Shown here: positions 1-64,000 of the stretch, piece by piece
Position numbering within the stretch: the stretch's first letter is position 1
Layout of the letters: each line of letters begins with the position of its first letter
Assembly: GCA_012729785.1 (NCBI GenBank)
Contig: JAAYCL010000031.1
Span: 1 to 64,000 of the forward strand
Direction: 5' to 3'
Origin: Chlamydiota bacterium
GTDB lineage: Bacteria; Auribacterota; Tritonobacteria; UBA1439
DNA: 64,000 nt
Made by a program: the position numbers and the translations under genes
Notes under the pieces: model-generated
The model's database searches: none
Told to the model about the DNA's origin: nothing
What the model saw: the letters and a program-made list of their open reading frames with translations, nothing else

Positions 1-33
1 GTTACGTGCGATGCCCCGCCTCTTCATGGAAGC

Positions 34-205
34 ACCTCACTCGATGCAATGCCGCAGTCTCGCTTCGCGGGGCACACGTTAGTGTGCCCTGCGATAGTAT
101 CGGGGTTTGCCTGCCCGCCATGCCCATCCGGCAAGGCGTATGGCAGGCGGGGGATTTATCTTACCTTCAGCTCCTCTTTGTCCACGGTGCCGAAGTAGAC
201 GAGGT
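34..205. repeat. 172-nt repeat unit, copy 1 (two hairpins)
   Basis: This unit is repeated, at roughly 90 % identity by eye, at 3702..3874. It contains the last codons of a minus-strand propeller gene and that gene's downstream flank. Two hairpins are visible. The first is 66..93, with CGCGGGGCACAC pairing with GTGTGCCCTGCG around a GTTA loop (one G-T wobble). The second is 109..148, with an outer stem GCCTGCC/GGCAGGC, a 3-nt bulge and an inner stem CGCCATGCC/GGCAAGGCG with one mismatch. It lies just past the stop of the gene at 156..1754, so it could be a structured 3' end. Bases 1..33 hold nothing recognisable. Confidence 0.8.
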
Positions 206-1754
206 TGTCGGCGGAGGTGGTCTTCGTCATATCCACCGCGCCGCCTTCCAGTATGTAGGTCCCCGTCGCGATGCCCGAGAAGCTCGCCGAGAGCGCCAGG
301 TAGTCCCGGATGGGCTCGGCCGTCAGTATGGTCCCCGCCTCGAAGCCGAGGTACGGCACCGGCGAGGCCGTGAACCCGACGCCGGACTGGTAGTAGAGCG
401 TCGAGCCGTCCGCCATCAGGATGCGGACGAACGGGTAGCACGGCACGGTCAGCGGCCACACGTCCGCCGTGACGGAGATCGAGTCGGCCGTCCCGTACTC
501 CGCCTTGTCAGCCGTCAGGTCGATCGGCGGCGTCGCGGTCGGCTCCGGCGGCACGGGCGTGGCCGTGCGCGTCGGCGTGCTCGTCGGGGTGGGCGTGATG
601 GTGGGCGTCGGTTCCTCCCTCAGGCAGTAGACCCTGTTGTCGTTGGAGCCGATGTAGATCATTCCGTCGCTCCCGATGGCGGGGGAGGAGTCGATGTCGT
701 AGCCCGTGGCGAAGGTCCAGAGGAGCGTCCCGGATGAAAGGAACGAGTACACCTTGCCGTCCCAAGCCGCCGTGCACACCGTATCGTCGCTTCCCAGCGC
801 GGCGGAGGAGCTTATCCCCTCGCCGATGTCGTAGCTCCACGAGAGCGCGCCGGACGGCGCGAGGGCGTAAAACCTGTTGTCATATGAACCGACGTAGATC
901 ATTCCGTCGCCGCCTATGGCCGGGGACGCATACACCTGCGCCTGCGCCCGGTACGACCACAGGAAGACCCCCGAGGGATCGAAGGCGCGGAGATGGCCGA
1001 AGGTATCTCCGTCGCCGTTGTCACCCACGTAGACATTCCCGTCCGTCCCGATCGCGGGCGAGGAGAAGTGCGCCGAGTTGGTCGCATAGTGAGACCAGGA
1101 GAGGCCGCCTGACGCGGTGAATGCGTACAGGCGCGAGTTGTGGTTGCCGATGAACACCCTCCCGTCCGTCCCGATGGCGGGGGAGCAGTAGAACCAATAC
1201 CCCGTGAGGTAGCTCCAGGCGAGTGCGCCGTTCGATTCGACGGCGTATGCCCTGTAGTCCTGCGAACCGAAGAAGACCTTGCCGTCCGTTCCGATCGCGG
1301 GCGAGGATTCGACGTCGTCGCCGGTGCGATAGCTCCAGGCGAGGGAGCCGGAGGAGTCGACGGCGTAGAGGCGGTTGTCGTCGGAGCCGACGTGGACCCG
1401 TCCATCGTGACCTATCGCGGGCGAGGATGTGACGTCGTAACCCGTAAGGTAGCTCCAGCGGAGCGTCCCCGCGGAGTCGAACGCGTAGAGATGACTGTCG
1501 ACCGCCGCATCATCGGCGTCGCCGGAACCGACGTAGATGGATCCGTCCGTCCCTATCGCGGGCGAGGAGAAGATCCAGCTTGCGGTCTGATAGCTCCATA
1601 GAAGCGCCACGGAGGAAGGGAACGCGTACGCGCTCCTCCCGGTATGGAGGAGGTTCCCCCTGAACATCGGCCACGCGGAGTTTGCGAGCTCAGCGGGGAG
1701 GGGGGACGACACGGCGAGCGGGACGAGCGCGATGAACGGCACAAAGCGTTTCAT
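156..1754 (-). CDS. Secreted eight-bladed PQQ-like beta-propeller protein with C-terminal cassette
   Basis: The product is about 532 residues. The ATG at 1754 is preceded by AAGGAG and opens a signal peptide (MKRFVPFIALVPLAV, ending near SPLPA). After a WPMFRG...HTGRS motif come eight repeats of about 40 residues built on SSPAIGTDG.(V/I)(Y/F)(V/I)G...N(R)LYA...G.L.WSY, the pattern of PQQ-like (BamB-type) eight-bladed propellers. No PQQ-enzyme catalytic residues are evident, so a binding or scaffold role is likelier than dehydrogenase activity. A Pro-Thr linker (TPTPTSTPTRT) then leads to a beta-rich C-terminal domain of about 125 residues that is almost identical in the paralogue at 2070..3623. 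The protein is exported; its ligand is unknown. A longer frame continues upstream but has no better start. Confidence 0.9.
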   Translation of the reverse strand: MKRFVPFIALVPLAVSSPLPAELANSAWPMFRGNLLHTGRSAYAFPSSVALLWSYQTASWIFSSPAIGTDGSIYVGSGDADDAAVDSHLYAFDSAGTLRWSYLTGYDVTSSPAIGHDGRVHVGSDDNRLYAVDSSGSLAWSYRTGDDVESSPAIGTDGKVFFGSQDYRAYAVESNGALAWSYLTGYWFYCSPAIGTDGRVFIGNHNSRLYAFTASGGLSWSHYATNSAHFSSPAIGTDGNVYVGDNGDGDTFGHLRAFDPSGVFLWSYRAQAQVYASPAIGGDGMIYVGSYDNRFYALAPSGALSWSYDIGEGISSSAALGSDDTVCTAAWDGKVYSFLSSGTLLWTFATGYDIDSSPAIGSDGMIYIGSNDNRVYCLREEPTPTITPTPTSTPTRTATPVPPEPTATPPIDLTADKAEYGTADSISVTADVWPLTVPCYPFVRILMADGSTLYYQSGVGFTASPVPYLGFEAGTILTAEPIRDYLALSASFSGIATGTYILEGGAVDMTKTTSADNLVYFGTVDKEELKVR

Positions 1755-2069
1755 GCGAATGGCTCCTTTCCAGGCGTGGGCGATTCGCGGACCCGCGTCC
1801 ATCCTCGGCGCCGACGGCGCCGTCCAGCCCCGTCGTCCCCCATCGGCGGGGGAGGGAACGCGGGTGAGCGACCGCCTGCGCCTCCTCCGGAGCAGAGCCT
1901 TAAGGCTCCGCACATTTTTCCCTCCTGCGGCGCAAAGCCGCGGGGAGGGCTGTTCACTCCCGCGCGACGGGACGGGCGGTTGCGGACTTCCTCGCCTCAC
2001 CCGTCTGTTTACACGGGACAAAGGCCGGAATCCGAAGCCTCCGCTCCAATGCACACCGTGGGGGGACTC
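1755..2069. other. Intergenic spacer between the two propeller genes, with a palindrome and a hairpin
   Basis: No gene is seen in these 315 nt. A perfect 14-nt palindrome GAGCCTTAAGGCTC lies near 1896..1909. A GC-rich hairpin at about 1920..1949 (CCCTCC-t-GCGGC, loop GCAAA, GCCGC-gg-GGAGGG) follows. On the minus strand the hairpin is followed by A residues rather than T, so it does not look like an intrinsic terminator for the gene ending at 2070. No convincing promoter for the gene starting at 1754 was found, so the two propeller genes may be co-transcribed. Confidence 0.5.
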
Positions 2070-3623
2070 TCATCGAACCTTCAGCGCCTCCCTGTCCACG
2101 GTGCCGAAGTAGACGAGGTTGGAGGCGGAGGTGGTCTGTGTCATATCCACCGCGCCGCCTTCCAGTATGTAGGTCCCCGTCGCGATGCCCGAGAAGCTCG
2201 CCGAGAGCGCCAGGTAGTCCCGGATGGGCTCGGCCGTCAGTATGGTCCCCGCCTCGAAGCCCAGGTACGGAACGGGTGAGGCCGTGAACCCGACGCCGGA
2301 CTGGTAGTAGAGCGTCGAGCCGTCGGCCATGACGATCCGCACGAACGGGTAGCACGGCACGGAGAGCGGCCACACGTCCGCCGTGACGGAGATGGCGCCC
2401 GTCGTCCCGTACTCCGTCTTGTCCGCCGTCAGGTCGATCGGCGGCGTCGCGGTCGGCTCCGGCGGCACGGGCGTGGCCGTGCGCGTCGGTGTGCTCGTCG
2501 GCGTGGGCGTCGGGCCGAGGCAGTAGACCCTGTTGTCGTTCGACCCGAAGTAAATCCTTCCGTCCGATCCCAGTGAGGGGGACGCATACACGTGTCCCGC
2601 CGTCTCGTAGCTCCAGGCGAGCTTGCCATTCGACTTGATGGCGTAGAGCCGGTTGTCCTGCGAGCCGACGTAAACCCTGCCCCCGCTTCCCAAGGCAGGC
2701 GAGGATATATCTATGGCCGCGCCGGTTCGATAACTCCAGTCGAGCGTCCCCTTGGGGTTGAGCGAGTAGAGGCGGTGGTCATTCGAGCCGAAGTAGCACC
2801 CCGCCCCGCTCAAGATGGCTGGCGAGGACCAGATGGCTCCTTCGGTCCGATAACTCCAGGTGAGCTTGCCGGTGGACCTGAGCGCGTAGAGGCAATTGTT
2901 CTCCGATCCGATGTAAACCCTGCCGTTGGTCGCGATCGCGGGCGAGGAATACACAGCACTGCCTGTCGCATAGGACCAGGAGGTGAGCCCGTCGGCAGGA
3001 TCGCACGCGGTGATGATGCCTGCGTCCGTCCCCAGGCAGATCGGGCCATCGGGTATAATAGCGGGGGAACTGTACAGGTCGTGTGTCTTGCCTCTGCCCC
3101 ACATCCTTTCTCCCGCGGGCGTGAACGCCCGGAGCCAATTGTCCTTTGAGCCAACGTAGATGGTCCCGTCGCTGCCGATCACCGGGGAGGATGCAATAAT
3201 GTCATCGGCGAGGAAACTCCAGGAGAGCATGCCGTCGGACTTGAAGGCGTAGAAACGGTGGTCGCCGGATCCCGTGTAGACGGTCCCGTCGCTCCCGACC
3301 GCAAGGGAGGATTCGATCTCCCCCCCCGTCACGTAGCTCCAGGAAAGCGCACCCGCCGGGGTGAATGCGTAGAAACAGTTGTCCATGGAGCCCACGTAGA
3401 CCTCCCCCCCGCTCCCGAACGCGACGGAGGACCATACGCTATCAGCGGTCGTGTAACTCCAGGAGAGAGTCGGGACGTTGGGGCCGCCGAACGTGCTCAA
3501 GCCCGTGTGCCGCGCGTCGTGCCGGAACATCGGCCACGCAGACGAGGCGGGCTGGGCGGAAACCGGGAATGCGAGGGAGAGAATGAGGAGGAGGGGAAGG
3601 AGCACTGCGATGACGGTTTTCAC
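2070..3623 (-). CDS. Secreted eight-bladed PQQ-like beta-propeller protein, paralogue of the next gene
   Basis: The product is about 517 residues. Two adjacent GTG codons (3626 and 3623) follow AGGAGG; the second has the better spacing of 7 nt. A classical signal peptide ends near VSAQPA. Then come WPMFRHDARHTGLST, eight propeller repeats with a degenerate fourth (RMWGRGKTHDLYSSPAIIPDG), a TPTPTST linker and the same C-terminal domain as in 156..1754. The propellers of the two genes differ at most positions, whereas about 440 nt at the 3' ends are nearly identical at DNA level. This suggests recent duplication of the tail or gene conversion between the copies. The family (PQQ-like repeat proteins) is clear; the function is not. 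Confidence 0.9.
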   Translation of the reverse strand: MKTVIAVLLPLLLILSLAFPVSAQPASSAWPMFRHDARHTGLSTFGGPNVPTLSWSYTTADSVWSSVAFGSGGEVYVGSMDNCFYAFTPAGALSWSYVTGGEIESSLAVGSDGTVYTGSGDHRFYAFKSDGMLSWSFLADDIIASSPVIGSDGTIYVGSKDNWLRAFTPAGERMWGRGKTHDLYSSPAIIPDGPICLGTDAGIITACDPADGLTSWSYATGSAVYSSPAIATNGRVYIGSENNCLYALRSTGKLTWSYRTEGAIWSSPAILSGAGCYFGSNDHRLYSLNPKGTLDWSYRTGAAIDISSPALGSGGRVYVGSQDNRLYAIKSNGKLAWSYETAGHVYASPSLGSDGRIYFGSNDNRVYCLGPTPTPTSTPTRTATPVPPEPTATPPIDLTADKTEYGTTGAISVTADVWPLSVPCYPFVRIVMADGSTLYYQSGVGFTASPVPYLGFEAGTILTAEPIRDYLALSASFSGIATGTYILEGGAVDMTQTTSASNLVYFGTVDREALKVR

Positions 3624-3701
3624 CACGGCACCTCCTGTCTAAGACGGCCATGCGCCTCGACCGCCATTGTGCGATCGCCGCTACACCCGTTCACCATACA
3701 T

Positions 3702-3874
3702 ACCTCACTCGATGTAATGCCGCAGTCTCGCTTCGCAGGGCACAGGTAAGTGCGCCCTGCGATAGTATCGGGGTTTGCCTGCCCGCCATGCCCATTCGGC
3801 AAGGCCTATGGCAGGCGGGGGATTTATCTTACGGTCAGCTCCTCCCTGTCCACCGTGCCCCAGTAGACGAGGTT
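3702..3874. repeat. 172-nt repeat unit, copy 2
   Basis: This is the second copy of the unit at 34..205, lying upstream of the propeller gene that starts at 3623. The first hairpin persists at 3734..3761 as CGCAGGGC/GCCCTGCG: the G-T wobble of copy 1 is replaced by an A-T pair, so the stem is preserved. The second hairpin is also kept (GCCTGCC...GGCAGGC). Preservation of pairing suggests the structure matters, or that the unit is a REP-like element carried along in the duplication. Confidence 0.8.
3824..3874 (-). pseudogene. 3' remnant of a third propeller-protein gene
   Basis: Read on the minus strand, 3874..3824 encodes NLVYWGTVDREELTVR followed by TAA. This matches the last 16 residues of the two intact propeller proteins (NLVYFGTVDREALKVR and NLVYFGTVDKEELKVR). 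Homology stops abruptly at 3874, and 3875..4156 shows no propeller coding. It is therefore the surviving 3' end of a third tandem copy whose body was lost, probably by recombination between copies. Confidence 0.8.
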
Positions 3875-4156
3875 CGAACGCGAGGGGCACGGGTCTCACG
3901 GTGCGATCACCCGGCGGCACACGTAATCATTCGCGAAGGCACCATGGAAATGCTATACCCGAAATACCCGCCGGTCAATCACCCGCGGGGGGGGATTTTT
4001 GAGGGGGTGCCGGGGGAAGCCGGGAGGCGTGACAGGCGGCGGACGGAGCGTACATCGCGCGAACTGTAACGCTTTTCCGGTCGGCGTAGCCGGGGACGGC
4101 GCTCTCGACGCCCGTCGGGCGAACGTCCGCGGAAACAGTTGCAGACGGCGTCTCGG
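3875..4156. other. Non-coding stretch after the truncated propeller copy
   Basis: I see no supported gene, RNA or promoter in these 282 nt. It lies between the scrap of the third propeller gene and the 3' end of the polyferredoxin gene, and includes a run of nine G at about 3988..3996. It may mark the breakpoint at which the third propeller gene was deleted. Confidence 0.4.
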
Positions 4157-5758
4157 CTACTCCGCACGAGACTCGCCGAGGGAATAGACCCGTATCGCCG
4201 CCTCGCCTTCGACCGGGCAGATGTGCTCGCAGCGGCCGCAGCCGATGCACTTGAACGTGTCCACGGCGGGACGGCCCACCGCGCCCCCGGCCGCATTCAG
4301 GCCGAGGCCCGGGCCGACGTCCTCGGTGATGGCTTTCGGGGAGACGGGGCAGACCTCCTCGCAGGCGAGGCACGGCATCCCCTGCGACCACGGGATGCAT
4401 CTCGTCCGATCCACCACCGCGGTGCCCAGTTTCACCGGCCGCACCTGTCCGGACCCTTTCTTCTCCTCGGGCGTCAGCCGCCTCAGCGCGCCCGAGGGGC
4501 AGACCTGTCCGCAGAGCGTGCACGAGTAGACGCAGTAGCCGATGCGCGGGATGACGCGGGGCGTCCAGATCCCCTCGACTCCCGCCTCGAGGATCGTCGA
4601 GTGGATCGCGTTCTTTGGGCAGATGCGCGTGCATGCGCCGCACCGCAGGCAGGCGGCGAGGAATCGCGGCTCGGGCAGCGCCCCCGGCGGGCGGATGAGG
4701 CGGGCGCGGTTCGTGCGCCCGCGGGAGAGGCGGAGGAGGGGGATCGAGAGGAGGCCGCCCCCGATGCCCGCGATGAGCGCCCGGCGCGCGAGGTCGGGCC
4801 CGCGCGCGTCCGCGTCCTCGCGGAAGCCGAAGCCGAGCGCGTCCTCCGGGCAGGCGGCCTCGCAGTTGAGGCAGAGGAGGCACTCGGGCCCCCGCCACGC
4901 CGCCGCTCCTTCCGGCGACGCCCCCCCCTGGCAGAGGAGCGCGCACCGGCCGCACGTGGTGCAGCGCGGGTGTCTTTTGAAGAGGCGCACGGGCGAGCAT
5001 TTCGAGAGGAGGCCGAGGAGGGCGCCGAGCGGGCAGAGAAACCGGCACCAGGCCCTCGGCCATACGAGGTTCGCGGCGAGGACGGCGGCGAGGAGCAGGC
5101 CGGTGAACAAGGCGGTCCGGTGGAAGACGATCTCGCCGACCAGTTCCCGGCGCTCGAGGAATGCGAACGCGGCCTCCGCCGAATCCGCGAGGTGCGGGAG
5201 GCCGGAGTCCGCGGTGGCGGAGAGGAGGCGCGCGGCGAGGAGGTGGACGGCCGGGAAGACGGAGAAGACGAGCCCCCGGGCGAGGATGCAGAGCGGGTCC
5301 AGCGCGGCGGGCTGGAGCGACGCGAACGCCCCCGCAACGAGCAGGGCGGCGAGGAGGCCGTACTTCATCGCCTGCGCGGGAAGGTGCGAGGCGCGGGCGA
5401 GGCGGCCTTTGCGCTGCGTCCGGGGGGCGAGACGCCCGCAGGCCTGGTTGAGCGCGCCGAGCGGGCAGACCCAGCCGCAGAAGAACCTCCCCAAAAGGAG
5501 CGTCGCCGCGGCGGTGACGAGCGCCCAGAGGAAGGCGGGGCGGATCGCGCGCGTGGAAACGAGGAGGCCGAGGGCCGCGAACGGGTCGAAATCGAGGAAC
5601 CTCCCCGCGGCGGAAGGCGCCGCGACGTCCGGGGCGCCGAGATCCATCGCGTCGGACGCGTAGCGGGCGCGGAAGACGAGGGCGAGGAAGAGCAGGAGGA
5701 ACGCGGCCTGCGAGAGCCGCCGCAGGCGGCGGAGGACGACGGTGCGGGAGCGTTTCAT
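4157..5758 (-). CDS. NapH/MauM-type membrane polyferredoxin
   Basis: The product is about 533 residues. The N-terminal half is membrane-embedded with several hydrophobic segments and two NapH-type loops, CGWVCPLGALNQ and CRFLCPLGALLGL. The C-terminal half resembles NapG/MauM ferredoxins, with successive cysteine clusters CTTCGRCALLC, CLLCLNCEAACP, CLRCGACTRICP, CTLCGQVCP, CLACEEVCP and CIGCGRCEHICP, enough for several 4Fe-4S clusters. Such fusions carry electrons between the quinone pool and periplasmic or membrane partners. The ATG at 5758 (MKRSRTVV) begins just before the first membrane helix; an upstream extension adds only a non-hydrophobic stretch. It follows the DUF362 gene by 91 nt in the same direction, an arrangement found elsewhere, so the two probably act together. 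The electron donor and acceptor are unknown. Confidence 0.88.
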   Translation of the reverse strand: MKRSRTVVLRRLRRLSQAAFLLLFLALVFRARYASDAMDLGAPDVAAPSAAGRFLDFDPFAALGLLVSTRAIRPAFLWALVTAAATLLLGRFFCGWVCPLGALNQACGRLAPRTQRKGRLARASHLPAQAMKYGLLAALLVAGAFASLQPAALDPLCILARGLVFSVFPAVHLLAARLLSATADSGLPHLADSAEAAFAFLERRELVGEIVFHRTALFTGLLLAAVLAANLVWPRAWCRFLCPLGALLGLLSKCSPVRLFKRHPRCTTCGRCALLCQGGASPEGAAAWRGPECLLCLNCEAACPEDALGFGFREDADARGPDLARRALIAGIGGGLLSIPLLRLSRGRTNRARLIRPPGALPEPRFLAACLRCGACTRICPKNAIHSTILEAGVEGIWTPRVIPRIGYCVYSCTLCGQVCPSGALRRLTPEEKKGSGQVRPVKLGTAVVDRTRCIPWSQGMPCLACEEVCPVSPKAITEDVGPGLGLNAAGGAVGRPAVDTFKCIGCGRCEHICPVEGEAAIRVYSLGESRAE

Positions 5759-5849
5759 CGCAGGGGATTGACGGGTCGCTTCGCCGCGCCTCCGTGGGCG
5801 ATCCGGGATTGCCGCATCATTGACGGACCCCCGCACGGCGGCGCGGGAC

Positions 5850-6779
5850 TCATACGCGGGCCGTCTTGAGGGCCGCGTACTCCGTGGTGCCGAGGCCGCG
5901 CTTCTGCCCGAGGCCGAGGTAGCCGACGTCCGCGGCCTTCAGGCCGAGGAGCGAGGCGGCCCACGCGTCGAGGGCGACCTGGTCGGTCCCCGCGGCGACG
6001 ATCCCGGGGTGGGTCAGGTCCTCCGCCCGCCCCCCGCTCGGGCCGTTGCGCAGCATCACCCGCGTGGCGTCGAGGACGACGAGCGTCGGTTGCGCGAAGG
6101 CGGCGAGGTCGGCGATGGTCTCGTGGATCTTCCGGTGCAGTTTCCCGCGCCGCCCCCCGACGATCCCGTAGAGGTTCTTCATCGCGGCGGTGAGCTTGCT
6201 GAGCCCGTGCTGCTTGACGACGGGGACGTTGATGAACTTGTCCGCCTCGAGGAGGGGGACCATCACCGGCCAGGTTCCGACGTCCCCGCCGACGGCGGTG
6301 TCGCGGAATGCGCGCGGGCCCTGGACGACCACCTTCGCCCCGGCCTTCTCCGCCGCGGGCCCGATCCCGCTCACCGCGAGGCAGCGCCGCGGCTCCTCGA
6401 TGATATGGTCGAAGACCACGACCTCGCGCGCCCCCGCCTTCAGCGCCAGCTCCACAAGCGCCGCGACGATCTCCGGGTGCGTGTCGGCGCCGAGCTCGGG
6501 GGTGCTGTCCCAGGAGATGTTGGGCTTCAGGGCCACCCGGTCGCCCTTGGCGACGAAGCGCCCCATCCCGCCGATCGCCTCGACGGCGGCCCGCGCCTGC
6601 GCCCCCGGCGAGGAGCCCTTGGCGAGGGCGATCGCGGGAAGGGAGGGGGCGGGGGGGACGGAGAAGGAGAGGCGGCCCGGCGCCGCCTCCGACGCCGCCC
6701 GGAGCCATTTCGAGGAGGGGAGGAGCGCGAACCCCGCCGCGAGGCGGGCGCTCCACGAGAGGAACTGGCGCCTGTTCAT
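5850..6779 (-). CDS. Tat-exported DUF362 family protein
   Basis: The product is about 309 residues. It begins MNRRQFLSWSARLAAG, a twin-arginine signal (RRQFL) followed by a short hydrophobic stretch. The body shows DUF362 hallmarks: VALKPNISWDSTPELGADTHPE, VKQHGLSKLTAAMKNLYGIVGG and VVLDATRVMLRNGPSGG. DUF362 proteins are often encoded beside ferredoxins, and the NapH-type polyferredoxin follows here. Export by Tat implies folding, possibly with cofactor loading, in the cytoplasm. The biochemical role of the family is not settled. No cysteine cluster is present, so electron transfer must depend on the partner protein. A weak GGTGAA precedes the chosen ATG; the frame is open much further upstream without signal-like sequence. 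Confidence 0.88.
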   Translation of the reverse strand: MNRRQFLSWSARLAAGFALLPSSKWLRAASEAAPGRLSFSVPPAPSLPAIALAKGSSPGAQARAAVEAIGGMGRFVAKGDRVALKPNISWDSTPELGADTHPEIVAALVELALKAGAREVVVFDHIIEEPRRCLAVSGIGPAAEKAGAKVVVQGPRAFRDTAVGGDVGTWPVMVPLLEADKFINVPVVKQHGLSKLTAAMKNLYGIVGGRRGKLHRKIHETIADLAAFAQPTLVVLDATRVMLRNGPSGGRAEDLTHPGIVAAGTDQVALDAWAASLLGLKAADVGYLGLGQKRGLGTTEYAALKTARV

Positions 6780-6847
6780 CGTTTCACCCGCGGGCGGATG
6801 CGCGCGAAAGGCCCGGCGCGGCCGGCGCCTCGCCTCTCGCGCGGGGA

Positions 6848-8410
6848 TCAGTCTCGCGCCTTCTCCGCGGCCGCCCTCTCCGCGGGGCCGGGCGCGGGAT
6901 CCTTCGCGTGCTCGCGCTCGAGTTCCGCGCAGATCCGCTCCTTGAGCTCCATGCACTCCGCGCTCGTCTTGGCGAGGGAGGGATCGTTCCACATCGCCTC
7001 GAACTCGGCCAGGAAGTCCGTGACCAGCTTCCGGTCGGCCTCGCCGCGGACGATCAGCAGATTCTCGAGGTTCTTCGTCTCCGCGTAGTTGGACCAGTTG
7101 TAGGAGCCGGTGACGAGCGTCTCCCCGTTGATGATGGCGGCCTTGTGGTGGAGGAGGCTCGACTTGGGGTGGAAATGGTCGTAGTCGGCCTTGCCGCGCG
7201 CCGGCTCCCACGAGAACGAGGGGAACCATTTGTACTTCAACTCGATGTTCGGGAGCGGCTTCTGCCGGTACTCGCTCATGACCTGCTTGAACTCGCTCTC
7301 GACCGACGCGTTCCGCTCCTCCGGGTCCTTGATGAACGCCCTCCGGCGCTCGGCGACCGCGCGGTAGGCCTCGACCTTCCCCGAGGCGATCGCCTCGATG
7401 TCGGGCACCACGGATGTCGGTTCGCGGAAGAGCTGGCTCAGATTGGCGATGATGCGGATGCGGACGGAGGGGTAGTCCCGCGCGATGCGGAGCAAACTGT
7501 CGGCGAGGGTGGGCGAGGTGAAGGAGAAGGTCATTATGTCGATCGCCGCCGGCGCCCCTTTCTGCGCGCGCACGACCGCCTCGGAGAACGTCTCCTTGAC
7601 GTACCTCTCGAGGCGCTCCACGCTGTTGAAACGCGACTCGATGCCCCCCGCCGCGCGGGCGGCGGGGGCCGGGGGCGCGGCCGCGGCCCGCTCCGGGGGC
7701 GCGTCGGCCCCGTCGTGCGGGTTGTGGACCCACTTCCCCATCGCCCAGAGGCGCTCGAACTCCGCCTGGTACTCCGCCGCGGCGCGGGGGTTGTTGAGGA
7801 AGAAGAAGCGGTCCTCGGCGTACTTGACGTTGGAGCCGATCTCGATATTGGCGCTGCCGGTGAAGACGTGCGCGCCGTCGACGACGCCGAACTTCTCGTG
7901 CATCGTCTTGAACGGGAGGCCGGTCGCCTTCTCGGCGAGGACCGGATCGATGACCTTGGCCTCGATCGGCAACCGGTCGGCCCTGATCTTCTCGATCACT
8001 TCGTTGATGACGGGGACGCCGTCCTTGTCCTTGATCGACTCGTCGAGGAAGAGGCGGACCTTCACCCCGCGTTCGATCGCCCTGACGATCGCGGCGTGCT
8101 CGCCGGTGTAGACCCCGTACAGGTAGCAGGCGATGTCGATCTTCTCCCCGGCGCGGTTGATCAGGTCCATCAGCGGGAAGCTCAGATCGCCGGGGCGCGT
8201 CGAGAAATTCTTTCCGTCGCGGTCGAGTATGCGCACCTTCTTATTGTAGTTGACCGGCGAGTAGCCGCAGAACGGCGACATGAAGACGAAGTTGCCGGTC
8301 TCGGGCGGCGGCGGGGGAGGGACCTTCACGACCTCCGCGGCCGGCGGCGTCGCGAGGCCGGCGGCGGATGACAGGAGCAGAACGGCGAACGTCAGGACGG
8401 GTATGCGCAT
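6848..8410 (-). CDS. Secreted phospholipase D-like (HKD) protein
   Basis: The product is about 520 residues with a signal peptide (MRIPVLTFAVLLLSSAAG). Two PLD-superfamily half-sites are present. The first, MHEKFGVVDGAHVFTGSAN, has the full HxKxxxxD pattern. The second, LHHKAAIINGETLVTGSYN, has Asn in place of the Asp. Both are followed by the usual TGS.N element. A Pro/Ala-rich linker near the middle joins the two domains. PLD-like enzymes use the paired His residues on phosphodiesters (phospholipid, DNA or cardiolipin); the substrate here cannot be told. The Asp-to-Asn change may alter activity. The ATG at 8410 gives a clean signal peptide and is preceded by GAGG. It has its own promoter at 8440..8468 and is separate from the exbBD genes upstream. 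Confidence 0.88.
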   Translation of the reverse strand: MRIPVLTFAVLLLSSAAGLATPPAAEVVKVPPPPPPETGNFVFMSPFCGYSPVNYNKKVRILDRDGKNFSTRPGDLSFPLMDLINRAGEKIDIACYLYGVYTGEHAAIVRAIERGVKVRLFLDESIKDKDGVPVINEVIEKIRADRLPIEAKVIDPVLAEKATGLPFKTMHEKFGVVDGAHVFTGSANIEIGSNVKYAEDRFFFLNNPRAAAEYQAEFERLWAMGKWVHNPHDGADAPPERAAAAPPAPAARAAGGIESRFNSVERLERYVKETFSEAVVRAQKGAPAAIDIMTFSFTSPTLADSLLRIARDYPSVRIRIIANLSQLFREPTSVVPDIEAIASGKVEAYRAVAERRRAFIKDPEERNASVESEFKQVMSEYRQKPLPNIELKYKWFPSFSWEPARGKADYDHFHPKSSLLHHKAAIINGETLVTGSYNWSNYAETKNLENLLIVRGEADRKLVTDFLAEFEAMWNDPSLAKTSAECMELKERICAELEREHAKDPAPGPAERAAAEKARD

Positions 8411-8439
8411 GGTGCAGGCCTCGGGTGGATAACGTAAAA

Positions 8440-8468
8440 AGAATACCCTCCGCGTCACGCAGGGTCAA
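8440..8468 (-). promoter_or_regulatory. Sigma-70-type promoter of the phospholipase D-like gene
   Basis: On the minus strand, TTGACC (8468..8463) is followed after 17 nt by TATTCT (8445..8440), 29 nt before the start codon at 8410. Confidence 0.6.
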
Positions 8469-8491
8469 GGCCCAAACGGCGCGTGCGCCCC

Positions 8492-8926
8492 TCACCTTCC
8501 CCGCCGCGCGGCGGCCTTCTCGTGCTCCGTGGCGAGGATGATGCGGCTGATCCCCGCCTGGAGGGCGGTGTCGATGACCTGGACGATCGCGTCGTAGCGG
8601 ACGTCCCGGTCTCCGTTGATGACGATGGAGGAGTCGCCCGCCGAGGCGGAGACCTCGGCGAGGCGCGCGCCGAGCGCGGCGCCGTCGTCGGGGAACCGGT
8701 AGCGCCGCTCCTCGAACGCCACCTCCCCCGCGGCGTTGACGGTGACGGTCACCGTGCGCGGGGGTTTCTGCGCGGTGACGGTCTTGGGGAGGCGGACCTG
8801 GATGCTCGACTGGTAGATGACCGGCGCGGCGACCATGAAGATGAGCAGGACCCCGAGGGCCACGTCCGTGAGCGGCGTGATGTTGATATCCGCGATCAGC
8901 TTCGCCCCCCGCGCGCGCCGCCTCAT
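8492..8926 (-). CDS. exbD: ExbD/TolR family biopolymer transport protein
   Basis: The product is 144 residues with ExbD/TolR organisation: a short basic N-terminus, the membrane helix motif ADINITPLTDVALGVLLIFMV containing the conserved proton-pathway Asp (LTDV), and a periplasmic domain ending in the VIDTALQAGISRIILAT strand-helix. It starts inside the stop of the exbB-like gene (ATGA overlap at 8923..8926), so the two are translationally coupled. No TonB-like gene is adjacent, unlike the second set at 17.0-19.0 kb. The driven partner must be encoded elsewhere, or the pair may serve the metallophosphoesterase/permease operon it belongs to. Confidence 0.92.
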   Translation of the reverse strand: MRRRARGAKLIADINITPLTDVALGVLLIFMVAAPVIYQSSIQVRLPKTVTAQKPPRTVTVTVNAAGEVAFEERRYRFPDDGAALGARLAEVSASAGDSSIVINGDRDVRYDAIVQVIDTALQAGISRIILATEHEKAAARRGR

Positions 8927-9543
8927 CGTTCCTCCGCCTCCATCGCCTCCCGGACCTCGGAGGCGCAGAGCTCCATGTCGGAGACGAACAGGTCGATCCT
9001 CCGGACGAAGTAGTTGTACGCCACCACCGCCGGCACCGCCACCACCAGCCCCGCCGCGGTGGTCAGCAGCGCCTGGGCGACCCCGGCGGTCACCGCGTTC
9101 ATCGCCTCGCCGGAGCCCTGGGAGACGTCCCCGAACGCCTGTATGATGCCGAGCACCGTCCCGAGGAGCCCGAGGTACACCGCCACGCTCCCGATGGTGC
9201 CGACGATGCTGATGCGGCGTTCGAGCAGCATCGTCTGGAGCTCGATCTCGCGCTCCATCGCGACGGCGGCGCCCGCGCCGGGGCGCGAGAGCCCGGCGGC
9301 GGCCACCCGCGCGAACGGGGCGGAGACCTTGGCGCAGACGGCGAGGGCCTCGTCGCGGCCACCCTTCCGCAGCGCCTTGACGAGGGCGGCGACGAACGTC
9401 CTCCGCGTGACCGGGGAGTTGATCCAGTAGCAGATGGAGCGCTCCACGATCACCGCCAACGACAGGACGGAACAGCCGAGCAGCAGGTACATCGTCGGCC
9501 CGCCCGCCCGCACCAGCCCGAGTAGTCCGTGTCCCTGAAACAT
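8923..9543 (-). CDS. exbB: MotA/TolQ/ExbB family proton-channel protein
   Basis: The product is 206 residues. It has an N-terminal membrane helix (YLLLGCSVLSLAVIVERSI) and the conserved MotA/TolQ/ExbB block with two helices, VGTIGSVAVYLGLLGTVLGIIQAF and ALLTTAAGLVVAVPAVVAYNYF, that line the proton channel. ExbB pentamers surround an ExbD dimer and use proton motive force to drive periplasmic partners. A GGGAGG sits before the ATG at 9543. It lies 22 nt after the metallophosphoesterase gene and overlaps exbD by 4 nt, so it belongs to the operon beginning with the permease at 12334. Confidence 0.92.
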   Translation of the reverse strand: MFQGHGLLGLVRAGGPTMYLLLGCSVLSLAVIVERSICYWINSPVTRRTFVAALVKALRKGGRDEALAVCAKVSAPFARVAAAGLSRPGAGAAVAMEREIELQTMLLERRISIVGTIGSVAVYLGLLGTVLGIIQAFGDVSQGSGEAMNAVTAGVAQALLTTAAGLVVAVPAVVAYNYFVRRIDLFVSDMELCASEVREAMEAEER

Positions 9544-9565
9544 ACGCCGCGCCTCCCTTTCTCGG

Positions 9566-10336
9566 TCAGAAGTCGATGACGGTGATCTCCGGCCTGCAGA
9601 AGATCCGGACCGGCGCGTAGAAGGTCCCGATGCCCGGGTTGACGTAGAGGGGGCCCGCCGGGGTCCGGAAGAGGCCCTTGTCGTAGCGCCCCGTGCCCCA
9701 CGGGAGAAACGGGGCCCCCCAGAACGGGATGCGGAGCTGTCCGCCGTGCGTGTGCCCGGCGAGGATGAGGGAGAAGCGGTGCCCCTTCGCCAGGTCGGCG
9801 AAGGCCGGGTAGTGCGTGAGGAGGAGCCGCTTTTCGCGCCCGGCGGCGGGGATGAAGCCGGCGTCGTGCCCCGCCGCGCCGACGATCGAGAGCGCCCCGT
9901 CCAACCCCTTCACCTCCCGGTCCACGAGCCACGCCCCGCCCGTGGACTCGAACGCCTCCGCGACCGGGGCGAACGACGCGGCGCACCAGTAGTCGTGGTT
10001 CCCGGGGACGCCGTAGAGGGGGACGCGGACGCCCCGCAGGATCTCGAGCGCCTCCGCGAGGTACCGCTCCTCCTCGACGATGTCCCCCGTGAAGCAGGCG
10101 AGGTCGGGCGCGCACGCGTTGAGCATCCGCACGACGCCCTCGAGCAGCGCCCGGTCGCCGCGGTAGTGCAGATCGGTGAAGTGGGCGAGGCGGCACGTCG
10201 GTTTCTTCCCCGGGATCCTGAGGCGCCGCACGGCGACCCACTCGGGTTCGATGAAAAGCGCGTCCACGATGCAGACGGACGGCAGCGCCAGAAGGGCGAG
10301 GCGGAATGCCCGTTTCGCGCCGATGCCGCCGAGCAT
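9566..10336 (-). CDS. Metallophosphoesterase (calcineurin-like), membrane-associated
   Basis: The product is 256 residues. An N-terminal hydrophobic stretch (about residues 10-26) is followed by the complete metallophosphoesterase motif series: FTDLHY (Asp55, His57), FTGDIV (Gly84-Asp85), GNHDYW (Asn113-His114), LTHYP and AGHTHGGQ. This arrangement, with an N-terminal anchor, resembles the YaeI/YkuE group acting on UDP-sugar or phospholipid phosphoesters; that substrate class is an inference. It lies 15 nt after the permease gene and 22 nt before exbB, so it is the second gene of a four-gene operon. Confidence 0.9.
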   Translation of the reverse strand: MLGGIGAKRAFRLALLALPSVCIVDALFIEPEWVAVRRLRIPGKKPTCRLAHFTDLHYRGDRALLEGVVRMLNACAPDLACFTGDIVEEERYLAEALEILRGVRVPLYGVPGNHDYWCAASFAPVAEAFESTGGAWLVDREVKGLDGALSIVGAAGHDAGFIPAAGREKRLLLTHYPAFADLAKGHRFSLILAGHTHGGQLRIPFWGAPFLPWGTGRYDKGLFRTPAGPLYVNPGIGTFYAPVRIFCRPEITVIDF

Positions 10337-10351
10337 GACGGTGCCCCTCTC

Positions 10352-12334
10352 TCAGACCCGTATGGGGACCACGAAGAACGGGATCCCGAGGTGGTGGAAG
10401 TTCTTCTGCACGGAGAAGATGACGTGGTTGTGGAGCCACCGCGACACGAACGAGTCCTGCGGGAAGACGAGCCGGCCGCCGAAGAAGACGGACTGCGGGT
10501 ACCGCGCATGGATCATCGTCGCGGCGCGCGTGACCTCGTCCACGACGTCGGTGCCGAGGCACGGGAAGCCGTCGGCCCAGTAGCCGCGGGCCTTGACATA
10601 GGCGACGTAGCGATCGAGGTCCTCGCGCACCTTCGCCTGAAGGCGCTGGATGTCCTCCGGCCCCTTGAAGATCCCCGTGTCCACCATCCCGACCTGCACG
10701 AAGATGAAGTTCCTGAACGAGTCGCCGAACAGCCGGAACACGTTGAACAGGGTGTGGAGGCCCATCCCGCTGAATCCGTTGACGAGGAGCACCGCCGTCC
10801 TCGCCTGCGGGTCCGTCGGGCGGCTGACGGGGGCCCGCCCCGGGACGACCTCGACGCTCTCGCACTCCGCCGCCGCGACGAGGGAGTCGAGGCTGCGGAG
10901 CAGGCGCGCCGTGCTCCGGTAGTGCCGCTTGATGAAACAGACCGCGATGACCAGCGTCCCGGTGACGAGGATCGTGATCCAGCCGCCCTCGTTGAACTTG
11001 ACCACGGTGACCGAGACGAGGATGGCGAGGCAGAGCAGGAGCCCGGTGCCGTTGACGAGGAGCTTGCGCATCCGGCCCCGCTCGCTTCGCGCACGCCACC
11101 AGTGCCTCACCATGCCGAGCTGCGAGAGGACGAAGGTGATGAAGACGTTGATGCTGTACAGGACGACGAGGAACCGCACGGAGCCGCGGGTGAGCAGCAT
11201 CAGGAGGAGCCCCGCGCCCCCCATCAGCAAGATGCCGTTCTGCGTCACGAACCGGTCGCTGAGCATCGCGAAGCGCATCGGCACCCAGCGGTCGAGCGCC
11301 ATACTGGCGAGGACGCGCGGCCCGTCGAGGAAGCCGGTCTGGGCCGCCACGAAGAGGATGGCCGCCTCGGCGACGAGCGTCAGGAGGACGAAGGCGTAGC
11401 CCGCCCGCCCCCAGCCGGCGGTGATCTGCTCGAAGAGGATCGCGTTCAGCGTCTTGCCCGGCTGCTCGCCGACCCCGCAGAGCAGGTAGGCGGTCATCAA
11501 ACCGAGGACCATGAAGGCGAGCGAGACGGCCATGTAGCGCATCGTGCGCTTCCCGGTCTGGACCTTCGGCTCGCGCAGGATGGGGAGGCCGTTCGAGACG
11601 GCCTCGATGCCGGTGTAGGTCCCCGCGCCCATGCTGTAGGCGCGGAGCATCAGGAGGAGCATCCCCGCGAGGCCGAACTCGCCGATGGCGCCGCCGACCT
11701 CCGCCCCGGTCCGCTGTGCGAACGCGGGAAGCGCGGCGACGTTCGCCGCGACGGCCCAGAGGATGGCGAGGGCGTGCGTGGCGATGAAGACGAGGAAGAC
11801 GGGGACGAGGGGCAGGATCGCCTCCTTCGCTCCGCGCAGGTTGAGGAGCGTCAGGACGACGACGCCGGCTGTGGCGAAGAGGATCCGCGCGGGGTACCAG
11901 GAGGGGGGGAGGAAGCTGAAGACGGCGTCGGCGCCGCACGCGACGGAGAGGGTGATGGTGAGGACGTAGTCCACGAGGAGCGCGCATCCGGCGACCATCC
12001 CGGCCGCCGGCGAAAGGAGCCGGCTCGCGACGAAGTAGCCGCCGCCCCCCGTCGGGAAGAGCTCGATGATCTGGGAGTAGGAGGCGCTGATGACGAGGAC
12101 GGTCGCGGCGGAGGCGAGGGCGACGAAGACGGCGAGGTACGGGCGGCCGCCGAGCGCGAGGAACGCCTCCTGCGGCCCGTAGCAGGAGGAGGAGAGGCCG
12201 TCGGCCCCGAGACCCACCCAGGCGAAGAAGGCGACGAGGGAGACCCGGTGGAAGATGGCCCGGTCGCGGGGGCTGTAGGCCGCGCCCACGAGGATGCGCC
12301 TGAACCGCTTGAGCAGGGATTGGCCGGGTTCCAA
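10352..12334 (-). CDS. APC-superfamily amino-acid permease
   Basis: The product is about 660 residues. There are about twelve membrane segments followed by a soluble C-terminal domain of about 190 residues. The first helix region has GLGADGLSSSCYGPQEA, typical of APC-type permeases with long cytoplasmic tails, and helix 6 to 8 features such as YTGIEAVSNG are visible. Substrate is probably an amino acid or another organic cation; it cannot be fixed from sequence. The start is inferred as TTG at 12334, preceded by AAAGG, because the first helix follows at about residue 30 and no ATG lies between the promoter and that helix. It opens the operon permease - metallophosphoesterase - exbB - exbD under the promoter at 12370..12399. 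Confidence 0.85.
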   Translation of the reverse strand: MEPGQSLLKRFRRILVGAAYSPRDRAIFHRVSLVAFFAWVGLGADGLSSSCYGPQEAFLALGGRPYLAVFVALASAATVLVISASYSQIIELFPTGGGGYFVASRLLSPAAGMVAGCALLVDYVLTITLSVACGADAVFSFLPPSWYPARILFATAGVVVLTLLNLRGAKEAILPLVPVFLVFIATHALAILWAVAANVAALPAFAQRTGAEVGGAIGEFGLAGMLLLMLRAYSMGAGTYTGIEAVSNGLPILREPKVQTGKRTMRYMAVSLAFMVLGLMTAYLLCGVGEQPGKTLNAILFEQITAGWGRAGYAFVLLTLVAEAAILFVAAQTGFLDGPRVLASMALDRWVPMRFAMLSDRFVTQNGILLMGGAGLLLMLLTRGSVRFLVVLYSINVFITFVLSQLGMVRHWWRARSERGRMRKLLVNGTGLLLCLAILVSVTVVKFNEGGWITILVTGTLVIAVCFIKRHYRSTARLLRSLDSLVAAAECESVEVVPGRAPVSRPTDPQARTAVLLVNGFSGMGLHTLFNVFRLFGDSFRNFIFVQVGMVDTGIFKGPEDIQRLQAKVREDLDRYVAYVKARGYWADGFPCLGTDVVDEVTRAATMIHARYPQSVFFGGRLVFPQDSFVSRWLHNHVIFSVQKNFHHLGIPFFVVPIRV

Positions 12335-12369
12335 ATGCGCGGTGCCTTTCGGGGTGCGAATGTAGGGAC

Positions 12370-12399
12370 ATTCTAGCAGTCGCGGGCGAGGGGTGTCAA
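12370..12399 (-). promoter_or_regulatory. Sigma-70-type promoter of the permease-exbD operon
   Basis: On the minus strand a perfect TTGACA (12399..12394) is followed after 18 nt by TAGAAT (12375..12370). The predicted transcript begins near 12363, about 30 nt before the TTG start at 12334. Confidence 0.7.
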
Positions 12400-12638
12400 G
12401 AAGGGGGGCGCGGACGGGGGGCGACGGCGTTCCCGCATAAAGGCAGGGGCGGGGATGACGGCGCTTCTCCTTCATGCCCGCGGACGCGGGAATCCGGGCC
12501 CATGCGCCGTGAAGCCGGACCCCTGCGTTCGCCTCGATGACGAGACGGAACGGAGGGTCCCCTCGAAATCGCAGGGTCCCCATGGGACAGGGAGGGTTCC
12601 GCCGCCGGCCCCGTGCGCCCGCGCCCGTTTTAAAGGGC
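12400..12638. other. Spacer between divergent transport genes
   Basis: No gene is supported in this 239-nt stretch between the two divergent promoters. It contains one compact perfect hairpin, CCCGCG (12477..12482) with CGCGGG (12485..12490), which may be a small REP-like element. Reading frames crossing it have no start or family signature. Confidence 0.4.
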
Positions 12639-12667
12639 TTGCCTCGCGAGGGGCGTGCCGCTATCAT
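12639..12667 (+). promoter_or_regulatory. Promoter of the nucleoside transporter gene
   Basis: TTGCCT (12639..12644), a 17-nt spacer and TATCAT (12662..12667) precede the ATG at 12707 by about 40 nt. Confidence 0.55.
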
Positions 12668-12706
12668 CTTCACGTCGACTCGCTTCCGGACGAAAGGAGA
12701 GGGGGA

Positions 12707-14068
12707 ATGGAGAAACTGATCAGTCTGACGGGGATGTTAGTCATCCTCGGCATCGCCTACCTGATGTCGAACAACCGCAGCAAGATCAGCCTCCGGGTGG
12801 TCGTCTGGGGGACGCTGCTCCAGCTCTTCTTCGCCGTCCTCGTCCTCCCGAACAGCCCGTTCAACACGGGCGTGAAGGCCGCGCTCGGCTGGCAGATGGG
12901 CCCCGGCGAGTGGTTCTTCAGCGTGATGAACGACGCCATCGTCAAGCTGCTGAGCTTCACCATCGACGGCGCGCGGTTCGTCTTCGGGAACCTCGTGAAC
13001 AACAACGTCCCGCTCGGCATGGGCGAGCCCGGCAACGCCCCCCCGGGGCCGCTCCCCGGCGCCGTCGCCAGCATCGGCGCCTACTTCGCCTTCTCGGTCC
13101 TCCCGACGATCATCTTCTTCTCCGCGCTGATGACGGTCCTCTACCACCTCGGCGTGATGCAGAAGGTCGTGGCCTTCGTCGCGTGGATAATGAAGCGCTG
13201 TTTGCGGACGAGCGGCGCCGAGACCCTCTCGGCCTCCGCCAACATCTTCCTCGGCCAGACGGAGGCGCCGCTCGTGGTCAAGCCGTTCGTCGAGGAGATG
13301 ACGCACTCCGAGCTGATGTGCATCATGGTCGGCGGCTTCGCGACCGTGGCGGGCGGCGTGATGGCGGCCTACGTCGGGATGCTCAAGGACTACTTCCCGG
13401 ACATCGCCGGGCACCTGATGAGCGCGAGCATCATGTCGGCGCCCGCGGCGATGGTGATGGCCAAGATCATCTACCCGGAGACCAAGGAGCCCAAGACCAA
13501 GGGGGGCGCGAAGCTCTCCGTCCCCGAGACGAACGCCAATATCATCGACGCCGCGGCGAACGGCGCGGCGACCGGCCTCCAGCTCGCGCTCAACGTCGGC
13601 GCGATGCTCATCGCCTTCATCGCCCTCATCAGTCTGGCCAACTTCGGCGTCGAGAAGGTCGGCTCCCTCGTCAACCTCGTCCTGGGGACCTCGCTGAAGA
13701 TCGACCTCCAGACGATCTTCGGCATCGTCAACGCCCCGCTCTGCTGGATCATGGGGGTCCCCTGGGTGGACTGCGTGACCATCGGGACGCTGCTCGGGGA
13801 GCGGCTCGCGATCAACGAGTTCGTGGCGTACCTCCACCTCGCCGACCTCGCGGCGAAGGGGATCCACCTCCAGTACCGGAGCTACGTCATCGTGACGTAC
13901 GCCCTCTGCGGCTTCGCGAACTTCAGTTCCATCGCCATCCAGATCGGCGGCATCGGCGCGCTTGCGCCCGCGCGCAGGCACGACCTCGCGCGGCTCGGGC
14001 TGAAGGCGATGTTCGGCGGGCTGCTGGCGTCCTATATGACCGGCACCGTGGCGGGCCTCTTCGTCTGA
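12707..14068 (+). CDS. Concentrative nucleoside transporter (NupC/CNT family)
   Basis: The product is about 453 residues. The ATG at 12707 follows AAGGAGAGGGGGA and opens directly into a hydrophobic helix (LISLTGMLVILGIAYLM). CNT-family landmarks include the nucleoside-recognition GATE core, ASANIFLGQTEAPLVVKPF (the GQTEAP motif that binds nucleoside), GGFATVAGGVMAAYVGML, and the C-terminal segment YALCGFANFSSIAIQIGGIGALAP. It imports nucleosides with a proton or sodium ion. A phosphopentomutase-like gene at 31.4 kb would fit use of the imported pentose, though it is not linked. The gene is convergent with 14097..15464, 28 nt away. Confidence 0.93.
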   Translation: MEKLISLTGMLVILGIAYLMSNNRSKISLRVVVWGTLLQLFFAVLVLPNSPFNTGVKAALGWQMGPGEWFFSVMNDAIVKLLSFTIDGARFVFGNLVNNNVPLGMGEPGNAPPGPLPGAVASIGAYFAFSVLPTIIFFSALMTVLYHLGVMQKVVAFVAWIMKRCLRTSGAETLSASANIFLGQTEAPLVVKPFVEEMTHSELMCIMVGGFATVAGGVMAAYVGMLKDYFPDIAGHLMSASIMSAPAAMVMAKIIYPETKEPKTKGGAKLSVPETNANIIDAAANGAATGLQLALNVGAMLIAFIALISLANFGVEKVGSLVNLVLGTSLKIDLQTIFGIVNAPLCWIMGVPWVDCVTIGTLLGERLAINEFVAYLHLADLAAKGIHLQYRSYVIVTYALCGFANFSSIAIQIGGIGALAPARRHDLARLGLKAMFGGLLASYMTGTVAGLFV

Positions 14069-14096
14069 CAAAGGCGGCCCGGACAGATCGCGCGGC

Positions 14097-15464
14097 TCAG
14101 TTCGGCGCGACCCCGGCGGCGAGGAGCCGCCGCGCGACGTCGGCGAGCATCCCGGGCTGCCCCCGCGCCATCTTCCCCATATCGATCGCCTCGGAGTGGC
14201 TCACCCGGTTCGTCGCGTACTGGCAGAGGAAGAGGCCGTTCCACAAAACGAGCGCGGCGGTGAGCGCCGCGGCGAGCCAGCCGAGGCGCCGGACGCAGAG
14301 CCAGTCGAACGCGGCCGCGAGGCCGAGCGCGAAGAGCGGCAGGCAGTTGTCGAAGCGCCGCGCCCCGAACCCCGTCCCCGCCCACCAGTCGTCCACGACC
14401 GAGTTCAGGTAGAGCTGGAGCAGGAAGGCGGCGAGCAGGGACCAGCCGAGGAGCCGCTCCCCGCGGACGAACAGCGGGAACCCCAGCGCGCCGAGGGCGA
14501 GGGCCGGCGTCCACGAGAAGAGGCCGTGCCGGGAGGAGAAGAGGACGCTCAGGATCGCGGGCCTCCCCCAGTGCAAAAACCCCCCGCCCTGCGGGATGGT
14601 GATCCAGGAACCGCACGAGACCTTCCACGCGTACGCCTGCGGAAAAAAGGCCAGCGCGGCGAAGAGGAGCGTCAGGGCGGCGCTCGCCGTTCCGCGCCCC
14701 TTGCCGCCGTCCCGCGCCCCGGAGGCGGCGCCCGCGAGCGGGACGAGGAGGAAGATGAGGTTCTGCGTCCTGACGAGGCCCGCCAGCCCCGCGGCGAGGC
14801 CGAGGGCGCACCAGCCGATCAGGCCGCCGCGCTCCCGGACCCGGAGCCAGAGGAGCAGGAAGAGGCAGACGGAGAAGAAGGAGAGGGCGTGCGACATCGT
14901 CGGGTAGAGGAACAGGTACGCCGGCAGGAACGAGGCGAGCCAGACGGCCAAAACGGCCAGGAGCGAGGGGAGGGGGGGGAAGAAGCGGGCGCAGATCGAG
15001 AAGAGGAGCAGCGCCCCCAAAAAGCAGTAGACGTGCGTGCCGAGGGCGACGGCAAGGGCGTACGGGTGCGAGTAGCCGTCGGCCTCGATCCCCGGCACGG
15101 CCGCCTGCAGCCCCCGCGCGGTAACGTGTCCGAGGGCGAAGAACGGCGTCCAGAGGAGGGCGGAGCCGACGGGGGTGTGGTTCCACGCGTAGCCGGTGGG
15201 GGTTTTCAGGATCTCGACCGACTCGCGGCTCCCGGGGTAGTTGAAGCAGCGCTCGAGCTCGTTCGCGGTGTCGAGGTCGCGGTCGAACCAGGCGGAGCGG
15301 AGCCACGCGTAGAGGCGCGCGCCGTCGCCGTGGACGATGGTGTCGCGGTGGACCATCCGCGCGGCCCTGCCGGAGGCGACGAGGCGGGCGGTGCCGACGT
15401 TGAAGGCGGCGAGCATCGCCGCGAAGACGGCGGCCAGCGCCAGCGCGGCCCTGCCGTTGGGCAT
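14097..15464 (-). CDS. Polytopic membrane protein, glycosyltransferase-39-like
   Basis: The product is about 455 residues with about ten hydrophobic segments (for example LLAVLAVWLASFLPAYLFLY). The first extracytoplasmic loop has acidic motifs near HRDTIVHGDGARLYAWLRSAWFDRD, then NHTPVGSALLWTPFF, as in lipid-linked sugar transferases of the GT39/ArnT type. This suggests transfer of a sugar from a polyprenyl carrier in the periplasm; acceptor and donor are unknown. It starts 20 nt after the stop of galT on the same strand, so the pair may be an operon linking sugar-nucleotide supply to glycan assembly. The family assignment rests on topology and loop motifs only. Confidence 0.75.
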   Translation of the reverse strand: MPNGRAALALAAVFAAMLAAFNVGTARLVASGRAARMVHRDTIVHGDGARLYAWLRSAWFDRDLDTANELERCFNYPGSRESVEILKTPTGYAWNHTPVGSALLWTPFFALGHVTARGLQAAVPGIEADGYSHPYALAVALGTHVYCFLGALLLFSICARFFPPLPSLLAVLAVWLASFLPAYLFLYPTMSHALSFFSVCLFLLLWLRVRERGGLIGWCALGLAAGLAGLVRTQNLIFLLVPLAGAASGARDGGKGRGTASAALTLLFAALAFFPQAYAWKVSCGSWITIPQGGGFLHWGRPAILSVLFSSRHGLFSWTPALALGALGFPLFVRGERLLGWSLLAAFLLQLYLNSVVDDWWAGTGFGARRFDNCLPLFALGLAAAFDWLCVRRLGWLAAALTAALVLWNGLFLCQYATNRVSHSEAIDMGKMARGQPGMLADVARRLLAAGVAPN

Positions 15465-15484
15465 CGAACGCCGCCTCTCCGTCC

Positions 15485-16483
15485 TCACCCGCCGACCCCC
15501 CGCAGGAACGCGGCGCACTCCTCGGGCGCTGCGGTGTTGATGAACATCCCCGTTCCGATCTCGAAGCCCGCCGCCTGCGTGACCCGCGGGATCACCTTGG
15601 CGTACCAGTGGAGGAACGGCGCCTCGCGGCACTCCCGGGGCGAGGAACGGATGACGTAGTTGTAGTCGGGATTGTCGAGCCCCGCCCACAGGCGCCGGAT
15701 CACGAGGCGGAGCAGGTCCGCGAAGTCGCGGGCCCCGGCGTCGTCGATGCCGCCGAACGAGGGTTGGTGCTCCCGCGGGAGTATCCAGGTCTCGAACGGC
15801 GTCGCGGCGGCGAACGGCACGAACGCGGAAAAGGATTCGTTCTCCGCGACGATCCGCTCGCCCGACCCGCGCTCCTCCTCCAGCATCCGGCAGAAGACGC
15901 AGGCGCGGCGCGCGCGCCAGTAGCCGAGCGGTTCCTCGATGCGGTGGACGAGGTGCGTCGGGACGATCGGGACGCCCGCGATCTGGGCGTGCGGGTGCGC
16001 GAGCGAGGTGCCGGCGCGCGGGCCGTGGTTCTTGAACGGGATGATGAGCTCCACCCGCGGATCCCGCTCCATCGCCCGATGGCGCTCGCGGTAGAGGAGC
16101 ACGACCTCGCGCATCTGCGCGGGCTCGAACAGCGGCTCGGGCAGGTTGTGCAGGGGGGTCTGGATCACGACCTCGTGGTACCCGGCGGCCCCCATCGCGC
16201 GCGTGTACTCTCCGCCGCGCGCTGCGAGGTTCTCCGAGGCGGAGAAGGCGCCGTAGGCGTTTTGAACCACGCGGACCCTCCACGCCGCGCCCTCTCCCGC
16301 CTGCGCCAGCGTCGGGGGCGTCATCGCCTCGTTCCCCGGGCAGAACGGGCAGGTCGACAGGCGCGCGGGCGGCGCGGGTCCCCCGGGGCCTTTCCCCCGC
16401 GAGAACTCCTCCGGCCTCTTCGCGCGCTCCGCGGCGAGCACGACCCACTCGCCAGTGGCGAGGTTGCGCCGCAATTCAGGCAT
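15485..16483 (-). CDS. galT: Galactose-1-phosphate uridylyltransferase
   Basis: The product is about 332 residues, the usual GalT length. It starts MPELRRNLATGEWVVLAAER and carries CPFCPG (zinc-site cysteines 45 and 48), KNHGPRAGTSLAHPHAQ with the catalytic HPH (His165 is the nucleophile by family knowledge), and a second half with CVFCRMLEEE. It exchanges UMP between UDP-glucose and galactose-1-phosphate (Leloir pathway). A start five codons upstream (16498) is possible, but the family usually begins at MPELR. It is 20 nt ahead of a membrane glycosyltransferase-like gene. Galactokinase is not in this window. Confidence 0.93.
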   Translation of the reverse strand: MPELRRNLATGEWVVLAAERAKRPEEFSRGKGPGGPAPPARLSTCPFCPGNEAMTPPTLAQAGEGAAWRVRVVQNAYGAFSASENLAARGGEYTRAMGAAGYHEVVIQTPLHNLPEPLFEPAQMREVVLLYRERHRAMERDPRVELIIPFKNHGPRAGTSLAHPHAQIAGVPIVPTHLVHRIEEPLGYWRARRACVFCRMLEEERGSGERIVAENESFSAFVPFAAATPFETWILPREHQPSFGGIDDAGARDFADLLRLVIRRLWAGLDNPDYNYVIRSSPRECREAPFLHWYAKVIPRVTQAAGFEIGTGMFINTAAPEECAAFLRGVGG

Positions 16484-16608
16484 GGGGCACCGAAGCATCG
16501 TCCAAGCGGTTCAATCCGTTCAAACCGCGAGATGGTCCCTGCGGGACGGCGATGCACACGTCCGCCGCTTGAACGGCGTGCACTGTTGGAACCGATGCGT
16601 CATGGGTA

Positions 16609-16917
16609 TCATTCCAGGTCGAACGGGCTCGGCGGCCTGCCGACGTCGCCGGACTCCTCGACCTCCTTCTTCTTCTCCTTGAAGGCGCGCTCGAGGCGCT
16701 CGAACTTGTGCCGCTCCTTCTCCTGCGCCTCGCGGAACATCCGCTCGCGCTCCGCCTCTCCCTCCTTGAACGCCTTCAGCCCCTCCGAGAGGGCGTCGCC
16801 GCCCTCCGGCATCTCCTTCGCCTCGAAGCGCCGGACGACCTTTCCGTTCTCCGTGTCTACCTCGAGCATCCCTTTGCAGAACGGGCAGTTGACGTACACC
16901 GTGCGCGCGCGGGCCAT
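16609..16917 (-). CDS. Small zinc-ribbon/coiled-coil protein of unknown function
   Basis: The product is 102 residues with a strong AGGAGG upstream. The N-terminus is MARARTVYVNCPFCKGMLEVDTENGKVV, one CPFC knuckle followed by a short beta segment; residues 45-92 are a highly charged helix (KEGEAERERMFREAQEKER) likely to be coiled coil. The protein is cytoplasmic, with no signal. A single Cys pair means that a metal site would need dimerisation. It lies between tonB (85 nt upstream) and galT. The 125 nt between it and galT contain a hairpin GCGGTT/AACCGC at about 16507..16529. Confidence 0.75.
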   Translation of the reverse strand: MARARTVYVNCPFCKGMLEVDTENGKVVRRFEAKEMPEGGDALSEGLKAFKEGEAERERMFREAQEKERHKFERLERAFKEKKKEVEESGDVGRPPSPFDLE

Positions 16918-17002
16918 ACCCTCGCCCTCCTGTCCCCGGGTCCTTCACACAAGGATAGCATAACGGTGGCGCGGCGGGTCGCCGGGGCGCGGGAGCCGCC
17001 TC

Positions 17003-17830
17003 TCACTCCTCGGGCACGGGGACGAAGGTCATCACCACCTCCAGCGACTCTCCGGTGAAGTCGTCGGGCAGGGGCGGGAGCGGGGAGGAGTCCTTGATCG
17101 CCTGCAGCGCCGAGGCGTCCAGCACCCCGATCCCCGACCGCTTCTCCACCCGCGCGTTCGACACGGCGCCGTCCCGCGCGATCGCGAATCGTATCACCGT
17201 CGTGACGTTCTCCTTGTCGGCGGGGGTCTTGCTCGGGGGCTGCCACGCCTGGTAGATGAGCGAGGCGACGGCGTCGTTGTAGGAGACGTTGAGGAAGTCG
17301 CCCGTGTTGAGGAGCCCGGCGATCCCCTGCTCGGCGACCTTGCCCCGGGAGGCCTGCGCCAAAAGCTCCTGCGCCTTGTCGGGCTCGACCCACCGGCTCT
17401 TCGACTCCTCCTCGATCTTCTTCAGCTGCTCCTTGATCTTCTCGGCGACCGTCTTCTTCGAGAACGCCGGTTTCTTCGCCGGTTTCTTCTCCGGCTTCTT
17501 CGCCGGCTGCTTCTTCTCGGGCTTCTTCTTCGGCGCTTCCTTCTTCCGTGGCTCCTCCTTCTTTACCTTGACCGCCTCCTTCTTCGGCCGGGGCGGGGCG
17601 GCTTTCGGGGGGGGCGCGGCGGGGACGCCCGCCGTCTTCTTCATCGTGACGGTTGCGGGGTCGATGAGGGCGAAGGTGTAGATCTTGTGCTCGACCTTCC
17701 TGCGCCGCCGCAGGGTGCAGTTCGGGATCGTGACGACGAGGACGAGGCAGAGGAGATGGGCGGAGACCGAGAGGACGAGGTTTTGGATGCTCCTGGAATG
17801 CGCGGGATCCCGGCGCATGGCGCACCTCAT
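17003..17830 (-). CDS. TonB/TolA-like periplasmic energy-transducing protein
   Basis: The product is up to 275 residues. Its architecture is one N-terminal membrane helix (LVLSVSAHLLCLVLVVTI), a Lys/Pro/Glu-rich periplasm-spanning linker at about residues 75-125 (repeats such as KKPEKKPAKKP), and a C-terminal TonB/TolA-like domain with VIRFAIARDGAVSNARVEKRSG and LPPLPDDFTGESLEVVMTFV. It begins inside the stop of the exbD/tolR-like gene (ATGA at 17827..17830); an internal ATG at 17818 has an AGGTG at good spacing and may be the real start. With the TolQ- and TolR-like proteins upstream it forms a complete proton-driven envelope motor. Whether it serves Tol-type envelope integrity or TonB-type import is not resolvable here. 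Confidence 0.88.
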   Translation of the reverse strand: MRCAMRRDPAHSRSIQNLVLSVSAHLLCLVLVVTIPNCTLRRRRKVEHKIYTFALIDPATVTMKKTAGVPAAPPPKAAPPRPKKEAVKVKKEEPRKKEAPKKKPEKKQPAKKPEKKPAKKPAFSKKTVAEKIKEQLKKIEEESKSRWVEPDKAQELLAQASRGKVAEQGIAGLLNTGDFLNVSYNDAVASLIYQAWQPPSKTPADKENVTTVIRFAIARDGAVSNARVEKRSGIGVLDASALQAIKDSSPLPPLPDDFTGESLEVVMTFVPVPEE

Positions 17831-18252
17831 CTCTCCGGCTTCGCCACGGTGGCCATCCCCATCCGCGCGATCCCCGCGTCGGTGATCCGGTCGATCACCT
17901 CCATCACCGAATTGTAGGAGAGGTCCTTGTCGGCGCGCAGGATGAGGGTGGTTTCGGGGGCGCGGGAGGCGATCGCCTTCAGGCGCGTCTCGAGCTCCTC
18001 CATCGTCACACGCTCGTTGTCGAGGTAGACGCGCGACGAGCCCTCCACGTTCTTCACGTTCACCGTGAGGCTCTCGGGCTCCGCGATCTTCTTGGCGCTC
18101 GTCTCGGGGAGGTTGACGTTGATCCCGTATTCGACGATGGGCGAGACGAGCAGGAAGAGGATGAGCATGAAGAAGATGACGTCGATCATCGAGGTGAGGT
18201 TGATGTCGGCGAGGGGCGCGAGACGCGTCTGCGAGGAGCGTCTTTTTTTCAT
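17827..18252 (-). CDS. tolR: TolR/ExbD family protein
   Basis: The product is 141 residues: basic N-terminus (MKKRRSSQTRL), the membrane motif ADINLTSMIDVIFFMLILFLL with the proton-pathway Asp, and a periplasmic domain with VYLDNERVTMEELETRL and VMEVIDRITDAGIARMGMAT. It follows the tolQ-like gene by 16 nt with GGGAGG before the ATG, and overlaps the tonB-like gene by 4 nt. It is clearly distinct in sequence from the exbD at 8492..8926, so the organism has at least two such motors. Confidence 0.92.
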   Translation of the reverse strand: MKKRRSSQTRLAPLADINLTSMIDVIFFMLILFLLVSPIVEYGINVNLPETSAKKIAEPESLTVNVKNVEGSSRVYLDNERVTMEELETRLKAIASRAPETTLILRADKDLSYNSVMEVIDRITDAGIARMGMATVAKPER

Positions 18253-18268
18253 CGGGGGGCCTCCCTGC

Positions 18269-18958
18269 TCAGCGGGCGAGGAGTCGGCGCCGCATCGCGC
18301 CGAGCAGCTCCCCGGCGAAGTCGTCCATCACCGCGGCGATCTGCCGTATCTTCGAGAGGAAGATGTTGTACATCGCGACCGAGGGGATGGCGACGAGGAG
18401 GCCCACGACGGTCGTGATGAGGGCGCCCGCGATGCCGGGGGCGACGATGAGGAGCGACGGGCTCCCCGTGGCGGCCATCGCGTTGAAGGCGTTCATGATG
18501 CCCCAGACCGTCCCGAGGAGGCCGAGGAGCGGCCCCACCACGGCGCAGATGGCGAGGATGATCAACAGCCTCTCCATCGAGGCGGTTTCGGACGAGATGG
18601 TCCGCTGGACGGCCTCGTCGATCTCCTCGATCTGGGGCTCCGTGAGGAGGCCCCTCGCCTGGTCGAGTTCCTCCCGGTCGCCCGCGTGGCGCTTCGCCTC
18701 CTTGACACCCGCCAGGTACATCTTGAACGTCGGGCAGAACGCGGCCTGTTCCTTGGGGAAGCGCTGGGAGAAGACGTGCTCGCGGTCCCTGCGGTACTGC
18801 GCGAGGAACACCTCTGAGTTCCGCTCCACGGCCCGCAGGTAGCGCCACTTTTCGAGGATGACGAACCAGGCGAGGATCGAGAGGGCGAGGATGACGAGCG
18901 TGATGATCTGCCCGACGAGGTCCGACGTGACGAAGCTCTGGATGAGGGCGCTGTTCAT
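18269..18958 (-). CDS. tolQ: TolQ/ExbB family proton-channel protein
   Basis: The product is 229 residues. An N-terminal helix (IITLVILALSILAWFVILEKW) is followed by a long cytoplasmic loop and then the two conserved channel helices ILAICAVVGPLLGLLGTVWGIM and PGIAGALITTVVGLLVAIPSVAMYNIF. It is the first gene of the tolQ - tolR - tonB operon, with GGAG ahead of the ATG and a promoter at 19045..19073. The 229-residue length and long loop resemble TolQ more than ExbB. Confidence 0.92.
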   Translation of the reverse strand: MNSALIQSFVTSDLVGQIITLVILALSILAWFVILEKWRYLRAVERNSEVFLAQYRRDREHVFSQRFPKEQAAFCPTFKMYLAGVKEAKRHAGDREELDQARGLLTEPQIEEIDEAVQRTISSETASMERLLIILAICAVVGPLLGLLGTVWGIMNAFNAMAATGSPSLLIVAPGIAGALITTVVGLLVAIPSVAMYNIFLSKIRQIAAVMDDFAGELLGAMRRRLLAR

Positions 18959-19044
18959 ACGTTTGCGTCTCCGGTCTGGTGGGGGCTGGGCGAACTCCGC
19001 CGCCCGGGGAAAACGATGGGGGGCACCGTCTTTCTCTTGCGAAT

Positions 19045-19073
19045 ACGGTAGCGAACGGCCACCGCGCTGTCAA
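19045..19073 (-). promoter_or_regulatory. Promoter of the tolQ-tolR-tonB operon
   Basis: On the minus strand a perfect TTGACA (19073..19068) is followed after 17 nt by a weak -10, TACCGT (19050..19045), some 86 nt before tolQ. Confidence 0.5.
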
Positions 19074-19137
19074 GGGGGCCGACGCGGCGCCCGATAAAGC
19101 GGCTGCCCGTCGCGGGCCCGGTGTGCTATCATTCGGC

Positions 19138-19974
19138 ATGGCCGCGGCGCCCGTGAAATCGCCGGCGCCTCCGGGCGCCGGCATCGGGGAGGCGCTGGAG
19201 GCGCTCTATCGGCGCCACAACGTGCGCCCCGCGATCGCCTCGGACCCGGTGCGGTTCGTGCACGGGCTCGACCTCCCCGACCGGGAGATCGCCGCGCTCG
19301 TCGCCTCGTCGCTCGCGTACGGGCGCGTGGAGGGGATCCTGCGCAGCGTGGCGCGCGCCCTGGAACTGATCCCCTCGCCCGCCGCGTTCCTGCGGCAGTC
19401 GTCGCGCGCCTCCATCCGCAGGGCGCTGCGGGGGTTCCGGCACCGGTTCACCGGCGCACACGACCTCGCCGCGATGCTTTGCGGCGCCAAGGCCGCCGTC
19501 CTGCGGCACGGTTCGCTGGAGCGCTGTTTCGCCGCCCGGCTGAAACCCGGAGACGAGACGGTCGTGTCGGCGCTCGGGGCGTTCGTGGAGGAGATCGCCC
19601 CGCGGAAACGGAGCGGGGGGTTCAGTCTCCTGCCCCCGCCCGCCCGCGGAAGCGCCTGCAAGCGGCTCAACCTGTTTCTCCGGTGGATGGTGCGGCGCGA
19701 CGAGGTGGATCCCGGCGGGTGGATCCTCGTGCCGGCGTCGAAACTCGTCGTCCCGCTCGACACGCATCTGCACCGGATATGCCGGGCGCTGGGGTTCACG
19801 GGCCGGAGGGGGGCGGACCTTCGAGCGGCCCTCGAGGCGACGGCGGCCTTCAGGAGGCTTGTCCCGGACGACCCGGTTCGATACGATTTCACACTAGCGC
19901 ACCTCGGGATGCGCGGGGATGCGGCGCGCGTCGTCGCCGCGATGGTCCGCGGGCGCGGGGAGGGGGACGGATGA
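19138..19974 (+). CDS. TIGR02757 (DUF2400) family protein
   Basis: The product is about 278 residues. It shows the family's pattern: LYRRHNVRPAIASDPVRFVHG, EIAALVASSLAYGRVEGILRSV, a central NLFLRWMVRRDEVDPGGW block, PLDTHLHRICRALGFTGRRG, and a C-terminal PVRYDFTLAHLGMRG. The helical arrangement and the LDTHLHR segment recall helix-hairpin-helix DNA glycosylase folds, but the biochemical role of this family is not known to me. The ATG has a TATCAT hexamer only 5 nt upstream and no Shine-Dalgarno sequence. It overlaps the next gene by 4 nt (ATGA), starting a three-gene operon with the queuosine-salvage gene. Confidence 0.85.
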   Translation: MAAAPVKSPAPPGAGIGEALEALYRRHNVRPAIASDPVRFVHGLDLPDREIAALVASSLAYGRVEGILRSVARALELIPSPAAFLRQSSRASIRRALRGFRHRFTGAHDLAAMLCGAKAAVLRHGSLERCFAARLKPGDETVVSALGAFVEEIAPRKRSGGFSLLPPPARGSACKRLNLFLRWMVRRDEVDPGGWILVPASKLVVPLDTHLHRICRALGFTGRRGADLRAALEATAAFRRLVPDDPVRYDFTLAHLGMRGDAARVVAAMVRGRGEGDG

Positions 19975-20600
19975 GCGAAAGGGTGCGGTTGCCGGAGCTT
20001 CGGCGCGGCCTCTCGCGGTGGCCGCGCGGCCGGAAGATCGAGTGGTACTTCAACGACCGCCTCTCCCGCTGGCTCCTCGACAGCGTCGAGGCCGAGATGC
20101 AGGCCAAACAGCACCAGACCGCGATGCATCTGATGCTGCTCGGCATCGAAATCCTCAGCGGTTTCCGGGAGGGGCGGCGCCCCGACCTCGGAACCTTCGT
20201 CGCGTTCATCGATCGGTACATGAGCCCCGCCTTCCGCGCGCGCGCGCGGAATCCGCTGCTCGGGCGGGGGATCGCCCCCACCGAACTCGACGGGAAGGCG
20301 CAGCTCACCGCCGCCGAGCTCCTCTGGGCGTCGCTGCGGGCGGGGTATCGGGACGGCTGCGCGGCGTTCCCCGGCGCGTCGGTCGCCGCGCGGTCGCACT
20401 ACTACGTGCGGCACTACGCGCGGATCGGCCTGCGCGTGGATATCCGGTCGTTCCGCAGCGATTTCCTCTCCGCCTTCCGGGCTTACTACGCGGACGTCTA
20501 CAGCGACTACCTCGTGCGGCAGCGTTTCCTCGCGCGTTTCGACCAGCTGTTCGGCGGGGGGAAGACGGCGAGACGGACTACGGAGAAAGGGAAACGGTGA
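19971..20600 (+). CDS. Conserved-looking hypothetical protein (helical)
   Basis: The product is 209 residues and I do not recognise the family. It has no signal peptide or membrane segment. The sequence is rich in Arg, aromatic residues and amphipathic helices (KIEWYFNDRLSRWLLDSVEAEMQ, HLMLLGIEILSGFREG, FLSAFRAYYADVYSDYLVRQRF), suggesting a soluble all-helical protein. Translation is coupled at both ends of the operon: its ATG overlaps the stop of the TIGR02757 gene, and the queuosine-salvage gene follows 13 nt after its stop. Membership in this operon is the only functional hint. Confidence 0.75.
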   Translation: MSERVRLPELRRGLSRWPRGRKIEWYFNDRLSRWLLDSVEAEMQAKQHQTAMHLMLLGIEILSGFREGRRPDLGTFVAFIDRYMSPAFRARARNPLLGRGIAPTELDGKAQLTAAELLWASLRAGYRDGCAAFPGASVAARSHYYVRHYARIGLRVDIRSFRSDFLSAFRAYYADVYSDYLVRQRFLARFDQLFGGGKTARRTTEKGKR

Positions 20601-20613
20601 AAGGAATCCGCGC

Positions 20614-21579
20614 GTGAGAGACAGGATACTGGAGAGCGTCCGGCCGATCGTGGAGGATATGCGGCACCTGGAGATCGATCCGGAGCGGGTGGGGGCCTTC
20701 TGCCGCGAGAGGCCGGCGAAGGGGATCGCGCTGCCCGACTGGCGCAAAGGGTTCATCTACCCGTGGGAGGACGAAGGGGCGGCGGAGTTCTTCCTCCTCT
20801 TCAACTGCGTCAACTTCGCCTTCTGGGCGAAACCGGGCGCGGAGAAATGGTGGATCGACTACAAGGGGAGGCGCCACGACGGCGCCTACGGGTTGATGGG
20901 CGCCTTCACGCGCGCGATCGAGGAGAGGGTGCCGATACTCGAGGGGCGTTTCCTCGCCGAGATGACCGCCGAACGCCTCGGAAACATCCTCAGGGGCGGC
21001 GGGGAGCTGGTCCTCTTCCGCGAGCGGGTCGAGATCCTGCGCGAGGTGGGGCGGGTGCTCGTGGCGCGGCACGGCGGGAGGTTCCGAAACCTGCTCGCCG
21101 CGGCCGGCGGCAGGGCGGTCGGCCTCGCGGAGCTGCTGGTGCGCGAGTTCCCGTCGTTCAACGACGCCTGCGCGGTGGAGGGCCGGGAGGTCCTCTTCTA
21201 CAAGCGGGCGCAGCTCGCCGCGGCGATGGTCTACCAGCGCTTCCAGGGGAAGGGCCCCGGCGCGTTCCCCGACGTGGACCGGCTGACGGTCTTCGCCGAC
21301 TACAAACTGCCCCAGGCGCTCCGCCGGCTCGAGGTGCTCCGGTACCGGCCGGGCCTCGCCGCCAAGGTCGACGGGCAGATCCTTATCCCCCCGTGCAGCC
21401 GGGAGGAGGTGGAGATACGCGCCGCCACCATCTGGGCCTGCGACCTGATACAGCGGGGGTACGCGGCCCGCGGGCAGCGGGTGGATTCCGTGGCGCTGGA
21501 CGCGTTCCTCTGGCTGCTCGGGCACGAGAAGGTGGAGGGGGAGAAGCCGTACCACCTGACGGAGACGATCTACTACTAG
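20614..21579 (+). CDS. Queuosine salvage protein (DUF2419/Qng1-like nucleotide N-glycosidase)
   Basis: The product is 321 residues, starting at GTG with AAAGGA upstream. It carries the DUF2419 signature elements: FFLLFNCVNFAFWAKPG, GRRHDGAYGLMGAFTRAIE, DRLTVFADYKLPQALRRL, and the C-terminal PYHLTETIYY. Members of this family release the queuine base from queuosine 5'-monophosphate so that it can be reused for tRNA modification; the conserved Asp in the FADYKLPQ block is a likely catalytic residue. No queuosine synthesis gene is in the window. The gene is third in the operon with TIGR02757 and a hypothetical protein. Confidence 0.88.
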   Translation: MRDRILESVRPIVEDMRHLEIDPERVGAFCRERPAKGIALPDWRKGFIYPWEDEGAAEFFLLFNCVNFAFWAKPGAEKWWIDYKGRRHDGAYGLMGAFTRAIEERVPILEGRFLAEMTAERLGNILRGGGELVLFRERVEILREVGRVLVARHGGRFRNLLAAAGGRAVGLAELLVREFPSFNDACAVEGREVLFYKRAQLAAAMVYQRFQGKGPGAFPDVDRLTVFADYKLPQALRRLEVLRYRPGLAAKVDGQILIPPCSREEVEIRAATIWACDLIQRGYAARGQRVDSVALDAFLWLLGHEKVEGEKPYHLTETIYY

Positions 21580-21621
21580 GGGCGGGACGGGCGACGCCAC
21601 ACGGCGGCCGGGAGGCGAGGC

Positions 21622-21858
21622 TCACCGCCGGCGGAGCAGTTTCTCGACGAGCAGTTGCTCGCCCGCCTTGTTCCCTTCGATCGCGTGGCCGAGGAACTGG
21701 AGCGCGTAGCCCGCGACGAAGAGCCCCGCGGCGGAGAGCCACCAGCGGCAGAGGAGCGCCGGGATCGCCGCGACGGTGAGCGGTATGCCGGCGAGATGCA
21801 GGAGGAGGTTGCGCCGATTCGTGTGCCGCACGGCCCAGCGCGCGTAGATGGACGCCAT
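21622..21858 (-). CDS. Small DUF962/Mpo1-like membrane protein
   Basis: The product is 78 residues. AAGGAG precedes the ATG, and a TATCAT -10-like hexamer lies at 21884..21879. Two membrane helices enclose conserved motifs of the DUF962 family: YARWAVRHTNRRNLLLHLAGIPL near the N-terminus and LQFLGHAIEGNKAG in the second helix. In yeast Mpo1 the equivalent His residues hold iron for alpha-oxidation of 2-hydroxy fatty acids; the bacterial role is not established. The protein is shorter than most relatives but keeps both His motifs. It is convergent with the queuosine-salvage gene (42 nt apart). Confidence 0.75.
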   Translation of the reverse strand: MASIYARWAVRHTNRRNLLLHLAGIPLTVAAIPALLCRWWLSAAGLFVAGYALQFLGHAIEGNKAGEQLLVEKLLRRR

Positions 21859-21942
21859 GGGGGACTCCTTTTTTCCCCATGATAGCACAAGGCGCGGGCG
21901 GCGGCCCAGCGGGTTGCGGGCGCCTCCCCGGGGGACGGGCGC

Positions 21943-23124
21943 ATGGGATTTCCCGCAAGGAAGAAACTGTCCGGCGGATGGGCGAGGCGGGGCGGCGAAT
22001 CCCCCCTCGAGGTCGCGCGGCGCGCGCTCGCCCTGCCGCGCGAGGGGCCTCCCCCCGTCTGCCTGCTCCACGGCGAGGAGGGGTACCTCGTCGAGGAGAC
22101 GGCGCGCCGGCTCGCCGAGAAGCTCGTCCCCAAGGCGCAGCGCGAGTTCGGCATCGAGATCTTGAGCGGGCCCGGGGTCACCGCCGCCCAGCTCTCCGGC
22201 GCGCTCGGCTCGACGCCGCTCTTCGGCGCGGGGCCGCGTGCGGTCTGGGCCCGGGGGTGCGGGCTGCTCCGGGCGCGGGATCGCAGCGAGGCGGTCCTGC
22301 GCCTGGTGCCCGACAAAGGGCAGGGGATCACCCTCCTGATCACCGAGGAGGAGGTGGACGCGCGCCTCGCCTTGTACAAGGAGATCGCCCGGCGCGGCGC
22401 GGTGTTCAGGTTCGACCGGCTCTCCGACACCGACGACGCCCACCTGCGGAGTCTCCACGCCCTCGTCTCCGAGCGGCTGAAGGCCGGCGGGCACGGGATG
22501 GAACGCGACGCGCTCCTCTACCTCGTGCAGCTGGTCGGGACCGATCTCCGCGCCATCTTCGCGGAGATCGAAAAGCTCCAGCTCCACGCCGCGCCGGGAG
22601 CGAAGATCGGGAAGGGCGATATCGACCTGTTGGTCTGCCCCTCGCGCGAGTCGACGGCGTTCCAGCTCGCCGACGCGGTGACCGAGGGGGATCCGAAGCG
22701 CGCGCGCCTGCTGCTGCAGCAGGTGCTGCGGGGCGGCGTGCACCCTCTGGCGGTGCTGGCGACGCTCACCCAGCGCGTGCGCTTCCTCCTCCAACTGAAG
22801 GCGCTGCTGGACGAGGGGGGGGTGCGCGCCGCGTCGACCTACCCGGCGTTCAAGGCCGCGTTCGATCGGCTGCCGGATGCGTACCGCGAGGCGTACAAGG
22901 CCGCGGGGAAGAGGTATCGCGCCTACAGCATCTTCGGCCAGCACCCGTACGTCGTATTCAAGATGGCCGGGGCGGCGCGCAGGGGCCCGGCGTCGCGGCT
23001 GCGACTGCACCTCGACGCGCTCGTGAAGGCGGATGCCGAGCTCAAGCGGGAGGGGCGGCGGGCGCCGAGGGTGCTCGAGGACCTGGTGGCGGTGCTCTGC
23101 GGCGGGGGGGCGGTCAGGACCTGA
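21943..23124 (+). CDS. holA: DNA polymerase III subunit delta
   Basis: The product is 393 residues, somewhat longer than usual owing to a 35-residue basic N-terminal extension before the first strand (PPVCLLHGEEGYLVEETARRL). The AAA+-like fold of HolA is visible, with LLITEEEVDARLALYKEI, LVQLVGTDLRAIFAEIEKLQL, STAFQLADAVTEGDPKRARLLLQQVL and ALLDEGG. The delta subunit opens the sliding clamp during loading. It has no functional Walker motifs, as expected for delta. An internal start closer to the first strand is possible. Its stop overlaps the dnaA stop by 11 nt in convergent orientation. Confidence 0.88.
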   Translation: MGFPARKKLSGGWARRGGESPLEVARRALALPREGPPPVCLLHGEEGYLVEETARRLAEKLVPKAQREFGIEILSGPGVTAAQLSGALGSTPLFGAGPRAVWARGCGLLRARDRSEAVLRLVPDKGQGITLLITEEEVDARLALYKEIARRGAVFRFDRLSDTDDAHLRSLHALVSERLKAGGHGMERDALLYLVQLVGTDLRAIFAEIEKLQLHAAPGAKIGKGDIDLLVCPSRESTAFQLADAVTEGDPKRARLLLQQVLRGGVHPLAVLATLTQRVRFLLQLKALLDEGGVRAASTYPAFKAAFDRLPDAYREAYKAAGKRYRAYSIFGQHPYVVFKMAGAARRGPASRLRLHLDALVKADAELKREGRRAPRVLEDLVAVLCGGGAVRT

Positions 23125-24433
23125 TCGAGGTGACGAGACCGTCGACCATCTCCCGGGCGTCCGCGTTCCGCCGGAGGAGCTCCTCGATCGCGGCGCAGGC
23201 GTGCATCACGGTGGTGTGGTCGCGTCCCGCGAAGGCGGCGCCGATGTCGGCGTAGGGGGAGTTGACGAGGCGCCGGCAGAGGTACATGGCGACCTGGCGC
23301 GGGAAGACGACCAGCCGGCTCCTGGAGGGCCCGAGCAGCGTGCCCAACCGGACCTGAAAGTGGGCCGCGACCCGCTGCTGGATCCCCCGCGTCGTGACGC
23401 ACTGCGCGTCCCCGCCGAAGAAATCGTTCCTGAGCAACGCGTCCACCGCCTCGCGTTCCGGGACGCCGTCCCCGAACGATGCCCGCGCGGCGATCCTGTT
23501 GAGCGCCCCCTCCATCCGCCTGACGTTGGTCCTGATCTCGCTCGCCAACAGCATCAGCACGCTCCGCGGCAGCAGCATCCCCGCGCGCCGCGCCTTGCGT
23601 TCGAGTATCAGGAGACGGGTCGCGAGGGCCGGCTGCTTCAGCTCGATCACCGAACCGGATTCGAACCGGGAGAGGAGACGGCGGTGGAGCCGCGGGATCT
23701 CCCGCGGCGGCCGGTCGCTCGAGAGCACCACCTGGCCCCCCTTCTCCCGCACCGCCATGAAGAGCGCGAAGAACTCCTCCTGCACCTGGTTCTTGCCGGC
23801 GAGCGAGTGGACGTCGTCGACGAGCAGCAGGGTGAACGAGGAGAGGCGCTTCCGCACGCGCGCGATGGAACGGTTCCGGACCGCCTCCGTCAGCTCGTCC
23901 ATCAACAGGTCGCTCGGCGCGTAGGCGAAGGTGCATTCGGGGCGCGAGGAGACGCGCGCGCCGATGGCCTGGAGGAGGTGGGTCTTCCCGAGCCCCACGC
24001 CGCCGCTGATGAAGAGCGGATTGTGCGCGGCGCCCGGCTTGTCGGCGGCGGAGAGCGCGGCGCGGTGCGCGGCGCGGTTGCAGGAGCCGACCACGAACTC
24101 CTGGAAGGTGTAGGCCGGGTTGAGGACGGAAACGGGCGTGCGGCCGCGCGCGCCCTGCGGGGCGGGAGGCGCGGGGGCCGGTTCGAGGCCGCCGCGGGAG
24201 CGGACGAAGCCGACCTCCATCGTCGCGCCGGTCAAGGCGCGGGCGCAGCGGACGATCACGGAGAGGTAGCGGTCGCGCACGATGCGCTCGTGGAGGCCGT
24301 TGGGCACCTCGAGCAGAAGCGTTCCCGGCGGCGCCGGGAGCGGCCGCAGGGGCGCTATCCAGAGGGACATCGCCTCCCGGCCGAGGTTCCCCTCGAGGAG
24401 CTGCAGCAGATCAGTCCACAACGCGCGATGCAT
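23114..24433 (-). CDS. dnaA: Chromosomal replication initiator protein DnaA
   Basis: The product is 439 residues with the normal four-domain layout. Domain I covers about residues 1-75, domain II is a short Pro/Ala-rich linker, and domain III is the AAA+ ATPase, preceded by the NPAYTFQEFVVGSCNRAAH lead-in. Walker A is GGVGLGKTH (144-152) and Walker B is LLLVDDVHSL (202-211). Domain IV is the DNA-binding domain ending with the DnaA signature AGRDHTTVMHAC. It binds DnaA boxes and melts oriC. Its promoter and two DnaA boxes lie upstream at 24549..24628. holA, encoded on the opposite strand, is convergent. Confidence 0.97.
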   Translation of the reverse strand: MHRALWTDLLQLLEGNLGREAMSLWIAPLRPLPAPPGTLLLEVPNGLHERIVRDRYLSVIVRCARALTGATMEVGFVRSRGGLEPAPAPPAPQGARGRTPVSVLNPAYTFQEFVVGSCNRAAHRAALSAADKPGAAHNPLFISGGVGLGKTHLLQAIGARVSSRPECTFAYAPSDLLMDELTEAVRNRSIARVRKRLSSFTLLLVDDVHSLAGKNQVQEEFFALFMAVREKGGQVVLSSDRPPREIPRLHRRLLSRFESGSVIELKQPALATRLLILERKARRAGMLLPRSVLMLLASEIRTNVRRMEGALNRIAARASFGDGVPEREAVDALLRNDFFGGDAQCVTTRGIQQRVAAHFQVRLGTLLGPSRSRLVVFPRQVAMYLCRRLVNSPYADIGAAFAGRDHTTVMHACAAIEELLRRNADAREMVDGLVTSIRS

Positions 24434-24548
24434 CGCATCCCCCCGTGACGGATCCTCGGCGAACGGCCCGGGGCGGATCGGCGGAAGACGCGCCGCGTAA
24501 CGACCCGGCGCTCAACGGGATGCGGCGCGGCGCTGGAAAAACCGCCGC

Positions 24549-24568
24549 TTCTCCACAGCTTATCAACA
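24549..24568 (+). promoter_or_regulatory. Two adjacent DnaA-box-like 9-mers
   Basis: TTCTCCACA (24549..24557) and TTATCAACA (24560..24568) each match the DnaA box TTATCCACA at 8 of 9 positions, and are arranged head to tail. They lie in the dnaA leader, downstream of the -10 at 24601. They may serve autoregulation of dnaA or form part of oriC. Confidence 0.65.
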
Positions 24569-24600
24569 TCCGCATCCCGTCTCTCCGCTCACCGCGGCGG

Positions 24601-24628
24601 ATTATAGCCGCGTGGGGCGGGACGTCAA
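24601..24628 (-). promoter_or_regulatory. dnaA promoter
   Basis: On the minus strand TTGACG (24628..24623), a 16-nt spacer and a perfect TATAAT (24606..24601) give the best promoter match in the window. The transcript would start near 24594, leaving a leader of about 160 nt that contains the two DnaA boxes. Confidence 0.75.
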
Positions 24629-24775
24629 GGGGAAACAGAAAAAAGATTGCCGGCGCACATGGGATGGCGGAGGCGGACGCACGACAGCGAATAGTTTTAC
24701 ATTCCGATGACAACCCGCCCCGCCCGATGTGCGACGCTGTGTTCGAAAGGACGGGGGGCGGAGAGGAGGGGCGTA

Positions 24776-25447
24776 ATGAATCGGCCGTGGTGCGGGGCGG
24801 CGGCGGCGTTGCTGTTCTGCGCCGCCGCACGCGGGGAGACGGGCCTTCCGCCCGGTGCCGCTCCCGACGGAACCGAAACGACGCCCCCGCCCGGGGCCGC
24901 GGCGATCGACCGCCCCCCGCGCGGGGAGGATGAGGGCGCGTATACGCTGCGGGACGGCGCGATCCTGCTGGAGGAGCCGCGTCCCCCGACAGGATTGAAG
25001 CCGGACCGGGGTGTCGAGGAGGGGCCGGGAGCCGCGCCCGGCGGGGAGGGGGACGTCTTCATCATCGGCTTCGGCGGCGGAAGCGCGGCGGAGGAGGATC
25101 GCGAGGTGCTGAGACTCCAGCGGGAGCTGCTCGAGAGCCAGTTGGAGATGATCCGCGCGGCGCGCCTTCTCGCCGACCGCCATCTGCGTCTCGGCAGGCG
25201 GGCCGCCCGCATCGAGGGCGGGGCGCGAAACGTGCACGCCGGGATGATCGCCTCGCGGCAGGAGATCGACCCGCTGCGGGGGGAGGGCGCGCAGATGAGC
25301 GTCCAGACGACGCTCGTGGCGGAACGCACGACGCGCACCGCCGAGGCGGTGGAGGAGATGTCGGAGGCCCTCTCGGAATGCGCGGACGCGGCGGAGGATC
25401 TGGAGATGGAGTGCCATGAGACGCGCCGGGGGTTCCGAGGGGATTGA
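24776..25447 (+). CDS. Secreted coiled-coil protein, first of a paralogous set
   Basis: The product is 223 residues and I do not recognise the family. GAGAGGAGGGG precedes the ATG. A signal peptide (MNRPWCGAAAALLFCAAARG) is followed by a Pro/Gly-rich low-complexity segment to about residue 90. Then comes a short beta-like motif VFIIGFGGGSAAEEDRE and a long helical stretch LRLQRELLESQLEMIRAARLL continuing to the C-terminus in heptad-like order. The beta motif plus LxxQ helix recur in the next two proteins, so all three are paralogues. The C-terminal helix contains two Cys residues (SECADAAEDLEMEC). Periplasmic or surface location is inferred from the signal peptide. Confidence 0.8.
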   Translation: MNRPWCGAAAALLFCAAARGETGLPPGAAPDGTETTPPPGAAAIDRPPRGEDEGAYTLRDGAILLEEPRPPTGLKPDRGVEEGPGAAPGGEGDVFIIGFGGGSAAEEDREVLRLQRELLESQLEMIRAARLLADRHLRLGRRAARIEGGARNVHAGMIASRQEIDPLRGEGAQMSVQTTLVAERTTRTAEAVEEMSEALSECADAAEDLEMECHETRRGFRGD

Positions 25448-25514
25448 ACGGGAGAGGCCCCGGGGAGAGGGGGCGGGCATGGCGGTTCGACGACGCGTGT
25501 CGGGAGGAACGGCC

Positions 25515-26321
25515 ATGAGACATGGAATCCGTGCGGCGCTCGGCGCGGCGTGCCTCTGGGCCGCGGCGGCATCCGCCGCCGAATCCGCCCCCGCCTCGGC
25601 GGCCCCGCCGGCGCACCGCGGCGGCGACGCGGAGACGCAGCGGGCGTTCGAGGTGGTGGAGAAACTCCTGCGGGGCGAGCGTATCGGCGAACTCGAGCTG
25701 AAGAACCTCGACGACGCGATCGTCCGGATCGAGCCGGCGGGGGGCGGCGGGGGGATCTCGGTTCCGCGTGAGAACGGCGGCGGGGCTTCGAGAAACGTCT
25801 ACATCCTCCGTTTCGATTCCGCTTCGTCCGGCGAGCGGCGGATCCAGCTCCTCGGGCTGCAGCGGGAGATACTGAAGAACCAGCTCGTGCTCTTGAAGTC
25901 CCTGAGCGCCATCGCGAACTACCAGGTGAACCTCGGGACGCGGACCGCCCGTGTCGAGAACATCATGCGGGACGTGACGCTCGGGTTGAAGGACTCCGGG
26001 GTCGAGATCGGGAAGATCGCGGGCGACGTCGCCGGGGCGTCGGCGAAGATGACCGACGTCGCGAGCGCCAGCGCGGATATGGCCGAGGAGATGAAGAAGA
26101 TGGCCAGGAGCATCGACGACATCGAGGGCGCCATCGACAACGTTGACTCGATGATCAGGAGGATGGCGAGCGGCATCGAGAGCCAGGCGTTCAGCGATGG
26201 GGTCGCGATGCACAGAATCGGCCACGACATCGAGTCGGGGATCGGCTCCTTGGCGGACGGTATCTTCGATGAAAGCGAGGAACGGATGGACGAACTGGAT
26301 GAACGGTCTCCGGATGAATGA
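25515..26321 (+). CDS. Secreted coiled-coil protein, second of the paralogous set
   Basis: The product is 268 residues. GGGAGGAACGGCC precedes the ATG; the signal peptide ends near ASAAES. Residues 50-80 form a charged amphipathic segment (VVEKLLRGERIGELELKNLDDAIVRI). The shared motif follows as VYILRFDSASSGERRIQLLGLQ, then REILKNQLVLLKSLSAIANYQ and about 150 residues of coiled coil with Ala/Ser/Met-rich heptads (GDVAGASAKMTDVASASADMAEEMKKMA). That pattern resembles a chemoreceptor hairpin, but no methyl-accepting signature is present and the protein is exported. The C-terminus is acidic. It is the most helical of the three and could form the trunk of a fibre or spacer. The function is unknown. 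Confidence 0.8.
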   Translation: MRHGIRAALGAACLWAAAASAAESAPASAAPPAHRGGDAETQRAFEVVEKLLRGERIGELELKNLDDAIVRIEPAGGGGGISVPRENGGGASRNVYILRFDSASSGERRIQLLGLQREILKNQLVLLKSLSAIANYQVNLGTRTARVENIMRDVTLGLKDSGVEIGKIAGDVAGASAKMTDVASASADMAEEMKKMARSIDDIEGAIDNVDSMIRRMASGIESQAFSDGVAMHRIGHDIESGIGSLADGIFDESEERMDELDERSPDE

Positions 26322-26340
26322 ACGGCAGGAGGCGGCGAGG

Positions 26341-27027
26341 ATGGCCCGGATAACGGGAATCGCGGCGGGGGCCGTATGCGTGGCCGGGGCGGTTTTCGCC
26401 GTCCCTCCCGACCCGCCCCCCGCGGAGACGGAGGCACCGGTGCGGCGGATCGTCGAGCAGGCGCTTGACCGGGGGAGCAGGGTGATCGTCAAGCGGGTCG
26501 ACTACCGCGCCGGGGAGGGCGGCGAGGCGCCCGGGGTTCCGGAGGCGCCGGTGCGGAGCAGGACCTACATCGAGATCGATACGAGGCCCCCCGGCGCCGC
26601 CGGCGACCGGGAGCTGCTTGAGTCGCAGGTGCGGATCGAGGAGCGGCAGCGGGAGATCGGCGACTCCGTCGAGGCGATCGCGGCGGGACAGGAACGCGCC
26701 GCGGGGACCCTCCGTTCGGTCGAACGGCTCGGGCATGAGGTCTCCGGCGGGATGGGACGCGCTGCGGCGGAGGCCGATGCGCTCCGCGGGTCCGCGGCGG
26801 GCGCCGCCGTCCACGCGGGGGAGACGGCGGAGGCGGTCGCCGAGACGGATACGATACTGCGGCAGATCGAGATCGAGGCGAGGGAGCTCTCCGGGTCGAT
26901 CGACGCGCTCTCCGACAGGATCGGGCGGGAGGGGCGGAGGGCGGGGGTCCGCGCGCCGCCGATCCTTGGGGACGCGGCCAAAGGGTCGGCGTTCCGGTTC
27001 GAGGGCGACGGAGGGACGGGGAGATGA
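26341..27027 (+). CDS. Secreted coiled-coil protein, third of the paralogous set
   Basis: The product is about 228 residues. An ATG at 26341 follows AGGAGG with 8-nt spacing and begins MARITGIAAGAVCVAGAVFAV, a signal peptide; a start at 26314 would overlap the preceding gene. After a Pro/Glu-rich stretch the shared motif appears as TYIEIDTRPPGAAGDRELLESQ. It is followed by coiled coil (RIEERQREIGDSVEAIAAGQER, and a later helix ILRQIEIEARELSGSIDALSDRI). The gene ends with an ATGA overlap into the OB-like protein gene. No known family was recognised. Confidence 0.78.
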   Translation: MARITGIAAGAVCVAGAVFAVPPDPPPAETEAPVRRIVEQALDRGSRVIVKRVDYRAGEGGEAPGVPEAPVRSRTYIEIDTRPPGAAGDRELLESQVRIEERQREIGDSVEAIAAGQERAAGTLRSVERLGHEVSGGMGRAAAEADALRGSAAGAAVHAGETAEAVAETDTILRQIEIEARELSGSIDALSDRIGREGRRAGVRAPPILGDAAKGSAFRFEGDGGTGR

Positions 27028-27830
27028 ACGGGATCCGGGCAGGCGCGGCTGCGGTCGTCTTTCTCCTGTGCGCGGGGGCGTCGTCGGCCGACGACACGAT
27101 GCGGCGTTTCAGGGGGGACGCGTTGAACGACGGCGTGATCGGCGCCTATACCCTCGTCAACCGGCAGATCCTCGTCACCGACTTCATGGGGGAGATGCAG
27201 GCGAACTTCACGCCGGCGGAGCGGAAGCGGGGGCTCCGCGGGCCGTACTACTGCAAGTTCAACCTGCGGGACTCGAAACTCCGCTGCTTCGTATCGAGGT
27301 ACGACTCCAAGAACTTCCCGCGGCTGATGGCACTGAAGAAGAACGAGCGGGTGAGCGTCATCGGGCGGATCGAACAGCTCGCGCCGGGGGCCCGGGGGGT
27401 GCACAATCCGTACTACATCCTGCGGATCGGCCGGATCCGGCAGGGGTGGCTGCTCGAGGAGGACCAGGAGATCTTCGCGGACCTCGACGAGGCCGTCGCC
27501 TGCACGGATGTTTCGCCGCAGGAGATCGCGGCGCGCCCGGAGGAGTACGCGGGCGAGTACCTGCGGGTCAGGGACGGTTTCTCGATCCCCTCGACGCTCT
27601 TCACCGGCCTTGAGCGCGACCTCAACCTGGATCCCCGACGCGCGCTGAAGTTCTACCTCGAGAACTTCGCGACGCCCTGCTACCTCTTGAACACCCCGGA
27701 AAACAAAAAAGTTCTCGAGGCGCTCGCCTCCGGCGACCGGGTGACCGTCTCGGGGCGGCTCAACTGCATCCCCGCGGCGGACGACGTCCTGTACCTGTTC
27801 TCGGTGCGCGAGATCAGACCGGGGTGGTGA
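27024..27830 (+). CDS. Secreted protein with two OB-like segments
   Basis: The product is 268 residues. A signal peptide (MNGIRAGAAAVVFLLCAGASSA) precedes a soluble body. Two stretches look like OB-fold cores: ERVSVIGRIEQLAPG..HNPYYILRIGRI and DRVTVSGRLNCIPAADDVLYLFSVREI, each with a central V(S/T)V.GR strand. Between them is a helical segment around DVSPQEIAARPEEYAGEYLRV. The pattern resembles other bacterial periplasmic OB-like proteins of unknown role; a similar element occurs in the membrane protein at 59847..60275. It is translationally coupled to the last coiled-coil gene, so the four proteins probably work together. Confidence 0.78.
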   Translation: MNGIRAGAAAVVFLLCAGASSADDTMRRFRGDALNDGVIGAYTLVNRQILVTDFMGEMQANFTPAERKRGLRGPYYCKFNLRDSKLRCFVSRYDSKNFPRLMALKKNERVSVIGRIEQLAPGARGVHNPYYILRIGRIRQGWLLEEDQEIFADLDEAVACTDVSPQEIAARPEEYAGEYLRVRDGFSIPSTLFTGLERDLNLDPRRALKFYLENFATPCYLLNTPENKKVLEALASGDRVTVSGRLNCIPAADDVLYLFSVREIRPGW

Positions 27831-27850
27831 GTTGTCGCACGGCGGGGACG

Positions 27851-28282
27851 CTACCCGCGCGCGTGTTTGCGGACGACCTTGCAGATGCCCCTGCCGAGCC
27901 GCGCCAGCAGGCGCTGGAACGACCGGTCTCCGCGGAGGAGGGCGAAATCGTCGTCCCGCACGAGGTGCGCGAGGTCCCGGTAGCCGAGCTCTATCGACCG
28001 TTCGAGACTCTCGAGCGCCTCCTTCTTGCGGGAGGTCAGGCAGTAACTGCAGGCGAGATTGTAGTGGACGATCGGGTCGTTCGGGCACAGCGCGCTGAGC
28101 CGCCGGTCGATCTCGAGCCCCTCCGCGTAGAGTCCCTTGCGCGTGTAGGCCTCCCCGAGGAGCATCAGCGCATCGACATATGCGGGCGCATGCGCTACAA
28201 TACCCCCGTAGAATTCGATCTCGAAGTCGAGGCAGGCCCCTTCGCCCGGGGGCGCGGGACCGCGGCGTGCGATGTCTCTCAC
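27851..28282 (-). CDS. Small TPR-repeat protein
   Basis: The product is about 143 residues from a GTG at 28282 preceded by GGAGG; a GTG at 28309 would extend it by nine residues but overlaps the putative -10. TPR-like helices are seen at VDALMLLGEAYTRKGLYAEGL and VHYNLACSYCLTSRKKEALESLERSIELGY. The C-terminus, DDDFALLRGDRSFQRLLARL, is the usual ending of TPR proteins of this kind. There is no signal peptide. TPR domains mediate protein contacts; the partner is unknown. The gene is convergent with the secreted coiled-coil operon (20 nt gap) and divergent from the M20 peptidase gene. Confidence 0.8.
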   Translation of the reverse strand: MRDIARRGPAPPGEGACLDFEIEFYGGIVAHAPAYVDALMLLGEAYTRKGLYAEGLEIDRRLSALCPNDPIVHYNLACSYCLTSRKKEALESLERSIELGYRDLAHLVRDDDFALLRGDRSFQRLLARLGRGICKVVRKHARG

Positions 28283-28299
28283 GACCACCTCCAGATTGA

Positions 28300-28328
28300 T
28301 GGTTAGCACGGATCGGGGGCGATGTCAA
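28300..28328 (-). promoter_or_regulatory. Possible promoter of the TPR gene
   Basis: On the minus strand a perfect TTGACA (28328..28323) is followed after 17 nt by a poor -10, TAACCA (28305..28300). It lies in the short region shared with the M20 peptidase gene. Confidence 0.4.
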
Positions 28329-28363
28329 GGAGACGGGGCGGGCCGGGTGCCGGGAGCGTTTCC

Positions 28364-29800
28364 ATGACGCCGCTCGAGTCCTATCTTGCTTCACAGCGGC
28401 AACGGTTCCTCGGCGAACTGAAGTCGCTCTGCCGCATCCCCTCCACCGAACACGACCCCCGCGCGCTCAGGGAGGCGGCCGCCGCGGTCGCCGGCTTCCT
28501 CGACGCGGCGGGGGCGCGGGCGCGCGTCATCCCGGTCAGCGGCGCCCCGCCGATCGTCTACGCGGAGGCGGGGGAGGGCCCCAGGACCCTCCTCGTCTAC
28601 AACCACTACGACGTGCAGCCGGCCGATCCGCTCGAACTGTGGCGGAGCCCCCCGTTCGACCCGCAGGTCCGCGGCGGGCGCCTCTACTGCCGCGGCGCGA
28701 GCGACAACAAGGGGAATCTGATGGCGCGCGTCCACGCCGTGCGCGCCTGCCTGGCGCTCGCGGGCCGGCTCCCCCTCAAGGTGAAGTTCATCGTCGAGGG
28801 GGAGGAGGAGACCGGCTCGGCGCACCTCCGCGGATTCATCCGGGCGCACGCGCGGATGCTCCGCGCCGACGGCTGCCTCTGGGAACTCTCCTGGAAGGAT
28901 CCGGGCGGGCGCCCGATTCTGAGCTGTGGCGTCAAGGGGCTCTGCTACGTCGAGCTGCGGGTTCGCGGCGCGCGCCACGACCTGCACTCCTCCTACGCGA
29001 GCATCGTGCCCAACCCCGCCTGGCGGCTCGTCTGGGCGCTCGCGAGCCTCCTCGATCCCAGCTACCGCATCACCCTCGACGGCTGGACGGACGAGGCGCG
29101 CCCCCCCGGCGAGTCGGTGCTGCGCGCGCTCCGGAAGGTTCCGTTCGACGCGGCGGGGTTCCTGAAGACGCACGGGCTCACACGGTTCATCCGCGCCTTC
29201 TCCGGCGAGGAGATCCCCCGGGAGTTCCTCGCCGCGCCCACCTGCACGATCTGCGGGCTCAACGCCGGCTACACGGGCGAAGGGTCCAAGACGGTGCTTC
29301 CGGCCGGCGCCTCCGCGAAGCTGGACTTCCGCCTCGTCCCCGGGATGACCCCGGAGAAGCTGCTGCGCGCCCTGCGGCGGCACCTCGACCGGCGCGGCTT
29401 CGGCGACATCGAGATCCTCCGGCTCGGCGGCTTCTTGCCCGCCGCGACGGACTGCGGCGACCCGGTCGTCACGGCGGGGCGCGACGCCTGCCGCGAGGCC
29501 TCCGGCCGCGAGCCGATCCTGTACCCGGTGGCGCCGTGGAGCGGGCCGGTCCACGACGTTTGCGCGGCGCTCCGCATCCCGGCGGTCTCGTTCGGCGTCG
29601 GGAACGCGGATTCGTGCGATCACGCCCCGAACGAGAACATCCTGATCGACGACTATTTCGAGGGGATACGCTGCATGGAGTCGTTCATGCGGCGCTACGC
29701 GGAGACCGGCGCGCGCCGGGGGGCCGCGGTGATCGGCCGCCGGCGGCGGGTCAGTTGTCCTGGACGTTCCGCGGCGGGCGGGCGATCAGCTCGCGGATGA
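28364..29800 (+). CDS. M20-family metallopeptidase (ArgE/DapE/CPG2 type)
   Basis: The product is about 478 residues. Two-zinc M20 landmarks are complete: YNHYDVQP (metal His and catalytic-site Asp), GASDNKGN (bridging Asp), VEGEEETGS (catalytic Glu pair), a dimerisation insert starting near GVKGLCYVELRVRGARHDLHSS, and CDHAPNENI with the last metal His. This group are cytoplasmic di- or tripeptidases and amidohydrolases; the HYDVQP variant is typical of dipeptidases. The substrate is not defined. GGGAG precedes the ATG at 28364. The last residues (RRRRVSCPGRSAAGG) look like read-through, and the gene overlaps the convergent Lon-domain gene by 50 nt. Confidence 0.92.
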   Translation: MTPLESYLASQRQRFLGELKSLCRIPSTEHDPRALREAAAAVAGFLDAAGARARVIPVSGAPPIVYAEAGEGPRTLLVYNHYDVQPADPLELWRSPPFDPQVRGGRLYCRGASDNKGNLMARVHAVRACLALAGRLPLKVKFIVEGEEETGSAHLRGFIRAHARMLRADGCLWELSWKDPGGRPILSCGVKGLCYVELRVRGARHDLHSSYASIVPNPAWRLVWALASLLDPSYRITLDGWTDEARPPGESVLRALRKVPFDAAGFLKTHGLTRFIRAFSGEEIPREFLAAPTCTICGLNAGYTGEGSKTVLPAGASAKLDFRLVPGMTPEKLLRALRRHLDRRGFGDIEILRLGGFLPAATDCGDPVVTAGRDACREASGREPILYPVAPWSGPVHDVCAALRIPAVSFGVGNADSCDHAPNENILIDDYFEGIRCMESFMRRYAETGARRGAAVIGRRRRVSCPGRSAAGGRSARG

Positions 29801-30431
29801 TACGCGCCTGCCGCACCTGCTCCTCGAGCAGGCGGGTCAGGCGGTCGTACCGTTCCGGGAGGTCGATGGTCTCGAGCAGGCGCTGCTTGGCGTGCGGGTC
29901 GACGTCGAGGCCCGCGGAGATGAGGTCGGCGGCGGCCCCGGGGTCGGGCAGCCCCTCGACGCGCGCGAGGAAGTTCCGCGCCGTCTCGTCGGCATCGCCG
30001 GCGAGCTGGCGGAACAGGGCGACGGTGCGCCGGCGGGCGGCGTCCAGGAACCCCGGCGCGACCGGGGCCGGGGCGAGCGGTTCGATCTCCGCGACCGGGT
30101 AGGGGCGCCGCTGCGTGTAGCGGCGGATCGCCACGCGTGCGACGCCGCCGAGGAATATCCGCGAGGTGGCGTCCGGCATCCGCAGCACCGTCGCCACGCG
30201 TCCGAGCCCCGCGACGGTGTAGGCCGGGGCGTCAAGGAGGCTCTTGGGCGACCCTTTCCGCAGCAGCACCACGGTGATGAAGCCGCCGCCCAGGAGGCAG
30301 TCGTCGAGCATCAGGCGGTAGTGCGGCTCGAAGATCTGGAGCGGGAGGAGGGTGTTGGGGAAGAGGACCGAGCAGGGGAGGGCGAAGACGGCGCTCCTGG
30401 CGGGCATCGTGTCGTGCGGCATCTCCGGCAT
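29751..30431 (-). CDS. Lon substrate-binding-domain protein
   Basis: The product is 226 residues and corresponds to the N-terminal domain of Lon proteases alone: FALPCSVLFPNTLLPLQIFEPHYRLMLDDCL at the start, GLGRVATVLRMPDATSRIFLGGVARVAI in the middle, and a helical C-terminus (QRLLETIDLPERYDRLTRLLEEQ). No AAA+ or protease domain follows, so it is a stand-alone LON-SB protein of unknown role. GGGAGG precedes the ATG, and a strong promoter lies at 30451..30478. Its 3' end overlaps the M20 peptidase gene. Confidence 0.9.
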   Translation of the reverse strand: MPEMPHDTMPARSAVFALPCSVLFPNTLLPLQIFEPHYRLMLDDCLLGGGFITVVLLRKGSPKSLLDAPAYTVAGLGRVATVLRMPDATSRIFLGGVARVAIRRYTQRRPYPVAEIEPLAPAPVAPGFLDAARRRTVALFRQLAGDADETARNFLARVEGLPDPGAAADLISAGLDVDPHAKQRLLETIDLPERYDRLTRLLEEQVRQARIIRELIARPPRNVQDN

Positions 30432-30450
30432 CGTGCGCCTCCCCTGATCC

Positions 30451-30478
30451 ACTATACACCATGCGCCGGCGGAGTCAA
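30451..30478 (-). promoter_or_regulatory. Promoter of the Lon-domain gene
   Basis: On the minus strand TTGACT (30478..30473), a 16-nt spacer and TATAGT (30456..30451) stand 19 nt ahead of the start at 30431. Confidence 0.65.
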
Positions 30479-30617
30479 ACCGCGCGCGGCGCGGTGCCGC
30501 GGCGCGGCGGAAGCCGAGGGGGTGCGTCGGGTACAGCCGCCGGCCGGTGTGCCGCGTCTCCCTCGCCGTCTCCCGGCTCTCCCCGGCATCCGCCGGGATC
30601 TCGAAAGGAGGTCTGCC

Positions 30618-31304
30618 ATGCCGACGCTCACCTTTCTCGGGCACTCGGCCTTCACCCTGGAGTCGACGAAGGCGCGCCTTGTCATCGACCCGTTTCTGAG
30701 CGGCAACCCGCTCGCGCGGCTGAAGCCGGAGGCGCTCGCCGCCGACTACGTCCTGCTCACGCACGGGCATCCCGACCATGTCGGGGACGGGCTCGCGATC
30801 GCCCGCCGCACCGGCGCGACGATCATCGCCCCGTTTGAACTGGCCGTCTGGTGCCAGGGGCAGGGGGCGGCGGTCCACCCGATGCACATCGGCGGGGCGC
30901 ACGACTTCCCGTTCGGCCGCGTGAAGCTCACCATCGCGGTCCACGGGTCGGGCTACCCGACCGAGCAGGGGATCCTGTACATGGGGAACCCGTGCGGTTT
31001 CCTGGTCACGGCGGAGGGGAAGACCGTCTACCACGCCGGCGACACCGGCCTCTTCTACGACATGAAGCTGATCGGGGAGATGCACCGGATAGACGCCGCC
31101 CTGCTTCCGATCGGCGGCAACTTCACGATGGACGCCGCCGACGCCGCGAAGGCGGCGGAGCTGCTCGGGGCCGCGTTGAGCATCCCGATGCACTACGACA
31201 CCTTCGACCTGATACGGGCGAATCCCGCGGAGTTCGTCCGCGACGCCTCCGCGAAGGGGCTGCGGGCGAAGGTCCTCGCGGCGGGGGAGTCGCTCGCGCT
31301 GTAG
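30618..31304 (+). CDS. UPF0173 metal-dependent hydrolase (metallo-beta-lactamase fold)
   Basis: The product is 228 residues with a near-perfect AAAGGAGGT before the ATG. The metal motif LTHGHPDHVGDG (His49, His51, Asp53, His54), YHAGDTGLF and a late MHYDTF give the full set of metallo-beta-lactamase ligands. MPTLTFLGHSAFTLE at the N-terminus is typical of the UPF0173 (UlaG-like) group. Physiological substrates of the group are not known. It runs divergently from the Lon-domain gene. Confidence 0.92.
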   Translation: MPTLTFLGHSAFTLESTKARLVIDPFLSGNPLARLKPEALAADYVLLTHGHPDHVGDGLAIARRTGATIIAPFELAVWCQGQGAAVHPMHIGGAHDFPFGRVKLTIAVHGSGYPTEQGILYMGNPCGFLVTAEGKTVYHAGDTGLFYDMKLIGEMHRIDAALLPIGGNFTMDAADAAKAAELLGAALSIPMHYDTFDLIRANPAEFVRDASAKGLRAKVLAAGESLAL

Positions 31305-31332
31305 CCGGATGGACGCCTCGCCCACAAAGTCC

Positions 31333-31362
31333 GTGACACCGCCCGCGCGCGTGGATTACAAT
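31333..31362 (+). promoter_or_regulatory. Promoter of the phosphopentomutase-like gene
   Basis: GTGACA (31333..31338), an 18-nt spacer and TACAAT (31357..31362) precede the ATG at 31390 by 27 nt. Both hexamers match at 5 of 6 positions. Confidence 0.6.
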
Positions 31363-31389
31363 GGCCCGACAGTACGGGGGGAGACGACG

Positions 31390-32625
31390 ATGAGGGAAGG
31401 GAATGGACCGGTTGCGCTGCTGCTTGTGCTCGACGCCGTTGGCGTGACGACGCTCGACTACCTGTTGGGGAAGAGCGCCCGGCGGGTCTCGCTGCCGAAC
31501 CTCGCGGCGCTGGGACTCGGGAACATCCTCGACGGCAGGTTCCGCGGGGAGGTCCCTCCGAACCCCCGCGCGCAGTTCTCCCGCGCCGTCTCGCAGGCGT
31601 CCGCCTACCCCGACAGCACGATCGGGCACCGCGAGATGGTGGGGGTGATCGACCGGCGGACCTACCGGCTGTTCCCCGACGGATTCCCCGGTGAGTTCGT
31701 GGAGGCCCTCGAGAAAAGGATCGGCAGGAGGGTGCTCTTCAACCGGATGGCCGGGGGGATGGAGGCGATCGAGGAGAACCGCGAGGAGCACGAGCGCACC
31801 GGCCGGCCGATCCTCTACGCGAGCAAGTGCGACCCGGTCCTCCAGCTCGGGATGAACGAGACGGTCATCGCGGTCCCCGAGCAGCACCGGATCGTGGATG
31901 CGGCGTTCGCCCTCGCCCGGCAGATGGACGTGAACATCACCCGCGTCATCGGCCGCTCCTACGTCATGAAGGACGGGGCGGTCTTCCGGACCCCCAATCG
32001 GCACGACTGCACCCTCCCGCTGGAGCAGCCCACGCTCGTCGAGATCGCCGCCCGCCGCGGCGTCCGGACGGTGAGCGTGGGGAAGACGGCGGAGCTCGTG
32101 GGGGCGGAATTCGACGAGAAGATAAAACTCACGGATCCGGCCTCGCTCGATCCCGCCTGCGGCTGCCGGTTCGTGGACGCGAAGCGGCGGGACGCGAACC
32201 CGTTCTCGATCCAGGGCGCCGTGAACGCGCTCGACGCGGCCCGACGAGAGCGGCGCCCCGCGGGGAGCTTCATCTTCGTCAACCTCGTGGACGCCGACAG
32301 TCTGTTCGGCCACACGCGCGACGTCGACGGGGCGCTCCGCGCGGTCGAGGAGTTCGACCGCCAGCTCCCCCGGCTGACGGCGCTCCTGGCGCCCGGCGAC
32401 CTCGTCATCGTCACCGCGGATCACGGGATGGAGCACCGTCCCGATTACGGCTACCACAGTCTCGAGCCGCTGCCGATGCTCGTCGAGCGCGTCGAGATGC
32501 CGTTCAAATTCTCCCTCTTCAAAAAGGAGACGCTCGCGCTCGCGGGCTACCTCGTCGCGCAGCTGTTCGGCTGCGCGGAGGAGTACGTGAAGACCTGCGG
32601 GCTCGGGGCGTTCGAACGCGACTGA
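31390..32625 (+). CDS. Phosphopentomutase-like enzyme (DeoB, alkaline-phosphatase superfamily)
   Basis: The product is 411 residues, about DeoB length. Metal ligands of the alkaline phosphatase superfamily are in place: LLVLDAVGV near the N-terminus, FVNLVDADSLFGHTRD, and VTADHGMEHRPDYGYHSLEPLPMLV. GHREMVGV corresponds to the DeoB GHWEMMG cap motif, and PYPDSTIGHRE-like context is kept (ASAYPDSTIGHRE). The N-terminal motif DAVGVTTLDYL differs from the classical DSVGIGA.PD, so this is a divergent member. The classical reaction interconverts ribose-1- and ribose-5-phosphate, linking nucleoside breakdown to central metabolism. The nucleoside transporter at 12.7 kb fits, but substrate specificity should be regarded as inferred. 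Confidence 0.83.
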   Translation: MREGNGPVALLLVLDAVGVTTLDYLLGKSARRVSLPNLAALGLGNILDGRFRGEVPPNPRAQFSRAVSQASAYPDSTIGHREMVGVIDRRTYRLFPDGFPGEFVEALEKRIGRRVLFNRMAGGMEAIEENREEHERTGRPILYASKCDPVLQLGMNETVIAVPEQHRIVDAAFALARQMDVNITRVIGRSYVMKDGAVFRTPNRHDCTLPLEQPTLVEIAARRGVRTVSVGKTAELVGAEFDEKIKLTDPASLDPACGCRFVDAKRRDANPFSIQGAVNALDAARRERRPAGSFIFVNLVDADSLFGHTRDVDGALRAVEEFDRQLPRLTALLAPGDLVIVTADHGMEHRPDYGYHSLEPLPMLVERVEMPFKFSLFKKETLALAGYLVAQLFGCAEEYVKTCGLGAFERD

Positions 32626-32666
32626 CGGTCGCGTGCATTGTGCGGGCGCAACTAAGGAGGTGCGTG

Positions 32667-33185
32667 ATGATCCATGGTGCCGTTCGCGTCCTTGCGGCCG
32701 GGGCGCTCTGCGTGCCCGCCCTCGCCTTCGCCCAGCCGCGGGTGAAGGGGGCGGAGGGCGTGGCCAAAGCGGAGGCCATCATCGAGGCCGGGAAGGTGGC
32801 GCCGGCGGAGTTCAGCAAGGCAGCCGAGGTCATCAAGGCCGGGAACGAGGCGCTCCAGAAGGGCGATGAGGCGAACGCCTACTGCTACTTCGAGGAAGGG
32901 GTGATGCGGCTCAACGAGCTCAAGAGCAGGTTCCCCGACTGGGAGCGGGACACGGTGATGAAGCAGATCGTGAACACGCTCGAGGTGAAGAACAAGCTCG
33001 TCGCCACCACCTGCCAGAACCTGGAGGAGATGAAGGAGGCCCGCTTCCGCTTCGAGGTCTGGCAGCGCCAGGTCGTGATGCTCAGGAAGCTCGACCTCAT
33101 CCAGGAGCAGCTCAACCGGATGGAGAAGCTCCAGGACAAGCACGACGAGTACATAAAGGATATCAGGGACACGCTGCGGCGCTAG
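32667..33185 (+). CDS. Secreted helical protein of unknown function
   Basis: The product is 172 residues with AAGGAGGTGCGTG before the ATG. The signal peptide ends at ALAFAQP. The remainder is predicted helical: SKAAEVIKAGNEALQKGDEANAY resembles a single TPR-like hairpin, and the last 60 residues (LRKLDLIQEQLNRMEKLQDKHDEYIKDIRDTLRR) are coiled coil. One Cys (ANAYCYF) and a second (ATTCQN) could form a disulphide. No family was recognised. It is not a close homologue of the coiled-coil set at 24.8-27.0 kb but is similar in style. Confidence 0.78.
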   Translation: MIHGAVRVLAAGALCVPALAFAQPRVKGAEGVAKAEAIIEAGKVAPAEFSKAAEVIKAGNEALQKGDEANAYCYFEEGVMRLNELKSRFPDWERDTVMKQIVNTLEVKNKLVATTCQNLEEMKEARFRFEVWQRQVVMLRKLDLIQEQLNRMEKLQDKHDEYIKDIRDTLRR

Positions 33186-33228
33186 CCGGTACGCGGTCCC
33201 TCCCCGCGCAGCGCCCCCCGCCGCGGGC

Positions 33229-33633
33229 GTGGGGCGCGCGTGTCCGCTCTCCGCCCCGCGTGCAGCCCCCCGCCTCCGCCGCGACACCGCGGCCGCCTCC
33301 TACCGGTTCGCCGACGCGGCGATGCGGCTCCACAGCCTGAAGACCGGGCCCCCAACCCGTGAGCAGGGGATGGTGAGCCGGCGGATCGACAACAGGCTCG
33401 AGGTCGGGGGGCGGCTCGCCGCCGCATCGGAGAAACCGAGGGAGCGGACGGAGGCCCGCGTTTGTCGCGAGGGCCGGGAGCGGCGGACCAGGATCCTCGG
33501 GGCGCGCAAGGCCCTCCAGGAACAGGCCGATTGGATCGAGAAGGCCCGGGGCGGCGACGGCACACAGATCAAGGAGACGCGAGAGGCGATGCGCCGCTCC
33601 CCGCGGCGGTCGGGCGCGCGTGGCGGGGTCTGA
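33229..33633 (+). CDS. Doubtful small charged ORF
   Basis: An open frame of 134 codons lies in this otherwise gene-free stretch. Its second half (RRIDNRLEVGGRL, ALQEQADWIEKARGGDGTQIKETREAMRR) looks like a charged amphipathic helix, but the first half has poor composition, no good ribosome site is seen at its ATG, and it overlaps the 3' end of the radical SAM gene on the other strand by 65 nt. It may be a decayed gene or chance. If it is not real, 33186..33568 is an empty 383-nt intergenic region. Confidence 0.25.
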   Translation: MGRACPLSAPRAAPRLRRDTAAASYRFADAAMRLHSLKTGPPTREQGMVSRRIDNRLEVGGRLAAASEKPRERTEARVCREGRERRTRILGARKALQEQADWIEKARGGDGTQIKETREAMRRSPRRSGARGGV

Positions 33634-34738
33634 GCGCCTCCCGGATCCTCCGCAGCGCCGGCGAGCGGCGCAGCCGCTGCCGCAGGCGGCCCCGTTCGAG
33701 GCGGAGGGCCGTTTTCAGCAGGTCCCCGCGCCGGCGCCTGGTCCACGCCTGTCCGGTGCAGCTCCTGCACATCGCCGGAAGGTCCCCCTCCAGCAGCGCG
33801 CGGCGGAGCGCCCGGTACGCGTCGCCGCGCCAGATCTCCTCGAACGGCTGCCGTGTCAGGTCGCCGAACGGAACGGGGCAGGAGCAGCAGGGAAAGACCT
33901 CCCCGGTGGTCGCGATCACCGCGCGATCCCACGGGAAGACGCACTCCCTCAGGAGGCGCCGTTCGGCCTCTCCGGCGGAGGCGCCCGCGGGGGCCTCCGC
34001 CGAGAACTGATCGGGCGGGAAGAGTTCTATCGCCACGCCGAGCCGCCGCGCCTCGAGGCGGGCGGCCTCGAGCATCCGGCGCCCCAGCGCGCGGTGCGCG
34101 CCCGCCGCCACCGATTTTCCCTTCACCGCCTCGTATTCTCCCATCGCCTGCAGGACCACGGTACCCACCCCCAGGGAACGGGCGAGGCGCACGAATTCCG
34201 GGAACTCGGCGATCGTGTCGGTCATCCCGAGGAAGAGGAGTTTGAGCGCCGGCAGCCGTCTCCCCGACCGCTCCCTGTGCCGGACGACCGCGCGCACCCC
34301 CTCGAGCACCTGCGCGAGCTCCCCGCCCCGGCGCACCCGCCGGTAGGTCTCCGGGCGCGCCGCGTCGATCGAGATCTCGAGGCGGTCGAGCTTGAGCGCC
34401 ACGAGGCGCTCGGCGACGGCGTCGGTGATCAGGGTCCCGTTGCTGACCGTGTGCACGCCGATGTACCGCCGCTTGAGGCGCGCGAGGATGTCGAGGTAGA
34501 GGTCGGGGAAGAGGAACGCCTCGCCCCAGAGGCCGCTCAGATCGGCGCCGTCCACGGCGCCGAGGATCGGCTCGAGGCGTTCGACGACCTCCGGGGAGAT
34601 GACGCGGTCGGGGGCGGTGTTCACGAAGCCCGCCGTCTTCGGGCACATCACGCAGCGCAGGTTGCAGCGGGAGGTGACCTCGATGGAGAGGATGCGGGGG
34701 AGCGGGACGAACCGTCCGGCGAGGTGGCGTTTCAGCAT
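33569..34738 (-). CDS. Radical SAM/SPASM-domain protein
   Basis: The product is 389 residues. The radical SAM cluster motif is VTSRCNLRCVMCPKT (Cys25, Cys29, Cys32), followed by a TIM-barrel pattern (VSNGTLITDAVAERL, LEISIDAARPETYRRVRRGG). The C-terminal SPASM-type region has CVFPWDRAVIATTGEVFPCCSCPVPFGDL and MCRSCTGQAW, enough Cys for an auxiliary 4Fe-4S cluster. SPASM proteins modify peptides or other proteins, or act in cofactor synthesis. It is last in the type II secretion array, 41 nt after a 42-residue lipoprotein gene. A role in modifying a secreted or envelope product is possible but unproven. Confidence 0.9.
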   Translation of the reverse strand: MLKRHLAGRFVPLPRILSIEVTSRCNLRCVMCPKTAGFVNTAPDRVISPEVVERLEPILGAVDGADLSGLWGEAFLFPDLYLDILARLKRRYIGVHTVSNGTLITDAVAERLVALKLDRLEISIDAARPETYRRVRRGGELAQVLEGVRAVVRHRERSGRRLPALKLLFLGMTDTIAEFPEFVRLARSLGVGTVVLQAMGEYEAVKGKSVAAGAHRALGRRMLEAARLEARRLGVAIELFPPDQFSAEAPAGASAGEAERRLLRECVFPWDRAVIATTGEVFPCCSCPVPFGDLTRQPFEEIWRGDAYRALRRALLEGDLPAMCRSCTGQAWTRRRRGDLLKTALRLERGRLRQRLRRSPALRRIREALRPRHARPTAAGSGASPLASP

Positions 34739-34779
34739 GGCGGTCTCCCGCCGTCCGCTGTCTGCCCGGCCGCGGACGC

Positions 34780-34908
34780 CTAGTTGCTCCCCTCGAGCAG
34801 GAGGTCGTGTGCGCCGTCCACCGTCTTGCGTATCTGCCTGCCGGTGTTATGGCAGCCGGCGGCGCACAAGGCGGCGAGCAGCGCGGCGGCGATCAGTGCC
34901 CTTCGCAT
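34780..34908 (-). CDS. Tiny entericidin-like lipoprotein
   Basis: The product is 42 residues. A signal peptide ends in the lipobox LCAAGC, and the mature peptide is only 24 residues (CHNTGRQIRKTVDGAHDLLL...), like entericidin-type lipoproteins. GGGGTGA precedes the ATG. It sits between gspM and the radical SAM gene, 19 nt and 41 nt away, in the same direction. The mature part has no obvious core-peptide features, so a RiPP precursor reading is less likely than a lipoprotein. Confidence 0.7.
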   Translation of the reverse strand: MRRALIAAALLAALCAAGCHNTGRQIRKTVDGAHDLLLEGSN

Positions 34909-34927
34909 CGGTTCACCCCGTGATTGT

Positions 34928-35509
34928 TCAGCGTCTCCGAGAACGCGGTTTCTTCGCGGGTGCATCCCTGTCGTCGGCCCCGTCGCGTCGCTCCGCCTTC
35001 GTGATCGTGGAGGCATCGAGGGCCACGTCGAGCAGGTGCGAGTCGGCGGAATCAACGCCGATCGAGAGGACCTTGACCGTCATCAGGTCGGGCGAGTTCT
35101 CGATGCGGTACAGGTACCCGACGAGCCTGGCGAGGGGGACCCGTTTGAGCGTGACCCTGGCCGTCTCCTCCTGGAATCCTCCCTCCAGCGGTTTCTTCTC
35201 CATCTGGATCGCCTCGGTGGAGAGCCCCTCCTCCCGCGCGATCTCGCTCAGGGAGACGTACGGGTTGAATTCGTTCGTGCGCTGGGCGAGCCGGGCCCGG
35301 ATGTCGCCGATCTCCCGGTCCAGGGCGCCGAAACGGGCGGCGCTGCGGCGCGCGAGGCGCACATCCCGCCGCATTGCGGGCGTCTCCGTGCGTATCCGGT
35401 CGTAGTAGCCCAGAAGCGGGCTCACGGCGAACTGGATGAGGAGAAACAGGGCGATTGCGACCGCGGCGGCGGCGATGAGCTTCTTCTCGCGCGGGGCGAG
35501 CTTCTTCAT
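34928..35509 (-). CDS. gspM: GspM/PilO-like type II secretion assembly protein
   Basis: The product is 193 residues. A short cytoplasmic N-terminus (MKKLAPREKK) is followed by one membrane helix (LIAAAAVAIALFLLIQFAV), a periplasmic coiled coil (MRRDVRLARRSAARFGALDREIGDI) and a ferredoxin-like domain (ARVTLKRVPLARLVGYLYRIENS...LMTVKVLSI). This matches GspM/PilO, which pairs with GspL/PilN in the inner-membrane platform. The ATG overlaps the preceding gene's stop by 4 nt. The C-terminus is basic and disordered. Confidence 0.82.
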   Translation of the reverse strand: MKKLAPREKKLIAAAAVAIALFLLIQFAVSPLLGYYDRIRTETPAMRRDVRLARRSAARFGALDREIGDIRARLAQRTNEFNPYVSLSEIAREEGLSTEAIQMEKKPLEGGFQEETARVTLKRVPLARLVGYLYRIENSPDLMTVKVLSIGVDSADSHLLDVALDASTITKAERRDGADDRDAPAKKPRSRRR

Positions 35510-37143
35510 CGCGCCGCCGCCTTTCGTATCGTCGCCATGAGCTTGAACTTCTGCTTGGCGCCGCTGGCGGTGGTGGAGGGGACATCCACCGACTCGAAGT
35601 AGGGCGACGTCTTGAGCGCCATCTTGATCTTGTCCGCGTCGCCGGCGTTGTCGATGAGGCCGGTCATCTCCACCTCCTCCTGCCCGATCGTGAGGTCGGT
35701 GACCCACGCCTTCAGATCGGGCGGGATGCGCTCGCTGATCTCCCGCAGGATCTCGAGCGAGGAGACCCCCGTCGGGGCGAGGGAGAAGAAGCTCTTGTGG
35801 GCCTCGCGGTACTGTCTGATCCTCTTCTCCATCTCGTCGGCGACGGCGGCGGGCCCGACTGCGGGGCCGTCGGGGAACGTCTTGCGGTAGATGCGTTCGA
35901 GCTCGCCCGCGAGCGCGGCGTGCTCCTGCCGCACCGCGGTGAACGAGGCGGCGAAGCGCCAGCCCGCCACCCCGGCGAGGAGGAGGAGGAGGAGCGCCGC
36001 GACGGCGAGCGGGCGCCCGGCCCTGCCCAGCCCCCCGCCCCAGGAGAACTCCTCCCTGCGGAGGTTCACCTGCGCCTTCTCGAACCCGAGGCCCTGCACG
36101 GCGAGGCCCGCGGCGACCGCCGCCGGGCACATCTCCTCGTCGGGCGGCGATCCCGCGAAAGGCGAGAGGGAGGAGAGGTAGTCAGCGCGGCAGTTGAACT
36201 CCTTCGCGAAGAGTTCGCGCGACCCCCGGAGCAGCGCCCCGCCCCCGGAGAGAAGGACGCGCGACACCTCCGAGCCGGTCAAGGTCGCGGAGATGGAGCG
36301 GAGGCTGCGGTCGATCTCGCGATTGAGGCGCGTGAGCACCGGGTTGATCGCCTTCTGCATCCTTGCCTCCGCCGGCGGCGTGTCCGCCCCCGGCAGCGCC
36401 CCCCCGCGCTCCCTCTTCAGCGCCTCGGCGGCGGAGAAGTCGAGTGTGCACTCGTTCTGGATCGCCTCGGTGACGTCGTCCCCGCCGACGTTGATGTTCC
36501 TGGCGAGCAGCACCGTCGTTCCCCGGACGATGACCAGCAGCGTTTTCGTCGCTCCGATGTCGACGAGCATCGCCAGTTCGTCCGCCGGGACGTCCCCCGC
36601 CCTGAGGAGGTAGTTGTTGGCCAGGGCGAGCGCGTCGAGGCCGACGATCTCCGGGTCGACCCCCCCGTCGGCGAGGATCTGGAGGTGCCGGGCGACCAGC
36701 TCCTTCTTGGCCGCGATGATGAGGACGGGGGTCCTGTTCTCCTCGGCGGCCCGTGTTTCGTGGAAGTCGACCAGCACCTCCTCGATGGGGAACGGGATGA
36801 GCGGCTCGGCCTGGAACCGTATCACCTGGCGGATCTTGCTTGTCCCGCGGAACGGGACGACCGTGTTGCGCACGAGGGCCGAGTAGAGAGGGAACGCGCT
36901 GACGAACCTGTCCGCGCGGATCCGGTGCTCCTTCAACAGCGCCGCGACCGCCGCCGAGAGGGCCTCGAGGGAGGGACGCGCCGCCGTCTCGCGCGGGATC
37001 GCGGCCGTGTAGACGCCGGTGATCACCGCGCGCCGCCCCTTCCGCCGCATCGACACCGCCTTGATGCCGTTGGTCCCGAGGTCGATGCCAAGCGGCATCC
37101 GGGCGCCTCCGCCCGACAGCCATTCCATTATCCGCGCCTTCAC
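35506..37143 (-). CDS. gspL: PilM-PilN fusion serving as GspL
   Basis: The product is 545 residues. Residues 15-340 are a PilM-type actin-like ATPase with phosphate-1 motif GIDLGTNGIKAV, a phosphate-2-like VDIGATKTLLVIV and the adenosine loop LLSGGGALLRG. A membrane helix lies at about 382-402 (LAVAALLLLLLAGVAGWRFA). The periplasmic end is PilN-like: coiled coil, then LEILREISERIPPDLKAWVTDLTI and a ferredoxin-like fold. GspL proteins have this overall layout, but their cytoplasmic domain is usually degenerate; here the nucleotide motifs look intact as in type IV pilus PilM. It overlaps gspK and gspM by 4 nt each. Confidence 0.85.
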   Translation of the reverse strand: MKARIMEWLSGGGARMPLGIDLGTNGIKAVSMRRKGRRAVITGVYTAAIPRETAARPSLEALSAAVAALLKEHRIRADRFVSAFPLYSALVRNTVVPFRGTSKIRQVIRFQAEPLIPFPIEEVLVDFHETRAAEENRTPVLIIAAKKELVARHLQILADGGVDPEIVGLDALALANNYLLRAGDVPADELAMLVDIGATKTLLVIVRGTTVLLARNINVGGDDVTEAIQNECTLDFSAAEALKRERGGALPGADTPPAEARMQKAINPVLTRLNREIDRSLRSISATLTGSEVSRVLLSGGGALLRGSRELFAKEFNCRADYLSSLSPFAGSPPDEEMCPAAVAAGLAVQGLGFEKAQVNLRREEFSWGGGLGRAGRPLAVAALLLLLLAGVAGWRFAASFTAVRQEHAALAGELERIYRKTFPDGPAVGPAAVADEMEKRIRQYREAHKSFFSLAPTGVSSLEILREISERIPPDLKAWVTDLTIGQEEVEMTGLIDNAGDADKIKMALKTSPYFESVDVPSTTASGAKQKFKLMATIRKAAAR

Positions 37144-38432
37144 CGGTCCACTCCCCAGAACAGCACCCGCGTCACCGCATCGTCGTCGCGCCGGACGTAC
37201 GCGCGCAGCTGCGCGACCGAATCGTTCACCTGTCCGCGGGAGATGATCTGCACGCAGTCGCTCCCGACGCCGATCTTGGCCCTGAAGCTCGCGGGCACGT
37301 GCTCTCCCATCTTCTCCGCGAACTCCGCCAGATCCTTGAAATAGTCCCTGCGGGTGTGGGCGACGATATCCCTGACGAGGGACTCGTTCTCCTCCGGGAG
37401 AAGCGCCGCGAGCACCTCCGGCGGGGCGGTGTTCACGTTCACCTTGCTTCCGGAGAAGACCGTGAGACAGTCCTGAAGGCCGGTCCCGCCCCGCCGCGGC
37501 CCCCTCCGCTCCATCTCCGCGCCGAGGTCGACCGTCTCCGGCCTGCCGGGGCCGAAGAACAGGTCCCCGGTGACGCCCTTGATCATCAGGAGTTCGGAGA
37601 GCACGTCGAGAGGGGCGTTTTTCGGAGGCGGTCCGTCGTCGTAGGCGTCGTCCTCCCAGTCGCCGTCGTCGTTGGAATCCATCCAGTCGACGATGGCGGC
37701 GGTCACCTTCTCCTCGTCGACGCTGCGGACGTCGAGGCTTTTGATGAGCTTCATGATATCCTTCTCGGCGTTCTTGTCAACAACATAGCGCACCGGCTCC
37801 GGCGTCGGCGTCCCCTCCGCCTGCTCCGCCGCCTCCTCGCCGGTTTTGTCCGGGTCCTTCTGTCCCCAGGCCCGCGGCGGCGGCTTCGGCGTCGCCTCCG
37901 GGGGAGGGCAGTCCTCGCACGGGGTCGGCGTGGGGGTGGCGGCGCGCGGCATCGGCCGCTGCTCCTTGACGAGCGTGTTGACGTTGAACTTGCCGCTCTC
38001 GTCGACGACCTTGAGCGTGAGGGATCCATCCCCGAACGGTTCCTGGACCCGCTCCCGCGCCCACTCCTCGCCGTAATGGTCCGGGAACGGGACGTCGCGC
38101 AGGACGCCGCCCGGGGAGCGTCTCCCCGCCGTCACCTGCTCGATGAAGGAGCTCCCCGTCTCCGACGGCCGTCCCTTCTCCTCGTCCTCGCGCTCCTTCT
38201 CCTCCAGTTCGCGCAGGCGGTCGTCGCGGAGCAGGGCGACCGTCTCATGGACCCCGGCCAGGGCGATGCCGAGGGCCAGCAGGTCGTCGCGGCATGTCGA
38301 GGCGATATGGTGCTCGACGCGTGTCGCGTAGTTGAACTCCAGCGCCAGGACGGTGAAGAGCGTGACGATGAAGAGCACCATGATGAGGATGACGCCCCGT
38401 TCGCCGCGCCTGGTATGCGTTGCATCGGGCAT
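37140..38432 (-). CDS. gspK: Type II secretion minor pseudopilin GspK
   Basis: The product is 430 residues. A basic leader ends at RRGERG, followed by the hydrophobic helix VILIMVLFIVTLFTVLALEF, which lacks Glu at +5, as is typical for GspK. The large alpha-domain carries the GspK DESGKFNVNTLV motif and SGSKVNVNTAPPEVLAALLP. A Pro/Thr-rich insert (PTPTPCEDCPPPEATPKPPP) is unusual. An Asp-rich loop (DSNDDGDWEDDAYDDG) may bind calcium, as in GspK of other species. GspK caps the GspI-J-K tip of the pseudopilus. It sits between gspJ and gspL, with a 4-nt overlap to gspL. Confidence 0.88.
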   Translation of the reverse strand: MPDATHTRRGERGVILIMVLFIVTLFTVLALEFNYATRVEHHIASTCRDDLLALGIALAGVHETVALLRDDRLRELEEKEREDEEKGRPSETGSSFIEQVTAGRRSPGGVLRDVPFPDHYGEEWARERVQEPFGDGSLTLKVVDESGKFNVNTLVKEQRPMPRAATPTPTPCEDCPPPEATPKPPPRAWGQKDPDKTGEEAAEQAEGTPTPEPVRYVVDKNAEKDIMKLIKSLDVRSVDEEKVTAAIVDWMDSNDDGDWEDDAYDDGPPPKNAPLDVLSELLMIKGVTGDLFFGPGRPETVDLGAEMERRGPRRGGTGLQDCLTVFSGSKVNVNTAPPEVLAALLPEENESLVRDIVAHTRRDYFKDLAEFAEKMGEHVPASFRAKIGVGSDCVQIISRGQVNDSVAQLRAYVRRDDDAVTRVLFWGVDR

Positions 38433-38458
38433 AAGGTCGTCCCTGTCGGCGTCCTGTC

Positions 38459-39259
38459 TCAGTCCGGTCTCGGCGTGGGCGTGAGCGTCGTCCCCGGGGC
38501 GGGCGTGGGCGTGGGCTCCTCTTCCTCCTCCCAGCTCCCGCCGAGGGGGATCGATGTCTCGGTGCGGAACGTGCTAAGGCGCACCGCCTCTTCGCCCGCT
38601 TCGCCGCCGCCTTCCCGCCCGGTCGCCATCGTGAGTGTCACGCGGACGGCGCGGGGGAGGGAGTCGTCCACGCGCGAATCCCACGACGCAACCCACCCGC
38701 CGTCGCCGAGGTACTCGAGGTCGAAACCCGCGACCCCCTCGCCGATCGCCCTCGTCTCGCCGCCGGAGAACGGATCCTCGTCGAGGGACGGGTCCTCCCG
38801 GCGCAGCAGGTACCCCTCGGGGTCGAGGGAGTAGGCCACCTCGGAGAGGACGCTCTCGCGCGCGTCCCTCTCCGAGCGCAGGTGCGTGGCGGCGATGAAG
38901 GTCACCGAGTCCGCGCCGGGCGCATCCCCGCCGTCGTCGCCCACGAAGACGAGGTACTCCTTTCCGCCCCGCAGGAAGGCGCAGGAGAAATCGCCGGATA
39001 TGCGGTCGAGCATCAGCCGCGCCATCGTCGTCTGCTCCATATCCTCCTGGGACGCATAGATGATCCGCAGGGCGCCGCGGTAGGATGCGTAGATGACCCC
39101 GGCCACGATGCTGGTGATGAGGATCGCCACCAGCACCTCGGCGATCGTGAACCCGGAAGAGGGGCCGAAGGGGAGGCGGGGACGCCTGCGGCCGGGCGCG
39201 CACCGGGCGCGCGCGGCCCCTCCGGCGTCTGGGCGGGTCATGCTTGAACGGTGCCGCAT
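38459..39259 (-). CDS. gspJ: Type II secretion minor pseudopilin GspJ
   Basis: The product is about 266 residues from an ATG at 39259, which has GGAGGAGACG upstream; another start 13 codons earlier is possible. The leader is unusually long and basic (about 30 residues) before the prepilin site SSG-FTIAEVLVAILITSIVAG, with Glu at +5. The globular domain has LMLDRISGDFSCAFL and FDLEYLGDGGWVASWDSRVDDSLPRAVRVTLTM, typical of GspJ. The C-terminal tail is a TPTPAPGTTLTPTPRPD repeat like those in the propeller proteins. Confidence 0.87.
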   Translation of the reverse strand: MRHRSSMTRPDAGGAARARCAPGRRRPRLPFGPSSGFTIAEVLVAILITSIVAGVIYASYRGALRIIYASQEDMEQTTMARLMLDRISGDFSCAFLRGGKEYLVFVGDDGGDAPGADSVTFIAATHLRSERDARESVLSEVAYSLDPEGYLLRREDPSLDEDPFSGGETRAIGEGVAGFDLEYLGDGGWVASWDSRVDDSLPRAVRVTLTMATGREGGGEAGEEAVRLSTFRTETSIPLGGSWEEEEEPTPTPAPGTTLTPTPRPD

Positions 39260-39301
39260 CGTCTCCTCCGGATCCCGGACGGCGCGCCGATGCGCCATCC
39301 T

Positions 39302-39739
39302 TCAGCCCGCCGCCTCCGCCAACTCCTCCTCCTCGATCTCCTCCTCCCCCGGGTCCGCCACGCAGCTGGTGACGGTGACCCCCCCGATCGCCGGCGCGTC
39401 GCCGTCGCCGCCGGCGGGGATGAGCGCGACCTGGACCGTCACCTCGCGGAGCCCCTCAAGGGCGGTCTCGCGCACGGTGACGAGGTAGCCGTACCCCTCG
39501 AGGTCGCCGAAGGTCCCCTCCTCCTCGCCCGGGGGGGGGAACTCCCCCGAGAGGATCTCGGCGAGCTTCTGTCGGGCGAGGAGGGTCGAGACGGTCGTCG
39601 CCTTGGCCTCGGCGTAGGTGCGGGTGCTCGCGGCCTGCGTCGCGAGGAGGGCGCCCATCGCGATGGCGACGATCACCGTCGCCACCATCACCTCGACCAG
39701 CGTGAACCCCCCGGTGCGGCGCGCGGCCGATCGCATCAT
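39302..39739 (-). CDS. gspI: Type II secretion minor pseudopilin GspI
   Basis: The product is 145 residues. The prepilin cleavage site is RTGG-FTLVEVMVATVIVAIAMGALL with Glu at +5. The segment ARQKLAEILSGEFPPPGEEEGTF is the GspI signature helix, and the C-terminus is strongly acidic. It overlaps the stop of gspH by 4 nt and precedes gspJ by 42 nt. GspI nucleates the tip complex with GspJ and GspK. Confidence 0.85.
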   Translation of the reverse strand: MMRSAARRTGGFTLVEVMVATVIVAIAMGALLATQAASTRTYAEAKATTVSTLLARQKLAEILSGEFPPPGEEEGTFGDLEGYGYLVTVRETALEGLREVTVQVALIPAGGDGDAPAIGGVTVTSCVADPGEEEIEEEELAEAAG

Positions 39740-40278
39740 AGCCCCCCGAATGTGCGCGCCGTCGACTCGTCGTCGTACACGGCGGTCCGGCCCCCGTACG
39801 GCTTCAAATGGATCGAGCAGGACCGGCGCCGGGCCTGGTCGCCGAGACGGAGAACCGCCTCCTCGTTTTCGCCGCGGGCGAAGAAGCCGATGCGCCGCGT
39901 GCCGCGCGACCGCCCTCCCCCCCTCCCCACCACCTCCACGCCGCGTATGAGGATCCCCGGGGCGAGGAGGTGCGGGCGGGCGAGGGCGGTGGAGAGCTCC
40001 GCCTGCCTGCGCCCGCCCTCGTCGACGGTGACCCAGTAGCTGTCCCCCCCGACGTCGAGGTTCAGGTAGTGCGCCCTGCCGGTCCGGGCCGCCTCGCTGC
40101 TCAGGTAGCGCGCGGCCGCGGCGAGCCGGCGCGCCTCGCTGCGCAGCCCGCCGCGCGTGAGCATCCCCCCGTAGCGCGGGAGCGCGATCGCGACGACAAG
40201 CGCCACGATCAGCAGCGCCACCGCGAGCTCGATGAGGGTGAAGCCGCGCCTAGCGGAGGTAGTTCGCGATATCGTCAT
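39736..40278 (-). CDS. gspH: Type II secretion pseudopilin GspH
   Basis: The product is 180 residues. The leader MTISRTTSARRG-FTLIELAVALLIVALVVAIALP contains the prepilin peptidase site and Glu+5. GspH-type features follow: LRSEARRLAAAARYLSSEAARTGRAHYLNLDVGGDSYWV. The start overlaps the 3' end of gspG by 29 nt, so a slightly later start cannot be excluded. GspH is a minor pseudopilin between the GspG shaft and the tip. Confidence 0.83.
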   Translation of the reverse strand: MTISRTTSARRGFTLIELAVALLIVALVVAIALPRYGGMLTRGGLRSEARRLAAAARYLSSEAARTGRAHYLNLDVGGDSYWVTVDEGGRRQAELSTALARPHLLAPGILIRGVEVVGRGGGRSRGTRRIGFFARGENEEAVLRLGDQARRRSCSIHLKPYGGRTAVYDDESTARTFGGL

Positions 40279-40621
40279 CGCCGCCGATGGAGCCGTCCGG
40301 TCCCCCCGACACGATGTCGAAGTCCTTGTTGTGCGAGCCGGGGAAGGCGTAGGTGTACGGATTCCCCCACGGATCCTTCGGCACCTCGTCGAGGTAGTCG
40401 GGGACGAGCGCCTCGAGCGAGGACGGGTAGACCGAGTTGTTCTCGAGGTAGTAGTGCTGGAGCGCCTGCTCGAAGTTCGCGATCTGCACCTTCGCGGTTT
40501 GGATCTTCGCGGGCTTGATGCGGCGCATCACCTTCGGGGCGACGAGCCCCACGAGAAGGCCGAGGATCACCATCACCACCAACAGCTCGATGAGCGTGAA
40601 GCCGTTCCTGCGTTGCGTCAT
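40250..40621 (-). CDS. gspG: Major pseudopilin GspG
   Basis: The product is 123 residues. The leader MTQRRNG-FTLIELLVVMVILGLLVGLVAP has the cleavage site and Glu+5. The body shows the GspG consensus: KIQTAKVQIANFEQALQHYYLENNSVYPSSLEALV, DPWGNPYTYAFPG and a C-terminal calcium-site-like SGGPDGSIGGDDDIANYLR. It is the main subunit of the secretion pseudopilus. No prepilin peptidase (GspO) gene is in the window. Confidence 0.95.
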   Translation of the reverse strand: MTQRRNGFTLIELLVVMVILGLLVGLVAPKVMRRIKPAKIQTAKVQIANFEQALQHYYLENNSVYPSSLEALVPDYLDEVPKDPWGNPYTYAFPGSHNKDFDIVSGGPDGSIGGDDDIANYLR

Positions 40622-40667
40622 CGCGCACCTCCTTGGACTTGAAGCCGCCCCGCGTCTGCGGCGGCGG

Positions 40668-41888
40668 TCACTGCACCATCTGGTTCATCTCGAAGATCGG
40701 CATCAGGATCGCGAAGACGATGAATCCCACGACCCCCCCGAGGGCGATGATCATCGCGGGCTCCAGGAGCGACACGAGGGCCACGACGGAGTTCTCCACC
40801 TCCCCGTCGTAAGAGTCGGCGACGTTCTGGAGCATCTCCTCGAGGCGGCCGCTCGTCTCGCCGACGGCGATCATGTGCGTCACGATCGGGGGGAACACCC
40901 CGCTGGCGGCGAGCGGCTCCGCGATCGACTTGCCGGCCCCCACCGCCTCGCCTGCGCCGTCGAGCGCGCGCGCAAGCACCTCGTTGCCGACGACCTCGCG
41001 GACGATCCCCATCGCCTTGAGGATCGGGACGCCGCTCGCGGTCAGGATCGAGAGGGTGCGGGCGAGGCGCGAGACGGCCATCTTGCGCGTGAGGGGGCCG
41101 AAGACGGGGAGGCGGAGCTTCAGCCGGTCGGCGAAGAGGCGCGCGGCCGGGCGGCGCACGATCCGCCTGAAGAGGAAGACGGCCCCCGCCCCGGCGGCGG
41201 CGAGCGCCCACCAGTAGCCCTTCATGAAGCCGCTCACCGCCAGCAGGGCGAGCGTCGGCCCCGGGAGCTGCTGCTTGGTTTCCACGAAGACCTTGGTGAT
41301 CGTCGGGACCACGAAGGCGAGGAGGATCCCCACCGCCAGCACGCCGATCACCGCCATGAAGATCGGGTAGACCATCGCCGAGCGCACCTTGTTCTGCAGG
41401 GCGAGGCTCTTCTCGTTGAAGACCGCCAGCCGATCGAGGATGACGTCGAGGGCGCCCGCGGACTCGCCCGCCCGCACCATGTTCACATACAGGGGGGTGA
41501 AGATCTTCGGGTGCTTCCCCAGGGCGTCGGCGAGCCCCACGCCGCGGTTCACCGCCTCGCGGACCTCGATGATGGCGGGCCTGAAGGGGCTGTCGCCGAG
41601 CTGTTCCTCGATGGCCTGGAGGGAGCGGACGAGCGGCAGCCCGGCCTTGAGGAGCGTGGCGAGCTGCCGGGTGACCACGGCGATCTCGCGCGTTCCGACG
41701 CGCCTGAAGAGCGCCTTCAGGTTCACCTGCGTGCTGAGGCTGATCCCCTTCTCCGTCTCGCGCACCTCGACGGCGAAGAGCCCCTGGGCGCGCAGGCGGG
41801 CGCGGGCGTCGCGGGCGGAGTCGGCGTCGATCACCCCGGCCGCCGACTTCCCCCCTTCGTCGAGCGCCTTGTACTTGAATGCGGGCAC
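40668..41888 (-). CDS. gspF: Type II secretion inner-membrane protein GspF
   Basis: The product is 406 residues. It begins MPAFKYKALDEGGKSAAGVIDADS and has two T2SSF domains of about 120 residues, each with the LxxGxPLxxxL/ASGVPILKAM helical pattern and GE(S/T)SG(A/R)L. They are separated by membrane segments (MVYPIFMAVIGVLAVGILLAFVVP), with a final helix IIALGGVVGFIVFAILMPIFEM. GspF forms the platform beneath the pseudopilus and contacts GspE and GspL. Confidence 0.95.
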   Translation of the reverse strand: MPAFKYKALDEGGKSAAGVIDADSARDARARLRAQGLFAVEVRETEKGISLSTQVNLKALFRRVGTREIAVVTRQLATLLKAGLPLVRSLQAIEEQLGDSPFRPAIIEVREAVNRGVGLADALGKHPKIFTPLYVNMVRAGESAGALDVILDRLAVFNEKSLALQNKVRSAMVYPIFMAVIGVLAVGILLAFVVPTITKVFVETKQQLPGPTLALLAVSGFMKGYWWALAAAGAGAVFLFRRIVRRPAARLFADRLKLRLPVFGPLTRKMAVSRLARTLSILTASGVPILKAMGIVREVVGNEVLARALDGAGEAVGAGKSIAEPLAASGVFPPIVTHMIAVGETSGRLEEMLQNVADSYDGEVENSVVALVSLLEPAMIIALGGVVGFIVFAILMPIFEMNQMVQ

Positions 41889-41937
41889 GGGCCTACCGTT
41901 TCTGGTTGCTCGTCTCTCGTTGGCAAAGGAGAGGGGC

Positions 41938-43668
41938 TCAGACCTCGAAGACCTCCTCCTGGGTGATGCGCAAAACCTCCTCGATCGTCGTGATCCCCTT
42001 GGCGACCTTCTGCGCCCCGTCGCCCCTGAGGGTGAGCATCCCCTTTCCGAGCGCCGTCTTCTTGATGACGTTGGAGGAGATCCGGTCGAGCACGAGCTGG
42101 CGTATCTCGTCGTCGATGACGAGGAGCTCGAAGATCCCGCTCCTGCCGCGGTAGCCGGTCCCCATGCAATGGTCGCATCCCTTCCCGCGGGAGACGGTGC
42201 CGTCGGGAAGGTCCGCGGGGGAGAGGCCGAGCGCCCGCAGCGTCTCGGGCGGGGGGACGTAGCGCTCCCGGCACTTGGGGCAGATCACCCGCACGAGCCG
42301 CTGGGCCATGATGGCGATGACCGAGGAGGAGACGAGGAACGGCTCGACCCCCATGTCGATGAGGCGGGTGATCGCCCCCGCGGCGTCGTTCGTGTGGAGG
42401 GTCGAGAAGACGAGGTGGCCGGTGAGCGAGGCCTGGATGGCGATCTCGGCGGTCTCCAGGTCGCGGATCTCCCCCACCATGATCACGTCGGGGTCCTGCC
42501 GGAGTATATGGCGGAGGCCGCTCGCGAAGGTCAGGTTGATCTTCGGCTTCACGTGGATCTGGCCGATCCCCGGTATCTGATACTCGACCGGATCCTCGAT
42601 GGTGAGGATGTTCCGGTCCTCGGTGTTGATCCTGCTGAGGGCGCCGTAGAGGGTCGTGGACTTGCCGCTCCCGGTGGGGCCGGTGACGAGGATGATCCCG
42701 TACGGCAGCGCGATGAGGCGGCTGAACCGCTCGAGCTTGTCGGGGCTGAACCCCATCTCCTCGAGGCCGTAGAACATCGCGCCGCGGTCGAGGAGCCGCA
42801 TCACCACGCGCTCGCCGTGCACGATCGGGATGGTGGAGACGCGCAGGTCGATCTCGCGGTCGGGCATCTTGATCTTGATCCTGCCGTCCTGGGGGAGTCG
42901 TTTCTCGGCGATATTCATGTTGGACATGATCTTCACGCGGGAGATGATCGCCGACTGGTAGCGCTTCGGGGGGCTCAGGGTGTTGTGGAGCACGCCGTCG
43001 ATCCGGAAGCGTATCTTCAGCTCCTTCTCGTACGGCTCGATGTGGATATCGCTCGCCCGCGATTTGGCGGCCTGGTAGATCATCAGGTTGACGAGCTTGA
43101 TGACCGGGGCCTTGTCGTCGAGGTCCATCAGGTCCTCGGCCGCCTGCTCGGAGAGGTCGAAGACCCTCTCCCCCCCCGCCTCCTTCTCGGCCCCCATGTC
43201 CTCGATGAGTTCCTCCGCGGCGCTCTCGGCGTGCATGTAGACGGTGTTGATCAGGTGGCTGATCTCGGCCGCCCTGGCGATCGCCACGTGCGTCTCGCAC
43301 TCGAGGATGAGCCCGATGTCGTCGAGCGGCTGGGTGTTGAGCGGGTCGGCGGTCGCCACGACGACCGCGTCGCCCTCGCGCCGGAGCGGGACGATCTGGT
43401 GCGCCTGGGCGAAGGTGCGCGGGACGCGCCCGATGAGCTCGCGGTCGGCGCTCTCGGGGGGGAGGGATTTCAGGAACGGGAGGCCGAACTGCTCGCTCAG
43501 GGCCTGGAGGAGGTCGTCCTCCTTGATGTAGGAGAGGGCGATCAGGATGTCGCCGAGCCGCTTGTCGGAGTTCTCCTGCTTGGCGAGCCCCTCGTCGAGC
43601 TGGTCGGGGGTGAGGCAGCCGTTCTTCAGGAGTATCTGCCCGATGAGTTTCCTGCTCGTCGCCGACAT
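41938..43668 (-). CDS. gspE: Type II secretion ATPase GspE
   Basis: The product is 576 residues. The N-terminal GspE domain (MSATSRKLIGQILLKNGCLT) is followed by the ATPase. Walker A is GPTGSGKSTT (about 330-339), the Asp box is TEDRNILTIEDPVEYQI, Walker B lies at DPDVIMVGEIRDLETAEIA, and the His box follows at TGHLVFSTLHTNDA. The zinc tetracysteine element is CPKCRERY...CDHCMGTGYRGR. It hydrolyses ATP on the cytoplasmic side to drive pseudopilus assembly. It lies 31 nt after gspD and 49 nt before gspF. Confidence 0.96.
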   Translation of the reverse strand: MSATSRKLIGQILLKNGCLTPDQLDEGLAKQENSDKRLGDILIALSYIKEDDLLQALSEQFGLPFLKSLPPESADRELIGRVPRTFAQAHQIVPLRREGDAVVVATADPLNTQPLDDIGLILECETHVAIARAAEISHLINTVYMHAESAAEELIEDMGAEKEAGGERVFDLSEQAAEDLMDLDDKAPVIKLVNLMIYQAAKSRASDIHIEPYEKELKIRFRIDGVLHNTLSPPKRYQSAIISRVKIMSNMNIAEKRLPQDGRIKIKMPDREIDLRVSTIPIVHGERVVMRLLDRGAMFYGLEEMGFSPDKLERFSRLIALPYGIILVTGPTGSGKSTTLYGALSRINTEDRNILTIEDPVEYQIPGIGQIHVKPKINLTFASGLRHILRQDPDVIMVGEIRDLETAEIAIQASLTGHLVFSTLHTNDAAGAITRLIDMGVEPFLVSSSVIAIMAQRLVRVICPKCRERYVPPPETLRALGLSPADLPDGTVSRGKGCDHCMGTGYRGRSGIFELLVIDDEIRQLVLDRISSNVIKKTALGKGMLTLRGDGAQKVAKGITTIEEVLRITQEEVFEV

Positions 43669-43699
43669 CGCCCCCCCCTCCGCGGCCCGCGCACGCCGC

Positions 43700-45775
43700 C
43701 TAGATCCCGTACGGTCTCGCCGATTCGCCCGCGGGCGGCATCTGCTTCACCGGCTCGTCCTTCACCGACTGCATGAACATCTCCAGGAGGCGGACCGGCT
43801 GGCCGTGCGCCTCCTCGAGGAACTCGTCGCCGCGGTCGCGCGTCTTCTGCGTCACCATCGCGAGCTCGGTCGGGTTGCGCACGATGCGCGGGGTGATGAA
43901 GATCATCAGGTTGATCTTCTGCATCGAGTTCTTGCGGAACCTTGCCAGGAGCCCGGCGATCGGGATGTCGCCGAGGATCGGGACCTTCGACTCCTGCGTG
44001 GAGTAGGAGTCGCCGATCATCCCGCTGATCACCACCGTGTGGCCGTCCTTGACGTTGATCACCGTGTTGGTCTTGCGCTTGATCGTCGCCGGGGTCAGCG
44101 GTCCCTGGATGTCGGCGAGCGACACGCCGACGAGCTGCTCGATCGACTGGTCCACCTCGAGGCGGACGAACCGGTCCTTGCTGATATGCGGGATCAGCTT
44201 GATCTTCGTCCCGACGTCGCGGTAGTCGATCTGCTGGATCGTGTCGGTGCCGGTGGTGCCGGAGCCGGTGGTGAGGGTCGAGCTGAGGACCGGGATGTTG
44301 TCGACGACCTCGAGCGACACCTCCTCGTTGTCGGAGGTGAGCACCTGCGGGGCGGCGAGGACGTTGATCTCGGTGTCGGCCTCGAGGGCGCTGAGGAGCA
44401 CGCCGAAGGGGCCGAAGAAGTTCTTGTCGCTGTCGGGGGAGAAGACGAACCCGTAGTTGAGCCCGCTTCCCGCGCTGATCGGGTACCCCTTCTCGAGGTC
44501 GTTGATGATCAGGTTGCGGAGCGACGGGTCGAATTCGGTGCCACCCCAGTTCTGCGTGTTGTCCCATCCCTTCTGCTGGCCGGAGGTGGGGTTCCAGTTG
44601 ATCGTGCTCAGGGTCTGCGTCTGGAATTCGGCCGAGAGGGAGCGGGCCAGGTTCACCTCCGTGATGATGACCTCCACCATCACCTGGTCGCGGGGGATGT
44701 CGAGGTCCTCGACGATGCGCTGGAGGAGGTCGTAGTCCTGCGGCGAGGCGTCGATCACGATCGCGTTGATGGCGGGGAAGCTGGTCACGGTGATCGGCGG
44801 CATCCCCTCGCCGGTGCGGCTCGCGGTGAGGGAGGTGAGGACGTTCGCGATGTCGTCGGAGTTGGAGTAGGAGAGCCGTTTCACGCGAACCCGGGTCTTG
44901 CTCTCGGGGGTCTGGCGGTCGAGCTCCTCGACGAGGGCGAGTACGCGCTCGGTGTCGTCGGGGCTCGCCACGATGATCAACGCGTTGGTACGCTCGTCGG
45001 CGAAGACGCGGATCGCGTCGTCGCCTCCCGCGGGGGCGGCGGGCTGCGCCGGTCGCCGCCCCGGGCGGCGGGCGGGCGCGGGGCGCCCCGCCGCCGCGCC
45101 GCGCCCCTGGATGATGCTGAGGACCTCCTCGGCCATGATCGACGCCGCGGCGTACTGGAGCGGCACCACCGTGATGGTGGATTCGAGTCCGGGGACGTCC
45201 ACCTCCTTGACGATCTTCATCAAACGGTCGATGTTCGAGGCGGAGTCCGAGACGATCAGGATGTTCCCGGGGGGGTAGGCGATCACGCTCGCGTTCTTGC
45301 CCGCCAGCGCCTGCGCGAGGCCCTTCACTTCCTCGAGCGCGGCGTACTGGAGGGGGATGAGCTGCGTCACGAACGCCTCGTCGGGGACTCGCTCCCGCAG
45401 CCCCTCCTCGGTTTCGAACTCCACCGGGCTCTTCACCGCCTCCTGCCGGGGAACGATCTTGATGATGTCGCCGACCGGAACGGCCGCGAGACCGCGGACC
45501 TCGAGGATCGATTCGAGGATCTTCGGGAGCCCCTCCACGGGGATCTTCATCGGGGACATCACGGAGACGTTGCCGCGGACCTGGTCGCTCAGGAGGAAGT
45601 TCTTGCCCATCAGATCGCTGAAGAGCTTGATCACCGTCTTGATCTCGACGTTGTCGAGGTCGAGCTGCACCAGCGCGGATTCGTCTTCCGCGCCGCCGTC
45701 CGCGAGCGGTTCCGCGGCGAGCGGGTTCGCGGCGAGCGCCGCGCACGCGGCGGCGAGAAGAAGCAGTGCCTTCAT
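43700..45775 (-). CDS. gspD: Type II secretion secretin GspD
   Basis: The product is about 691 residues. A signal peptide (MKALLLLAAACAALAANPLAA) precedes N0 (VQLDLDNVEIKTVIKLFSDLMGKNFLL) and repeated N-domains (GNILIVSDSASNIDRLMKIVKEVD and similar). One N-domain loop is Pro/Arg/Ala-rich (ARRPGRRPAQPAAPAGG). The secretin domain ends with the classical VPILGDIPIAGLLARF and INLMIFITPRIV. It forms the outer-membrane channel. The ATG at 45775 gives the clean signal peptide. No pilotin gene is obvious, unless the 42-residue lipoprotein serves some such role. Confidence 0.95.
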   Translation of the reverse strand: MKALLLLAAACAALAANPLAAEPLADGGAEDESALVQLDLDNVEIKTVIKLFSDLMGKNFLLSDQVRGNVSVMSPMKIPVEGLPKILESILEVRGLAAVPVGDIIKIVPRQEAVKSPVEFETEEGLRERVPDEAFVTQLIPLQYAALEEVKGLAQALAGKNASVIAYPPGNILIVSDSASNIDRLMKIVKEVDVPGLESTITVVPLQYAAASIMAEEVLSIIQGRGAAAGRPAPARRPGRRPAQPAAPAGGDDAIRVFADERTNALIIVASPDDTERVLALVEELDRQTPESKTRVRVKRLSYSNSDDIANVLTSLTASRTGEGMPPITVTSFPAINAIVIDASPQDYDLLQRIVEDLDIPRDQVMVEVIITEVNLARSLSAEFQTQTLSTINWNPTSGQQKGWDNTQNWGGTEFDPSLRNLIINDLEKGYPISAGSGLNYGFVFSPDSDKNFFGPFGVLLSALEADTEINVLAAPQVLTSDNEEVSLEVVDNIPVLSSTLTTGSGTTGTDTIQQIDYRDVGTKIKLIPHISKDRFVRLEVDQSIEQLVGVSLADIQGPLTPATIKRKTNTVINVKDGHTVVISGMIGDSYSTQESKVPILGDIPIAGLLARFRKNSMQKINLMIFITPRIVRNPTELAMVTQKTRDRGDEFLEEAHGQPVRLLEMFMQSVKDEPVKQMPPAGESARPYGI

Positions 45776-45804
45776 CGGTTGTCCCTCGCGGTGTCGTTCC
45801 AGGA

Positions 45805-46344
45805 TCATCGGCGGATCGTCCGCTCCCCCGTCCCCTGCGGGATCGTCTTGAGCTCGGGGGGGTAGCTCTCCAGCGATTCGCTGGTTCCCTGGCGGTCTAT
45901 GACGACGCGGTTCCTGATGATCTCGACGATCTTCGCCCCGCCCGTGTCGGGGATCACGTCGTTCTTGACGTACGTCTCCGTCTTCCGGGTCTTCTTGTTG
46001 TAGATGATCGCCCGCACGATCTTGTCGCGCGGAGAGACGGTGGTCCCCTGCAGTTGGAGCTCCATCGGCGGCAGCGGGACGGGTGTCGGGGGGATCGGGG
46101 TCGGCTCGGGCGGCCTGGCGACGACGTCCTTGTTCCTGAAGATGTCCGCCTGTTCGATCACCCCGTAGTCGCCGCGCGGACGGCGCGCCGCCGCCCCGCC
46201 TCCGCCCGGAACGGCGGCCGGCTCCTCCGCGCGCTTGGCGGGGATAGGCGCGGGCGGCGGGGAGACGAAGGCGCCCCAGCAGGCCCAGACGAGGGCGAGG
46301 GCGAGGGCGATATTCACAAAGTGGATCGGTCTCGGGGCGATCAC
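45805..46344 (-). CDS. gspC: GspC-like type II secretion protein
   Basis: The product is 179 residues from a GTG at 46344 preceded by AAGGAGGGGG. A short cytoplasmic start and one membrane helix (FVNIALALALVWACWGAFV) lead to a Pro-rich linker (PEPTPIPPTPVPLPP). A homology-region-like domain follows: MELQLQGTTVSPRDKIVRAIIYNKKTRKTETYVKNDVIP...VVIDRQGTSESLE. There is no PDZ or coiled-coil domain at the end. GspC links the inner-membrane platform to the secretin. The start overlaps the anti-sigma stop by 4 nt. Confidence 0.83.
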   Translation of the reverse strand: MIAPRPIHFVNIALALALVWACWGAFVSPPPAPIPAKRAEEPAAVPGGGGAAARRPRGDYGVIEQADIFRNKDVVARPPEPTPIPPTPVPLPPMELQLQGTTVSPRDKIVRAIIYNKKTRKTETYVKNDVIPDTGGAKIVEIIRNRVVIDRQGTSESLESYPPELKTIPQGTGERTIRR

Positions 46345-47060
46345 CGCGCCCCCTCCTTCTCCAGCCGCCCCGGCAGGTCGGCCCGCTTGATCTCCCGCCC
46401 CAGCATCCGCCCCTCGGCGGCGAGGCGCGACGGGGGCCACTCGTCGATCGCCCGCGCGAGGCGCGCCGCGTCCGCGGCGAGCGCCCGCCGCCCGGCGGCG
46501 AGGTTCTCCGCCGAGGAGAGGCGTTCAGCCCTCGAGAGGAGCCGCCGCGTCTCGACGCGCCTCTTCACCCCGAGCCAGCACGCTTCGTCGCCGGCCTCGG
46601 CGCAGCGCAGCGTCTCCGCCACGACCGCCCGAAGGTCGCGGAGGAACGGCTCGACGTCCCCCCCCCGGGCGAAGGTGCCGCCCATCTCCTCGACCGCGAG
46701 TCCCGCGTCGCGACGGGCGGCTCCGGGGCCGAACGCGAAGCGGAGGACCGCGATGCAGACGAGACAGGCCGCCGCCGCGCCGGCAAGGAGACGGGGGCTG
46801 AAGAAGCGGCCTGCCCGATCCGGGGACGCCGCCGATCCCCGGGACGCCTCCGCCGCCTCGCGGACGCCCGCCCACACCCGCGCGCCCGGTTCCGCGCGCG
46901 GAAGGGCCCGGAGCGCCGCGCAGAGTTCCTCGGCCTTGCCGGCGGCCCGTCTGCAGCGCGGACACCCAGCCGTGTGGCGGCGAACCTCCTCCGCCTCGCC
47001 CTCCGCAAGCTCGCCGAGCGCGCAGGACAGCAGTATATCAAAATCGAGCGGACAGTTCAT
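46341..47060 (-). CDS. Zinc-finger anti-sigma factor
   Basis: The product is 239 residues. The N-terminus is an anti-sigma zinc-finger domain (MNCPLDFDILLSCALGELAEGEAEEVRRHTAGCPRC, His-x3-Cys-x2-Cys). A single membrane helix lies at about 92-112 (LLAGAAAACLVCIAVLRFAFG), and the periplasmic remainder is helical. It immediately follows the ECF sigma gene (37 nt) and overlaps gspC by 4 nt. By family knowledge it holds the sigma factor inactive at the membrane until an envelope signal releases it. What signal it senses is unknown; its position suggests a link to secretion. Confidence 0.87.
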   Translation of the reverse strand: MNCPLDFDILLSCALGELAEGEAEEVRRHTAGCPRCRRAAGKAEELCAALRALPRAEPGARVWAGVREAAEASRGSAASPDRAGRFFSPRLLAGAAAACLVCIAVLRFAFGPGAARRDAGLAVEEMGGTFARGGDVEPFLRDLRAVVAETLRCAEAGDEACWLGVKRRVETRRLLSRAERLSSAENLAAGRRALAADAARLARAIDEWPPSRLAAEGRMLGREIKRADLPGRLEKEGAR

Positions 47061-47097
47061 ATCCGCATCCCCTCTCGCGGCGCGAGTCGCGCCCGTA

Positions 47098-47655
47098 TCA
47101 GTGGAACTCGGCGAGTCTGTCGCGCAGCGCCCGCACGCCGGCGTGGAGGCGGGACTGCACGGTGCCCATGGGGATGCCGAGCACCCCCGCGATCTCCGCG
47201 TACGGCATCGACTCGAGGAAACGGAGCGCGACGACCTCCCGCTGCTCGTGGGGGAGCGCGGCAACCTCCGCGACGAGCCGGTCGCGGAACTCGCGGCCCG
47301 CGGCATCCGCCCGCGGAGAGGCCGTGCGGGCAACCGGCTCCGCCGCCCCGAAGACGCCCTCCGCCCGGAAACCGAGCCGTCTCCGCCGCCCCGCTTTCCT
47401 GATCTCGTCGCGGCAGAGGTTCGCCGTGATCGCGTAGGCCCAGGCCGAGAAACGTTTCCCCGGGTCGAAGTCGCCCGCGTGCCGGTGTATCCTGATGAAC
47501 GCCTCCTGGAGCACGTCTTCCGCCAGGGCGCGGTCCCCCACGGCGTACAGCGCGTAGGTCATCAGGCGAGTCCGGTACCGGTCGTACAGCTCCCGCAGGG
47601 CGCCGACGTTTCCCGCCGCCGTGTCCGCGAGCAGTCCCTCGTCAGTTCTGTCCAT
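47098..47655 (-). CDS. ECF-type RNA polymerase sigma factor
   Basis: The product is 185 residues. Region 2 is seen in ALRELYDRYRTRLMTYALYAVGDRALAEDVLQEAFIRIHRHAGDFDPGKRFSAWAYAITANLCRDEIRK, and region 4 in VAALPHEQREVVALRFLESMPYAEIAGVLGIPMGTVQSRLHAGVRALR. Its ATG lies 14 nt inside the preceding TPR gene and has no Shine-Dalgarno sequence, so translation is probably coupled. The sigma/anti-sigma pair is co-directional with the whole secretion array, which it may control. Confidence 0.93.
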   Translation of the reverse strand: MDRTDEGLLADTAAGNVGALRELYDRYRTRLMTYALYAVGDRALAEDVLQEAFIRIHRHAGDFDPGKRFSAWAYAITANLCRDEIRKAGRRRRLGFRAEGVFGAAEPVARTASPRADAAGREFRDRLVAEVAALPHEQREVVALRFLESMPYAEIAGVLGIPMGTVQSRLHAGVRALRDRLAEFH

Positions 47656-49867
47656 TGGATGGTACGTGTGAGGCCGGGATTTGTTCGCCGCGGCCCGCCC
47701 GGCGGGCCTCGAGCGCGGCGAGTTTCCTCCGCGCGCTTCCGTGGGAGGGGTCGATCAGGAGCGCCTCCTCCAGGAGCAGGATCGCCCCGTCGACGTCGCC
47801 GCCCCGCTCGCGGAGCAGGGCGAGGTTGAAGCGGGCGGCGAACGAATCCGGGGAGAGGAGGCGCGCCTGCCCGTACGCGGCGGCCGCCCCCGCTTCGTCC
47901 CCCTCCCGCTCGCACAGCACGCCGAGGTTGGACTGGTAGTCGGCGGAGCGTGGATCGATCCTCGCCGCCTCCTCCAGCTCGCGCCGGGCGGCTGCGGCGT
48001 CCCCCGACGAGAGGAGGGCGAGACCGAGCGCCTCGCGGGCGCAGGCGTTTAGGGGGGCGATCCGGAGCGCCACACGGGCCTCCCGGACCGCCCCGGCGAA
48101 ATCGCCGCGGAGGCGGAAGATCTCCGAGAGGTTGATGCGGGGCTCGGCGTAGGTGCGGCTCATCGCGGCCGCCACGCGGAACTCCCCCTCCGCCGCGGCG
48201 AGGTCGCCGTCCTGCGCCGCCATCACCCCGAGGAAGGTATGCGCCTCGGGGAGGCGCGGGCGTCGGGCGAGGGCGTCGCGGAAGAGGCCGCGCGCGCGAT
48301 CCCTCTCCCCGACCCTGAAGAGGAACTCGCCGAGGCGGAGCTCGGCGAGGGGGAACGGGCCGCGGGACGGGATTCCCGGGAGCGGGCAGGAGGAGGGATC
48401 GATGCGCGGGAAACGCGGCAGCGCGCCGTGCGGCAGGAAGACGACGCTGCGGTCGTCCGCGTAGACCGGCCGCCAGCGCGGACTGCGCCAGAGCGCGGGG
48501 AGGAGCGCCTTGACGTCGCGGGAGGTGTGCGTGAAGAGGAGCGCCTCGACGCCGTACTCGTCCGCGAGCGCGTCGAGGGAGCGAAGATCGCCCATCGCGT
48601 CGAGGTAGCGCCTGAGGAGCGACTCCCCGTAGACGAGGTTCCGGCCGTCGATGAAGATGGCGCGCCGCGGATGTTGGACGCTCGCGACGTAGCTCCCGAT
48701 CTCGTAGTTGCAGAAGAGGTTGCCGCCCGCCCCGGCGGCGTCGAGGAACGCCAGCGCCTCGTCAGGGTAGGCGATCTCGGATTTCCCGAGGCCGAACCGC
48801 TTCAGGCTGCGCTGGCGGAAGTAGAGGCCCCCGGTCACCGCGTCGCGGGAGAGGGCGACGAGCGCCGCCGCGAGGGCCGCGGTCCACACGCCGGCGAGGA
48901 GAAACGAGAGGCGGGGGGCGCGTCGCCGGAGTCGGGTCCACAGGCAGCCGAGGTTGTAGGCGAGCCCGGGGGCGACGAGGACGGCGAAGAGGGGGAGGTG
49001 GCGCCTCGATTTCAGGGAGAGCGCCGCGAAGAGGACCGCGATCGCGAGGTGCGCCGGACGGATCCGGAACGCGTTGAGGAGGAAGGCGGCCGCCGTGGCG
49101 GCGGCGGCGATCTTGAAGAAGAAAAACGAGGAGGGGGAGGGGAACGCCGCCGACGGCGGCGTCCATGGGATGACGGTTTCGCCGAAGAGCGGCGTGCCGA
49201 CCTGGCGCCACGGCTGGACGAGGACCGCGGGGCCGTACGGAGTCGCGAAACAGGCGAGGAGGCATGCCGCGAACAGCGCGGCGTGCCGCCGCCGTTCCCC
49301 GCGGGGGGCGAGCCGCCCGTCGGCCCAGTAGAGGAGGACGAGCAGGGGGCCGAGGGGGAAGGAGGGGTGCATGTTGACCCAGAGCGCCTGGAGGGGGACG
49401 AGGATCCACGGCGTTGTGCCATGCCGGTCGAGGGAGGCGACGAAGACCGCCGCGAGGAGGAGGGCGAACAGCTGCGGCTTCATTAGGAAGCCGTCCTGGG
49501 CGACGAGGAGGGCGAGGGCGAGCACCCCGCACACGAGCGGGGGAGGGGCGTCGCGGCGGCAGGCGCGGTAGAGGCCGGCGAAGATGCTCGTGACGAGCGC
49601 GAGGCGGAGGAGGCAGAGGCCCGCCGCGCCGCCCGCCCGCCAGGCGATCCAGAGGGCGGCCTGCGCGAGCCAGTGCACGTCCACCCACGGGCGTCCCGCG
49701 GCGCTGTAGGAGAAGCTGTCGAAACGCGGGAGTTCGAAGAGGCGGCAGATCCGCTCCCCGACGCGCAGGTAGAGCCACAGATCGGTGTCGATGAGCCGAA
49801 AGCAGCCGAGGGCGGCGACGGCGGCGAAGAGGAGGGCGACGGGAACGGAGGCGACGAGCCGCTTCAT
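47642..49867 (-). CDS. Polytopic membrane protein with C-terminal TPR repeats
   Basis: The product is about 741 residues. The first 400 residues have about ten membrane segments with loop motifs (DTDLWLYLRVGERI, VDVHWLAQAALWIAWRAGG, VNMHPSFPLGPLLVLLYWADGR) resembling lipid-linked sugar transferases. A periplasmic region (FCNYEIGSYVASVQHPRRAIFIDGRNLVYGESLL) follows, then five or more TPR units (ERDRARGLFRDALARRPRLPEAHTFLGVMA and successors). Such fusions occur in bacterial protein or glycan modification, but the reaction is not known. It heads the sigma/secretion array. The only start-proximal signal is a TACAAT hexamer 9 nt before the ATG; no Shine-Dalgarno sequence is present. Confidence 0.82.
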   Translation of the reverse strand: MKRLVASVPVALLFAAVAALGCFRLIDTDLWLYLRVGERICRLFELPRFDSFSYSAAGRPWVDVHWLAQAALWIAWRAGGAAGLCLLRLALVTSIFAGLYRACRRDAPPPLVCGVLALALLVAQDGFLMKPQLFALLLAAVFVASLDRHGTTPWILVPLQALWVNMHPSFPLGPLLVLLYWADGRLAPRGERRRHAALFAACLLACFATPYGPAVLVQPWRQVGTPLFGETVIPWTPPSAAFPSPSSFFFFKIAAAATAAAFLLNAFRIRPAHLAIAVLFAALSLKSRRHLPLFAVLVAPGLAYNLGCLWTRLRRRAPRLSFLLAGVWTAALAAALVALSRDAVTGGLYFRQRSLKRFGLGKSEIAYPDEALAFLDAAGAGGNLFCNYEIGSYVASVQHPRRAIFIDGRNLVYGESLLRRYLDAMGDLRSLDALADEYGVEALLFTHTSRDVKALLPALWRSPRWRPVYADDRSVVFLPHGALPRFPRIDPSSCPLPGIPSRGPFPLAELRLGEFLFRVGERDRARGLFRDALARRPRLPEAHTFLGVMAAQDGDLAAAEGEFRVAAAMSRTYAEPRINLSEIFRLRGDFAGAVREARVALRIAPLNACAREALGLALLSSGDAAAARRELEEAARIDPRSADYQSNLGVLCEREGDEAGAAAAYGQARLLSPDSFAARFNLALLRERGGDVDGAILLLEEALLIDPSHGSARRKLAALEARRAGRGEQIPASHVPSNGQN

Positions 49868-49876
49868 TAGACAATA

Positions 49877-49882
49877 ATTGTA
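49877..49882 (-). promoter_or_regulatory. -10 hexamer of the type II secretion array (probably leaderless)
   Basis: TACAAT on the minus strand lies exactly 9 nt before the ATG at 49867. The -35 region 17 nt upstream is weak (TGCATC). With this spacing the transcript would start within about 3 nt of the ATG. Confidence 0.5.
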
Positions 49883-49911
49883 GCACAGGGCAGCGGCCCG
49901 ATGCAGCGCGG

Positions 49912-51399
49912 TCACCTGGCGATCAGGGCCGCGAGCCGGCGGCGGCCGGAGCCGTCCGGCGGGAGGGCGGCGATGCCGAGGGCGTCGCCGGCGTCGTCGA
50001 GGGCGGACGCGTCGGCGCGGAACGCGGGTTCGACGGGGGAGCCGTCCGCGGGCAGGAAGGAGAACGGCGCGGCGTAGAAGAGCATCTCGAGGCGGCCCCG
50101 CGCGCCGCGCGCCAGCGCCGCGATCTCGCGCCGCCCCCCGAGCCCCTCCAGCACGGCGAACCCCTCGACGCGCGCGCAATCGGGCGCCGTCCACGAACGC
50201 AGGAAGGACAGGACGAACCCGCCGCCGGGGCGCCGGGCGGGCAGGAGATGGGCGACGGAGATCAGCTGGTCGCCGGTGCGTTGCTTCTCGAAGACCGCGA
50301 AGGCGTCATCGAACCCCTCCCCGGCCGGGCCCAGCGGGGCGAACGCGACGACCTCATCGGCCCCGTCGAGCGGAAAGAGGCGCATCGTGATGCCGTCCGC
50401 GTCCCCGGATTCCGGGGGTATCGCGCCGAGCGCGAGCGCCGCGCCCTGTTCAGTCGAGACGATCGCGGCGAGGCGCGGCCCCTCGCCCGGCCGCGCGGGC
50501 GGGAGGGCCGACACCGCCCGCACCCTGCCCGGGTTGAGGCCGCCGGCGTGGATCGGGATTTCGCGCGCGCCTGTTCCGTCGGCGGCGGGGAGGCGGAGGG
50601 CGAAGACGCCGCCGGCCGCGAAGACGACGCCGGGGAGGGCCCCGGGGAACGGGCAGGGGGCCGCGAAGATCTCCCCGGCGCGGAGCGGGGGACTTCCGCC
50701 GAGGGGGCGGAGCGCCCCGCCGCGGAGGTCGAGGGAGAAGGTCTGGATGGAGAGGGCGGCCTGCGGAAGGATCCGCGGATAGGCGGCGCGGAGCCCCTCG
50801 AGTTCGTCGTCGGAGAGGAACGTCTTGTCGCGCTCGTCGAGGCCGATGTACTCGTACATCGTTCGCCCGGGGGTCGAAACGTCGTCGAGGCCGAGGAAGT
50901 GCCCGATCTCGTGCGTCGCCGCGTTTCGGATGTCGAGCGTCCCCGGCGTGCCGTCCGCGGACCAGCGGTAGTCGCGGGCGTTCAGGAGGATCTCGGCTTT
51001 GACGATGGCGCCATCCTCGCGGCGGTAGTGGAGACGCGTCTTGGCGATGGTGAGGCGGTCATACGGCCAGTCATCCCGCAGCCAGATCACCATGCCCGCG
51101 GCGGCGGCATCGGCATCAGGCGCGATGCCGGCGAAGCGAAACCGCACGTCCGCCGTGCCGACGCCTTCCCAGGCCGCAAAGGCGTCCTGGATCGCCCCGA
51201 CCGCGCCTTCGTCGGGGATCTCGTTGCCGCCGGGGCACACGATGGCGTAGGGGATCGGATCAGGCGAACGCTCCCAGCGCAGCGGGGTTCCGTCGGGCGC
51301 CCGGCGGAACTCGTAGCCGGGCGACGGCGCGGCGGCGCACACGGCCGCCGCCGCCCATGCGGCAACGATGCCGCCCCGCCCTGTCGCCTTCCAGCCCAT
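49912..51399 (-). CDS. Secreted matrixin-type zinc metalloprotease
   Basis: The product is 495 residues. A signal peptide (GIVAAWAAAAVCAAAPSPG) is followed by a catalytic domain (about 28-205) with ATHEIGHFLGLDD: zinc ligands His163, His167 and Asp173, and catalytic Glu164. The third ligand is Asp rather than His, as in snapalysin-type metzincins, and TMYEY supplies the Met-turn (Met181). The remaining 290 residues are beta-rich, Gly/Ala/Pro-heavy, with no recognised domain. Its start codon is 2 nt from a 96-nt inverted-repeat element, whose edge supplies AAGGA as a possible ribosome site. The gene lies directly upstream of the secretion array, so it is a candidate substrate. Confidence 0.85.
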   Translation of the reverse strand: MGWKATGRGGIVAAWAAAAVCAAAPSPGYEFRRAPDGTPLRWERSPDPIPYAIVCPGGNEIPDEGAVGAIQDAFAAWEGVGTADVRFRFAGIAPDADAAAAGMVIWLRDDWPYDRLTIAKTRLHYRREDGAIVKAEILLNARDYRWSADGTPGTLDIRNAATHEIGHFLGLDDVSTPGRTMYEYIGLDERDKTFLSDDELEGLRAAYPRILPQAALSIQTFSLDLRGGALRPLGGSPPLRAGEIFAAPCPFPGALPGVVFAAGGVFALRLPAADGTGAREIPIHAGGLNPGRVRAVSALPPARPGEGPRLAAIVSTEQGAALALGAIPPESGDADGITMRLFPLDGADEVVAFAPLGPAGEGFDDAFAVFEKQRTGDQLISVAHLLPARRPGGGFVLSFLRSWTAPDCARVEGFAVLEGLGGRREIAALARGARGRLEMLFYAAPFSFLPADGSPVEPAFRADASALDDAGDALGIAALPPDGSGRRRLAALIAR

Positions 51400-51401
51400 T
51401 T

Positions 51402-51497
51402 GGGGTCAGGTCCTTATTTATTATTTTAGCACGTTGAATCCTGGATGAAAATTCGATCGCAGATACGTGGTACACTAATAAATAAGGGCCTGACCCC
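51402..51497. repeat. 96-nt inverted-repeat (MITE/REPIN-like) element, copy 1
   Basis: The ends are inverted repeats: GGGGTCAGGTCCTTATTTAT at the left and its complement ATAAATAAGGGCCTGACCCC at the right, about 22 nt each with one mismatch. The interior is AT-rich compared with its surroundings and non-coding. A second element with the same ends is at 52647..52743. Ends of the GGGGTCAGG type are known to me from short non-autonomous repeats associated with REP-type tyrosine transposases; that link is an inference. Confidence 0.8.
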
Positions 51498-51510
51498 GCC
51501 GGGGGGCGGA

Positions 51511-52626
51511 TCAGTCGACGATGCCGCGGGCCCGGAGTTCGGCGGTGGCCTTGTCCACGAGGTCGATCGCGACGGCCTGTTCGCTCCAGCGGATCAGCTC
51601 CTCCATCCCCTCGCGGAACGAGACCCTCGCCCTGAAGCCGAGCGTTTCTTGTATCTTCGCCGTGTCGGCGATGCAGTGGCGGACATCGCCCTTCCTGAAC
51701 TTCTTCGTGATCTGCGGCGTGATCTTCTTCCCGCAGATCTCGGCGATCGTCTCGGCGATCTCCAGGATCGTGGTGACCTTTCCCGAGGCGACGTTGAACA
51801 TCCGGTAGTCGGCCTTCGGGTTCTCCAGGGCGAGCATGTTGGCGCGGACGATGTCGTGCACCGAGATGAAATCCCTCGACTGGAGCCCGTCCTCGAAGAC
51901 GATTGGGGGCTTGTCGTTCTTGATGCGGCTCATGAAGATCGCCGCGACCCCGGTGTACGGGTTCGAGAGGGACTGGCGCGGGCCGTAGACGTTGAAGTAG
52001 CGCAACGCGACGGTCGGGATGTCGTAGGTGCGCCCGATGTTGAGGCACATATCCTCCTGCACCATCTTGGTGATGGCGTAGATCGAGTTGACCAGCCGCT
52101 CGTCGGTCTCCCGGATCGGCACCGGCGTGAGCGCCCCGCCGCAGCCGGGGCAGCGGCACTCCCACTCCTCCCGCCGGAACTGCTCCTCGGTCCTGAGCGG
52201 CGGCCGGACCCTCCCGCATCGTGCGCAGGAGTAGACCCCCTCCCCGTAGCTGCTCATCGAGGCGGCGACGATGAGCTTCTTCACCCGGTGCGGCCGGTTG
52301 GCGAGGATGTCGAGGAGGTTCCCCGTGCCGCTGAGGTTCACGTCGACGTAGTATTTGATCGCGTACTGCGACTGGCCGACCCCCACGGCGGCGGCGTGGT
52401 GCGAGACGGCGTCCATCCCCTCGACGGCCTTGTGCAGGGCGTCGTAGTCGCGGACGTCGCCTTTGACGAACTCGGCCTTCGGGTTCAGGTGCGCGGGCGG
52501 CTTCCCCCCCGGGTGCACCTGCGGGTCGAGGTTGTCGAAGATCCGCACCGTGTGCCCGTCGGCGATCATCCGATCCGTCAAGAAGCTCCCGATAAACCCG
52601 GCGCCGCCGGTGACAAGTATTCTCAT
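51511..52626 (-). CDS. NAD-dependent epimerase, dTDP-L-rhamnose 4-epimerase type
   Basis: The product is 371 residues. The Rossmann motif GGAGFIG (7-13), catalytic Ser125/126 with Tyr183-x3-Lys187 (NSIYAITK), and RYFNVYGPRQSLSNPY mark an extended SDR. Residues 134-162 insert a zinc knuckle (CARCG ... CRCPGCGG; Cys134, 137, 159, 162) that is characteristic of the dTDP-rhamnose 4-epimerase (WbiB-like) subgroup. The enzyme probably makes a 6-deoxyhexose nucleotide for the neighbouring glycosyltransferases. AAGGAGAG precedes the ATG. The gene is bracketed by two related inverted-repeat elements. Confidence 0.88.
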   Translation of the reverse strand: MRILVTGGAGFIGSFLTDRMIADGHTVRIFDNLDPQVHPGGKPPAHLNPKAEFVKGDVRDYDALHKAVEGMDAVSHHAAAVGVGQSQYAIKYYVDVNLSGTGNLLDILANRPHRVKKLIVAASMSSYGEGVYSCARCGRVRPPLRTEEQFRREEWECRCPGCGGALTPVPIRETDERLVNSIYAITKMVQEDMCLNIGRTYDIPTVALRYFNVYGPRQSLSNPYTGVAAIFMSRIKNDKPPIVFEDGLQSRDFISVHDIVRANMLALENPKADYRMFNVASGKVTTILEIAETIAEICGKKITPQITKKFRKGDVRHCIADTAKIQETLGFRARVSFREGMEELIRWSEQAVAIDLVDKATAELRARGIVD

Positions 52627-52646
52627 CTCTCCTTCTCCGTTGTCCG

Positions 52647-52743
52647 TGGGTTCAGGTCCTTATTTAGTATATTAACCGCGTATCCGGCCTGGTCTTTGAC
52701 CGGTTTCACGCCTGTTAAAATAAGAAATAAGGACCTGACCCCA
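52647..52743. repeat. 97-nt inverted-repeat (MITE/REPIN-like) element, copy 2
   Basis: The terminal arms of about 30 nt pair at 26 of 30 positions, with ends TGGGTTCAGGTCCTTATTTA and TAAGGACCTGACCCCA. The ends match those of the element at 51402..51497, while the interior differs. It lies between the epimerase start and the 3' end of the DPM1-like glycosyltransferase. Confidence 0.8.
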
Positions 52744-52753
52744 CATGCGATGC

Positions 52754-53701
52754 TCACGGTTTGCCGCCCAGCTCCATCTTCCGCACCCGGTAGAGCGCGT
52801 CCTCGATCAGCCGGCGGTTCGAGGAGATGATGTCGGCGACGAGGCCGATGAGCAGGACCTGGAACCCGACGATGGTGAAGATGGCGGCGAAGATCAGCGA
52901 CTGGAGGTGCCCCTGGCCGCTCCCGGTGAGGTAGAAGAAGAGGAAGCGAAGGGCGAGGAGCGCCCCGGCCCCGAGGCCGATGGTGCCGATGAAGATGAAG
53001 ACCTTGAACGCCTCGTACATCGTGTAGATGCGCACCATCGTGCTCAGCGAGCGCTTCACGTACTCCCCCATCGACGAGAAGAGCCGCGACTCGCGCGCCT
53101 CCCGGTTCGTCCGCACCGGCACGTGGGCGATGGCAAGGTTCTTCTTTCCCCCCTGGATGATCGACTCGAGGGTGTAGGTGAACTGCGAGACGATGTTGAT
53201 CCTGAGCGCCGCCTCGCGGTTGTAGGCGCGGAAGCCGCTCGTGCAGTCGGGGATCTCGGTGCCGGAGATCCGCCGGACCGCCCAGCTTCCCCAGCGCTGG
53301 AGGAACCGCTTCAGCGGGGAGAAGCGGGGGAACTCGTCGATCCGCCGGTCGCCGACCACCATGTCGGCCTCCCCGTCCAGGATCGGCTTGATGAGGGCCG
53401 GGATGTCAGCGCCGCAGTACTGGTTGTCCGCGTCCGTGTTGACGATGATGTCCGCGCCGGCCTTGAGCGCGGCGTCGAGGCCCGCCATGAACGCCTGGGC
53501 GAGCCCCTTGTGCCCCCGGAAACGGACCAGGTGCCGCACGCCCGCCTCGCGGGCGACCTCCGCGGTCCGGTCGGTGGAGCCGTCGTCGACGATGAGGATC
53601 TCGACCTCGTCGACGCCGGGAACGCCGCGGGGGATATCGCGAATCGTCGAGGCGAGGAACGGCTCCTCGTTGTAGCACGGGATCTGCACGACAAGTTTCA
53701 T
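52754..53701 (-). CDS. DPM1-like family 2 glycosyltransferase with two C-terminal helices
   Basis: The product is about 315 residues. The GT-A domain has MKLVVQIPCYNEE, ILIVDDGSTDRTAEVA, the metal-binding DADNQY, SGFRAYNREAALRI, and an EYVKRSLSTMVRIYTMYEAF amphipathic segment. Two membrane helices end the protein (FIFIGTIGLGAGALLALRFLFFYL and LIFAAIFTIVGFQVLLIGLVADII). This is the pattern of polyprenyl-phosphate glycosyltransferases. A TTG start 12 codons upstream overlaps the transporter gene; the ATG at 53701 is preferred. It is 10 nt from the transporter's stop. Confidence 0.92.
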   Translation of the reverse strand: MKLVVQIPCYNEEPFLASTIRDIPRGVPGVDEVEILIVDDGSTDRTAEVAREAGVRHLVRFRGHKGLAQAFMAGLDAALKAGADIIVNTDADNQYCGADIPALIKPILDGEADMVVGDRRIDEFPRFSPLKRFLQRWGSWAVRRISGTEIPDCTSGFRAYNREAALRINIVSQFTYTLESIIQGGKKNLAIAHVPVRTNREARESRLFSSMGEYVKRSLSTMVRIYTMYEAFKVFIFIGTIGLGAGALLALRFLFFYLTGSGQGHLQSLIFAAIFTIVGFQVLLIGLVADIISSNRRLIEDALYRVRKMELGGKP

Positions 53702-53711
53702 CGGAAAGATA

Positions 53712-54980
53712 CTACCCGTTTTCGTGTGAATGTTCAACGCCGGGGATGAAGAGGAGGGAGGCCATCCCCGGCAGCGTGAGCAGGCAGACGAGGACGAAGA
53801 AGGCGGGGTAGCCGAGCCGCTCCTGCAGGAAGCCGCTCGCCGCGCCCGGGAGCATCATCCCGAGCGCCATCAGGCCGGTGGAGATGGCGTAGTGCGCGGT
53901 CTTGAACGGCTCGCGCGCGGCGTACATCAGGAAGACGGTGAAACCGGTGAAGCCGAGGCCGTAGCCGAACTGCTCCAGCGCCACGAGCCCGAAGACCCGG
54001 GGGAGGGACGGCCTCGCCGCGGCGAGGTAAACGTAGCCGAGGTCGGGGAGATTGAGGGCGAGCGCCATCGGCCAGATGCAGCGCCGGAAGCTGAATCGGG
54101 CGATCAGCAGGCCCCCCAGCACGCCCCCGGCGAGGAGGCTGCAGGTCCCCGCCGTTCCGTAGATGAGGCCGTACTGTTCCGTGGAAAGACCGAGGCCGCC
54201 GCGCGCGGGCGCGTCGAGGAGGAACGGTCCCGTCATCTTGACGAGCATCGCCTCCCCGAGCCGGTACAGGAGGATGAAGGCGAGCACCGCCGCGACGCGC
54301 GGCTGGGCGAGGTACGAGCGGAAGACGGCGATGAACGCCCCGGCGTCGCCGGGCGCCCCGCGTCTGTCCGCCGCGGGGCGGGGGAGGTACCAGGCGTGGA
54401 AGACGGCGAGGGCGACGAACAGGGCGCCCGCCGCGGCGAGGGCGGCGATCCATCCGAGGGACACGGTCCCCGTCATCCGCTCGATGCGCCCGGCGAACAC
54501 GACGAGGCCGCCCGAGGCGAAGAGCATCGCGATCCGGTAGGCGGTGCTGCGGACCCCCGCGAAGAACGCCTGTTCCCTCCGGGCGAGGCCGAGCATGTAG
54601 AACCCATCCACGGCGATGTCGTGCGTGGCGGAGGCGAAGGCGATCAGGGCGAAGACGGCGATGGAGAGGGCGAAGAAGAACGGCGACCGCAGGGCGAGCG
54701 CCGCGCCGCAGAAGCCGGCGGCGAGGAGGAGCTGCGTGCCGACGATCCACCTCCGCTTGGTGAGGCGCGTGTCCACGAGCGGCGCCCAGAGCATCTTGAC
54801 GACCCACGGGAGGTAGAGGAGGCTGGTCGCCAAGGCGTTGAGGCGGTTCGGGATCCCCATCGTCTTGTAGAGGGCGATCGAGACGGTATTGACGACGACA
54901 TACGGGACCCCCTCGGCGAAGTACGCCGTCGGGACCCAGACCCAGGGCGAACGCCGCGGGGCGGATGGAACGGGATCCAT
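53712..54980 (-). CDS. AmpG-like MFS transporter
   Basis: The product is 422 residues with twelve predicted helices. The first loops (YFAEGVPYVVVNTVSIALYK, LPWVVKMLWAPLVD) match the AmpG/acetyl-CoA-transporter branch of MFS. ATHDIAVDGFYM in helix 4 is another landmark of that branch. AmpG proteins import muropeptides (GlcNAc-anhydroMurNAc); here the neighbours are glycosyltransferases, so a glycan or other solute is also possible. The start has a TATAGT 9 nt upstream and no Shine-Dalgarno sequence. Confidence 0.85.
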   Translation of the reverse strand: MDPVPSAPRRSPWVWVPTAYFAEGVPYVVVNTVSIALYKTMGIPNRLNALATSLLYLPWVVKMLWAPLVDTRLTKRRWIVGTQLLLAAGFCGAALALRSPFFFALSIAVFALIAFASATHDIAVDGFYMLGLARREQAFFAGVRSTAYRIAMLFASGGLVVFAGRIERMTGTVSLGWIAALAAAGALFVALAVFHAWYLPRPAADRRGAPGDAGAFIAVFRSYLAQPRVAAVLAFILLYRLGEAMLVKMTGPFLLDAPARGGLGLSTEQYGLIYGTAGTCSLLAGGVLGGLLIARFSFRRCIWPMALALNLPDLGYVYLAAARPSLPRVFGLVALEQFGYGLGFTGFTVFLMYAAREPFKTAHYAISTGLMALGMMLPGAASGFLQERLGYPAFFVLVCLLTLPGMASLLFIPGVEHSHENG

Positions 54981-54989
54981 GGCGCGGAC

Positions 54990-54995
54990 ACTATA
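54990..54995 (-). promoter_or_regulatory. -10 hexamer of the MFS transporter gene (probably leaderless)
   Basis: TATAGT on the minus strand ends exactly 9 nt before the ATG at 54980. No clear -35 is seen in the G-rich sequence 17 nt upstream. Confidence 0.5.
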
Positions 54996-55024
54996 GCATA
55001 GTCGCCCCCCTTCCCCGTTCGTTC

Positions 55025-55053
55025 TTGAAACAGGTGGGGGCAGGCCGTATACT
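55025..55053 (+). promoter_or_regulatory. Promoter of the four-glycosyltransferase operon
   Basis: TTGAAA (55025..55030), a 17-nt spacer and TATACT (55048..55053) stand 40 nt ahead of the ATG at 55094. Confidence 0.7.
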
Positions 55054-55093
55054 TGCGCCGCGCGGCGGGGGTCCGCCCGGGGGAGGCGGGGAG

Positions 55094-56041
55094 ATGGGCG
55101 ACGGCGGCGTGTCGGTGATCATTCCCGTGAAGAACGCGGCCCGTTACCTGGACGCGCAGCTCGGCCGCGTCTTCTCCCAGGAGGGTGCGCCGGTCCCCGA
55201 GGTGCTCCTGATCGACTCGGGTTCCGCCGACGACACCCTCTCCGTGGCCGCGCGATACCCGGTCAGGGTCGTCTCGATACGGCCGGAGGAGTTCAACCAC
55301 GGCGAGACCAGGAACCTCGGCGCCCGGGAGTCGCGCGGAAGGTTCCTCGTCTACCTGACGCAGGACGCCCTGCCGGCCGACGCCGCGTGGCTCGCCGGCC
55401 TGCTCTCGCCGCTGCGCAAAGACCCGGCGGTCGCGGGCTCGTTCAGCCGGCACGTCCCGCACCCCGGCTGTTCGCTCCCGCTCAGGCGCCAGCTCGAGGA
55501 GGGGTGGCCCCAGGGGGGCGGGCTCGAGCGGATCGTCAAACGCGTCGGTTCCCCGGAGGAGCTCGAGCGCCGGAAGCCGCACTACGTCTACTTCGCCAAC
55601 ACGAGCTCCTGCCTGCGGCGGGAGGTCTGGGAGCGGTTCCCGTTCCGGCACGTCGAGTTCGGGGAGGACGTCGACTGGGCGGAGCGGGTGCTCCTGGCCG
55701 GCTACGCGCTCGTCTACGAGCCGTCCTCGGCCGTGATCCACAGCCACGACTACCCGCTCCGCGAGCAGCTCCGGCAGCATTACGACTACGGGCGTTTCGT
55801 CCGGCAGGCGCGCCTCGCCCCGAGGATCGCGGCGGGGCAATCGCTCAAGACCGCCCTCGTGGCGGTGAGGGACGATCTCCGCTACGCCCGGCGGAAGAGG
55901 CTGCCGGCGCCCCGGCTCCTCTACAGCGTTCCGTACCACGCCGCCTGCGTGCTCGGGCGCTGGCTCGGGGAGCACTCGGATTCGCTCCCCGCCCGCCTGC
56001 GCGGGGCGCTGTCGCGCCAGCGTACGCTGCAGCGGCGGTAG
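55094..56041 (+). CDS. Family 2 glycosyltransferase, rhamnosyltransferase-like
   Basis: The product is 315 residues; GGAGG precedes the ATG. GT-A features: VSVIIPVKNAARYLDAQL, LLIDSGSADDTLSVA, EEFNHGETRNLGA, YLTQDALPAD (metal-binding region) and GEDVDWAERVLLAGYALVYEPSSAVIHSHDY near the end. The FNHGxTRN motif is typical of rhamnosyltransferase-type GT2 enzymes, which suits the rhamnose-4-epimerase-type gene nearby. It is cytoplasmic, without a membrane helix, and first of a four-gene operon. Confidence 0.9.
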   Translation: MGDGGVSVIIPVKNAARYLDAQLGRVFSQEGAPVPEVLLIDSGSADDTLSVAARYPVRVVSIRPEEFNHGETRNLGARESRGRFLVYLTQDALPADAAWLAGLLSPLRKDPAVAGSFSRHVPHPGCSLPLRRQLEEGWPQGGGLERIVKRVGSPEELERRKPHYVYFANTSSCLRREVWERFPFRHVEFGEDVDWAERVLLAGYALVYEPSSAVIHSHDYPLREQLRQHYDYGRFVRQARLAPRIAAGQSLKTALVAVRDDLRYARRKRLPAPRLLYSVPYHAACVLGRWLGEHSDSLPARLRGALSRQRTLQRR

Positions 56042-56090
56042 CCGCCGCGGGGGGGACGGGAGGCCGGCGGAACGGGGGCCCGCCAACGCG

Positions 56091-57500
56091 ATGAAGATAC
56101 TGTTCGTGGTCAACGGCTACCCGCCGACCGCCGTGGCGGGGACCGAGCTGTGCGCCCGGCGGCTCTGCGCCGCCCTGAAGGAGCGCGGGCACGGCGTCTC
56201 GGTCCTCGCGCGCGAGGAGCGCCCGGGCTGGCCGGAGTACACGGTGCTGCGGGGCGCGCTCGACGGGATCCCGGTGGTCCGCGTCGTCAACAACTTCACG
56301 CGGCTCGAGAAGCGCGGCTGCTTCGAGCACCACCCGCGCGTCGAGGAGCTTTTCGCGCAGATGATGGACGCGGAGCGGCCCGACCTCGTGCACGTCCAGC
56401 ACCTCGCGGGGACCTCCTGGGGGATCCCCGGCATCGTGCGAAGCCGCGGGGTCCCGCTTGTGATCTCCCTGCACGACTACTGGTACGCCTGCGTGCGGGT
56501 GCAGCTCCTCCGGCCCGACGGGAGGCGCTGCCCCGGACCCGACGGAGGGAGGAACTGCGCCCGCCACTGCGCGCGCGGCGCGCTCGCCGCCCTCGGCGCG
56601 GCGGCGCTGGAGCGGTCCCGGCAGCTCTCCGGGTACACGGGGCGCATCCCAGGGGAGCGGGCGTGCCTCGCCGCGCTCGCCTTCCTCCAGCCGATCCTCT
56701 TCCGCGGGAGGTCGCGCCGTCTCCACCTGCGTCTCGAAGAGCGGTGCCACAGGCTGCTCGGCGCGCTCGCGGATGCGGACGCGCTCGTCGCCCCCTCGCC
56801 GCGCGCCCGCGAGATCTACGCCTCCATCGGGATCCCCGCGGAGAAGATCACCGTCATCCCCCACGGCGCGCCCCCCGCCCCGCGTCCCCCCGCGGGCGGC
56901 GGCCTGCCGCCGTACGACGGTTCGCGCCCCCTCGTCATCGGCTACGCGGGCACGATCATGCCGCACAAGGGCGTCGTCGACCTGCTCGCCGCGGTGCGCC
57001 GGCACCCGCCGTCGAAGGTCCGCCTCGTCCTGCACGGGAGGGCGTACCCCGCCCGCTTCGAACGCTACTTCAGGAAGGCCGCCGGGCGCCTCCCGAAGGG
57101 GCAGGCGGCCGTTTTCGGAATGTACGGGCCGGAACAGCTGCCCGGCATCCTCGCGGGCGTGGACATCCTCGCGATCCCCGCCCTCTGGCACGAGACGTTC
57201 AACCTCGTCCTCTGGGAGGCGTGGGCCGCCGGCGTTCCGGTGCTCGCCTCCCGCGTCGGCGCGCTCCTCGACAGCGTGCGGGACGGCGTCGACGGGCTCA
57301 CCTTCCCGCCGGGAGACCGCCGGGCGCTCGCGGAGAAGATCGGGGAGCTGTGCGGGCGGCCGGCCCTCCTCCGCGAACTCAGGAACAACCTGCCCCGTTT
57401 CCCGATCGGCATCGGGGAAAACGCGCGCCGGTACGAGGAGCTGTACGCGCGCCTCCTCGCCAAAGAGGCGGCGAAGGGCCCGGACGGGGGTGGGCGATGA
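56091..57500 (+). CDS. Family 4 glycosyltransferase (GT-B)
   Basis: The product is 469 residues. The N-terminal Rossmann fold starts MKILFVVNGYPPTAVAGTELCARRL with a Gly-rich acceptor loop, followed by DLVHVQHLAGTSWGIP and SLHDYWYACVRVQLLRPDG. The C-terminal half has VIGYAGTIMPHKGVVDLLAAV and the E-x7-E-like motif ALWHETFNLVLWEAWAAGVPVLAS. A Cys-rich insert (CPGPDGGRNCARHC) is unusual and is seen in a subset of GT4 enzymes. It starts 49 nt after the previous gene and overlaps the next by 4 nt. Confidence 0.92.
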   Translation: MKILFVVNGYPPTAVAGTELCARRLCAALKERGHGVSVLAREERPGWPEYTVLRGALDGIPVVRVVNNFTRLEKRGCFEHHPRVEELFAQMMDAERPDLVHVQHLAGTSWGIPGIVRSRGVPLVISLHDYWYACVRVQLLRPDGRRCPGPDGGRNCARHCARGALAALGAAALERSRQLSGYTGRIPGERACLAALAFLQPILFRGRSRRLHLRLEERCHRLLGALADADALVAPSPRAREIYASIGIPAEKITVIPHGAPPAPRPPAGGGLPPYDGSRPLVIGYAGTIMPHKGVVDLLAAVRRHPPSKVRLVLHGRAYPARFERYFRKAAGRLPKGQAAVFGMYGPEQLPGILAGVDILAIPALWHETFNLVLWEAWAAGVPVLASRVGALLDSVRDGVDGLTFPPGDRRALAEKIGELCGRPALLRELRNNLPRFPIGIGENARRYEELYARLLAKEAAKGPDGGGR

Positions 57501-58495
57501 CCGCGCCGGGCGGCGTCGCGGCGGTGGTGCTCAACTACCGCCGCCCCGACGAGACGATCGACTGCGTGCGCTCGCTTCTCCTGTCGGAGGGGGGCGCCCC
57601 GGAGATCATCGTCGTCGACAACAACTCCGGCGACGGTTCCGCGGAACGGATCCGGCGCGCGTTTCCCGCCCTGCGCCTGCTCCAAACCCCCCGCAACCTC
57701 GGCTACGCGGGCGGCAACAACGCCGGGATCCGGGCCGCGCTCGACGGCGGGGCGGCGTTCGTCTTCGTCCTCAACAACGACTGCACGGTCGACCCCGGCG
57801 CGGTCGAGGCGCTCGTCGGGGAGGCGCGCCGTTCAGGGGCGGGGATTACGAGCCCCAAGGTGCACGACGCGCGCCGCCCCGGGGTCATCCAGTACGCGGG
57901 GTACCGGAACCTCCACCTCCTCGCTCAGGGGATCCCGGTCGGGGAGGGGAGGAGGGACCGGGGGCAGTACGACCGCGCGCGCGACCTGAACGCGGCGCCC
58001 GGCTGCGCGATCCTCTTCTCCCGGCGCCTCCTCGAGGAGGTCGGGCTCTTCGACGAGAGGTTCTTCTGCTACTCGGAGGAGCTCGACCTGTGCCGCCGCG
58101 CGCGCGAGGCGGGCTTCAGGATACGCTACGCCCCGCGGGCGCTGGTGCGGCACCGCGGCGCGGCGACGCTCGACGCCCGAAGCCCCGACTACGTCTACTA
58201 CCTCACCCGGGGGCGGCTCATCTACGCCCGGAAGCATCTGAACTGGGCGGCGTTCGCCCTCCTCTTCCTCCCCTGGTTCGCCGCCGTGAAGCTCGTCAAG
58301 CCCGCCGCCTGCTTCGCCCTCCGCGGACGGTGGGACTGCATCGGGGCGCTTCGGCGCGCCGTCTCGTGGAACCTACAACACAGGATTGCACGGGGGCCGC
58401 GGGAGGGGGCGGCGTGCGCCTTGGATGGAGGCGAAGCGGCGCGGACCTCCCCGTCCGCGCATCCGGGCGGACCCGCAACGGGGCCGGTGCCATGA
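57497..58495 (+). CDS. Family 2 glycosyltransferase
   Basis: The product is 332 residues. VAAVVLNYRRPDETIDCVRSLL, IIVVDNNSGDGSAERI, TPRNLGYAGGNNAGIRAAL and FVLNNDCTVDPGAVE are the classic GT2 motifs of WcaA/rhamnosyl-type enzymes; CAILFSRRLLEEVGLFDERFFCYSEELDLCRRAREAG supplies the ED-like catalytic region. A hydrophobic patch at about 255-275 may bind the membrane. The last 40 residues are low-complexity. It overlaps both neighbours by ATGA. Confidence 0.92.
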   Translation: MTAPGGVAAVVLNYRRPDETIDCVRSLLLSEGGAPEIIVVDNNSGDGSAERIRRAFPALRLLQTPRNLGYAGGNNAGIRAALDGGAAFVFVLNNDCTVDPGAVEALVGEARRSGAGITSPKVHDARRPGVIQYAGYRNLHLLAQGIPVGEGRRDRGQYDRARDLNAAPGCAILFSRRLLEEVGLFDERFFCYSEELDLCRRAREAGFRIRYAPRALVRHRGAATLDARSPDYVYYLTRGRLIYARKHLNWAAFALLFLPWFAAVKLVKPAACFALRGRWDCIGALRRAVSWNLQHRIARGPREGAACALDGGEAARTSPSAHPGGPATGPVP

Positions 58496-59589
58496 AGCTG
58501 CTCGTTCTCACCAAGCGCTACACCTCGGCGAAGGATATCGCCCGCGAGAATGTCGGGCGGCCGTACTGTCTCTTCGCCGCCCTCCGCGCGCACGGCCACG
58601 AGGTGCGCTTCCTTCTCGGCGACTACACCGAGAAGGCGTCGTTCGACATCCACAAGGACGGCATCCCGCTCAGGGTTCGGCCGCTCTCGCCGCGTCGCTT
58701 CTTCTCCTTCCGCCGGGAGGTGTCGCGGGAGCTGGAGGAGCGCGGCGCCGACCTTCTCGTCGCCGAGGGCGACCCGCTCTTCGCCCTGCTCGCGGACCGG
58801 CCCTGCCGGACCGCGGGCGTCCCGCTCGTCTACGACCTGATGGACAACTACGAAACCTACGCCATCCACCGGATCCCCGGCTTCCGGCTGCTCGACCGGC
58901 GGCTTCTGCGGAGGGCCGATTTCGTCATCTGCGTGACCGACGCGCTCCGGAGGCGGATCGCCCCGGTGCGGCGGGAACGGGTGGGCGTCGTGGGGAACGG
59001 GGTGGACATCGAGAGGTTCAAGCCGATGGACCGGCGGGCGTGCCGGGAGAGATTCGGCCTCCCGCCGTCCGCTCCCGTGGTCGGCTACTTCGGGTTCCTC
59101 TCCGGCTACAAGGGGATCGACCTCCTCCTCGAGGCGCACCGGATCCTCCGCCGCGCGGGGTTCCCGGCCATTGTGCTCCTCGCGGGGCACCGGCGCGGCG
59201 GGACCCCCGTCGAGGGGGAGGGGGTGCACGACCTCGGCCTCGTCGCGCACGACCTGATCCCCGCCTGCATCAACGCCTGCGACGCCGTCGCCGTGCCGAA
59301 CCCGTCCAACGACTACACCGACTGCTGCTTCCCGCTCAAGGCGCTCGAGGCGGCCGCCTGCGGGGTCCCGGTCGCCGCGACCGCCCTCGAACCGGTGCGG
59401 GATCTGTTCGGCCCGGCGTACCCGTGGCTGGCGCGCCCCGGCGACGCCGGGGATCTGGCGGTGAAGCTTCGCGAGGCGTGCGGCGGGCGCGGCGAAGGCC
59501 TCCGCGCGCTCGCCGAATCGCACACCTGGGAGCGCCTCGCGGGCGATCTCGCGGCGGCGCTCGCAAAGCTTCCGGGCACGAGGGGGTGA
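58492..59589 (+). CDS. Family 4 glycosyltransferase
   Basis: The product is 365 residues. N-terminal MKLLVLTKRYTSAKDIARENVGRPYCLF, then YDLMDNYETYAIHRIPGFRLLDRRLLRRADFVICVT, VGNGVDIERFKPMDR, VGYFGFLSGYKGIDLLLEAHRIL and NDYTDCCFPLKALEAAACGVPVAAT, corresponding to the GT4 donor-binding site. It is last in the overlapping glycosyltransferase operon (ATGA with the previous gene) and lacks membrane helices. Confidence 0.9.
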   Translation: MKLLVLTKRYTSAKDIARENVGRPYCLFAALRAHGHEVRFLLGDYTEKASFDIHKDGIPLRVRPLSPRRFFSFRREVSRELEERGADLLVAEGDPLFALLADRPCRTAGVPLVYDLMDNYETYAIHRIPGFRLLDRRLLRRADFVICVTDALRRRIAPVRRERVGVVGNGVDIERFKPMDRRACRERFGLPPSAPVVGYFGFLSGYKGIDLLLEAHRILRRAGFPAIVLLAGHRRGGTPVEGEGVHDLGLVAHDLIPACINACDAVAVPNPSNDYTDCCFPLKALEAAACGVPVAATALEPVRDLFGPAYPWLARPGDAGDLAVKLREACGGRGEGLRALAESHTWERLAGDLAAALAKLPGTRG

Positions 59590-59661
59590 GCCGCCGACGC
59601 CGTCCGGCCTCGCCTCCGCGTACGGTAGCAGGGCATCGCGGCGGATCCTCGCCGCGGTGAG

Positions 59662-59850
59662 ATGGGGCACGGAGAGAAGAAAGCGATGAAGGCGAAAACC
59701 GGGAAGAAGGCCGCGGTGGCCGCGAAGAAGGGGACGCGGTTCTCGTGCGGCGTGTGCGGCATCGGCGTGGTCGTCGACGAGGTGTGCGGCTGCGTGGACA
59801 CGTGTGATATCGTCTGCTGCGGCTCCCCGATGGCCACGAAAAAGAAATGA
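59662..59850 (+). CDS. Small desulforedoxin-like Cys protein
   Basis: The product is 62 residues; a start at 59686 would remove eight residues. A Lys/Ala-rich N-terminus (MKAKTGKKAAVAAKKG) precedes a compact metal-site domain: FSCGVCGIGVVVDEVCGC...CDIVCCGSPM. The CxxCG...CCG.PM frame matches the desulforedoxin/desulfoferrodoxin N-terminal centre, where four Cys hold one iron, with extra Cys (CGC, C) inside. It could bind iron or zinc. Its stop overlaps the start of the next gene (ATGA), so the two are coupled. Confidence 0.72.
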   Translation: MGHGEKKAMKAKTGKKAAVAAKKGTRFSCGVCGIGVVVDEVCGCVDTCDIVCCGSPMATKKK

Positions 59851-60275
59851 CGCGCCGTACGGCGGCATTCGCGCTGCTCGCCCTCGTCGCGCTGCTCTGC
59901 GCGTACGGCGGTCTGTACGCGCCGGGGCCCACGCTCGACGAGTGCCTCGCGGATCCCGGCGCGTTCGACGGGGCGGTCGTGTACGCGCCCCGGGAGTCGG
60001 TCATCGGCCGGGTCACGGACGACGGCTTCACGCTCAGGTGGCGCGGCAGGGAGGTGCCGGTCAGGGGGATCGCACGGAACGCGCGGCCGGGGACCTACGT
60101 GGGCGTGCGGGGGAAATTCCGCCGCGGCGGCTGGATCGAGGCGGAGGCGGTGCATGTCGGCCGCTGGCGGCGGATGAAGATGGCGGTCTCGATCGTCGCG
60201 GCGGCGGCGGTCGGCGTGTTGCTCGTACGAAGATTCAGGTGGGACGGGGAACAGCGCGGCTTCGCGCCGAGATGA
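59847..60275 (+). CDS. Membrane-anchored OB-like protein of unknown function
   Basis: The product is 142 residues. An N-terminal helix (AAFALLALVALLCAYGGLYA) and a C-terminal helix (MAVSIVAAAAVGVLLV) enclose an extracytoplasmic domain with short beta strands: VIGRVTDDGFTLRWRGREVPVRG...GTYVGVRGKFRRGGWIEAEAVHVG. This strand order resembles CcmE/OB-type folds but lacks the CcmE heme-binding His. Translation is coupled to the small Cys protein. No family was recognised. Confidence 0.72.
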   Translation: MTRRTAAFALLALVALLCAYGGLYAPGPTLDECLADPGAFDGAVVYAPRESVIGRVTDDGFTLRWRGREVPVRGIARNARPGTYVGVRGKFRRGGWIEAEAVHVGRWRRMKMAVSIVAAAAVGVLLVRRFRWDGEQRGFAPR

Positions 60276-60455
60276 CCCTTCGGAGGATTCGGAGGGGCGG
60301 CAATGCCATGATCTCCGTGCGGGCCGGCCGCGGATCGGGAAGCGGCCCCGCCCGTGTGAATTGACGCGCCTGTCCTCCCCCGGCGGGATGGATGCGCGCA
60401 CTTTTCAATCGCCTAGACAAGAGGATGCACAGGGGGGGCGTTTTTTTTGTGTTCA
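60276..60455. other. Spacer ahead of the biotin operon
   Basis: No gene is seen in these 180 nt. A T8 tract (60441..60448) follows a G-rich stretch, but only a 4-bp stem can be drawn before it, so it is at most a weak terminator for the gene ending at 60275. The -35 of the biotin promoter (TGTTCA, 60450..60455) is at its right edge. Confidence 0.4.
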
Positions 60456-60487
60456 TTGTCAACCCGGGGATGGATAATGGTTGACAA
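60456..60487 (+). promoter_or_regulatory. BirA-type biotin operator overlapping the bioB promoter
   Basis: A perfect dyad TTGTCAACC (60456..60464) and GGTTGACAA (60479..60487) is separated by 14 nt. BirA operators have the form TTGT.AACC...GGTT.ACAA with spacers of 14-16 nt. The -10 hexamer GATAAT (60473..60478) lies inside the operator, and the ATG of bioB begins on the base after it, so bound BirA-biotinyl-AMP would block polymerase. The transcript would be nearly leaderless. Confidence 0.88.
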
Positions 60488-61471
60488 ATGCCTTCCACGG
60501 ACGGAACCGTCTCACACGCGCTCGCGGCGATACGCGCGGGGAGAAAGATCTCCCGCCTCGCGGCGCTCCGGCTCGCGAAGGCGCCCCTCGCCGACCTCAT
60601 GCGGGGGGCGGACGCGCTCCGCCGGGAGCGGTTCGGGGACCGCGTCTCCCTCTGCGCGATCGTGAACGCGCGCGCGGGCCTCTGCGCGGAGGATTGCGCG
60701 TTCTGCGCGCAGTCGACGCGGCACGCGGCGCGCACGCCGGTGCATCCGATGCGGAGCGCGAAAACGCTCCTCGAGGCGGCGCGGAAGGCGCGCGGCATGG
60801 GCGCCTTTCGTTTCGGGATCGTCACCAGCGGCCGCGCGGCGGGCCGCGAAGACGCGGCGCGGGTTCGCGGGGCGGTCAGGGCGATACGGCACAACGGCCC
60901 GGTCAGCCCCTGCGCCTCCCTCGGCGCGCTCCGGGAGGAGGATGCGCGGGCGCTCCGGGCCGCGGGCCTCGCGCGCTACCACCACAATCTCGAGACGTCC
61001 GCGCGCTTCTTCCCCTCGATCTGCGCCACGCACCTATGGGAGGACCGCGTGCGGACGGTGCGGACGGCGAAACGGGCGGGGCTCGAGGTCTGCGCGGGCG
61101 GGATCTTCGGCCTCGGGGAGACGTGGGAAGACCGGGTGGACCTCGCCCTCGCCCTGCGGGAACTCGGGGTCGAATCGGTCCCGGTCAATTTCCTGATGCC
61201 CGTCGAAGGCACGCCGCTCGAAAAGAGGCGTCCGCTCCGGCCGCCCGAAGCGCTGCGGATCATCGCCTTGTTCCGCTTCGTCCTCCCGCGCGCCGAGATC
61301 AGGGTCGCGGGGGGGAGGGAGCTCGCGCTCGGGCAGGCGCAGGAGAGGATCTTCGCGGCGGGGGCGAACGGGATGATGGTCGGGGACTACCTCACCACCA
61401 GGGGGCGGGGCATCGGCGACGACAGGCGGATGCTCGAACGCCTCGGACTGGAGGTCGAGCGGGCCGTCTAG
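60488..61471 (+). CDS. bioB: Biotin synthase
   Basis: The product is 327 residues. The radical SAM motif is AGLCAEDCAFCAQS (Cys66, Cys70, Cys73); YHHNLETSARFFPSICATHLWEDRV and GIFGLGETWEDRVDLALALRELGVESVPVNFLMPVEGTPL are BioB hallmarks, with Cys residues and the late Arg (EIRVAGGRE) for the auxiliary 2Fe-2S cluster. It inserts sulphur into dethiobiotin. There is no Shine-Dalgarno sequence; the ATG directly abuts the BirA operator. It is the first gene of the operon. Confidence 0.96.
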   Translation: MPSTDGTVSHALAAIRAGRKISRLAALRLAKAPLADLMRGADALRRERFGDRVSLCAIVNARAGLCAEDCAFCAQSTRHAARTPVHPMRSAKTLLEAARKARGMGAFRFGIVTSGRAAGREDAARVRGAVRAIRHNGPVSPCASLGALREEDARALRAAGLARYHHNLETSARFFPSICATHLWEDRVRTVRTAKRAGLEVCAGGIFGLGETWEDRVDLALALRELGVESVPVNFLMPVEGTPLEKRRPLRPPEALRIIALFRFVLPRAEIRVAGGRELALGQAQERIFAAGANGMMVGDYLTTRGRGIGDDRRMLERLGLEVERAV

Positions 61472-61612
61472 GTAGGAGCTGCGGAGGGAGTAGGGGAAGA
61501 GTCATCTTTTAGCCGCGGAGTATCGCGGATCTTTGCGGATGCCTGTAGGGGCTTGTCAATCCGCAGCGAACAGATGACCTCTTCCTCCGCGCCCTCCTCG
61601 GCGGCGTCCATC
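61472..61612. other. Spacer between bioB and the SDR gene
   Basis: In these 141 nt a small hairpin CCGCG/CGCGG is present near 61515..61530, and the 'GCGGAT' string recurs. No ribosome site precedes either candidate start of the next gene (61574 or 61613), so where its translation begins is uncertain. Confidence 0.35.
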
Positions 61613-62350
61613 ATGAGAAAGAAGGTCGTGCTGGTGACGGGGGCGTCGCGCGGGCTCGGGGCGGCGACCGCCGCGGCGTTCGCCCGGGCGGGCTGGCGCG
61701 CGGCGGTGAACTACCGCGTTTCGCGCGAGGCGGCGGAACGCGTCGTCGCGGAGATCGCCGGGGCGGGGGGGGAGGCGTTCGCCTGGCGCGCCGACGTCGC
61801 GTCCGCGGGGGAGGTCGCGGCGATGACGGTGGAAATCGTCCGGCGCTGGGGGCGGCTGGACGCCCTCGTGGCCAACGCGGGGATCGCGCACGAGGCGCTC
61901 TGCGTATCGACGCGCGAGGCCGACTGGGACGCGGTGCTCGCCACGAACCTCAAAGGCGTTTTTCTCTGCGTGCGTGAGGCGGCGGCGGCGATGCTCCGGC
62001 GTGGATCCGGGCACCTGATCGCCGTCGGATCGCGGATCGGCCTCTCCGGCGGTAAGGGGGAGAGCGCGTACGCGGCCTCGAAGGCGGCGCTCGTCGGCTT
62101 CATCCTCAGCGCCGCGCGGGAGCTGGGCCCCTCCGGCATCCGCGCCAACGCCGTCGTCCCCGGGTTCATGCCCACGGAGATGGGGAGGTCGGCCTCGGAG
62201 GAGGCGCAAGAGCGCGCCCGCGCCGAGAGCGTTTTCGGCCGGCACGCGGACCCGCACGAGGCGGCGCGGTTCATCGTCAACCTCGCCGAAACGGAGGGGG
62301 TCTCGGGACAACTCTTCACGCTCGACGGGAGGATCCACCGGTGGAGTTGA
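61613..62350 (+). CDS. SDR-family reductase (FabG-like) in the biotin operon
   Basis: The product is about 245 residues from the ATG at 61613, which opens at the Rossmann strand MRKKVVLVTGASRGLGAATA (TGxxxGxG). NAG at VANAGIAHEAL, catalytic Ser in VGSRIGLSGGKGESAYAASKAAL (Ser..Tyr-x3-Lys) and VVPGFMPTEM complete a classical SDR. It is most like 3-oxoacyl-ACP reductase. It sits between bioB and bioF, so it may reduce an intermediate of pimeloyl-ACP synthesis; this is an inference from context. An in-frame start at 61574 would add 13 residues. Confidence 0.88.
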   Translation: MRKKVVLVTGASRGLGAATAAAFARAGWRAAVNYRVSREAAERVVAEIAGAGGEAFAWRADVASAGEVAAMTVEIVRRWGRLDALVANAGIAHEALCVSTREADWDAVLATNLKGVFLCVREAAAAMLRRGSGHLIAVGSRIGLSGGKGESAYAASKAALVGFILSAARELGPSGIRANAVVPGFMPTEMGRSASEEAQERARAESVFGRHADPHEAARFIVNLAETEGVSGQLFTLDGRIHRWS

Positions 62351-62355
62351 GCGGG

Positions 62356-63534
62356 ATGGAGACAGAACTCTCCTTGGAACTCGAGGCGCTGCGCGCGGCG
62401 GGGCTCTACCGCGAGACGCGGCTCGTGGAGGGGGCGCAGGGGCCGCGCGTCGAGCTCGACGGGCGAGAGCTCCTCTGCCTCTGCTCGAACGACTACCTCG
62501 GCCTCGCGGCGCATCCGGCGGTGCGGGAGGCCGCCCGGGAGGCGATCGCCCGGTACGGCTGGGGGAGCGGCGCCTCGCGCCTCGTCTCGGGGACGATGCG
62601 GCTTCACCGCGAGCTCGAGGAGGCGCTCGCCTCGTTCAAGCGCGCGGAGGCGGCGCTCCTCTTCCCCTCGGGGTACGCCGCGAACGTCGGGACCATCGCG
62701 GCGCTCGCCGGTGCGGGCGACACCGTGATCCTCGACAAGCTCGACCACGCGAGCATCGTGGACGGCGCCCGCCTCTCGGGCGCCTCCGTCAGGGTCTACC
62801 CGCACGGCGGCGTCGCGAAGCTCGCCCGCCTCCTGGCCGCGGGGCGAAGCTCGCGCAGGACGATCGTGGCCACGGACAGCCTGTTCAGCATGGACGGGGA
62901 CCTCGCCCCGCTTCGCGAGATAGCCGCCGCCGCGCGACGGTACGACGCCTGGCTGATGGTGGACGAGGCGCACGCCACCGGCGTCCTCGGCCCGGATGGG
63001 CGCGGCGGGGCGGAGCTTCAAGGCGTGGAGGAGGCGGTGGAGATCTCGATGGGGACGCTCAGCAAGGCGCTCGGGGGGATCGGGGGGTTCGTGGCGGGCT
63101 CGGCGGCGCTCGTGGATTTCCTGCGGCACCGGGCGCGGAGCTTCGTCTACACCACCGCCCCGCCGACGGCCGCGTGCGCCGCGGCGCTCGCGGCGTTGAG
63201 GATCGTGCGGGAGCAGCCCCACCTGCGGCGCGACGTCCTCGCCCGCGCGGGGCGCCTGCGGGAGGGGCTCGCCGCGCTCGGGTTCGACACGATGGGGAGC
63301 GCGTTCCAGATCGTGCCGGTGCGCGTCGGGGAGGCGGAGGCCGCGGCCCGAATCTCGCGGGAGCTTCTCCTGGGCGGCATCCTCGCCCCCGCCATTCGGC
63401 CACCGACCGTGCCGAAGGGGTCGAGCCGCATCCGGCTGAGCGTCACCGCCGCGCACACGGACGCGGACATCGACCGGGTGATCGAGGCGTTTCGCGTCAT
63501 CGCGGGGGAAGGATCGGGGCGTGCGGGGGTCTGA
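62356..63534 (+). CDS. bioF: 8-amino-7-oxononanoate synthase
   Basis: The product is about 392 residues from the ATG at 62356 (GGAG 9 nt upstream); a GTG at 62341, overlapping the SDR gene, is the alternative. PLP-enzyme landmarks: CSNDYLGLAAHPAV, GASRLVSGTMRLHRELEEALASF, VDEAHATGVLGPDGRG (Asp203, His206) and SMGTLSKALGGIGG (PLP lysine Lys237). It condenses pimeloyl-ACP or -CoA with alanine. A closely related family member (2-amino-3-ketobutyrate ligase) is excluded by the operon context. Confidence 0.93.
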   Translation: METELSLELEALRAAGLYRETRLVEGAQGPRVELDGRELLCLCSNDYLGLAAHPAVREAAREAIARYGWGSGASRLVSGTMRLHRELEEALASFKRAEAALLFPSGYAANVGTIAALAGAGDTVILDKLDHASIVDGARLSGASVRVYPHGGVAKLARLLAAGRSSRRTIVATDSLFSMDGDLAPLREIAAAARRYDAWLMVDEAHATGVLGPDGRGGAELQGVEEAVEISMGTLSKALGGIGGFVAGSAALVDFLRHRARSFVYTTAPPTAACAAALAALRIVREQPHLRRDVLARAGRLREGLAALGFDTMGSAFQIVPVRVGEAEAAARISRELLLGGILAPAIRPPTVPKGSSRIRLSVTAAHTDADIDRVIEAFRVIAGEGSGRAGV

Positions 63535-63637
63535 CGCGCTTCCCTCTCTCATCCCCGCGAGTGGGAGGGGGGAGTGGGGGAGACATCCCCCGGATCAGAA
63601 ATCGGGGAAACGCGCCGTGCCGCAGGGGAGGGGAGCC

Positions 63638-64000
63638 GTGAAGAACCGATCGCGCGCCGCGGCGGGGGAGAAGGACCGCCGTTTCGTCTGGCACCCGTTC
63701 ACGCAGATGCGGGACTGGGTGCGGGAGGAGCAGCCGGTGATACAAGCGGCGAGGGGCTGCTGGCTGGAGGACACGAACGGGCGGCGGTACCTCGACGGGG
63801 TCTCCTCGCTCTGGGTCAACATCCACGGGCACCGGAAACGGGAGATCGACCGTGCGATTGTGCGGCAGCTCGGGAAGGTCGCGCACTCGACCCTTCTGGG
63901 GCTGGGGGGCGCGCCGTCCGCGGAGCTCGCCGAGCGGCTGGTCCGGATCGCCCCTTCCGGCATCGAGAAGGTCTTCTTCTCCGACGACGGCTCGACGGCG
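63638..64000 (+). CDS. bioA: Adenosylmethionine-8-amino-7-oxononanoate aminotransferase, 5' part
   Basis: A reading frame opens at GTG 63638, after GGGGAGGGGAGCC, and stays open to the right edge (121 codons). It reads DRRFVWHPFTQMRDWVREEQP, then LEDTNGRRYLDGVSSLWVNIHGHRKREIDRAI and HSTLLGLGGAPSAELAERLVRIAPSGIEKVFFSDDGSTA. The WHPFTQM motif and SDDGSTA are distinctive for BioA. It converts KAPA to DAPA using S-adenosylmethionine. The gene is cut by the window end. The 103 nt before it hold only G-rich spacer. Confidence 0.93.
   Translation, partial: MKNRSRAAAGEKDRRFVWHPFTQMRDWVREEQPVIQAARGCWLEDTNGRRYLDGVSSLWVNIHGHRKREIDRAIVRQLGKVAHSTLLGLGGAPSAELAERLVRIAPSGIEKVFFSDDGSTA

Follow-up and report, generated by a model that had tools for sequence, protein, structure and literature searches.

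The question raised by this locus was whether four close-set genes, each encoding a protein with a signal-like N-terminus, form one envelope system and, if so, of what kind. The window (the whole 64,000-nucleotide stretch analysed) is contig C31 of a 45-contig, 2.59-Mb assembly that is 96.6% complete (G000). It was compared within a class sample of seven genomes, in which G000 to G005 belong to family f1 and G006 to family f2, and within a wider sample of 44 Auribacterota genomes. When named genomes were searched with a profile of the fourth protein, three relatives were retrieved, all of them Candidatus Auribacterota MAGs and one of them Candidatus Tritonobacter lacicola; a scan of named genomes with the single sequence gave no match. 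The gene set was not described in the literature searched, which included that on the phylum Auribacterota.

Gene set and predicted export

The genes were recovered exactly by a simple codon-usage gene caller and an ORF listing, and the initial annotation of four co-directional, close-set genes with signal peptides, the last two overlapping, was correct in its coordinates and genes. All four lie on the forward strand. Gene A (24776-25447, 223 aa) encodes a predicted signal peptide, a Pro/Gly-rich linker, a Q-x6-Q head (Q115/Q122) and a short coil. Gene B (25515-26321, 268 aa) encodes a predicted signal peptide, an N-terminal helix, a conserved strand-like motif (NVYILRFD), a Q-x6-Q head (Q116/Q123), a conserved G-M/L hinge near residue 157 and a long coil to about residue 260. 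The product of gene C (26341-27027, with a possible start at 26314; 228 aa) has a predicted signal peptide, the motifs VIxKRVDY and TYIEID, and a Q-x6-Q head (Q96/Q103) followed by coil; it forms one single orthologous group. That of gene D (27024-27830, 268 aa) has a predicted signal peptide and two OB folds (residues ~45-142 and ~160-266). Genes A and B are separated by 67 bp, and B and C by 19 bp, or by an 8-bp overlap if C begins at 26314. The stop of C and the start of D overlap as ATGA, and the same overlap was found in G003, G004 and G005 (four genomes in all).

A hydrophobic, signal-like N-terminal stretch was present in all four proteins, and export via signal peptides is predicted from this N-terminal hydrophobicity only. 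No lipobox Cys was seen at the signal-peptide ends of A to D by inspection. Between relatives at 42-62% protein identity, B, C and D differed least at the second codon position, which argues that they are real, selected proteins. Constraint was greatest in D, with second-position differences of 0.19-0.28 and third-position differences of 0.40-0.57.

None of the four proteins reached a family in profile searches of Pfam, NCBIfam and PHROGs, as the initial annotation had anticipated; the findings that would have spoken against it, such as strong hits to unrelated known families, were not encountered. Identity with phage tape-measure or tail-fibre proteins was considered and rejected. The matches were sub-threshold and confined to coil (TMP_N, E = 0.011; phrog tail fibre, 0.044), and there were no phage genes near the set.

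Homology and coiled coils of A, B and C

A search with B retrieved A of the same genome at 2e-15 and, with values of 2e-6 to 8e-6, the C proteins of two relatives. In the reverse direction, a C profile picked up A as well as B of the same genomes, with values of about 1e-5 to 6e-18. In hhalign, the A/B alignment scored 95.6 against the C alignment, compared with 25.3 for the reversed control and at most 30.8 for 60 heptad-block shuffles; these controls ruled out coil composition as the cause of the likeness. The homologous part comprises the LL.xQ head motif and the coil; no match was obtained between the N-terminal regions of the B and C proteins. By these profile comparisons A, B and C are homologous, and the layout they have in common is a consequence of homology.

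Across the alignment of all 13 A, B and C proteins, invariance was limited to the initiator Met and to the Gln-x6-Gln pair at the head of the coil, spaced by exactly one heptad. A near-invariant Gly-Met followed about 34 residues past the second Gln. Counting of heptads would place both Gln at core (d-like) positions. The 3.5-residue periodicity of family f1 B proteins was equalled by 0-1 of 200 shuffles (0/200 for B of the window) and that of all C proteins by 0-2 of 200; it was weaker in B of G006 (9/200). For A, 22/200 shuffles were as periodic in the window, where the signal is weak on its own sequence, and 0/200 in A of G003 and G006. Judged by this periodicity, B and C are coiled-coil proteins whose heptad repeat goes beyond chance.

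The first three proteins had been described as sharing a Pro/Gly-rich segment, a short beta motif and then a coil. The head and coil of that layout stood as homologous regions. The Pro/Gly-rich segment was not conserved in relatives, and its P+G content was 38% in A, 22% in B and C, and 12% in D. The beta motif, including NVYILRFD in B, was conserved in sequence among relatives, but the AlphaFold model of B (eight sequences; low confidence, pLDDT 62 and pTM 0.30) consisted of two long helices with no strand at NVYILRFD, and the motif is therefore treated as a conserved sequence pattern and not as a confirmed strand. In G005, B (L031 4490-5215) carries an in-frame TAG near its N-terminus and lies at a contig end, which may reflect an assembly error or decay.

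A marginal relative of B was found in other Auribacterota families. This protein, A5, is a secreted coiled-coil protein of 253-262 aa (L098 7137-7916, L035 2528-3289, L107 1477-2259 and L108 556-1344), which matched the B profile with a probability of 63 and a score of 38.9, compared with at most 29.1 for shuffled sequences, and gave reciprocal matches of 3e-7 and 1e-5. Like B, it has a signal peptide, an N-terminal helical part, a KIE-type strand-like motif, a Q-rich head and a long coil. Unlike B, it is single-copy in families f9 and f12, adjoins a TPR gene at three of its four loci and has no D partner that we could see. Trimeric autotransporter adhesins resemble A to C in having heptads with polar core residues, and weak, coil-only matches to solved structures were obtained; however, A to C are without the head, the anchor and the YadA-like translocator domain, and the likeness is generic to coiled coils. 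A Pfam scan of A to C and their relatives detected no YadA-type anchor or head domains, and the proteins end in coil or a low-complexity tail.

Gene D and the secreted OB family

The AlphaFold model of D contained two beta-rich domains, the second with pLDDT of about 80-94 and the first less certain. Foldseek matched the model to single-stranded DNA-binding proteins and to the anticodon-binding OB domains of Asp/Asn-tRNA synthetase (E down to 2.7e-5, probability 0.99-1.00). The TM-scores normalised by D were 0.22-0.30 and the identities ~10-20%, so that the likeness to solved structures is at fold level only. In the viral library the matches were to lipoproteins and to CcmE-like, tRNA_anti-like and SSB proteins. 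The two halves of D matched each other by profile with a probability of 88. The second domain is thus confidently modelled as an OB barrel and the first is predicted to be homologous to it with less certainty; the two OB-like segments first noted in the sequence were borne out, with high confidence in the second domain only.

Curated OB families stayed under their cut-offs for D. PF01336 gave E = 0.14 with D of the window, and the best values among its orthologues were 0.0064 for PF01336 and 0.025 for PF12869, both under the gathering cut-offs; PF12869 was above cut-off nowhere in the class. The proteins of these families (tRNA_anti-like, PF12869, and tRNA_anti-codon, PF01336) and the OB lipoprotein 3F1Z, all weak profile hits, are like D in having an OB fold in an exported protein. 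The value for 3F1Z was E = 0.45, and D is set apart by its two domains and by having no lipobox.

A full-length paralogue of D was found in a GlyA-linked, tandem-OB secreted protein, A6 (G000:C20:7713-8603, L102; hhalign probability 99.3, score 142). Orthologues of A6 (L038, L039, L099, L100 and L101) brought its occurrence to all six better-covered class genomes, including G002, which has no D. In most cases the A6 gene is flanked by glyA on one side and by a PpiD/SurA-like gene on the other. Like D, A6 has a signal peptide and two OB domains; unlike D, it adjoins glyA/purH and the PpiD/SurA-like gene rather than coiled-coil genes, and it is itself undescribed. D is therefore neither unique to the set nor an orphan. 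Since D also matched, by profile, shorter single-OB secreted proteins of the class and of family f9, the sequence comparisons place it as a branch within a family of secreted OB proteins that has expanded in this lineage and has no name in any curated library. In four class genomes the short single-OB relatives adjoin, or lie one gene from, PLD-like (HKD) secreted proteins (L037 8126-9748, L033 1358-3818, L036 9358-11903 and L030 2171-3976); the PLD-like call came from a Pfam scan for the L036 protein and was made by eye for the other three.

Distribution, loss and the status of gene A

B, C and D occurred together in five of the seven class genomes (G000, G003, G004, G005 and G006), in both families, so that the co-occurring sets which the initial annotation suggested looking for do exist. 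Among the rest of the 44 Auribacterota genomes there was no strong match to B, C or D, the weak matches being to the f9/f12 coil family or to coil only. The B-C-D order is kept between the two families at 25-36% identity.

The conserved right-hand neighbour is a convergent gene for a TPR protein (TPR_2; 27851-28309, reverse strand), with an M20-type peptidase beyond it. These two genes were found on one side of the set in all set-bearing f1 genomes, with at least three genes, including one for an ABC transporter, intervening in G004. The left-hand neighbour in G000 and G004, as well as in the set-less G002, is a second dnaA (dnaA2; 23114-24433, reverse strand). In G002 (94% complete), an empty gap of ~270 bp separates dnaA2 from the TPR gene, and A to D are all missing, with no B, C or D elsewhere in the genome. 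G002 and the set-bearing G005 have the same assigned genus, and this clean absence of the block indicates that the set can be inherited and lost and is not core. Absence of the set from G001 is uninformative, as this genome is 80% complete and its TPR gene lies at a contig end. Vertical inheritance within the class, with loss as a block, is supported by these comparisons.

Of the earlier proposal that the set is chromosomal core and not cargo, only the second half held. Mobile cargo was rejected: searches of plasmids with D and of phage records with B gave no match, and both the flanking genes and the pattern of inheritance speak against it. Core status fell with the empty site in G002. Nor could the nearby dnaA be used as an argument. 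It is a paralogue that has diverged from the canonical DnaA (41% identity; G000:C27:62365-63657) and has complete DnaA domains. The canonical gene lies with dnaN, gyrB and gyrA on another contig, and keeps such company in relatives too. Every class genome searched carried two dnaA genes, apart from the fragmentary G001 (one found). As the adjacent copy is the second, divergent one, its proximity has no particular bearing on the set, which in G003 and G006 lies away from dnaA and stays together though its position relative to dnaA2 has changed.

Gene A was present in G000 and G003 and absent from G004; the contig of G005 ends at that place. A of the window and A of G003 were 33% identical, with differences of 0.44, 0.46 and 0.51 at the three codon positions. 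In G006, two B-like genes were each other's closest relatives (support 98/96), which means that B was duplicated separately in the two families or that the copies were homogenised. By these sequence measures A is a dispensable, fast-evolving, weakly constrained duplicate of B. To speak of a four-gene set was therefore an overstatement, and the core is B-C-D.

Proposed mechanism and alternative readings

We propose, at close to an even chance, that the set specifies a complex special to this Auribacterota class and situated outside the cytoplasm: a hetero-oligomeric coiled-coil stalk on which an OB subunit serves for binding. The fibre or spacer with a binding module put forward in the initial annotation is likewise a proposal. 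A to D would be exported by the Sec pathway and remain soluble, most likely in the periplasm. B and C, with A in some species, would align in register through the Gln-x6-Gln head and zip into a hetero-oligomeric stalk of presumptive stoichiometry, with a bend at the conserved Gly-Met hinge. The tandem OB-fold subunit D, whose translation is coupled to that of C, would sit on this stalk and bind a partner, either a polymer or a protein; its attachment, its ligand and the physiological role of the complex are conjectural. The stalk is favoured by the B-C-D order in two families, the C-D overlap, the joint absence in G002, the OB folds of D, the A/B/C homology beyond coil bias, the heptads of B and C, and the strongest constraint being in D, and also by the position of the Q-x6-Q pair, which is the same in the paralogues whose pairing the model requires. 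Counted against it were the poor model of B, the dispensability and weak constraint of A, and the prediction of export from hydrophobicity. Other members of the D family lie away from coiled-coil genes, and D may thus act independently. A bolder version, in which B and C (with optional A) form the stalk of an undescribed class-specific envelope machine, with buried glutamine layers as its register and D recruited from the expanded OB family, we regard as doubtful.

The OB folds of D would also suit the handling of nucleic acid or another polymer in the periplasm, where D, as would the other members of its secreted OB family, would bind an oligosaccharide or single-stranded nucleic acid that is being taken up or scavenged, with the coils as its scaffold. 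The nearest solved structures point this way, as do the weak scores of OB nucleic-acid families on D-family members and the short D relatives next to PLD-like proteins. This reading is nonetheless unlikely, since the resemblance of D to those structures is confined to the fold, OB domains bind many kinds of ligand, PLD-like proteins may be phospholipases too, and no nuclease or uptake gene belongs to the set. A pure spacer or scaffold, in which the coils would set a distance or link envelope layers with D as an adaptor without a small ligand, seems about as improbable. The long helices, the lack of enzymatic motifs in A to C, and the lineage-restricted, losable nature of the set would fit it, but no lipidation, peptidoglycan-binding or membrane anchor was seen that could tether the ends, and D is the most conserved member, which suggests a specific surface.

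The same retention of B-C-D order at 25-36% identity, together with the conserved C-D overlap, the block absence in G002 and the cohesion of the set despite its changed position relative to dnaA2, makes it quite unlikely that there is no functional unit, that drift has merely kept neighbouring genes together and that D works by itself, as its GlyA-linked paralogue would. What speaks for that reading is the occurrence of D paralogues elsewhere without coiled coils and the coming and going of gene A.

The genes are new as a set and restricted to the class, and their products are of familiar types. They probably specify an envelope complex peculiar to this lineage, and nothing more dramatic. For a phylum in which experimental work is very scarce, the analysis delimits a small group of predicted exported proteins that lends itself to testing, sets its conserved core (B-C-D) apart from a dispensable duplicate (A), and ties it to a broader, hitherto undescribed family of OB proteins secreted in Auribacterota. 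Annotation and the cell biology of this lineage are likely to benefit, and no known principle is overturned; interest is modest, because the components are generic and sequence does not reveal what they do.

Intergenic region and nearby genes

The divergent intergenic region (24434-24775) contains a promoter-like site for dnaA2, TTGACG-16-TATAAT, at 24628-24601 on the reverse strand; no promoter consensus was found for gene A in this region. A DnaA-box-like site lies upstream of dnaA2, as TTATCAACA at 24560 in the window and as TTATCCACA in G002, G003 and G004. The two sites together suggest that dnaA2 may be under DnaA-responsive control.

Further along the window, 32667-33185 encodes a secreted, helical protein of 172 aa, conserved in G001 and G002, that adjoins a predicted phosphatase/mutase-like gene. 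No Pfam family was above cut-off for this protein, and profile comparison gave no support for its being a further A/B/C paralogue. A type II secretion/type IV pilus-like cluster lies near the set on the reverse strand (34928-45775); by eye, its content includes PilM-like, pseudopilin, GspF, GspE and GspD-like genes.
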